From: Dentipellis sp. KUC8613
Lineage: Eukaryota > Basidiomycota > Agaricomycetes > Russulales > Hericiaceae
DNA: 41,839 nucleotides
Direction of reading: 5' to 3'
Assembly: GCA_002286715.1 (NCBI GenBank)
Contig: NSJX01000099.1
Coordinates: forward strand, 3,050 to 44,888
Shown: positions 1 to 41,839 of the stretch, one piece after another
How the letters are laid out: each line of letters starts with the position of its first letter
How positions within the stretch are numbered: position 1 is the stretch's first letter
Made by a program: the position numbers and the translations under genes
Notes under the pieces: generated by a model
Databases searched by the model: none
The model's input: the letters and a program-made list of their open reading frames with translations, nothing else
Told to the model about the DNA's origin: nothing

Positions 1-948
1 CATAGCGCAATGTGCGTGTTACATTCAGGGGTTGCGCGGGGAGCGCACAAGCCATGTTCGAAGTCCTCGTAGCAGCAGGGGATCCGCTGACCCCCACCCG
101 ACGTAGGGTTGGCCAACCTTCAGGTGCGGGCCGACCGCGTACGCAACAGTGCAGCCCGCCGTTTCACTTTTGAGGTGCGTGACTGACAGACCAGACACAC
201 ATATTAGTTTTTCAATGAAGCGGAAGTGGTTGCACCAGATACCGGACTTAGGGCTATCCATGGGGCAGAATACGCCCTCCCCACTGTGGCGGCGGGAGGA
301 GATGGGTATGGGACTGTTGGCATTATGGATCACACGGACAACCTTACTCAGGAAAAGAGGCATCAATGCGGCAACGCCTACCGCAGACGTAGGGCTGGCC
401 AACCTTCACGGTGATGAGAACGGTTTACCCTCTATGGGAATATGGCCACCATGTATATATCGGCAGGGTAAGAATGGGAGGCATACCACCCGTCATAGGG
501 CTGTAGCCTTCCCTTCGGGCCGACGCACTGGTCCTCCCCTTCGGGCCGACGCACCGGTTGACTTCGATGAACTGCGCACAATACTCGGGCCGAATGCAAC
601 CATTTTTCGGGCGTGCTCATGCTCGTATCTCCTCGAGGGCTGTGTGACTAATTGCGAGCGCCCACAAAGGTCTTTACTATTAGCATAGGGCTTCTGGCTA
701 GAGATTGACCAACCTTCCACCACCAAAATAAGTCGCTTGACCTTCTGATGACCTCGCCGCCTGTATTCTGTCGAGGCGAAGGACGGTCACACAGTCACGG
801 TCACGGTCAATTGATTCCAAGGATCGTTGTGACGACGTGATGCCTGATGTGGCGGCCTAGGCACATGACGCCACACGCCCACGTGACGGGGTCACGCATG
901 GTCACAATCGTTCTCACCGGGACCTCAACGACTTGAAGTCCAACCACC
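1..948. repeat. Left non-coding flank of the KDZ element with short repeats
   Basis: No convincing gene is present; open frames here overlap on both strands and have no recognisable content. The block holds three exact copies of the 9-mer TCGGGCCGA (515, 541, 585), all in this orientation, plus a one-mismatch copy near 126. The motif GACGTAGGGYTGGCCAACC occurs at about 100 and again at about 386. Near 785-905 there are repeated GTCACG/CACGTG words directly upstream of the first gene, which may be promoter elements. The layout (motif-dense, gene-free, opposite motif orientation to the right flank) fits the subterminal region of a DNA transposon. The actual terminus was not found and may lie left of the window. 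Confidence 0.5.
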
Positions 949-2941
949 ATGTCCGAGACGACGTCCCACCTGACTGGCCTCTTTTCCGCGATCCGCGTTC
1001 TCACCACGCGTGTCTGCCACGCTCTCGTCGCGCTTTCTGAAGACGAGAACCCCGATATCGACTTTTGGAACGGGCATCTCTACGCGGAAGTGGTGCGGCG
1101 TTCTCGTTTCGCATTCGGCGTGTACTAACCTTTTGCAGAGTCACTTCGCAGAAATCATGCAGGAGGTTCCTGCTGGCGTCCAGCCACCTGACGTCGGTCT
1201 TCTTCAAATCCTCGGCAACGAGTACGTCACGGCCGCGAACGAGGGCACCGAGCCCCGAATCGTTGCCTTCGCGGCCTCGTTCTGTGCTCAAATTGAGATT
1301 CCGCGGGGGAACGGCTGGTTTGAAGGGGACATGGGAGAGAACCAGTGGTGGTCGCCTGAAGCGCGTGCCAATTCCCAAGGTGCGTAATCGCTACATCTCT
1401 GCTCCACAAGGACTGACCGGCCGGATAGCCGCCCCATCAGATTGGGAGGAGCGCAACGTCGAAACAGGTCTCCTCGACCCCGACGCGAATGCTTCATCTG
1501 GAGACGTTCCCGAGCCGTCGAATCTCGAACGTGCAACAAGTCCGGCACCTGGGTCTCCTCCCCATCCCGACGCGGACGCAACGCCACGTCAGAGCAAACG
1601 CCGTCGTCCTGAGGACAACAATGCCGCCGGTGATGAGCAGCACGAGCACGCGGACGGCGCTGGTCATGACAACCGGCGCCAGCGTGCTAGGGATGACAGG
1701 GGCGAGGACCGCCATTCCGAGCACGGCGGGGAGGAGGGATCCGTGCGGACAGAAGAGCCCGAAGACGGTGACGGGGCCGACGAGCTGGAGGAGGGTGGAG
1801 ATGAGCAGCCCGTTGACAACAGTGCAACATCGCGTCGTCGCTCCAGGCGGAAAGCCGGAAAGATGGACCCCGAGAAGCACGTCCATCCCGCGGGCTCCGT
1901 GACCCTCGTAAGTCTCTAGGTTCAATTTCCTCGTTCTTCTCAAAGCTCACAGATATTTAGATTCCGGCTTGCAGCGAGTGCCAGCACATGGGCTGGGAAC
2001 AGCACTGCAAGCGCAAGCCGGACTACAACGGAGCCTGCAACCTCTGCAGCTCCCGCAAGACGTCCTGCTCCTGGACCAAGATGCCGAATAACCCCGATGG
2101 CACAGCTGCCCGCCGTGGCCCCCCTTCCAAGACGTCGAATAAGACAGGGAAGCCGAACTCAAAGGGCCCGGTCCCCAATGCAACTGCCGCGCCCGTGCGA
2201 CCGCGCCGCAAGGCGGCGCAAAGTAAGTCTTCTGGCTACATCAGCCTTCATCTCCGCAACTAACGCGTCTTGAACAGAAGTCAAAAGTGCGGCGTATATC
2301 GATGATTCCGAAGCCGAGTTGGAGGATTCGGCACCGGCCGTGGTTGGGAAGGGCAAAGGGCGAGTTCGGGAGGAGACCCCCGGTGCGTCATATTTGCCAT
2401 CGCACCTCTGCGGTATTGACTTTCAGCGACAGTTGAGCGGCCGGGCTTCTCCCGGCTTGCAAGCACCGCCGACGCAGACCCTCGCCTGCCCACCACCACC
2501 GCAGCACCATCCGTCGCCGCCGGATCCTCGGGAGCGCACTCCCATGCCTCCCAGGCATCCAGGGATAGCGCCCGTTGGCAGGAGTTGATCGACCGTACGT
2601 TGATTCACGCCAAGAGCAACACCCGCCTAATTGAAGAAAATCGAGCAGAGGTCCAAGATGTCCGGCAATTGGTCGACCAGCACGCCCTCATAGCGAAGAA
2701 GCACACCATTGTGCTTGAGGACGCCGTTGGAGACATCGTGCGGAACCGCAAGGCGATCCAGGCGCAGCGTGCTCTCATAGAGCAGCAGAGCGCCCGCATA
2801 GAGCAGCAGGACGCCCAGCTCGCCAGCCAGGCTACCGCCATCGCCACGATCTGCACCCACCTTGGCATCGACATCGGCCCGACGGAACTCGACATCGGCC
2901 CGAACGACATCCCGCAGCCGGAAGAGCCCCAGGGCGAGTGA
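949..2941 (+). CDS. Uncharacterised KDZ-element protein with a Zn2Cys6-like cysteine cluster and C-terminal coiled coil (580 aa)
   Basis: Six exons (949-1089, 1139-1379, 1429-1907, 1961-2222, 2278-2382, 2427-2941) join into one open frame of 581 codons including stop. Intron 1 has a perfect TACTAAC branch site before TTTTGCAG. The N-terminal ~125 residues look globular; residues ~130-285 are very acidic/basic low complexity with a KRRRP nuclear-localisation-type stretch. A cluster C291-x2-C294-x8-C303-x9-C313-x2-C316-x6-C323 resembles a fungal Zn(II)2Cys6 binuclear cluster, except that the second spacing is 8 instead of the usual 6. Residues ~465-555 form a strongly predicted coiled coil rich in Q, E, A and I. 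Two TCGG-S-CCGA copies sit in the last exon and encode the paired IGP words. Function unknown; DNA binding and oligomerisation are inferences. It is convergent with the next gene. Confidence 0.75.
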
Positions 2942-3325
2942 GGTAGTTGTGCGTTCGGTCATTGTTCGTTTCCATGATGTATTTCAAGGTTTTTATGCCA
3001 CAATTACGATAGCTAGTCTCCTTCTTGGCATCTAGAAGCACTTGTACCTACACATATACTTGCTAATGAAAACAATGCTTTCCCCTCCTCTTGTTGATCA
3101 GTGCAGTGGGCCACTGCATCAGACTCCCATCTGCAATTAGTTATACCGCATCCACCCTTTCCACGTCATCTCGCAGGACACCGATGACTCATGCCATGCC
3201 GTGCTTTCTGAAACGCAAATGCAAACAATCATTAAGTGATTACATGTTGACTCGGCCCGGATCATTCAAAGCCTCGGCCCGAACGTCTAAGCTCGGGCCG
3301 ATGGACAGTGTCGGGCTGAAACTGT
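2942..3325. other. Convergent 3' spacer with motif cluster
   Basis: This is the gap between the stops of two convergent genes. It has no gene but holds exact motif copies at 3274 and 3293 in opposite orientations and a near copy at 3252, within about 50 bp. Confidence 0.6.
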
Positions 3326-6300
3326 CTACATTGGTGGCATGCCTGCAGTTCTTGTGCGCTTCCGACGACCCTCCTGACTGTCAGATATCACTTCGCTCCA
3401 GCCTCGCTTTTTGGGCCGTTTTCCATCGTCCCCCAAGACGTCCTCCCATCTCCTCTGAGCCGATGGTTTCCGAAATGATGTTCTTGCAGGTGCCCTCTTC
3501 GGTGGCAGTTCGGCAGTTTGCCCAAATCTCACATGCTTGGCCGAGCCCGTAGATGTGGCAACGCCCGGTCCAGTGGCTGCCTCCTCAGGCCGCTGTGTGT
3601 TCCTGAGTACACTTTTCACAGCACTCGAACTGGTTCTTGATGAAGACTCCGAGTTTCCTCCTCTCCCCGATTGCCCAATTATCCGAAGGGGACGTTGCCC
3701 CCCTTTCCTCTGCGCCGAGCTGCCCCCCACTGTTCGGAACAGGGTTGTTAGCAATCAGCTGATGTTTGAACTCATGCAACTCACCCATTTCCCGTTCGGC
3801 CCGAGATGCGTGAGCTCCTTCGGCCCGAGGTTCATCTTGATGCTCGGGCCGTGTTGCCTCGTTGAATTCGAGACGAGGTGACGAAGGCTGAACTGGAGAC
3901 TGGGGGATGGAAAGTCGGCTACGTGTCAGACCTCCTCCACGGGGAGACCTGTGTTCATCCCATTGAGGATTCTGCGAGTCCGCTTGAAGTCCTAATGCCG
4001 TCGGGGAATTAGTAGCTGGTCTTGAAGTGTCGGATACCAGTGGGGAACCGGCAGGCGGATCTATCTCCTGAGCGGCGGCCTGTTCTTCCTCTAGAAACGT
4101 AACCTGGAGTGTCAGATCGTCTACCATCTTCGGGTATATGTCTTCCAGTAGCGCCTCAATGACATCGAATTTGTTGCCGAGGGATCTGCTCTTCAAGTGT
4201 TTCGGAAAGTGGTATCCCAGATTGTCCCCGGTCCACGTTGTAAAGTTTGGGAACATATCACAAGCAGACCTATACAGGAAAAGCTCCCTATGGAGCATGG
4301 CAAACACCAGCAAGACTTGCGATACTCGCGCGCCTCCAACTGATGTACCACCATAGGATCGCCACGGGTGGGCGGACATCCATTTTACGAGATTTTCCAC
4401 GTCTTCGTCTCCTGAATAGAATAGCCTCGGAGTCCAGGGAGATCCGTAATCCCAGCTCGCCCACTCGGGATGGTATTCGGCCCGAGGAATTTCCTCCTCC
4501 CATATGTCATTCTAAATTGTGGTCAGTATTGCGAATATTATATTGCAAAAGAAAGCACCTACCTCGAGGGCCGCCCACAGCGTCATGACCTCCATAAACT
4601 TTGTGCTGGAGTACACGTGCAAGAGATACCGAGCTCGCTCCAACGAATTGAGAACGACTTTGTTCGGTGCACCGGGGGTGTACCGGACGGGAATTGATGC
4701 AAACGGTGGTACTCGTTGAGTGATGTCCCACCAAATGATACTGAGTTGGATATTAACAAATGTTGCCCATTCATTGGTGTCATCGAGGGTGAGTGCTTGT
4801 TCTGTGTCAAAGGGGTAGTTGTCCCCTAACTCTCCCGGTGTTGGTGGATCAGGAAGTGAGTCGGAAAGACATTTCAACCATATTTCTCTGCCAATCATTC
4901 CGAGGGCACGCACTGCCGACCAGACCCCGACCGGAAAGATGTACTTCTCTTCTTCAATCCAGGGCTTCCTCTCGCACCACTCCCGCATCTCTTGGAGACT
5001 TGTAGTATCCAACCAAAAGTCGAGCGGTAACCACGGCATATCATAATCCCATGATATGAACTTGTATTTGTTATGTATCGAAGGGAACTTCACCTTTCGT
5101 GGGGGGAGTATCTGCTAACGTATGTGAGATTCAGTTACGGATTGATCAACTGCCGGACACACCTCCCCATGCTCCAGGGCAAGGGTTATGTCCTTGTAAG
5201 TTTGGTCATTGTAGAGTTTCTGTATGAAGTCCACTCGGGCCGAGCAATCGTCTCGGCATTCTGCCGGGGAAGGAGGGGGAGTGCTGATAGGAAACACCTC
5301 ATCTCGATTCACCACACGCTCGTTTCCAGGTCCCCAAAGCTGGCCAAATATCTCGGGATTATATTCCTGTGGAGACTTCCCTCTGATGCCTACGACTGGA
5401 GATTTTCCCTTTCTCCGTGGCTGGGTGGGTTCCACATACTCGTCCTCGGTGCCATTACCACTAAATTGGTCTGCATGGTAATCTCCATAATCATCCGACA
5501 ATGGTACACCCAGCGTAGACCTCCTGACCTTCCGAGGTCTGAGGTTGGGAGGAGACCGACGCCCAAGATCTTCATCCTCTGTTTCATCGTCTTCGGGCCG
5601 ACGCTCTGGTGCCCTGCTCTCGGGCCGAGGTGTGTCGGGCCGATCTACCTCACGCCGATGTCCTTCGGGCTGACTAGTGTCGACCCGGGCATCATTCGCA
5701 GATGATTTGGCTTTTGCGAGTTTTCTTCTCTCGGCGACAGTAGCTGCTGCCCTTTGTCGCCTCTCCATTGCTTCCCTTTGCATCATGGCTGGAAGAGCGG
5801 CTACAGGGACAATGGATTTCTTATGCCACACAGCCTTGAACTCGAGTATCGGCTTCCCTGCTTGTCGGCGTGTCTCCCAATGTGCAAGCAAGGCCGATAC
5901 GTCATCGACCGTAAGGTGAGAAGGATCCTTCCATCTGAAGGTAGGCGATGCGAGATACTCTTGGTCGATAAAGTCGTTCGGAAATTCACTGAGCTTTGTC
6001 CAGGGGACTCCCCTGTTGCTCTTGCTCGCCGAACCTGGAATTCACCACCTTGTCAGCCTGCCATGAATGTCCAGAATATGTTGCGCACCATATGCATGCT
6101 TCATTACATCCCGGACCAAGTCCTGCTTCGTGTCTCCGTCCCATTTCGGGTCATAAGTCGCATATACCGGCCGTCCGTTTGTGTCACTTTCCACGACAAC
6201 ACGCATGTGGCCTGCCTTAGTTTTCGGTGGTGGCGGTGGTTCTACCAGATTGTGAACTCGTGCATCCGCGCAATTGAAAGGAACCATACCATCAAACGAC

Positions 6301-7446
6301 TTGACATATGCATCAAATGCCTCATGCATCTTCATCTCCCGCCAATTGGGTAGAGTCTTCTTGAACCCTCGTCCCCCCACCTCATCCATGTAGTCAAATC
6401 TGGAGGCGGGATCAGCAATTCGAATCGTGAGGAGGTGCATGGAACACACAGGTATTGGACTCTTTCCCCTTTCTCATTGACCCAGGTAGACATCATGACG
6501 ACTGACATTCCCAACATGCTATGCATTTGGCTTGTAAAACCTCGCATGTGTTTCCATGCGTACTTCTGTGCCAGACTACGCGACCCATCAGGAAAATTAA
6601 CCCAGGCGAGAGGACTAGAATGGCGTACGCCTGCTGTATCTTCGGTGGGACGCCCTGCTCTCGCCACGCTTTTGCTGTCACCTCAAACATTTCATATTCT
6701 TCGTGAGTCAGTTTGTTCTCCACCTTTGTAACCGCATCCTGATAATAATCGATGGCCGGCTTCTCCCTCTCCGAGTCGACTTCATTCTTTTTAAAGTAGG
6801 CGATTACGTCGCGCACACCATAGTTCCTTGTCCATCTCTTGAAGTCCTTGGGGTTCCGTTCTCGGCCGTTGTCGTAAAGATACTGCTTCGTAACCTGAGG
6901 AAAATGAGCAAGGCAATAATTTATCCACGCAGCGTATGCACTGGCACCTTTTTCCAGTACGTATCCTCCTCATCCGGGTAGGGAAATTCGGCCCTGAACT
7001 CGTTTTGTATCTCCTCTACAACCTTGGTCTTGTCGGCACTTGAGGCCCGTCGAAATCGGTCAATGACCTCCTCCAACCAGGCTTCCTCCCGAATGTCGAG
7101 AGGTCGCTCCGAAGGGTCTGGCATATGCACAGCAAGGGGGATACAATGGGGGAGGGATATCCGTGCAGGTGTAGACCTCGAACATCCCCCGTCTCCAAGG
7201 GCTCCCATCTGGTCACATGACTCTCAACCGGGCCATCAGCGCGGACAAATCTACTTCCCTGTTACCCCTTCCGGAGCATACCCTCTGGCCGCCGCTCCCA
7301 AGTGTCGTCTGTCGCATGTACCATTGACACAAGAACATACCAGGTTGCAAGAAGAGGCGTTCCTCAAACATGGCTGCATCAGATGCCGTTGACCGAAGCC
7401 TTCCCTTCCGCTCTCCTGCAAAGGCAGTTGAGAAATCCGAGGCCAT
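3326..7446 (-). CDS. Large uncharacterised KDZ-associated protein (1193 aa)
   Basis: Eleven exons (7446-7341, 7284-7266, 7208-7177, 7117-6948, 6894-6629, 6575-6450, 6399-6089, 6034-5163, 5111-4563, 4511-3785, 3729-3326) join in frame to 1194 codons including stop. Two are micro-exons of 19 and 32 nt. The last intron has GTGAGT and a GCTAAC branch, which moves the true stop to 3326. I recall similar proteins as common in Agaricomycete genomes but can name no domain. Visible parts are a helical N-terminal segment (EEVIDRFRRASSADKTKVV), a conserved-looking centre (KYAWKHMRGFTSQMHSM), a PWTKLSEFPNDFIDQEYL block, a basic/acidic hinge, a Trp-rich region and a basic C-terminus. Seven or more motif copies lie in its exons. 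The start at ATG 7446 is the best fit; an in-frame ATG at 7524 is an alternative. It is divergent from the TET gene. Confidence 0.75.
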
Positions 7447-7475
7447 GGCGTAATCAGTCGGGCCGGCTTGGTGAC

Positions 7476-7491
7476 CTCGGCCCGGGCCGAG
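7476..7491. promoter_or_regulatory. Perfect 16-bp palindrome between divergent genes
   Basis: CTCGGCCCGGGCCGAG is a perfect palindrome made of two overlapping half-copies of the element 9-mer. It lies 30 bp upstream of the chosen start of the 1193-aa gene and 150 bp upstream of the TET-like start, so it could act as an operator or enhancer for both. If the longer start at 7524 is used it would be coding. The regulatory role is inferred. Confidence 0.4.
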
Positions 7492-7643
7492 CCCAATCAG
7501 ACGCAATATTGTCATCAGGGACATCAAGATCTATGTCAGATGTCATCTTAACCCTGCGTTAGGTGCAGGAATGCATACTGCAAGACGCAGCAGCACTGCT
7601 AATTGTGTGTGCAACGCGGCGGAAACGCGCCTTCTCAACAGTC

Positions 7644-8938
7644 ATGTCCGCCCCCCAGTCCCCTTCGCCCATCCCTATGGACGAACATATCTCTGCATAC
7701 ATGTTCTCTACCTTCCATGACCGTATTCGAGCAATGAAGGACGAGAAGGAGCCTGAATGGACGCCTTGCGCATCCGGTGCAGTCATCTCGGCCGAGCTTC
7801 GCTGCGAGTTGGACTACATAACGTCGGTGCTCGCACAAGCATTCTACACACCGAGTGAGTGTTTCCGTGCTACCATTGATCGTGCTGACCACTCGTGCAG
7901 TCTACGTTACCTGGGAAGCGAAGCGCTACGAAGAGAAAGTGCCAAGGAAAGGAGCAGTCAACCCGACCAAGGAGGCCGAGTTGGTATCGCAATTTCCGCC
8001 CTGTTCCCCCTCGGAGATGCTGTACATCGGCGAAGCGAGGACAGTTGTGGATCGAAGTGGTCATATTATAGCTTGGGTGTTGCCTAGACTGCTAGACGAA
8101 GAAAGACAGGTGCGTCTTCGCAATGGGGGTGCGCCGACAGGGTATCTAATTGAATACAGAAAAAGATGATTGAGGCCACGAAATCTATGCCTGGCCTGCT
8201 TCACAAAGGAAGGACGGCATCGGGAAGTGACCAAGTCAGACACGCCGCGCAACTCTTTGTCGGAGAGGAAGAGAATCCTCAGATCACACCGGGCGTTGTA
8301 AACTTGTCACCCGGGTGGTATCAACGAGGTCACGACGTGCGTACCACAACACTGCAATCGGTGCATAGATTATCTAATGAGTCTACCAGACGGCGGAAGA
8401 TGTTCTCGCTATCTCGTCGAGCCTGCGCACTGCCGAAGGGCGTGAATGGCTTCGCAAGATTCACGAGACCAACGCCATCATTAGTGGCATCCTACGCATC
8501 ATCCACCCGGAGTTGTACCAGGCAGGACGTGTTGCGAGAGAACGCGTCAAGGCACAAATCTCGGACCCAGCTGTTATAGAAGAATGGGCTTCTGTCTTCA
8601 ACGGTGTGTCGGTCATTTCCAATCGGGAGACCCTGCCACATCGTGATTACAATTCGCGGGCCGAGTGGTATGACATCCTCGCCTCAGTGGGAACGTATGA
8701 GGAGCTCTCTCTTCATCTCCCCGGTCTCGGCCTGGCGATCGACTACAGCCCTGGGACCGTGGTCGCTCTGTTGGGGAAGCTGCTCCTCCACAGCGTTCCT
8801 CGATGCACGCCCGACCGAGTATGTTATGCGTGGTGGTTTCGAGAGAATATTCACAGAAACCTCATGGTCAACCTGCCTGGATTGGCGGTCAGACAGAAGA
8901 TGATTGCGAGTGGATATGATGGGAACATGTACATATAG
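7644..8938 (+). CDS. TET/JBP-family 2-oxoglutarate/Fe(II) dioxygenase, KDZ-associated (381 aa)
   Basis: Four exons (7644-7854, 7901-8109, 8160-8336, 8390-8938) give 382 codons including stop with no break. The C-terminal ~180 residues match the fungal TET/JBP double-stranded beta-helix. They include the HRD triad part (H283, D285) after a SNRETLP lead, a W-Y-D segment, PGTVVALLGK before the distal iron ligand H333 in LLLHSVP, and R342 in DRVCYAWW as the 2-oxoglutarate-binding arginine. The N-terminal part has the DRSGHIIAWVLP and NLSPGWYQRGH blocks that I associate with KDZ-linked members. The family oxidises 5-methylcytosine in DNA (or thymine in JBP). Here all metal and co-substrate residues are present, so activity is plausible. 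The stop lies 134 bp before the transposase start, on the same strand, consistent with the known KDZ-TET association. In-frame codons upstream of 7644 lack an ATG. Confidence 0.88.
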
Positions 8939-9072
8939 TGTTATCCTACATAGTAGACTGTTGCTATCTTGTCACGTGACCGAGAGCTCAAGCTTGCATT
9001 GCCTAGTGGCGCGTTGTGCAACCTCGGGCGCCTATCACACCTCCTTCCCCTCAGTACTGAGTGTTTGCAAGC

Positions 9073-12000
9073 ATGGCTGAACGACTTGACAAAACAAACC
9101 TGATATACTCCACATTCACCAAGCATGGAACACGCTCCCGGAGGGTAGACAAGGCGGTAAAGCGGAGCTTCAAGAGGGATGCACCTATCGACAGTCAGTC
9201 GGGATCGTCCAAGAGAATGAGGCTTGAAGTCCTAGAGGAGCAGACAGGCGTCGAGGATGTGAGGGAGAAGGGTTCGGAGCCACTTCTTATTCCTCGGGGA
9301 AAGGTGAGTTCGGGACTCCTGTATTCGTCTTGCAGTGATCTCACTTTAGTAGACGGATAGAGACAATCTGATCGACTATCTGGCGAACCGTGAGGAATGC
9401 CTTGATCACATTCTCGAGCGCGAGGCTCCGCAGTCATGTTGCTCAACAGCTGAATGTCAAGGAGACTCTCGCTGGCGGTGCGAGAGCTGTTTCGGCCGGC
9501 CAATGTACTGTGACAGCTGTGCAAGGGAAGCACATCACTATCAACCCTTCCACCGAATGAAACTCTGGACAGGAACACATTTCCGGCCAGCATGGTTGTC
9601 GGAACTCGGTGTATGTGTTCATCTAGGCCATCAGGGCCGTCGGTGTCCACAGAAGGAAGTGCAGAACTTCGAGCAGACGGTGGTGAGGCCGAACGCGCGG
9701 AAAGGCAATCATGGCAAGGTCTGACTTGATCTTTCTTCGGCCCGAGACGAGAAACCTGACTTCTGCAGTCGTCCGAGATTCCCGATATGTCCAGTGACCA
9801 AAGTAGCGACACCGGTGAAGAAGACTGGGAGGATGTTGCAGAGCAAGAGCCAGAAGACAGAGTGGGAAAGGAACCAGAAGAACCGAGGACCGACTTTAGT
9901 CACAAGGGCCGCAGGCGCATGGTCTTGGTGGATACCTCAGGAATCCATGATTTGTATGTTGAGGTCTGCGAGTGCCCTGACAGTCAGTCCATCCACGCAC
10001 AACTGATGATGGCTGGCCTCTTTCCTGCTACTCTTCGGGATCCGAGGACGGCTTTCACATTCTCTGTGCTTGATGATTACCGCCTTGAGAATTTGGAATG
10101 CAAGACCTCCGCGTACCACTACTACGGCAAGCTCCGCCGCATCACAAATCCAGCTTTTCCGGGGTCTGTGAAGGTGAGAAGCATTTCATTCTGAGATGCA
10201 AGAACTGAACAAACGTCAAAGGATCGTTACCGGGAGTTGTTGAGGGTCTCCAGACAATGGCGCGATCTGAAGACCCGAAAATGGCATGCGTTCGGACACA
10301 CCGACGTTTCCCCTAAGCCGGGGGAGCTGGCGACATTTTGCCCTGTGTGTTCCCAGCCAGGCATCAACACGCCTGCAAACTGGAAGGATCATCCGTAAGC
10401 CTACACGTCGCGATACCTAGATAATGGCTGAACCATGGCGTCAGAGAGCGTCACATTCGGGTCACCATGCTCGACGGCAATATGAAACAAGTCCAGCTGT
10501 ACATGCGTCGGCCCGAATTGGACGTGCAAGTCAGCTCGGGACTGGGCTTTATGGTTATGCCTGAGTGGTATGAGGAGCATTTGAAGCATTCCAAGGAGCC
10601 CCGACAAGTATGTGCACATGGTAATAGACATCATGTTGGAACTCAAATTCTTCCAGAGGTCTACTTGTAACGCCCATCGGGCGGTGGACAAACGCAACGC
10701 GAAGCGAAAGAACCTCAGGGTCACTGGAATTGGGACCGCCGCGTGCATGCATGGCTGTTTTCTGCCTCATGCAACAGTCGACTTCTACGGAGGGGAGCAG
10801 TAAGTATATCTCTTCCTATCAGTAAGCGCATGCTCAGGTTCTTCACTAGGCAACGCATGATGGATGTCTGCTCGGTTTACTCCCTCCAATACAATTCTGA
10901 GGGCATACCGATAATGATGATCATCTACGACATCATGTGTCAATACGGCATTCACTTTGTTGCACGCGTGCACTCGTACAAGCTATTGAACCTGCCGGCA
11001 AATGTGGAAATACGGAAGGGCATTGGTCTTTTCCACATTCACGGTCATGTTGACGAGTGCTTTGCACGGTATACCCCTTCCTTTCTCCCAGGCAGCGGAG
11101 AAGTCGACGGAGAGATTGTGGAGACACTCTGGCCGCCACTCAATGCCATTGCACGGAGCACCGAGGGAATGAGCATCTCAAGCCGCCAGGAGACAATTGA
11201 TGAACATATGAGCGACTCGAACTATAAGAAGTTCGTTGGAATGGGTGAGTCGGTCTTGCCTTCTATCTACATCTATCGGCCCGAGGTGCTTCGGGCCGGG
11301 TAAATCAACTCGGCCCGAATCCCCTCGGCGGCCGACCTGACCTTTTCGTCAGTTGTGGCCCTCAAGCGTCGCCATCGGGCTTCCGTCGCTGGCCTGGCTA
11401 CCGCAGACACCGTCTACCGCCAGTTCTGCGAAAGTGCATCTACAGAGCAGCTGAGACGATGGAAAAAGGCTGAGGTCGATGCACAGACCGGTCGCCAACG
11501 GACGCCTTCGGCAATGGATGTGTATGATGTCAAAACGAAGAAGGCTGATGGAAAGGCGGTAGTGCAGAAAAATTTGGTGGAGAAGGAACAAGGCGACGGG
11601 GTTGTCCGCGGTACTACATCGTGGCTGAGCCAGGGCCTGAAACTGCAGGAGCAACAGTGAGTCGTGCAACCATTCGGCCCGAATAAGTACTGACAGCCTT
11701 CGGAGACTTCAACTTGCAGCTCATGCTCGCAAGCTTGGCATCCGCTTAACTGCCAGTGATGCCAACAAGCTAGAGGATAAGCGACGCCTGCTTCAGGGTC
11801 GTATCGACACGTACGAGACACAGGCGCCTGACTACATTCCACGGGTTGCAGTGGACCCCCAGGGCCCCGGGGCTATCGATGAAGTGATAGAGCAGGAGGA
11901 GCTCAACGACACCTCCTGGGATGACCTTGATAATCTCGACCCAATAGCACCTCCCCGGACCACTCCGCGGCAGGCTGCAGTCCCTCCCGAACGACTCGCA

Positions 12001-12834
12001 ATCACACTTCCGTCGACCGTCGGCCCGAAAGTATGGCAGGAAAAGAAGTGGGATGCGTTGAGACAAAGGGAAATCAAGCTTCGCGAAGGCCAAATCAATG
12101 ACCATTTGCACGAGTTGCGAATGGTGTTAGCCCAGAAATCGTGCATCTTCCGACTTCATGTCCGACCCAGTAAGAGTCAAGCCACAATGACAAGGGCCTG
12201 GAATGCAGTGAAATCCGTCGACAGTCTGGTGCAGCAGCATGCACGGGCATACAGCGTTGCTAGGCAGGCCTTGGTAGCTTTGAAGGCCCCGCAAGAGCTG
12301 CTCACCAGATACCAAGTCTTGAAGAAAGAGCATCTACAGGTGAAGACGTTCACTATTGACCCGAAGGTCATCGGCCAGCGCAACACGAATCTACCATGGT
12401 TTTGGCAGCTCGGGGTAGGTGAAACGGGTGAAGCAAACACGTATATGAATGACTGTAAGTCGAGTTCGCGATATTACAGTAACAGCACCTGACGGAGGTT
12501 ATCCCGTTCAGTCTACAGGGTTCAATGGCTTCGAGCGAAGGCACGACGGGATAGATGGCTGGAGGAGCATGTTCGGGTGCTTACGGAGATGAACGCATTT
12601 GTACTCTACTGTGAGTATCATGCCGGAGCTTGGGACGCGCGAAGGGAGAAGAGCGAATCTGCCCAGAAGAGAGGGCATGCGGTGTATGCCGCGAGGAGGG
12701 TTGCTTTGTGGAGGGAGATGGGAGAGCAGGCATTGGACACATTCAAGGCCATTCTGTCGGCCCGAGAAGCAGATGTCGCGTTTCGGGGAGGTGACCCGGT
12801 TCCATACCCTGATGTTTATGCTTCGAGACAATAG
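9073..12834 (+). CDS. KDZ (Kyakuja-Dileera-Zisupton) transposase with CxC2-like cysteine cluster (1086 aa)
   Basis: Ten exons (9073-9303, 9353-9718, 9769-10173, 10222-10394, 10445-10607, 10657-10799, 10850-11244, 11353-11656, 11697-12454, 12512-12834) total 3261 nt with every phase matching, so the gene is intact. Residues ~78-330 hold the zinc-binding CxC2 region (C-x2-C pairs in WRCESCFGRPMYCDSC, then the GVCVHLGH block). Residues ~395-590 are the RNase H-fold catalytic core: D402 in MLDGN, the TGIGTAACMHGCFLPH block, D521 in IIYDIMCQ, and E582/E585 in VDGEIVETLW. The C-terminal ~450 residues are helical and charged. Introns 2, 7 and 8 and several exons carry the element 9-mer. Full length and intact catalytic residues suggest a recently active copy. 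It acts on DNA in the nucleus; the terminal sequences it cuts are not identified here. Confidence 0.95.
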
Positions 12835-13108
12835 ACCTTGTCGGCCCGAATTGTCTTGTCGGGCCGAATGTCGTCCACCATTGCGTTCCAGTACATTCAT
12901 TTGGCTCGAGCCATCTATCAGGCCAAACATCGATGCACAGGCTTTCGAGGGTACTTTACTCGGGCCGATACGATTCAAAACACATGTATTCGGGCCGAAA
13001 CGCGACAACTACGACAGCGAGTGCTCATGTTGGAGATAGCCAAAAAAAAAAAAAGACAAAAAGCAAGAAAACGTATGTTTACGCGGGCGCCATCCGTTGC
13101 GCGCGACT
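12835..13108. other. Convergent 3' spacer, motif-rich, with A-tract
   Basis: Four exact motif copies lie within 160 bp (12841, 12859, 12960, 12990), alternating in orientation, followed by a run of about 12 A near 13,044. No gene is seen. The spacer separates the convergent stops of the transposase and the 169-aa gene. Confidence 0.6.
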
Positions 13109-13780
13109 CTAATTCCCCTGCAACTTCGCCGTCGCGGCCTCGATCGTGCGCGCAAGGTGGTGGTACGCGTCCGCCATCTCCTGGTAGACGTCGCCGACGC
13201 GATCGAGTTCGGCCGGACTGAGGCCAGGCCCTGTGAAGACGGGCGACGGGGCCTGCGGGGCTCGCTGCCCAGCGGATTGCGTGGGTTGCGCGACGATGGC
13301 AGTGGCACGGCTGCCATCGGGTGTGCGAGCTGTGACAAAACTGCGTTAGTTGTATCCGTTGTTGGCCCGAAGTCATGTTGACGCACCCCTGGCTGTGTGG
13401 CTCCCAGATGCTTTCGGAGAAGCGTTCCCTTTTCCGTCGTCCACGCGAGCTTGCTTCGCGGGCTGGGATGTGCCGTCTGCGCGATATCGTGAGACTATGC
13501 CGTGCGAGTGCACACGCGACTTACCCGCGCTCGTAGCGCCCGATATCTGGTCGATGGGGCGCTTTTGCAGCTGCTGGAAGCCTGCAAAGGAGTTAGTTGA
13601 AGCAATCAGACTTTGACCGCCAGAATGCGGCGACTTACTGAACGTGCTGGCGTCTTGCGCCTGCGATGAAGGCGGCTGTGACGCGGCGGACCGGGGCAAG
13701 GGTGTCACGCCGCCCGGCTTCTTCGTACTCTGCGGCTGAACGCTCCCTTGTCTTGCTGGGTCCTGGCTCGCGTTGGACAT
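13109..13780 (-). CDS. Small uncharacterised KDZ-element protein (169 aa)
   Basis: Four exons (13780-13639, 13581-13525, 13476-13387, 13329-13109) splice into 170 codons including stop. The introns have GTAAGT, GTAAGT and GTGCGT donors and GCAG/ACAG acceptors. The first ~100 residues are Ser/Pro/Gln/Lys-rich and probably disordered. The last ~35 residues (from LSPAELDRV) form an amphipathic helix that could mediate protein contacts. No family is recognised. It is divergent from the 433-aa gene, with 166 bp between start codons, so the two probably share a promoter. Confidence 0.65.
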
Positions 13781-13946
13781 GTTGGGGATTGAAGTTGAGA
13801 CTTTGATGGCGAATGGCGGTGGGCCGAGTCTTACATACAAGTTCAACGTGTGGCGTGGGATCATCACGTGATGATAACCGTCACCGCGCATTCCGTTTAG
13901 GGAATCGACGTCCTCGTTGCATCAGGACGCCGCTGGTCCTCTATCA

Positions 13947-15394
13947 ATGGCCCACTCACCTTCGCCGCTCCCCATGGAGTCTCTAGCGGACTACGTCCGC
14001 GACCTGAACCGTCAAGCGTTCTATTCCGCCCTTGCGTTCGCCAGCGCCGGTGTTTTTGAGGATTATAATATCGTCTTCCGCTGGCAGGTGGCGCTTGATC
14101 AAAATATTGTGGTATGTTTTGTTTCCAATGGCTAAAGAGCCGGTGATATATCTGACAGCCACTCAGAAACAGGTTTCCAGACTGGTGGAGCTCCGCGATG
14201 GCGTCACAGACGACTTCGGGGAAGACACGCCGGCCGGCCTGCTTTGGCAGGAGTCTCGCAACCTCAAGTACTCCGACGTCGACGTATCGTGGTGGGCGAG
14301 GAGTGTCTCCTCGTCGGCCGAAGCAGATCCGGCGCTCGCCGCGCGGTACGAACCTTTCGACGACGAGGAGGCGTACTGGTGGAGGAAATTAGTCGATGAC
14401 CCCCGTGAGTTATAGTCGGCTTCATCTCCTTCCAGCTCACATTAGTAGATACACGCGACTTTCCCGACGACGGGATTGTCGACATTCTGGGTATCTTCGG
14501 CGAGAGGGGCTCTCCACCACAGACACCTGCCCCGCATTCCCCGACGCCTGCACCCTCCCCCATCAATCTCATCACACCCACTCCCAAGACCACGCGGGAG
14601 GACGGAAACGTCATCCACCTCGAGGACACCGACGACGAGCGGTCCGGAGCGCCCTCTAGCCCTACCCTTCGCCGCAGCGGGCGCAAAGGGTCGAATACCA
14701 CCCCCGCCAAGAAGGGACGAAAGAGGAAGGCTAGTGCGTCACCTGAGCGGGACGAGGAGGGGAAGAGCGGCCCGAAAGGACGCGGGAGGACGGCGAGGAG
14801 AGGGTCTAAGGCGGGCCGGGGGAAGTCAGGAGGGACTCAGCGCGGGGGACGGAAGGGCGCCAGTGAGAGGGAAGTCGCAGAGGTGCAAGGAGATGACGAG
14901 GAAATGGAGTCGGAGGACGACGAGCATCGGGAGGAGGATGGGGCCGACGGAGAAGGGAAAGGGAAGGGGAAGGGGAAGCAGAAGGTGGACAGCTCGTCCC
15001 CGCTGGCGAGGAAGGGGCCTCCCGGCCAGCGCCTGAAAGGTAAGTTTGGCCTTCTTCAAATGATAAGTGCTCATTTATGATCTTAGCATATATAGAACTT
15101 CCTGCTCCTGTCCACCAGCGTCAGTCGAAGTCCGTCGCGAGCACCTCCGCGAAGGCCACGGCGAGCGCCCCCGCCTCTCGCCCTGCATCACCCGCATCAC
15201 CCGTCGATCGCGCGGACGACCGGCCCCGACGCGACGCCCCCATCCGGCAGAAGCTCGAGTACATCATCGACAAGTTACACACCATCGAAACGGCGGTGAA
15301 TGAGATCAAGGCCCGAGATTCCACGAAGAACAACATGCCGGAGGCCATTCCCGTAGAGCAGGCGACGAAGCCGAAGCCTCGCCGCAGGAAGTAG
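13947..15394 (+). CDS. Uncharacterised charged nuclear-type protein (433 aa)
   Basis: Four exons (13947-14111, 14167-14404, 14449-15039, 15087-15394) join to 434 codons including stop. The N-terminal ~135 residues are probably globular with Trp-rich SWWARS and YWWRKL words. Residues ~150-335 are disordered with alternating basic runs (KKGRKRK, GRGRTARRG) and a KGKGKGK stretch, typical of nuclear DNA- or chromatin-associated proteins. The C-terminus has a short predicted helix (RQKLEYIIDKLHTIETAV) and ends in KPRRRK. Its layout (globular Trp-rich N-terminus, charged middle, helical tail) parallels the 580-aa gene at the other end of the element, but it has no cysteine cluster. Function unknown; a near-motif copy (GCGGCCCGA) lies at 14769. 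Confidence 0.7.
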
Positions 15395-15510
15395 GGTGGA
15401 CGGTAGCCACATAATAATGTCTTGTTTCTCATTCTCTACTCGTTGGGAGCGCCGCGGATATGTTTTTTGTAGAGTACTCAAGAAATTGATTGTGATGTCA
15501 TCTTTTTCAA

Positions 15511-15642
15511 ACGTGATCTAAGTTCGCAACATCCACCGGCCCGAATAATACTCGGCCCGAGTGGTTTGATCCCATCAAACGTGATGCGTTTGCAACATCC
15601 AGCGGCCCGACCAATACTCGGCCCGAGTGGCTTAATCCCATC
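15511..15642 (+). repeat. Two direct copies of a 66-bp unit
   Basis: The unit begins ACGTGAT, continues through GCAACATCCA and ends in GTGGYTTRATCCCATC. GCAACATCCA recurs at 15526 and 15592, which sets the period at 66 bp. Each copy holds one exact 9-mer and one near copy 15 bp upstream of it. Confidence 0.8.
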
Positions 15643-15700
15643 CTTACCAATCGCTCCATAAAGTTGAGCCGAGAGTGCTGGAGTACTCACGGAATTTCAT

Positions 15701-16920
15701 TCGGCCCGACTGGTGTGCACCCACAGTCTACCAGTAGATCGGACTGCAGGGCGAGCTTTCCTCACCCCAGTCGACATCACCAAGCTTGAGTTCGTATGCA
15801 ATGTAGCTCTCTTTGTTGGACAAATCTTTACAAGATGCTGCTTGTGTCCACAGGACAAGATGCACATTCACCGACTAATCGAATAGTCGGCCCGAGCCAT
15901 TCACCGAGGGGTTACTGATGGCTCGCTGGGTGTTCCAACGCCCCAATTCTCGTCGCCCATCTTCCGTTAATATGCCGTTGTTTTTTTATTCTTGGGGATG
16001 CCTATAACCGTTGGTCGATGAGTCCTCGGGAGGTAAGCTCATTTCAGGGAGGATTGACCAATAATTCGGCCCGACCCACTCGCATCGGGATCTCGGAATG
16101 CAGGCTACGTGTTTCGCAACCCAATCCCCGTCGCCGAACTTCCGACCGTATGTTACCCTGGTTCTATAGTCTAGAGTAGGTGTAGGCGGCGGGGCGTGCG
16201 TCCACAGGACGAATGGTGTGTCAGTGGTAACGACCGACGGTTCGGCCCGAGAAAGTCATGTAGTGGATACCGATCGTACGCTGGGTGTGTCCCGCCCCAA
16301 TTATTGTTGCCCATCTTGCAAGCATATCCCACCGTTTGTCGCTGTGTAGGGGTGTGCAACCATTGGTCGTTGGGTCCATGGGGGGTCTGCCCGTTTCGGG
16401 TGGGATTGAAGGACTATCCGGCCCGATGGAGGGCTGGGTATGCCCAGCCACTACACTGTATGATACACGCATTCAATCTATCAGGGTGGGTGCACGCGGC
16501 AGTGCGTGCGGCCGTACAACGAATGCCACATCTGTGGTTGTATTGAACGATGGTTCGGCCCGAGGAATGCACGCAGTGGGTGTGGATGGCACGCTGGGTG
16601 TCCAACCCCCCATTTCTCGTCGCCAATGTTGCAAACGCATGTCATGGCTTGTCTTTGCGTTGTGGTGGCTGGCTGTTGGTCGCTGCGTCTACGGCAGGTG
16701 TGCCCATTTCAGGTTGGATTGGATGACCATTCTGCCCGTCATGCTTCGGGGGGTACTGATGGGAGGCTGGGCATGCCCTGCCCAATTCTTGTCACGAAAT
16801 ATGGATATATGTTTTAGGTGCTACATACTACTTTGGGTCAGTGCAGCTGATGGCGCCTGTGCCAACAGGATTAGTGCCAGGTTCAGCTGGGATTGACCGA
16901 GAATTCGGCCCGAGATACTC
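15701..16920 (+). repeat. Degenerate ~176-bp tandem array, right subterminal region
   Basis: The 9-mer or a one-mismatch copy recurs at 15701, 15887, 16066, 16242, 16418, 16555 and 16905, with a decayed copy near 16,729. The spacings are 186, 179, 176, 176, 137, 174 and 176 bp. Between motifs the same words return in order: GCTGGGTGTCCAACGCCCC, TCTCGTCGCCCATCTTGCAA, a TTGGTCG word, CATTTCAGGTTGGATTGACC, then ATTCGGCCCGAG. All copies have the same orientation. No gene is supported here despite open frames of 60-200 codons. Confidence 0.85.
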
Positions 16921-17400
16921 CCAACGAGAATATTGGCGAGAGGCCGGGTGTTTACTGTCCCAATTTGCATGGCAAGACTTGTATATACATGCCATGTTTG
17001 TGCACAACCCATTCATGGTTCGAATGATATTCCAAACAACCAGGCTTAATTAGTACCCGCTCGTCTGGTGAGTGCTGCACTGGAGACCTAGCCTAGCACA
17101 CAGGTTACCTCGGTCGCAGCAATACATTATGGTTACAGTAATGCAGGTTGCTTCACTTCCTGTATCATGCAGCCAGTGTCTATCTGGTCGCTTTGAAATC
17201 CATGCTGGTTGCAGCCCGTCAGTGCCTGAAACCCCCCAACCCTCTCCAAAACCAGCGCCGAGCGCGGGAACATGCATTCCTATGCATGGCCAGTTACGCT
17301 CTACACTACCATCACACCTGGGCATGCCCCTCCCCTTCCGATACATCTAGTGTATTCGGCCCGGGAGGTAATAATGCGGCCCGATCCATCCTACCACCTG
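16921..17400. other. Non-coding tail of the motif-bearing region
   Basis: No gene is seen. The last motif-like words are TCGGCCCGG at 17356 and GCGGCCCGA at 17376, after which the family stops. The right end of the element should lie near or soon after this point, but no terminal inverted repeat matching the left edge was found. Confidence 0.4.
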
Positions 17401-17407
17401 TCCCGCT

Positions 17408-17525
17408 CTCGGCCGGACCATCGTCGACACGCGTCGTACTGCTCCGGCCGCCATGTAGCAAACCAGTGTCCCATACGTCCGGCCGGACCATCAACAACAC
17501 AAGTGCAAGCCATCCGGCCGGACGC
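17408..17525. repeat. Cluster of GGCCGGAC words
   Basis: Within about 120 bp the word (C)GGCCGGAC recurs at the CTCGGCCGGACC, GTCCGGCCGGACC and ATCCGGCCGGACG sites, with a CTCCGGCCGCC variant. This is a different short motif from the 9-mer and directly abuts its right limit. Confidence 0.6.
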
Positions 17526-18050
17526 GGCTGCCCCAGCTAACACGCTTATTTGGTGTCCGGCTACTCCATCTGATACTGGGGTAATGTGCTACAATATGTG
17601 GTGTCGCTTGTCCCTTTGTTCTGTACTTCTTGCAGCCCATCTTCTTGTTACTGAGTGGCATTGCCGTTGATACTCTACATTACTCTCTTGAGTCCGAATG
17701 AAAATGTTGCGTTCGCTTACCAAATACATGAAGAAAACATTTTAGAGAAAAGAGAAATACTGAAACACGTACTTTGTTGTCTCATTCACGAAGACGCGGG
17801 CGCTTACAACTTGGCGTTTCGAGACTTGTCCCATGGGCGTCTGGTACTAATGACTTAGCGTTTCAAGGCTCGTCGTCTTCTTCCTTCACGTCTTGTTAGA
17901 AAACACTTCAACAACTTTCCGCTCACTTGAGCTTCGACTTCCGTTTACCTCCGGAACACAGGGATTAATATAAATTATGAGGAATAGTTATTAAAAATAG
18001 TAATATGAGGGAGCAGTGAGAGGCCACCAAAGTAATGCTTTCACGGTAGC
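17526..18050. other. No feature seen
   Basis: Ordinary composition, no recognisable coding frame or repeat. Confidence 0.4.
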
Positions 18051-18061
18051 CGGCGGAATAT

Positions 18062-18127
18062 GAGCAGGACAATTCAGAAGGTGAGCGGGACATTTCGGAA
18101 GGCGAGCGGGACGTTTCGGATGGCGCG
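18062..18127 (+). repeat. Three copies of a 21-bp unit
   Basis: The unit GAGCGGGACATTTCGGAAGGC and two variants follow each other directly, with a partial fourth. Confidence 0.75.
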
Positions 18128-18319
18128 CGGGCCGTGGACCGCGGACCGCACAAGCGCCCCAGCCGATGGCCCGCCGAAGCGGCACAGAAGCGCCCAGCCG
18201 TGCCGGACAGCAGTGCCCGCAAATAGACGCGCCGGGAACGGTGCCTAAAATGGATAGATATGCTGACAAATTCGGATGTCCCGAGGCCCTACCGGTATGC
18301 TACAATAGCTGCAGCAAGG

Positions 18320-18432
18320 TTATAACTACGCTGCAGGAGCGCTATAAGTACGCGGCAGGAACGCTATTACTACGCTGCAGGAACGCTATTACTACGCTGC
18401 AGGAACGCTATTACTACGCTGCAGCAGCTATG
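18320..18432 (+). repeat. 22-bp minisatellite, about five copies
   Basis: The unit is TACTACGCTGCAGGAACGCT plus two bases. The three central copies are nearly identical and the outer copies are diverged. Each unit contains the palindromic core CTGCAG. Confidence 0.9.
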
Positions 18433-18519
18433 ACTACATGTAATTCTTCCTGCAGTTATTGTCACTACGCTTTTGCAGCTGTTCCTGCAATTTACTTATA
18501 AACTTAATCACTATGGCTC

Positions 18520-18965
18520 TCTACGTTGACGTGCCTTTGTGCACGCTTGTGCATGCTGCCACCCGCCTGCCCCGATATCTCAGCACCGCTCCAGCGCGCC
18601 CCTGTCTGCGGCATCCGTCCTTGCGCCATCGCACCATCTCACCCTTCCTTGCTCGCTCGCTCGGCGCCTGCACCCGCCTGTTTGAACTTCGCGCGCCCTA
18701 CCCTGTATCGGGGCCTGCGCACCCTCTTCCCAGTATTGGCACCCCCTCTGCCCAGTGCCTGCATCCCCCAGTCAGCGCCGTCCGCGCTCTCGTCATCGCG
18801 CCTTCTCGTCTGTGGCTGTGCTGTCACAGATTTGCGTCTCGGCACTCTGCAGCGGTACCCTCTTGTATCTACATACATCATATCTACATACATCCTTGTA
18901 AGAGCACAGGGACATATATTAGTGTACCTTGTTCTTAAAATATTATGAATAAATTCTTGTGGCTT
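18520..18965 (+). repeat. Repeat copy inverted relative to 27,850-28,200
   Basis: The words GCCACCCGCCTGCCCCGA, CCAGCGCGCCCCTG, TTGAACTT and ATGAATAAATT occur here in order. They occur in the same order on the minus strand of 28,200-27,850 with small differences. The copy ends near the polyadenylation-like AATAAA. A palindromic word CTGATTCAT..ATGAATCAG follows at about 18,976. Confidence 0.7.
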
Positions 18966-19640
18966 CGTATGTTCTGATTCATCTATGAATCAGTTCTAAA
19001 TATGGGGCGGCCCTTAGGAACTCGCGCGACCTCGCATCGCCCCGTTAGGAAGTCAGTTCTCACGGCTCGAGCCCCATCTGTTCACTTTTCGACATGTTTG
19101 TTTTCTGTATGCTCTCATATGTAACCAATATAGCTGAAACTTTGTGTGCACATTGAAAGCTATAATATACATGTATCCTGAATTTTTCGTAATTCTTCAA
19201 GATCAAAGTCGTCTGCAAAGTCGAAGTCGCGTTGTGGAAAAGGGCTCTATTGACGAAATCTGCCGATTCCGAGCCCAATTATGCAGTAAAAAATCTCTCA
19301 TTCTTTTCCTTGCTCACAATATGTACTGCGCATACTCCCTAATTTATTTTGTATTTTGGAAATTTTATCACAGCCTGAGGAAGCATTCTGATCTGTCGAC
19401 GAGACCACGCGTGCTTTGCGGGAATTGCCGAAGGCAGTCGTGACAGACGCGTCTCGTCGTTCCAGCTCACTACACTCCTCCTCTCCCATGTCCCATCCCC
19501 CAATCGCTCGCCACTATTTCTCCTCAATACGTCACACACGCGCTCGTCGGTTCAGCAAAGGAAGATTGAATATGGGAGGTTGGGTAATGAGGGGATAGCA
19601 GCAGTGGTCATACTGTCCAAGGTACGTTGTCATGCCTTCT
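18966..19640. other. No gene seen
   Basis: AT-rich sequence, then a mixed stretch with Ser/Arg-rich short frames. Nothing recognisable. Confidence 0.35.
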
Positions 19641-19649
19641 CGAGTGTCA

Positions 19650-22600
19650 TAGAGGTACTGACCGCCCATATGCCGCCATTTTGCGCCGCCGTGCCTGCGC
19701 TGCCCCCTCCCGAAGCCCCACCGCCCTCTCTCGCCATGTAACCACCCCCCGTGCCGTCGCTGCACTCTGTGCGCCTTAGCAGCGGCGCCCGACGCTCACC
19801 CAACGCCCCCTCGGTGCCTCGCACGCCCCAAGACCGCCCCTTGCGCCATCGTGGCGCCCTGCCCGCCTTAGCAACGGTGCAGGACACGCGCTCTTCACCC
19901 TCTTGCTGCCCCCATGCGCCGTTGCGTCGCGCTGCACGCCCACGCCCCGCTCAAACACCTTCGCGCCGCCCCGTAACCGCCCTGCGCGCCTTAGCAATGA
20001 CGCAGCACGTGCATTCCACGCCCGCGCGCTGCTGCTCAACACCTGCGCGCCCCCGTCTCGCATGCTCGTGCCCACCCCGTCCCTCTCCCGCACGCTCGCA
20101 AGCTGAGACGAAGGCCAGAAGGGAGCAGTCGAGGGGCAGAAGTGCCCGAAGGGGCCCTGATAGGTAAGTTTTTTTTTCCCATCTCTCTCTTCTTCCCATC
20201 TCGGTGCGCCACCGCCCCCTCTCGCGCTCCTGCCGCCCCATCTAGCGGGCTCTTATCGCCCGCGCGCTCGCTCTCTGGGGCCTGCACCCGTCGTCTCGCG
20301 TACCGGCACGCCTTCTCACCCCAGCGCGCGCCGTCTCGCGCACATATGCCCTATCTCGCGCCACATTCCCTCCCTCTTCCTCGCGCGTTCCCTCTCGCCA
20401 TCGCCGCACCTTCTGCCCTCCCCCCCAAACTCTCGCCGTGCCGCCTGGCATCCATCGCTTGGCCATCGCCCGCACGCCGGTACACGCCCTCGTCGTCCTC
20501 GTCATCCTCGTCGCCCTCGTCGTTCGCCTCGCCCTCGCCGCTGCGCCTTGCCCTCACCTCTCCGCCCCTTTGGGCCCTGCTGGGCTGTCTGCGCACCCCG
20601 TTGCGCCCTCTTGATGCCCCGCTGGGCCAGCTTCGGGCCCCGCCACTGTCTCGTCACGCCCACACCGCCGTCTTTGGGCCCCATGGGGGTCGTCTTGCGC
20701 CCGACGCGCCGTCTGCGTGCCCCATGGGGCCGTCTTCGGGCCCCACGGTGTTTCCTGTGCGCCTCACGGCGCCCGCCATCTGTGCACCCGCGCCGTCCTC
20801 GTGCCGCCGCGCCGCTTGCGCCCCTCCCACCGTCATCGCACTTGTTTTGCGCTGAGATGGAGGGCGCGAGCGGCGAAACGGGGGGCGCGAGCGAGACAGC
20901 GTGTGCGAGGTGTTGCAGGCGGGTGTGAGACCCGGCGCTGGCGGCCGATGTAGCGAGATGGCGTGTGCGGGCAAGACGCCCCGCGCCCTAGCAACAGCGC
21001 GTGGCGCCGTCCCCACACGCCTTCGTGCCGCACCACACGCCCTGACGCTGCCCTGACGCCGCCCCGGTCGCCTATCGCCACCCCGCACGCCCCAGAAACG
21101 ATGCAGCAAGTGCGTCTCGAGACGCCCTGCGCCCTAGCAACGGCGCGTGGCGCCTTCCCCACGCGTCTTCGTGCCGCACCGCACGCCCTCACGCCGCCCC
21201 GTTCGCACCCTCGCCGCCCTGCGTGCCCCAGAAACGACGCGGGAGGCGGCCTCTGCCGCGCCATCTGCGCCCCGCCCCGCCTTCTACGGGCCCCGTGGGG
21301 CCGTCTTGCGCCCGCCGCCGCCGTCTGTGCCCCCCGCAGCGCCGTCTGTGCCCCCTGCAGCGCCGTCTGTGCGCCCCGCCTCGCCTTCTCAACACCCCGC
21401 ATCCGTGTCTCAACACCCCGCCGCGCGGTCTGCGCTGCGCCGCGCCTTCTTCTGGCGACGAGAGGCGCAAACGGCGCCATGGCGCCGCCTGCTTCGCCCT
21501 CTTGACGGCCCGCACCATCGTCTTCGCGCCCCTGCTACATGCGTCTGCGCCGCATGTGGCCCGTGGCACCGCGCCGCCATCGCGTGTCCTCACGTCCCAT
21601 TGCACGCCCCCTCCGCCACCCTATCAAAGCTGTTGCACCGCCGTCAAACCTGCTTGCGTGCCACCGCCACGTGTTGTCGCGCTGTTGTCGCGTGTCCCAT
21701 GCCGCCCACGTCTCTATCTCGCGCCCCAGCGGCGTCATTTCGTCGCTAGTGGCCTCATGCCGCTCTCGTCCGTCCTTGGCCGCCACACATGCGCACTCCA
21801 CCGTCTCGCGCCCCAACAGCGCTGTCTCGTGCCCTAACAGCGTCATCTCGCGCCCTTGCGAGCGCGAGCGCATGCGTTCGCCTGCTGTCGCGTGCACCCC
21901 TCACCAGCCCTCTCACTTGCCCTCGTCCGCTTTCGCGCGCTGTCCCATGCCATCTTGCTCGCCGTTCCCCGCCCTCTCCGCCATTGCGTGCCGTCGTGTG
22001 CACCCTCGCCACGCCGGCCCACGCCCTCGATGAAATGCTTGTGCTTTAAGTTATTCACAGGGCCAAGTATGCAAGAAATATGCATATCACACATACCACT
22101 GCAAGAAATGAAAGTCTAGCTACACAACTCTGTGATACTATAAATACTATATACAGCATTGAATCAATCTCAATAAATCCACATAAAACCACGTAAATTC
22201 ATATCAAATCAAGTGAAATAAGGAGAAGTCAAATGAATTTAGCAAAGGTCATATAGGAGCAGATTCAGTTCAATCATGTCAAATTACATGAAGTAAGATC
22301 TAATTTTATTGTGATAAAGAATAAAACTATGTGTTCAAGCTTATATAGATTTGATTTTGAACAGCAATGAGACAAGATGAATCAGATACTGCCGCTTGCC
22401 GGCCCACTCCTCACTAGTCTAGGATAAAATGTCTGGGAAGTTTATAGCTTATGGTGGTCTCAGAGACTACATAGTCTATGCTGGCAACTATATAAGGCTA
22501 TAGAATCTGACTTAGGATTGTATAGCCTATGGCTGCTATGGAGTCGTCCACCTTGGCTATGGCTGCTATGGCTGCTATGGAGCAGTCTATAGCTGGCTCA

Positions 22601-25600
22601 CCTGATCAATAGGACACATAGTATACATAACCATAGTGGTGGCTATATAAATTCTTATTTTTCCTGATGACTGCACCGCGCCCCAATGACGCCGCCTCGC
22701 GCTTCTGTGAGGCCGCCCAACGCCCTCACAATGCTGCCCGGCGCCCCAGCGACGCCCAGGAGGCCCTCTGGTGCCCCAGCGATGACGCCCCGTGCCCCTG
22801 CGACGCCGTGCTATGCGACTGCATCGCTGTCTTGCGCATGCGCGTGTGCGACACGCCCTCTCTTGCACCCTATGGCCCTCGCAGCCCTGTCGCCCCTTTG
22901 AGCCGCCGCCACACGCACCCACGTTGCTGTCACGCACGCCCACGCCATCGTCGCGCGCCCCAGCGGCGCTATTTCGTGGCCGTGACGCCCCGCTGCCATC
23001 GTGTCACGCCACTCTGTGTCGTGTTGCGCCATTCGCGCCGTGCTGCGCCCACCCTCCCCCTCGCATGCACCCATTGTCTCGCCCTCGCCGCTCCGCTCTC
23101 ATGTCGCGCTCGCGTGTGCTCGCAGGCGCAGCTCACGCCGCCTCGCGGTTACCGTGCCACCTCACCTTCGCCCTTGTCCCTGCTCGTGCCGCCTCACCGC
23201 GCCGTCTCGCGCCATCTCGCGCCCGCTCGTCTCCTGCCCGCTCACGCCGTGTTGTGCCCACGCGCCCCGCACCGTAACTGTCCCCCCGCGCCGTCGCTGC
23301 ACCCTGTGTGCCTCAGCAATGGTGCAGACCGCATGTTCTACGCCCGCGCACAGCGCTTCCACACCAGTACGCCGCCGTTACGCGCCCCCGTGTCCGTGCC
23401 GCGCTCTCCCGCGCCTTCACCGCCTTACACCGCCCGGTAACCGCCCTCCGCGCCGTTGCTGCGCCCCGCGTGCCTCAGCAATGGCGCAGGACGTGCGTTC
23501 TACGCCTGTGCGCCGCCGTTCAACTCCCAGTGGAGCCCTCACGCCCCCCTTTCAACCCCCTGCCATGCACGCTGACCACTGCTGCGCCCCCATGGCGCCG
23601 TGTTGCGCCCCATTGTGCCATAAGGCATGTCGTCGTGCCAGCTCACTGCACTTCTCATTGCCATGGACTGGCTGCCGCACACACACATGCATACGCACGC
23701 GCACACAAGCCTGCTTGACCGCCAAAAGGTACCTGGATGGATGGGAGAGGCCGAACGGCAGGTAAGTTTCTTCAACCTTCATTTCCATTTTCATTTTCAT
23801 TTTCATTCTTGTTTTCCTTTGTTCCCTCCCCATTGCGTTCGCCCTCGTTCGCCCTCGCCTCCTTCCCCGCTCTCTCGCGCACTCTGCCCCACCGTCTTCG
23901 TGCCGTGCCGCATGCTCTCTCTGCTCCCCGTCTTGCTCGGCGCGCCATGCCGCGCATTCTCAGCCACGCCACGCCTTCTTCGCACCCCGTAGCGCCGTCT
24001 CCCACCCTGTTCCGCCTTCTGCGCGTTCTCAGCCGCCCCGTCTTGCTCTCTGGGCGCCACGCCCCGCGTTCTCAGCCCAGCCCAGCCGTCTTCGCGCCTC
24101 TGCACACCCCACCACCCTCTCTGTGCGCACCGTCTTATTCGGCGCGCCTCACGGCGCATTCTCAGCGGCGCCACACCCTCTTCGCACCCCATGGGGCCGT
24201 TTGCGCCCTGAGGCGCCATTTGCGAGCCACACCGCGCCCTCCTCATCGGGCCGTCTCATGCCCCGCCCTGCCATCTCGCACACCCCGCCGCCTCTTTCAC
24301 CACGCCATCTCGCTCGCCACGTCGCCATGTGCCTGCCACGCGCTGCCAGCCCGCCGTCACTTGCCGCAGCGCCGCCATTCCATAGGCTGGGGCACCGCTC
24401 CCTCTCAACATGCTGCGGGGCTGTCTCGCGCCCCGCCGTGGGCTCTTTGTGCACTATGGGGCCCAACAACACTGTCTGTGTGCCAACCCGCGCCATCTCA
24501 ATGCCCAGCGGCGCCGTCTCAACACCCTGCCACGGTCTTCAGGCCCCATGGGGCCGTCTGCACGCCATGCTGCCGTCTGCGCGTCCTGCCGCGCCCTCTC
24601 AACGTCCCGTCCCTATGGGGCCAATTTGTGCGCGACTCCGCCATCTGCACACCCCGCTGCACCGTCTCAATGTCCCGCCCTGCCGCCTGTGTCCCACCCG
24701 CCCGTCTTCGGGCCCCGCCGCACCCACCGCCACCCTTGCATGACCGAATGCCACCCTTGGCACCTAAACAAAGGCAATTCGACTTGGCCTCGCACATGCT
24801 CTCTTGGCCCCGCATGCCCACGCGCGGCCGCGCACGCTCTAGCAACGACACAACAAGGGCTTGTGCACCCCCGGCACACGTGCCGTGGCATCATGCGCAC
24901 TCTCAACGGCGCACCGTGCCCCTCACACGCCGTCGTGCTGCACCACTCGCCTATCGCTGCCCCGTTCGCACTCTAGCCGCCGTGCGCACCCCAGAAACAA
25001 TGCAGCAAGTGCGTCTTGAGATGCCGCACGCCCTAGCAACAGTGTGTCGCGCCACCCCCACACGCCTTTGTGCCGCACTGCACGCCCTCACGCCGCGCTG
25101 CTCGCCCATTGCTGCCCCGTTTGTGCTCTCGCCGCCCCGTGCGCCCCAGCAATGACCCAGTAAGCGCGGCTCGAGACGCCATGTGCCCTAGCAACGGTGC
25201 GTTGTGACACTCCTGCACGAATTTGTGCAGCGCCACTCCCCTGTCGGGCCCCATGGCGCCGTCTTACGTGCCCCGCCGCCGTCTGCATGCCCCGCCGCGC
25301 CCACGACGTCATCTGTGCACCCCGCCGTGCCGTTTGCACCCCGCCACGCTGCCTTCGAGCCCCATGGTGCCATTTTCGGGCCCCATGGGTCCGTCTTGTG
25401 TGACTCACCGCCGTCTGCACACCCCACCGAGCCATCTTGCGTGCCCCGCCGCGCCCTTCTCACGCACCATGGGGCCGTCTCGCGCCCCGTCCCGCCGTCT
25501 GCACTCGGACACCCCAACCCGCCTTGCTCGCCCCCACACTGCCCCAGCACGGCAGTCTCGCGCCTGCGCGCTGGCATCTCGCACGCCCCCGAGGCCTTCG

Positions 25601-25740
25601 CTTAGATCCGCACCGCCCCATGACGGTGCTTTCGCACTCGTGCACTGCTGTTCCGCGCTGCCGCGCTGGCATCTTGCACACACATCGCGGTCTTGTGCCC
25701 CCAACCTCACTCATGCCCAATGACACTGTCTTTTGTACGT
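19650..25740 (+). repeat. GC-rich, C-skewed repeat domain (degenerate 21-bp and ~150-bp units)
   Basis: About 5.4 kb of very GC-rich DNA with far more C than G on the plus strand, interrupted by an AT-rich island at 22,030-22,660. The basic unit is about 21 bp (GCCGTCTGTGCCCCCCGCAGC, clearest at 21,321-21,420); read in one frame it gives a degenerate APSVPPA heptapeptide. Higher-order units starting CGCCCTAGCAACGGCGCG recur at about 20,984 and 21,130 (146 bp apart) and 25,029 and 25,184 (155 bp apart), with related GCCTTAGCAAYG words at 19.77, 19.87, 20.0, 23.3 and 23.47 kb. An AGGTAAGTTTYTTY word recurs at about 20,161 and 23,760. Long frames, including one of 472 codons at 23,737-25,155, are by-products of base composition. 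Confidence 0.75.
22030..22669 (+). repeat. AT-rich island ending in a CATCAGG-family terminus
   Basis: The first ~350 bp is AT-rich and featureless. From about 22,425 the sequence carries GGCTGCTATGG/CTATAG words and ends at 22,669 in TTCTTATTTTTCCTGATG. It matches, inverted, the left ~290 bp of the element starting at 27,553. A 27-28 bp word at 22,375 (GATGAATCAG...CTGCCGCTTGCCG) is repeated at 26,145, right at the assembly gap. Confidence 0.7.
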
Positions 25741-26171
25741 GCCTGCACCATCTCATGTATGTGCTGTTGATATCTGTCAGCTCATAAACTGATTGCTATA
25801 TCTTTTTGTCTCTAGCTGTCACTTTTTCCACTCTCATTGTCAGTCATTGGTGAGTATGTTTGACTTGTTTCTCAATATCAAGTATATACATGTCATATTA
25901 TGATGTGTCTCAAAATAAATAGTTTTCTCCTAATCTGAAGTTGGCATAAGGTGTAATAGCATGAATGAATTGTAATAGGTTGAAACAAATGAAAACTCTG
26001 TGCACAGTAAGAATGCTTCAAGTACATGTAGCACAAATATCACCATTTTCTCCAATTTGTTGTACCTTTGAATCTAGAACCCATTGACTCTTTCTCCTCG
26101 TGCAATGCATACATATACTATGTAAGAATTAAATCCAACCTCTTAGATGAATCAGAATCTGCCGCTTGCCG
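25741..26171. other. AT-rich stretch before the gap, no gene seen
   Basis: No coding signal. The last 27 bases repeat the word at 22,375-22,402. Confidence 0.4.
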
Positions 26172-26786
26172 NNNNNNNNNNNNNNNNNNNNNNNNNNNNN
26201 NNNNNNNNNNNNNNNNNNNNNNNNNNNNNNNNNNNNNNNNNNNNNNNNNNNNNNNNNNNNNNNNNNNNNNNNNNNNNNNNNNNNNNNNNNNNNNNNNNNN
26301 NNNNNNNNNNNNNNNNNNNNNNNNNNNNNNNNNNNNNNNNNNNNNNNNNNNNNNNNNNNNNNNNNNNNNNNNNNNNNNNNNNNNNNNNNNNNNNNNNNNN
26401 NNNNNNNNNNNNNNNNNNNNNNNNNNNNNNNNNNNNNNNNNNNNNNNNNNNNNNNNNNNNNNNNNNNNNNNNNNNNNNNNNNNNNNNNNNNNNNNNNNNN
26501 NNNNNNNNNNNNNNNNNNNNNNNNNNNNNNNNNNNNNNNNNNNNNNNNNNNNNNNNNNNNNNNNNNNNNNNNNNNNNNNNNNNNNNNNNNNNNNNNNNNN
26601 NNNNNNNNNNNNNNNNNNNNNNNNNNNNNNNNNNNNNNNNNNNNNNNNNNNNNNNNNNNNNNNNNNNNNNNNNNNNNNNNNNNNNNNNNNNNNNNNNNNN
26701 NNNNNNNNNNNNNNNNNNNNNNNNNNNNNNNNNNNNNNNNNNNNNNNNNNNNNNNNNNNNNNNNNNNNNNNNNNNNNNNNNNNNNN
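26172..26786. other. Assembly gap (N)
   Basis: 615 undetermined bases. Frames running through it are meaningless. Confidence 1.
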
Positions 26787-26834
26787 GGTTCAAACCTTGC
26801 TCGCACCAGTAAGTTGTTGTTGCCTTGGGCGCCA

Positions 26835-26868
26835 ATCAAAACCTCCTGCGATCGCAGGAGGTTTTGAT
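26835..26868. repeat. Perfect 34-bp palindrome
   Basis: The left arm is ATCAAAACCTCCTGCGA and the right arm is its exact reverse complement, with no spacer (centre GATC/CGATCG). A related imperfect word (GATGGCAGGAGTTTCTGATAG) follows about 100 bp later, and TGATCACGTGACA/TGTCACATGATCA forms a second inverted pair at about 26,874-26,901. Confidence 0.9.
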
Positions 26869-26989
26869 GGTTCCTGATCACGTGACAATGTCACATGATC
26901 AGTCTCCGTCAGTGCAACCTTTGTTGAAGCATAGATTGTCAAAAGATTGAGCACTATTACAATGTTCTGTGATGGCAGGAGTTTCTGAT

Positions 26990-27552
26990 AGCTGATCATG
27001 TGGACTCCTGTTCTGAGAAAACCTTCGAGAAGGCCCGGTACTCCTCCGGCACCATCTCCTCGAAGGTCTTCTGCTTCTTGCCCTGATTTGCCTCGGCAGC
27101 TAACTGGCTAGAGTACGTGTAGCCAGCGGCGCACCAGAGCTCCTCAGTGGACTCCTCCAACACCTTCTGCTTCCACCAGTACCTTCTCTCCCTCCTGTTC
27201 GCTGCAATCTTCTGGAACACGATGAAGTCTTCAGCAGGCATCCTGGCCGCTTCCAACTTCACTTCACCATTGGTCCAGTCGATCTGCGGGTTCACCTTTC
27301 TCAACCAGGGGAGCCCGAGTATTACGTCCTCAGGTCCCAAATCCGTAACTAGGAACTCTACACGATCTGAATATGATCCTATTGTAAGTGTAAGGCGTAC
27401 ATAATGTGTAACGTTCCCAGCCGAGTTCCTACTTCCGTCGATATTATGGAGCGCAATGTCTCTGCCTAATCAGTGCTGAAACATCTGATGCTCCTGAGCG
27501 AACCGTCGGCTGATGAACAAGGCCGTGGCTCCACAATCGATCATGACTGCTG
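26990..27552 (-). mobile_element. Ty3/gypsy-type retroelement relic: protease and start of reverse-transcriptase region
   Basis: The minus strand encodes a retropepsin-like segment (MIDCGATALFISRRFA, then VILGLPWLRKVNPQIDW), followed by a linker and the PEEYRAFSKVFSE word that usually precedes reverse transcriptase in fungal gypsy elements. The active-site triad reads D-C-G where D-S/T-G is usual. An in-frame stop interrupts the segment near 27,474, and the reading is cut at 26,990. The 5' end of this fragment is abruptly replaced at 27,553 by another element; the expected upstream gag part resumes at 30,688. It is a dead, broken copy. Confidence 0.85.
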
Positions 27553-28425
27553 CATCAGGAAAAATAAGAATTTATATAGCCACCACTATGGCTATGTATA
27601 CTATGAGTCCTATCAATCTGGTGAGTCAGCTATAGACTGCTCCATAGCAGCCATAGCAGCCATAGTCAAGGTAGGTGACTCCATAGTAGCCATAGCCAAG
27701 GTATGTGACTCCATAGCAGCCATAGGCTATACAATCTAAGTCAAGATTCTATAGCCTTATATAGTTGCTATCATAGACTATGCAGTCTATGAGACCACCA
27801 TAAGCCATATATCACTGGAACTTCCCCAGACACCTTTTCCCAAGACACAAAACTATTCAAATTTATTCATAGGTTTTGAAGCACAAGGCACACTTATATA
27901 TGTACATGTAGTCCTGCAGCACAAACATGACACAGCAATGCTCCTGTATGTAGGTACATGCATGCTAAGTACAAGGGGTGCACAAAGTTCAAATGGGCAG
28001 CAGGCACCGGCGCCGAGCAAGCAAGGATGGGTAATGATGGCGCGATGGAGGAAGGACAAACACCGCAGGCAGGGGTGCGCTGGAGCTGGGCTGGGGTGTC
28101 GGGGCAGGCGGATGGCAGCGCAGACGAGCGTGCGCGAAGCGGACATCAATGCAGAGCGCGGAGGACGGAAGAGCACGTCGAACAGCACTAGCATGTGTGC
28201 GCAAAGTGCTCAGCAGCACTATTATGTGGGCATTGCACAGTAGCGGGTACACAAGTAGGCGGGCGGGGCGCGAGAGAGTGGGGGAGCGTAGAGAGCACGA
28301 CGGCATGCAGGCGCGGGAGAGAAAGCGCCAGCACGTGATCCTGGGCTCAAGCATCGCGGCTAGAGCAATGCAGGCGCGGAAGGCGTGACGAGCGCGCCAT
28401 CCCAGCCGGCATCCGCGCGCATGTG

Positions 28426-28580
28426 GATGCGTATGTGCTGATTGAGGATGTCCGGGAGCGAGAAGCGCTTTGCGCAGCGTGCACACACGGACAGGCACTC
28501 GAGCGTGTGCGTGTGCAGGTGCCGCTTGACGTGCTCTATCCGCTTGCAGCGGGCACGCGTACATCTTGAGGCCGGGAGGC
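28426..28580 (-). pseudogene. C2H2 zinc-finger gene fragment
   Basis: On the minus strand one full finger is readable: CARCAKRFSLPDILNQHIRIH, with C-x2-C-x12-H-x3-H spacing. It is preceded by the second half of another finger (KRIEHVKRHLHTH), whose cysteine half is present but in another frame (MYACPL), so there is an indel. The tandem arrangement with a conserved HTHTLE-type linker is that of fungal C2H2 transcription factors. No plausible start or remaining protein is seen. It sits wholly inside the 27,553-30,687 element and is best read as captured host DNA. Confidence 0.7.
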
Positions 28581-29059
28581 CTGAGCCAGGCGCGGACGGC
28601 GAGGTCCAGAGCTGGGAGAGGGTGGGACCGCACGAAAGGCGGAGCGAGCGCGGACGTGCGGCAGTGGCGCGAAGTGCGCGCGACAAGGTGTGGGCGCCGA
28701 TGCATGCGCCAGGACGGCGTACGTAGTGGGTGAGACGACGCGAACGCGATGTAAGAAGGATGATGCCAGTGATGTGGCACTGGCGTCGCGAGGCTAGAGA
28801 AGGAGCGGCGTCAGTAGTCAGGCATGCTGCGACATGCTGAGCGTGTTGCCAAGGCGACACACCTGGTCGCCCTCAGATCCTGGGCCCCTCGCTGTCTATA
28901 GGACGTTGACGGCGGGCGGTGTGTAGTGCGGGTGGCGTAGAGAGTGGAAATGGGAGCGCATCGACTGAGAGGACGAAGAAGAGAACACTGAGTTGCGTCC
29001 CCAGTGGTGACGGGCGTCGGCAGTTGCTGCGCGCCCTTTGCTTGACTGCTCAAGATCCT

Positions 29060-30440
29060 CTTTCAGAACGCAATAAAATTGCTAAAAGCTCGAGTAAATT
29101 CAGGCAATACAAAAAGGTATCATTGTACATACTCAAAAAAGATCACAAAAAACGATGAATATAATGACCCAGAAATCGCAGATTACTCCCATGAATAAAT
29201 AGTCAGTCGACCCTTGCCATCTTTGGACGACGCGACTTCTATGAAATGTAGTCCATTGACGTTCCTTAGGCCTTGCACTACTTGAAACACAACAAACCGC
29301 TTCTTAAATTTCAAGGTAAGCTCTCGATATTATTTTGTACTCCCTCAAATAATCTTGTATTTTATTGAAATTAACTTCGCGCTGTATATCTGATTCGACA
29401 GCGGGCCGCGCGCCACATGGATATCGCCGATGCGCGCGCTGGTCCGTGCGTGCCGCGGGCGCTTGCTGCCACGTCAACACGATGTGTCGTGTCTTCCTCT
29501 TCCTTACCCCCACTCCTCTTCTCCATCCCGCCTCTCCCCCGCTTTGTAGGCTGCCACGGCAGTCCACTCGCGAGTCCTTGGACGGTACGTGCGCCGCTCC
29601 TCCATCACTAATACACTCCCTAGCCCATCCGCACGCTTACCCCCGCGCACGCTGTCTCAGCATGCACGCTCCTCGACGCGCATTCTCGCTCACACGCGCC
29701 TTCATCAACGTGCGACTGCACCCACACTTATGCTCTGCGCGTCAAGCTGTGGCTGTTGGTACGTGTCCTGCCCTCCCGCTCATGCCCGCTCGCTCATCCC
29801 GTCCAACTGCCCTGCACCCGCCCACCCGTTCTGCTTATGCCGCCTCTGTCCACATCCGCATTCACGTCAACGCGTTTATCTCCCTCCACTCGCACTTCGC
29901 GTTCGCATGTCCTTCTCCTTGTCTGCATGTATGTTCTAGCCTATGTGTGCACCTCCTCTTGCTCATGCCTGGTAGGTTTTGCAGCTCCAGTCACCTGCAA
30001 TGAGTCCTTGTCCATATGCATTGATCAAGTATGTCCTCTCCCCTCCTTTGTTTCCTACTGTAGTTGCTAATGTTCTTGCAGATTATCATATGTTAGAACA
30101 CTGCAGTTATATCTTGTACCATGTGCAGGGAATTTTGTATGGTGTGTATCTTTTTTCTTTTATTCTTGATATAATTGCTTATGTTTTTGCAGGACATCTT
30201 TTGTAGTGTAATGTTGGACTTGGGTGTAATGGAAGGCTTCTCTATTAGTCTATGTGTTGTGTAGTGATGTCTTAGTGTAGTGATGTATTATGTAGTCTTT
30301 TGAAATATGAGCTGTCTTTATTATCATTGTTGATCCAACTGTAAATGAATGAAGTTTTTGCTATTATTCCAACCTATAAATTCTTGATAGCTGTATGTGA
30401 GATGTACTGACTTTGTAGGTCCTGTAGCTTTCAGGCTTTA
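29060..30440. other. Interior of the nested element without an identified gene
   Basis: A Ser/Pro/Arg-rich GC stretch (29.4-29.9 kb) is followed by T-rich sequence with three GCAG-ending, pyrimidine-rich acceptor-like sites (about 29.98, 30.08 and 30.19 kb). It could be a non-coding transcript or a decayed gene; nothing was recognised. Confidence 0.3.
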
Positions 30441-30687
30441 TGAAGCAGTGATAGTAGTGATAGCAAGGTACCTATGTACATAGTAGGGTACCTTCTTCCA
30501 TAGCAGCCATAGCAGGATACCTTATTCCATAGTAGCCATAGCAGGGTACCTTCTTCCATAGCAGCCATAGCACTGTCATAGAGGAAGGGGTAAATCTATA
30601 GCTACGAAAGATGGATACCTTGCTATGGCCCTATCAGGGTTATGTATACTATGTAGTGCTATATAGTAAGGGTTATTTTTCCTGATG

Positions 30688-31121
30688 TGTCTGGACCTTC
30701 CGATTTCTTCCTGCTAACTCAGCAATAATACGGAAATGCGAGTCAGAGCTATCTATTTCACTAATTGTACATGCGGAAATACTGTCGTAACTAGATACTG
30801 AAATCGTAGGTCCATTGGGCACCGCTGCTGCAGCCTTAGTGCGGGCCTGTTCTAAAAAGACACCCTAAGGGCGGCAATCTCCTCCTGGAGCTTCTTCTGC
30901 TGCTCGGCCATCTGCGCGATCAGTTCCTGCGTCGTGATGGATGCAGACACGGAGGCCACTGCCGGCGTGGGATCCACCACTTCTTCCACGGATGCGGTTG
31001 ACGTAGCTGCCACCTGCTGCTTCTTGGCGCGGCCCATGAACTTGTCTGTCACGGAGACTAACTCGACGCGACTAGAATCAAGCTGAAAAGAGGAAAACCT
31101 CGACAAGGCGCAGAGCGACAA
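30688..31121 (-). mobile_element. Gypsy retroelement relic: gag remnant
   Basis: The minus strand reads a basic start (MGRAKKQQ) followed by a predicted coiled coil (LIAQMAEQQKKLQEEIAALR). After a frame break comes a Ser/Thr-rich gag tail ending HFRIIAELAGRNRKVQT at 30,688, which runs straight into the nested element. Rejoined conceptually, this tail immediately precedes the protease segment at 27,552. The main capsid part of gag is missing, so the copy was internally deleted. Confidence 0.65.
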
Positions 31122-31139
31122 CTCAGGTCAACCACTGCA

Positions 31140-31532
31140 GAGCACGCTGACACGTGACAAGCTAGCCCAATAACCAAGTTAGCATTACTATTACTTAGTA
31201 CTACAAAGCTTGAATGCTTACCTAGCCCAATAACCAAGAGGTCGAGTTAAGGGGCTAGGGTCGCTACATGGGGGTTTATATATCTAAGCGAGACCTGATA
31301 TCTAAGCGAGGCATGTGACAAGGGAGCCTTACCAATCAGCCTTAGTGAGCGGCTGACTGAGCGCATGAGTAAGTGGATGACTGAGTGAATGACTAAGTAC
31401 TGTATAGTAATCCGAGTCTAGAACCTTCCAGCCTATTCTACGCATGTGACCTATCACCTGACATCATGTGCCAGTCACGTGACCCAAACACATCTTGTAT
31501 CTACTTAGTATCGTACATTGCTTAGAATCTAA
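31140..31532 (-). repeat. Possible long terminal repeat of the gypsy relic
   Basis: Read on the minus strand, the segment begins TGTTAGATTC, has a GATATATAAACC TATA-box-like site followed by a GGTTATTGGGCTAG word that recurs once, and lies just upstream of the gag remnant. A second copy is not present in the window (the other end is lost or in the gap), so this is tentative. Confidence 0.4.
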
Positions 31533-32005
31533 CAAGAAAATCAAAGAAAATAGCAAAAAATAAATACTCCTTCTCTACGTCCATGACAAGTCTGGTCCCT
31601 AGTGCACAGCATCTTGTTTCATGTGATTCCTTTCCTCTTTTCCCACCAGATTGCACCATCATTGCACCATTCCATTGTTTCCTTGTTCGGACTGCTTTAC
31701 TCTCGTGATCCACTAGTTTCTCCTGTCACATATAGTCAGGGTTCCAGTAGCTAGTTCTCCAGACTGTCCTCTTGGTCTGTACCCCATAGGTAGCTGGAAT
31801 ACACCTGCCTCTGTGCTGCACTCGTCTGTCACTCTCCTCCCTTGCTCTCTTAGTTGTTGTTGTGGTGACTTGGGTGGCAACTCTTGTTCCCATTCCGGTG
31901 CCCTTGACAGCCATGCTGGGTGCGCGCTCGAGTGTGTGACCTGATGGCTCACTTCTCTTCAAGCTCTTCTCAACCATGCCAATCACAAATCCAAGCAGAC
32001 TCGTC

Positions 32006-32401
32006 TCAAGCCTCATCGTTCACATTGACGGTGTTGCTCACTTGCACATCGACGCCCTCGGGGAAGCACCACAGGAAGGGACAGTCGAGGATTGAATGCA
32101 GGGAGATGTGCTGGGATGCTCTTGGAGCATGCACCAGCTGAATCTGAGTGTGTTTTCTTTCTTCTTTTATTCTGTTCACACACTTCCCAGTCACTTCAAT
32201 CAAAAGTCTCGCGTGCGAGCACGTGCTCGCATCTACTTTCCGAGTCCGCGCGATCACCGAGTCCTTCAGTATAGCTACTCTCTTGCCTGCCTCGAGCCAC
32301 ATATCTGCTACCAAACACCCGTTTTCATTGGTTTCTTGAATTTTCTTTCCATTACCTTCTCGTTTGGACCACCCGCGGCGTGGGGCGGGAGCATGTTGCA
32401 T
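32006..32401 (-). CDS. Hypothetical 131-aa open frame
   Basis: A single ATG-initiated frame of plausible composition lies between the retroelement relic and the host gene block. No motif is recognised. A second frame (31,726-32,016, minus) follows and could be joined by an intron, but I could not prove it. It may be spurious. Confidence 0.25.
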   Translation of the reverse strand: MQHAPAPRRGWSKREGNGKKIQETNENGCLVADMWLEAGKRVAILKDSVIARTRKVDASTCSHARLLIEVTGKCVNRIKEERKHTQIQLVHAPRASQHISLHSILDCPFLWCFPEGVDVQVSNTVNVNDEA

Positions 32402-32639
32402 GTCGGGGTGGCCCTTTCTTTCCTCTCTTCAAGGCCCAATGCCCAAAATATGCGTTTTCATAATCCCCCATCTTAATTCTGATTCTCGTATGCTACTCTA
32501 CCAGTCGTCTAACTACTCTAAAGCACGTCAATGAAAGTTTTGTATTTTTATCTATTTTTGCTCGTCGTGCAGAACGTCCGCGACGGCACACCGTGGGCAA
32601 GGGATTCGTGACTTAGTGGGATTCCGCGCGCGCGCGCCA

Positions 32640-32760
32640 AACCGGTCCCCGGTTGCTGAAGGGACCGGAGGCGACCAAATCGGTCCCACGTGATGACCAA
32701 ACCGACCAATTTGGTCTCACGTGAAGACCAAATTGGTCGAAATTGGTCGATTGGTCTGCG
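32640..32760. promoter_or_regulatory. Cluster of inverted repeats with CACGTG boxes upstream of DAD1
   Basis: CCGGTCCC (32,642) pairs with GGGACCGG (32,661). GACCAATTTGGTCT (32,704) pairs with AGACCAAATTGGTC (32,725) around a CACGTGA loop. CACGTG occurs at 32,687 and 32,718. ACCAAA/GACCAA words are repeated throughout. It lies about 200-320 bp upstream of the DAD1 start, so it may be promoter architecture or a small mobile relic. Confidence 0.6.
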
Positions 32761-32965
32761 GCTTGGAATGGCGGTCTTCCCGCATAACCGAACTCCCAGT
32801 GATGTCATTCGTGACAGTTGGGCGAGCGTGACAGTCTGCCCAAAAGCTGCCGGATTTGCCGGAGTTATCCAATACTCGTACCTCCTGAAGCGCTCAATTC
32901 CTTTCATTCAACATTTGTCAGACTTGACGGGCGAACCTGCAGACGGAGGCAACAGTAACCAAGCA

Positions 32966-33296
32966 ATGACAAGGGAGGGTGAAGAACATCACTTTTTCGA
33001 ACGCGAGCGTGACCGCTTAGCTGGGGAAATCACCTCAGTATGTATTGACATCGTCTCGTTCACCGGCGGGGGGTGACTGATAGAAGCTATAGGATTTCGA
33101 GGAGTTACTGTCGTCGTGCAACATACTGAACCGCCAGCTAGAAGAAGTTTTGGGGATGACGAGGGAGTACGAGACCATCGCTTCCCTTTGGAGTAGTTTT
33201 CACGAACTTATGCGTGGACGCAGTTGCGCGATGGTAGGGGGAGAGTCCCGCCCTGGTCTGCCAGGAACGGGCGGACACGTTGTATCGATGAGATAG
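32966..33296 (+). CDS. DAD1: DASH/DAM1 complex subunit Dad1 (91 aa)
   Basis: Two exons (32966-33037, 33093-33296) give 92 codons including stop. The protein has the FFERERDRLAGEIT start and the conserved helix LLSSCNILNRQLEEV, then TREYETIASLWSSFHELM, which characterise the Dad1 family across fungi (usual length 75-100 aa). Dad1 is a core subunit of the ten-protein DASH ring that couples kinetochores to spindle microtubules. The last ~20 residues are not family-conserved. A further in-frame ATG lies far upstream (32,690), but the region before 32,966 does not look like Dad1. It is convergent with the PKC gene, with stops 134 bp apart. Confidence 0.88.
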
Positions 33297-33429
33297 TCGC
33301 ATTTCCAAGATTATCGCCATCAATGGCCCGTAATGCGATCGTAATTACACATCCCTGCCTCGTTAACTACGCGTCGTTTGGTGCAGGTGTCTCGGATCGT
33401 CTAATCGTACATACAATACTGGAACGAGT

Positions 33430-37264
<3,835 letters not shown>

Positions 37265-37397
37265 GGCGTTCTCGGTGCACCCGCAAGGTGTGCGGGCGAG
37301 GAAGACGATGAGCACTGAATCGGATGATCTGTGTACGCTTGCTTATCCCGCCACAGCTTCCATCCCCGGTTCCCACGCCCTTCCTCACTCCACAGCC

Positions 37398-38576
37398 ATG
37401 CCCTCCGTCGTCGCCCGCGACGTCCTCTCTGTGCCCACCTGCGCCCTCGTTCCCGCCCTCGCAATACACGTAGACCATTACCTTCGCGTCTCCACGTCGT
37501 CACATCCTCTCACCTTCATTTCTCACCCCATTCCAGTCAATGTCGACATCTACTCTATTGCCGATCTCGTCGTCTCGGTTTCCGGTGTTGTAGATGGTGT
37601 GGCCGTTCCTGCCAATCAAGTCCGTTCCTCAGCAATTCTTCGGCATCTGCACGCATACATGTGCCAGGTTCGTTTTCTCCGAGCTTAATACGGCGTTGCA
37701 TAACGCTGCGCAGAATGCCGGTCGACTCGGCCTCAGCACAGTATCGGAGGTCTATGCCGATGAGCCTCTTAGTATCCCAAAATGTAATTCTTGTAATTAC
37801 TTGCTTAACATCAGACTCACTGTCTGCTTATGCAGTCACTCTAACCCCCTCCTGTCTCTTGCAAGTCAATGCCCCGCCCGCCGTCACGCTGCTTTCCATC
37901 CACCTCGTTTATGTCTGGGAACAGCAACCTTCCAGTCTATCATCTTGCTGTAAGTAGTCATTACTAATTACTTGTTCTGTCTAATCCCCTGCAGGCCCCC
38001 AAATCTTCTCCCCTCAGCCATTGCTTCCAATTGTGTCTTTATTAGATGATGCTGTGGAAACACTGCTTTTTACGCAATTCGTTCGGTAGGAGCGCTCGAT
38101 CTTCAGCAGTTGATAAGGTGGCTAAATGTTTGCCAAAGCCGCTATCCGCTTATCTTCGGGTCATGGAGGATGGTGTGTTATGCCTACTAGACATTCAATT
38201 GTATACTCATCGTATTCCAGAGATTGCAGTCCGAGTTAGATCTCCTCCCGTGGCTTGGTAGTGCTCTGTCGAACATCATCCGCCGCTCCCGTGACACGGG
38301 TTTTCGAACAATATGCAATCACATCATTGAGGTGATTCAGTACTGCTCAACATCTTACGGAAGCTAAATTGTTTGGGCTAATGTCAGGATATACGTGGCA
38401 AGAATGAGGCGCGCCATACCGCATCCTCTGCGGCACTGGATGCCTGCTTTTCATCGGAGGTATCGACAGCTATTCTTTCGACTCCCGACTCTCTCGCGCA
38501 TGCATCTGTCTGCATGGCCATCTCAAATTCTCTACAGCATGTTTATAGAGCTTCTGTCTGCCCTTCTCACTTCTAA
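37398..38576 (+). CDS. Unrecognised protein, divergent from PKC (292 aa)
   Basis: Seven exons (37398-37667, 37714-37783, 37836-37949, 37995-38053, 38107-38172, 38221-38331, 38388-38576) give 293 codons including stop in one frame. The N-terminal ~90 residues look like a beta-rich globular unit (VVARDVLSVPTCALVPALAI, IYSIADLVVSVSGVV). The C-terminal half is helical (QQLIRWLNVCQSRYPLIFGS, LGSALSNIIRRSRDTGFR). No signal peptide, membrane segment or catalytic motif is seen. It starts only 133 bp from the PKC start, so the two share a short bidirectional promoter. The intron at 38,054 is the least certain junction. Confidence 0.6.
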
Positions 38577-38806
38577 GTAAACCATATTATCTTGAAAGTA
38601 GTAGCTGCATAGGTATATGCTGACGGCATGACAGGGAATGTGTCCAAGCTCAAGTTGCTGGCAATCAAGTGACAATGAAGACAATCCTTTCGATTTCTCT
38701 TGCAGTCTCTTAGAACCTCCTGGAAATGTGCTTGCAGACTTACAAAAATCATGATTTTCTTTGGGGCGATAATCTTTGAACTCTTAATATACATGTTCAC
38801 ATGTAA

Positions 38807-39574
38807 GGGTCCGTTCGGTAACCGCACCGAAATATAATGTAGCGGTACATATTCCCATATATGGCAACTCTACTGAAAGATTATGTGTGGGAATTTTCTG
38901 ACAGAAATTTCTGTATGTGTGTGCCTCCAAAATGTGTTGCCTTGGCACTGAGCTCCTCTTTTTTCAAGAACAGCCTATAACACATTTATTCCTCATTCTA
39001 ATGCCTTGTTGGCTACATCTAAAATCATATTAAATATGAATCTTTCTACCCTTCCATTTTTCGTGAGATCCATTGAAGTGATCAAGAGGGAGTTGAATAA
39101 AAGTGCCCGAAGCTCAGAATATTGTCTTTGGTGTAGGCATAACATGGAGAAGTTCTGCGCCACAGCGGAGTTTTGCATGTGCTCCCGGCACGCCGGCATT
39201 GAAGCTGTCCTTACCGACAGCACATGCCTGCCGTTGTGGGCTTTTCTGCAGAGATCGTTTCGGCAGCCTTCGGCAAGGTGCCAGATTGTGGCACTTTTGA
39301 TAATTTCATTATCCTGCTTCACATACCACATGTATCACCCCAAAAAAAGGTCGAGCCAAGTGAGACAACAGCAGTGTATAATTTCCATAAATTTTAGCCC
39401 ACTAGCTGCATTTGTGCTGCTTCAATATTGCATTTACCGTGAAAGCAAGATTATGTGGTGGCTGTGTGATCCCGCGACAGACCACAACATTATCTGAATG
39501 CCAAACTGAAGTCATGTGATCATGTACGATATGTACTGCTACATTATATTTTGGTGCGGTTACCGAACGGACCC
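38807..39574. mobile_element. Non-autonomous PIF/Harbinger (Tourist-like) element, 768 bp
   Basis: The ends are GGGTCCGTTCGGTAACCGCA and its inverted match; the inverted repeat continues about 46 bp with two or three differences (through ATATAATGTAGC..GTACATAT). It is flanked by TAA on both sides, the 3-bp T-W-A target duplication typical of this superfamily. The interior has no transposase; a 163-codon plus-strand frame at 39,006 is unrecognised. Confidence 0.8.
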
Positions 39575-39621
39575 TAAAAACCGTTATTCCATCCAAATAC
39601 TCACTGTCAATGCATTTACTT

Positions 39622-39700
39622 ACATCAGAAAAAATAAGGAATTCCATAGCTACCACTATAGTTACATATGCTATGAATGCTATTTCTGATTCAGCCATGA
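39622..39700 (+). repeat. CATCAGG-family terminus (relic)
   Basis: CATCAGAAAAAATAAGGAA followed by CCATAGCTACCACTATAG words matches the left end of the 27,553 element with a few changes. It stops near CTGATTCAGCCATGAATCA. Confidence 0.6.
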
Positions 39701-39934
39701 ATCACTTTTAATTAGACACGCTCACAGGTCGCGCCGTCCACTTTTAATCGTACAAACAGGAAATGAATTCCCATGATCTTTTTGACACGTCAAACACTAG
39801 CCATGAGTTCAAATTCATTGCTTCACAGACTTTTGTAATGATTCTTCAACCATTAATCTTTTGACTCAAGTCGAACATTTGGGTGTAAAGATATGTGTAA
39901 AGAAATTTAAGATTCTATGGATGTATGTACACTA

Positions 39935-40639
39935 CTACATGGTGAAACTCAGGCCATTAGGGTGCAACATGGGTACGAGTGGGTGGTGGGGGCATGCGAG
40001 CATGTCCAAGTTGAGGTATTCTCTGCATGACGCAAGTGCAGCTACATCGAGCGCAAATGCAAACAGCCGAACATTGAGCAACACATCCAAGATCTGGGCA
40101 GTTATAAATTGTAGCTCTATGACACACAAAACATGGACATACCTTCAAATCCTGTGCCATGTCCAAGATTCGAGTGATGTTCAGCAAATTCTCCTCGTAC
40201 AAGTCGCGGAAAGCAGTCATAAGGTATGTGGGCTGGATCTGCCAGATATGCATAAAGACAAGTTGACGGTTCGGGTGGCCGGCCAAGAACATGTTGAGCA
40301 GTTTCTGTGAATATTCTAGCTGTATCTCATTCCAATTCACCTGATGATGAGTGCTTGACGCTGTGTGACGTCGAGGGTAGGACTGTCTATGGACAGCGTG
40401 GCAAGAAGATTTGACAACAACTTGGCGACTTGACTCGGGGTGAGATCTGCATGGTCGAAGGAAGGATGCTGGCACATGGACAGGACGGCATTCTCGAAGT
40501 CTACGCGAATGATTGCAGCTGCTTGCTGGGCCAGCTCTTTGCGCGTTAGCGCTGAAACGATGGATGACGCGAGAACCAGACATTTGAGTGGACGAAGCCC
40601 TATTCTATCAGCAAATCGTACCAAGTCGAAGTGCCGCAT
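39935..40639 (-). pseudogene. Truncated CCR4-NOT subunit Not1 gene fragment
   Basis: The minus strand encodes an N-terminal Not1-like part (ASSIVSALTRKELAQQA, then HADLTPSQVAKLLSNLL). This jumps, with a frame change at ~40,340, to a much later Not1 segment (WNEIQLEYSQKLLNMFLAG, FMHIWQIQP, NITRILDMAQDLK). After a retained 50-nt intron it continues with RLFAFALDVAALAS. Real Not1 has roughly 200 or more residues between the first two parts and is about 2000 aa long, so this is an internally deleted fragment. The intact intron shows a DNA-level copy and not a retrocopy. The upstream side is cut at a CATCAGGAAAA word. Family assignment is from memory of Not1 and is fairly secure. Confidence 0.7.
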
Positions 40640-40880
40640 CAGGAAAACGCGTCAGCAGGCCCCGGCAGATCGGCGATCTACTAGAGATGGCCGGATCTAC
40701 CGGCATCTATGGTAGAGCTATGGTTGCTACCTGTAGAGCTATGGTTACTACCCGTAGAACTCGGAAATCAGTCAGTAGATCATGACTAATAGCCCTATAG
40801 GACTCTCAATCTACCGTAGATGTGCATAGTTACCAGTAGATACTACTGTAGATTCCTATAGAAGGTACTGCACAAAGTGC
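40637..40880 (+). repeat. Second CATCAGG-type terminus with CTATGG words
   Basis: CATCAGGAAAA at 40,637 starts a stretch with repeated AGAGCTATGGTTRCTACC and CTACCGGCATCTATGG words, similar in style to the subterminal zones of the 27,553-30,687 element. No matching right end was found. Confidence 0.45.
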
Positions 40881-41626
40881 AGTAATAACAGATGCACTGA
40901 GTAGAAAGCATCCCTCACTCAGGGATGTCAATAGTGCGTGCAGGAGGACGACGTCGCTGGACAAGGAGATGTTTTCCGAGCTTGCGGACAACTGCACTTG
41001 AGATCAGAACTGGATTGTATGTCAGGAGACACTCAAGACAACTCAATATTGCATGCTGGAGATAGCCATTGACACAGAATCATAGATACACCAGTGTGGG
41101 GAAGGGGAATGTTCATGCAGAGAGAATAGCAGGTTGAGCTACCATTTTTGGTAGTCCAAACAACACAGTAGTGGCAGAGGCGCGGCTCAGACAACACAGT
41201 TGTTTCAATTGCTAATTTTGGCAACTGAGACTACTATGCCGCTACAATCAATGTGCACCAGCTATTACAACCAACAGAATGAAGCATACAGAACATGCAC
41301 ACAATATAGACCTAATTCTCTCAAATTCTGTGTCCTGTGCAGTTAGCCAGGAGGGATAGTGGGTTGAGTTACCATAAATAGTAACTCAAAAGGCAGCCTT
41401 GTTCCGCTCCGAGCCCAGGAATGTACATGTCGGAAGATTATACTTTCCCACACTTCGGACATTTCTCATTTGAGTTGAGACTTGTCGCTCAAGGGCGACA
41501 AGTCATTGCCACTTCACCAAGCAGAGGACCTACTGTCCTCTGCAGCTCTTGCCATGCTTATAGCTATCACTATGTCTATGTGTGTACACATGGACATGGT
41601 GGTTGCTGAGAGAGAGAGCGCGGCAC
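40881..41626. other. No gene; small inverted repeats
   Basis: A GGTTGAGYTACCAT word recurs at ~41,132 and ~41,363, each followed by a short inverted match (GGTAG, GTAACTC). Two near-adjacent hairpins follow: GACTTGTCGC/GCGACAAGTC (41,479-41,504) and GCAGAGGAC/GTCCTCTGC (41,521-41,543). Nothing coding is supported. Confidence 0.5.
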
Positions 41627-41839
41627 ATGTGTCGCGCGATCTCCGAAGGCAAAATTCTCACGGTCTCACCCTCGAGACGCGACTTCAACTTGTCGCTCTC
41701 GACATCGCCTCTGCCTCCATCCCCACTGCCCCCATTGCACACAGCGCACCACCAGCACCAGCAACCGCCCCCGCCGCAGAACGGCGTCAAGCCATCTCCC
41801 GATGCCACCCACATCGACCCCGCCACATTCCCCGACGGC
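41627..41839 (+). CDS. Possible 5' end of a gene leaving the window
   Basis: From ATG 41,627 a frame of 71 codons stays open to the window end. It begins MCRAISEGKILTVSPSRR and becomes Pro/His/Gln-rich. Base composition rises to coding-like GC in this stretch. All three frames are open, so frame and start are uncertain. Product unknown. Confidence 0.3.
   Translation, partial: MCRAISEGKILTVSPSRRDFNLSLSTSPLPPSPLPPLHTAHHQHQQPPPPQNGVKPSPDATHIDPATFPDG

Follow-up and report, generated by a model that had tools for sequence, protein, structure and literature searches.

A family-limited palindromic word along a TET-bearing KDZ transposon of Dentipellis sp. KUC8613 and its possible zinc-cluster reader

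A TET-bearing KDZ transposon in the first 17 kb of a 41,839-nucleotide stretch of the Dentipellis sp. KUC8613 genome (the window, meaning the whole stretch analysed) is strewn with the 9-mer TCGGSCCGA (S = C or G). Element-wide words of this kind are limited to their own family of TET-KDZ elements, clearly in families A and B, more weakly in D and not in C. On balance, we lean towards reading the words as sites bound by a zinc-cluster protein that the element itself encodes, and this protein would most likely guide or help the TET dioxygenase against CpG methylation. The words, their family limits, the six-cysteine gene in four families, the CGG geometry in two and the CpG retention are read directly from the sequence, and all comparisons were made within this one genome. 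The parts of the window element are the following:

515..16913, no strand: span of the exact words, 33 TCGGSCCGA (word count)
949..2941, plus strand: gene 1, proposed word reader, 581 aa (exon model agrees with public protein P0001, 97%)
1970..2068, plus strand: six-cysteine cluster C-x2-C-x8-C-x9-C-x2-C-x6-C (cysteine pattern; weakly Zn2Cys6-like model)
2874..2903, no strand: two words, both in the final exon of gene 1 (word count, gene models)
3376..3377, no strand: sister-copy split point (C156 aligns to 3379, C46 from 3377)
3585..7223, minus strand: ORFs, probably one multi-exon gene, with seven words in ORFs (ORFs)
7644..8938, plus strand: TET/JBP dioxygenase gene (PF12851 in ORF 8381-8938, E 1.1e-22; start and exons rough)
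9074..12834, plus strand: CxC2 and KDZ transposase gene (PF18803 E 1.5e-25, PF18758 E 5.4e-24; exons rough)
12841..12998, no strand: four words directly past the KDZ stop codon (word count)
15552..16913, no strand: 3' non-coding block with eight words (word count, unit alignment)

The TET/JBP domain PF12851 reached 80.5 bits (cut-off 34.9) and the KDZ domain PF18758 85.5 bits (cut-off 26.6). The probable minus-strand gene has relatives in families C and D, and none of its six ORFs scanned against Pfam exceeded a family cut-off. No TET relatives were found on viral contigs.

Number and placing of the words

TCGGSCCGA was counted without strand, as its reverse complement is the same pattern. About 33 exact copies in the first 17 kb and none after had been reported in the initial annotation, and this was borne out, with 33 copies within 515-16913 and 0 in the last 24.9 kb of the window. 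Of its proposed span of 515..17364, the start is correct; the last exact copy lies at 16905-16913, and 17364 marks a one-mismatch copy (TCGGCCCGG). Dinucleotide shuffles of the whole window gave a mean of 0.43 and a maximum of 2 copies, with 33 reached in 0 of 100, and the word ranked first in an unbiased 7-10-mer test of the window element (33 vs 0.31 expected). For TCGGNCCGA, 33 exact and 22 one-mismatch copies were counted in positions 1-17500, and 0 exact and 2 one-mismatch copies over the 23.8 kb that start at 18001. Of the 22 with one mismatch, 14 deviate at the two outer letters and eight at the six CGG/CCG letters.

Sorted by place, 17 of the 33 words are intergenic or in UTRs, seven lie in minus-strand ORFs, two in gene-1 exons, three in KDZ exons and four in KDZ introns (521 bp in total), a placing that rests on rough manual gene models with TET and minus-strand exon limits taken from ORFs. 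The spliced KDZ model is out of frame and was used solely for assigning sites to exons or introns. Words occur in three introns and three exons of the transposase gene, and the three exonic copies stand in three different codon phases; the TET gene holds no exact copy. These counts support the earlier view that copies in exons in all three frames, introns and spacers indicate a DNA-level word, and the exact words from 515 to 16913 likewise agree with coverage of the element from end to end. The density of words is high close to either end of their span. Decayed tandem units (15832-17004) contain some of the copies, and others form local pairs such as 515/541.

Such units and pairs are what could be expected if the words lacked function and arose as a side effect of local duplication or biased mutation, which we consider the least probable explanation of all. 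The flanks are independent and unrelated for 30 of the 33 copies, so that pure tandem amplification as their source was ruled out. From about 15832, seven decayed tandem-like units show a mean column identity of 56%, and their longest invariant run, GCCCG, falls within the word. CpGs in words are also retained above background in two families separately, as described below.

Family limits and genome-wide distribution

Family A consists of the window element and a sister copy split over contigs C46 and C156, family B of C151 and C116, family C of C84 and C1, and family D of C24. TCGGSCCGA persists in the sister copy (18 on C46 and 7 on C156, next to 33 in the window) and is absent from both family-B copies (0/0). 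These carry an element-wide palindrome of their own, TNSCCGCGGSNA, with 31 copies on C151, 18 on C116 and 0 each in the window, C46 and C156. Neither word is present in C84 and C1, C24 (23 kb) holds 2 TCGGSCCGA and 0 TNSCCGCGGSNA, and stretches from the other 12 of 15 KDZ loci contained no TCGGSCCGA. The word had been proposed to mark KDZ elements in general as self. As a universal KDZ mark it was rejected, since among 15 KDZ loci it is dense in the window's family only; as a mark of its own family, self-marking is still the best reading.

The word of family D, ACCGAGGA, is weaker and not a palindrome. A targeted count found it also in C26 (3 vs 0.07), a relative of D in which no TET was seen and an exception among the KDZ loci without TET. 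Family C has the six-cysteine gene and a TET, yet no convincing element-wide word. Several candidates for C were tried and rejected: GGCATTAC forms an array confined to about 0.4 kb, ATGCCGA gave a weak signal (13 vs about 2.8 in each copy), CTTCACC reached a corrected log10 p of -4.1 in C1 but only 9 vs 1.9 in C84, and a GC-rich word of C84 is absent from the top words of its sister C1. For C24, CCGAAGTCA proved to be a local array. CGCCGTC words lie mostly in the insert of C24 and in flanks. Moderate values of the word test prove little, because GC-rich words were flagged even in non-element flank at a corrected log10 p of -8.

Around KDZ at loci without TET, unbiased word tests gave nothing convincing in eight of eight (in the pieces tested). 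This bears on the possibility that the CxC2-KDZ transposase binds the words in the service of transposition, through synapsis, target immunity or density-based end recognition, and not for anti-silencing. KDZ is encoded in every copy compared, and in other transposons repeated transposase sites lie close to the ends, where the words of the window element are dense as well. However, the loci without TET encode the transposase and lack a convincing word in the tested pieces, the words also occupy introns and the full length of the element, and the CGG-triplet geometry points to a Zn2Cys6 protein. A transposase reader is unlikely.

Across the 34.1-Mb genome, 241 TCGGSCCGA sites were counted and 227 sites of the backwards-read control word, and genome-wide enrichment was rejected, as it was for the family-B word (205 vs 150). 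Density does separate the element from the rest of the genome, with the element reaching about 1,900 per Mb vs about 5 per Mb outside family copies, a background that leaves out at least 58 sites of these copies (33+18+7). Close pairs (gap 0-30) number 17 in the genome, 16 of them in family-A copies and one on C126, and all nine pairs at a gap of 31-61 lie on the window's contig and C46; the backwards controls gave 0 in both gap classes. For the B word, 39 pair rows were found, 19 on C116 and C151 and 20 scattered. The B pattern is less clean than that of A because of these scattered rows and a control of 18.

CGG-triplet geometry, six-cysteine proteins and the proposed reader

Inverted CGG-N1-CCG occurs 50 times in the window element vs 7.1 expected (p ~1e-25) and 26 times vs 5.3 in C46; in family B, back-to-back CCG-N0-CGG occurs 50 times vs 4.7 and 33 times vs 3.0. 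An excess of direct CGGCGG pairs was seen in C46, C156, families C and D and the flank, and in C156 it is larger than that of the A arrangement. Zn2Cys6 dimers typically bind paired CGG triplets (PMC5559640). The two strong words are such pairs and thus point to a Zn2Cys6 protein as binder.

All four TET-KDZ families encode a six-cysteine Zn2Cys6-like protein upstream of the TET. Its gene lies on the same strand at 6.5-7.9 kb in C171, C151, C116, C84 and C1 and at 11.3 kb, including a 5-kb insert, in C24; the counterpart for C46 lies on C156, the other part of the sister copy. By eye, the gene-1 protein has an acidic N-terminal part, a six-cysteine Zn2Cys6-like domain and a coiled-coil-like C-terminus. 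We favour this protein (949-2941) as candidate reader; it is not to be confused with the CxC2 cysteine cluster, which belongs to the transposase gene. It may or may not be among the binders suggested in the initial annotation, namely the transposase and a cysteine-cluster protein.

Gene 1 matched by BLAST only proteins of D and C39, plus itself in C156, and a protein search with it found only two Dentipellis proteins. The proteins of B and C are tied to it through the cysteine pattern alone, which also matches CxC2 domains and a second ORF of C24. Zn2Cys6 proteins have the spacing CX2CX6CX5-16CX2CX6-8C. Family B fits this exactly, C has longer loops, and A, D and C39 show CX2CX8CX9CX2CX6C. Pfam Zn_clus was below cut-off in all six proteins scanned and absent for C and D; gene 1 reached at best 16.4 bits, in one exon (cut-off 21). 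For a model of the family-A domain, 12 of 13 Foldseek matches were Zn2Cys6 chains, all weak (E 0.8-9), and the model of the family-B domain was unusable for too low confidence. In a PDB sequence search with the B domain, Gal4 came sixth (E 2.3), behind five lipoprotein-receptor chains, and when a mixed profile was aligned to Hap1, the order of its two halves was swapped.

CpGs are retained between sister copies in 87 of 107 cases within words vs 998 of 1557 elsewhere (Fisher p 2e-4; A alone p 0.005, B alone p 0.011). Seven base changes make the difference between word and non-word in the A sisters; judged by eye, each is a CpG transition, and two further word sites differ by indels. On the negative side, 16 of 22 window words are identical letter for letter between these sisters vs about 11.7 expected. 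The CpG transitions hint at past methylation of the element. They would also suit a host DNA-binding factor that reads the word and either silences the element or tolerates it, as host factors often recognise transposable elements. A site used against the element should, however, decay fastest, whereas word CpGs are kept better than others, and one word per family is easier to obtain with a co-inherited factor; a host reader seems very improbable.

From these data, we infer binding of the words, a partnership with TET and an anti-silencing effect as follows. Each dimer would contact a pair of CGG triplets: for the gene-1 protein of family A they are inverted around a single base (TCGG-S-CCGA), and for the family-B protein they stand back to back (CCGCGG). 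Because the sites run all along the element, the protein could coat copies of its own family and no other. It would then most likely guide or help the co-encoded TET/JBP dioxygenase to them, and oxidation of 5-methylcytosine by the latter would undo silencing by CpG methylation for that family alone. New families might arise through joint change of protein and word. As a rule, Zn2Cys6 proteins act as transcriptional activators, and the gene-1 product has many acidic residues. It could accordingly be argued that the protein is an ordinary activator of the element's genes, with the sites as redundant enhancers and the TET uninvolved, and 17 of the 33 sites are indeed intergenic and four in introns. 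Activators need few sites, close to promoters, and 33 copies, 12 of them within coding ORFs, are far above this need, which makes an activator role doubtful.

Known systems and possible meaning

The closest likeness is to Arabidopsis VANDAL elements, where VANC21 binds YAGTATTAY and methylation of its own family is lost (PMC5735166, PMC10398659). Both systems concern DNA transposons with a short word that is dense in its own family, rare elsewhere, partly in tandem repeats and replaced by other words in related families; the reader is encoded there and proposed here. VANC21 words are mainly non-coding and in one-orientation arrays, whereas the words of A and B are palindromes and also occur in coding exons. 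The proposed reader is zinc-cluster-like, and a TET dioxygenase is encoded by the element as well. For VANC, both binding and demethylation have been demonstrated; for the Dentipellis elements they are proposed. The best reading would be a fungal counterpart of VANDAL/VANC built from other parts, alike in working and with no claim of homology.

More tentatively, TET-KDZ elements might each possess a private address, in which a family-specific zinc-cluster reader and a CGG-pair word along the whole element, exons included, let the TET demethylate its own kind only; reader and word would change together into several mutually deaf systems within a single genome, evolved independently of plants. 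For the target choice of transposon-encoded mushroom TETs, a 2025 survey suggests non-specific action (PMC12730594), and in other mushrooms oxidised cytosine was found equally enriched in retrotransposons and DNA transposons (PMC8889193), both of which speak against family-specific targeting. If each family does have its own word and reader, sequence-specific anti-silencing would have been reached separately by plants and fungi, and targeting could be tested directly with one protein and one 9-bp site. The words may further serve as fingerprints to group TET-KDZ elements and as ready-made demethylation addresses in fungi.

Zn2Cys6 factors such as Ppr1, Hap1, Leu3 and Gal4 share the inverted or everted CGG-triplet pairs and the cluster of six cysteines, which in A and B is accompanied by a C-terminus resembling a coiled coil. 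They differ in that the domains here are below the Pfam cut-off and the sites coat a transposon, and the spacing of 1 or 0 bases between triplets is unusually short. TET-bearing Kyakuja (KDZ) elements of Agaricomycetes also combine a KDZ transposase with a co-encoded TET/JBP dioxygenase, and the main text of their description makes no mention of the terms zinc, subterminal or binding site (PMC12730594). They are described there with CA..TG ends and a 7-bp target duplication (PMC12730594), and no such pair was found in the window for starts at about 1-1000 and ends at 16900-19000. The window element may be a Kyakuja or may belong to another KDZ branch.

The ends at the sister-copy break (3376..3377) are, as we take them, Helitron-like. 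A compound of separate elements was considered, as C46 and C156 align with neighbouring parts of the window, but the break that they share fits one sister copy, probably interrupted by an insertion.

The element-wide word and the genes it spans

The initial annotation proposed about 33 exact copies of TCGGSCCGA (S is C or G) and none in the rest of the window, which was borne out: 33 copies lie at 515-16913, against 0.43 expected from shuffling, and none in the 23.8 kb flank. In an unbiased test of all 7-10-mers, it was the top-ranked word of the element (corrected log10 p -43), with 33 copies against 0.31 expected, 30 of them having independent flanks; other, GC-rich words reached -8 in the 23.8 kb non-element flank. 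The centre base is C in 22 exact copies and G in 11, never A or T. The element carries the following features, the gene models being rough and its termini not located in the stretch read:

949-2941, + strand, gene 1, zinc-cluster-like domain
3585-7223, - strand, minus-strand ORFs, second in gene order
7644-8938, TET/JBP dioxygenase gene (TET_JBP 80.5 bits, over the Pfam cut-off)
9074-12834, CxC2-KDZ transposase gene (KDZ 85.5 bits, CxC2 89.9 bits, both over the Pfam cut-off)
3' of the transposase gene to about 17 kb, more ORFs, then a non-coding block

The product of gene 1 matches a public Dentipellis sp. KUC8613 protein at 97%. All comparisons were made within one genome of 34.1 Mb, in which several elements have incomplete flanks. 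Among 20 stretches compared, the word occurs 33 times in the window, 18 in C46 and 7 in C156 (contigs holding a sister copy; together with the window, family A), twice in contig C24 and in none of the others. Close pairs (gap 0-30) number 17 genome-wide, 16 of them within family A copies, as are all nine pairs at gap 31-61; the control word, with the letters read in reverse, gave no pair in either range. The sole close pair beyond the known copies, C126:60252-60293, may be a relic element copy. Along the 3' margin of the word-bearing part (17410-17522), another palindrome, TCCGGCCGGA, was seen at 17478 and 17513, and CGGCCGGA additionally at 17410 and 17443.

Conservation of the words between sister copies

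C156 aligns with window 1353-3379 (86.8%) and C46 with 3377-13368 (94.6%). CpGs within words were kept at 43 of 50 positions in family A and 44 of 57 in family B (contigs C151 and C116), compared to 592 of 882 and 406 of 675 elsewhere in the same alignments (p 2e-4 for both families together). Of 22 window words in aligned parts, 18 retained the pattern and 16 were identical at every base, with about 11.7 expected; in two of the 18 (5593, 2874) the copies differ solely by C for G at the centre. The seven substitutions in the arms were without exception CpG transitions; indels account for the difference at two more sites. The sister copy has four words with no equivalent in the window. Gained sites lie 18 or 30 bases from two lost ones (3293/3311, 5635/5665), resembling binding-site turnover as judged from the alignments. 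In family B, 19 of 22 CCGCGG sites of C151 are intact in C116 (other two-CpG hexamers 0.578, p 0.004), which has six more without a counterpart in C151. The tandem units at 15832-17004 are decayed (mean identity 56%); their longest invariant run lies inside the word, and five of the seven carry an exact copy of it. CpG transitions make up about 31% of substitutions with C46, 22% with C156 and 23% in the family B pair, consistent with past CpG methylation.

Words and zinc-cluster-like genes across the TET-bearing KDZ families

The genome holds at least 15 KDZ loci. Seven of nine TET matches exceed the Pfam cut-off, all at KDZ loci: the window and C46 (family A), C151 and C116 (B), C84 and C1 (C) and C24 (D). 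By protein comparison, TET, CxC2 and KDZ parts are common to all four families, and minus-strand ORFs to A, C and D. The element-wide palindrome of family B, CCCGCGG, is present 54 and 34 times (2.25 and 1.51 expected), with the consensus ATNSCCGCGGSNAT; TNSCCGCGGSNA is confined to C151 (31) and C116 (18) among the 20 stretches. The family D word, ACCGAGGA, occurs 11 times against 0.77 expected in the pieces of the element and is absent from its insert; C26, a 74%-identical relative in which TET was not seen, has it three times against 0.07. C84 and C1 yielded weak or local candidates only. Thus, words are strong in two of four families, moderate in one and not trusted in one, and family C clearly departs from the pattern. 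Within 3.3-3.6 kb around KDZ, corrected log10 p was -5.3 and -3.6 for A, -13.0 and -9.3 for B and -3.2 for D; C84 reached -7.2, but its word is unremarkable in its sister C1. The best of eight KDZ loci without TET was -1.9 (C162), with C26 at -1.7.

CGG triplet pairs, inverted, direct or everted, are described as typical Zn2Cys6 dimer targets, some sites being a single triplet (PMC5559640). With pairs tallied for three orientations and spacings of 0-14, the single outlier of the window element was the inverted arrangement with 1-base spacing (50 against 7.1 expected), and that of family B was back to back with 0-base spacing (50 against 4.7 and 33 against 3.0). In C46, the inverted 1-base arrangement came first (26 against 5.3) and direct CGGCGG second (32 against 10.7), and in C156 direct CGGCGG (24 against 9.1) stood slightly above the inverted one (15 against 4.5). 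An excess of direct pairs, of the kind that GC-rich repeats produce, likewise marks C84, the flank and C24 taken over its whole stretch.

A pattern scan placed a six-cysteine ORF upstream of TET on the same strand in every TET family, at 6.5 kb for the window, 7.0 and 7.1 kb for the B copies, 7.9 and 7.8 kb for the C copies and 11.3 kb for D (5-kb insert included); the one belonging to the C46 copy sits on C156. Eight of the 12 scan matches are these ORFs together with one on C39, the remainder being three CxC2 domains and an additional C24 ORF. BLAST with gene 1 matched C156, D, C39 and, weakly, C96 (E 0.05), and the sole link of the B and C ORFs to it is the cysteine pattern. Five representative domains share six invariant cysteines and an invariant lysine. 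Their profile had 11 PDB matches, of which eight were Zn2Cys6 chains (Hap1/Cyp1, Ppr1, Cbf3b, Gal4), all weak; with the B domain alone, Gal4 came sixth (E 2.3), and with the family A model 12 of 13 structure matches were Zn2Cys6, every E above 0.8. As Pfam zinc-cluster scores were also under the cut-off in all proteins scanned, the domain is termed Zn2Cys6-like. The best match of the profile, Hap1, aligned with its two halves in swapped order. The gene 1 domain, C24:6216 and C39:615 appear to share this swap, possibly as a circularly permuted Zn2Cys6 subfamily. A further zinc-cluster-like gene, the fifth, occupies C39:1-2121 (33% against gene 1); its contig, 21 kb long, showed neither KDZ nor TET matches.

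A possible anti-silencing system and further features of the elements

The zinc-cluster-like protein of an element may read the word of its own family. A candidate reader, a co-encoded methylcytosine dioxygenase and words resistant to CpG decay together suggest, at the sequence level, sequence-specific anti-silencing in TET-bearing KDZ families. Among known systems, VANDAL/VANC of Arabidopsis comes closest: there, VANC21 binds YAGTATTAY, a motif concentrated in the family of that protein, and the motifs of VANC6 are different (PMC5735166, PMC10398659). A survey of TET-bearing transposons makes the case that every TET works for the family that encodes it, and speculates that mushroom TETs are non-specific (PMC12730594); a reader protein, if present, would reconcile the two. 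No account of such element-wide words was found in the accessible parts of the literature searched, and Iyer 2014 could contain one.

A second gene at window 13950-15394, with an acidic middle and a coiled-coil-like C-terminus, resembles gene 1 by eye but lacks its cysteine cluster; it has no Pfam match and, by protein comparison, no counterpart in families B, C and D, and it might act as a decoy for gene 1 or as its partner.

The sister copy lies in two parts on C156 and C46, with the same break point in both and ends, TCTGATTC... and ...CACTAG followed by T, which we take to be Helitron-like. These ends interrupt the sister copy at the point that corresponds to window 3376-3377, and lie at C46:10698 and 20659 and at C156:71360; in the C24 element, those at C24:9114-14122 apparently divide the minus-strand gene.
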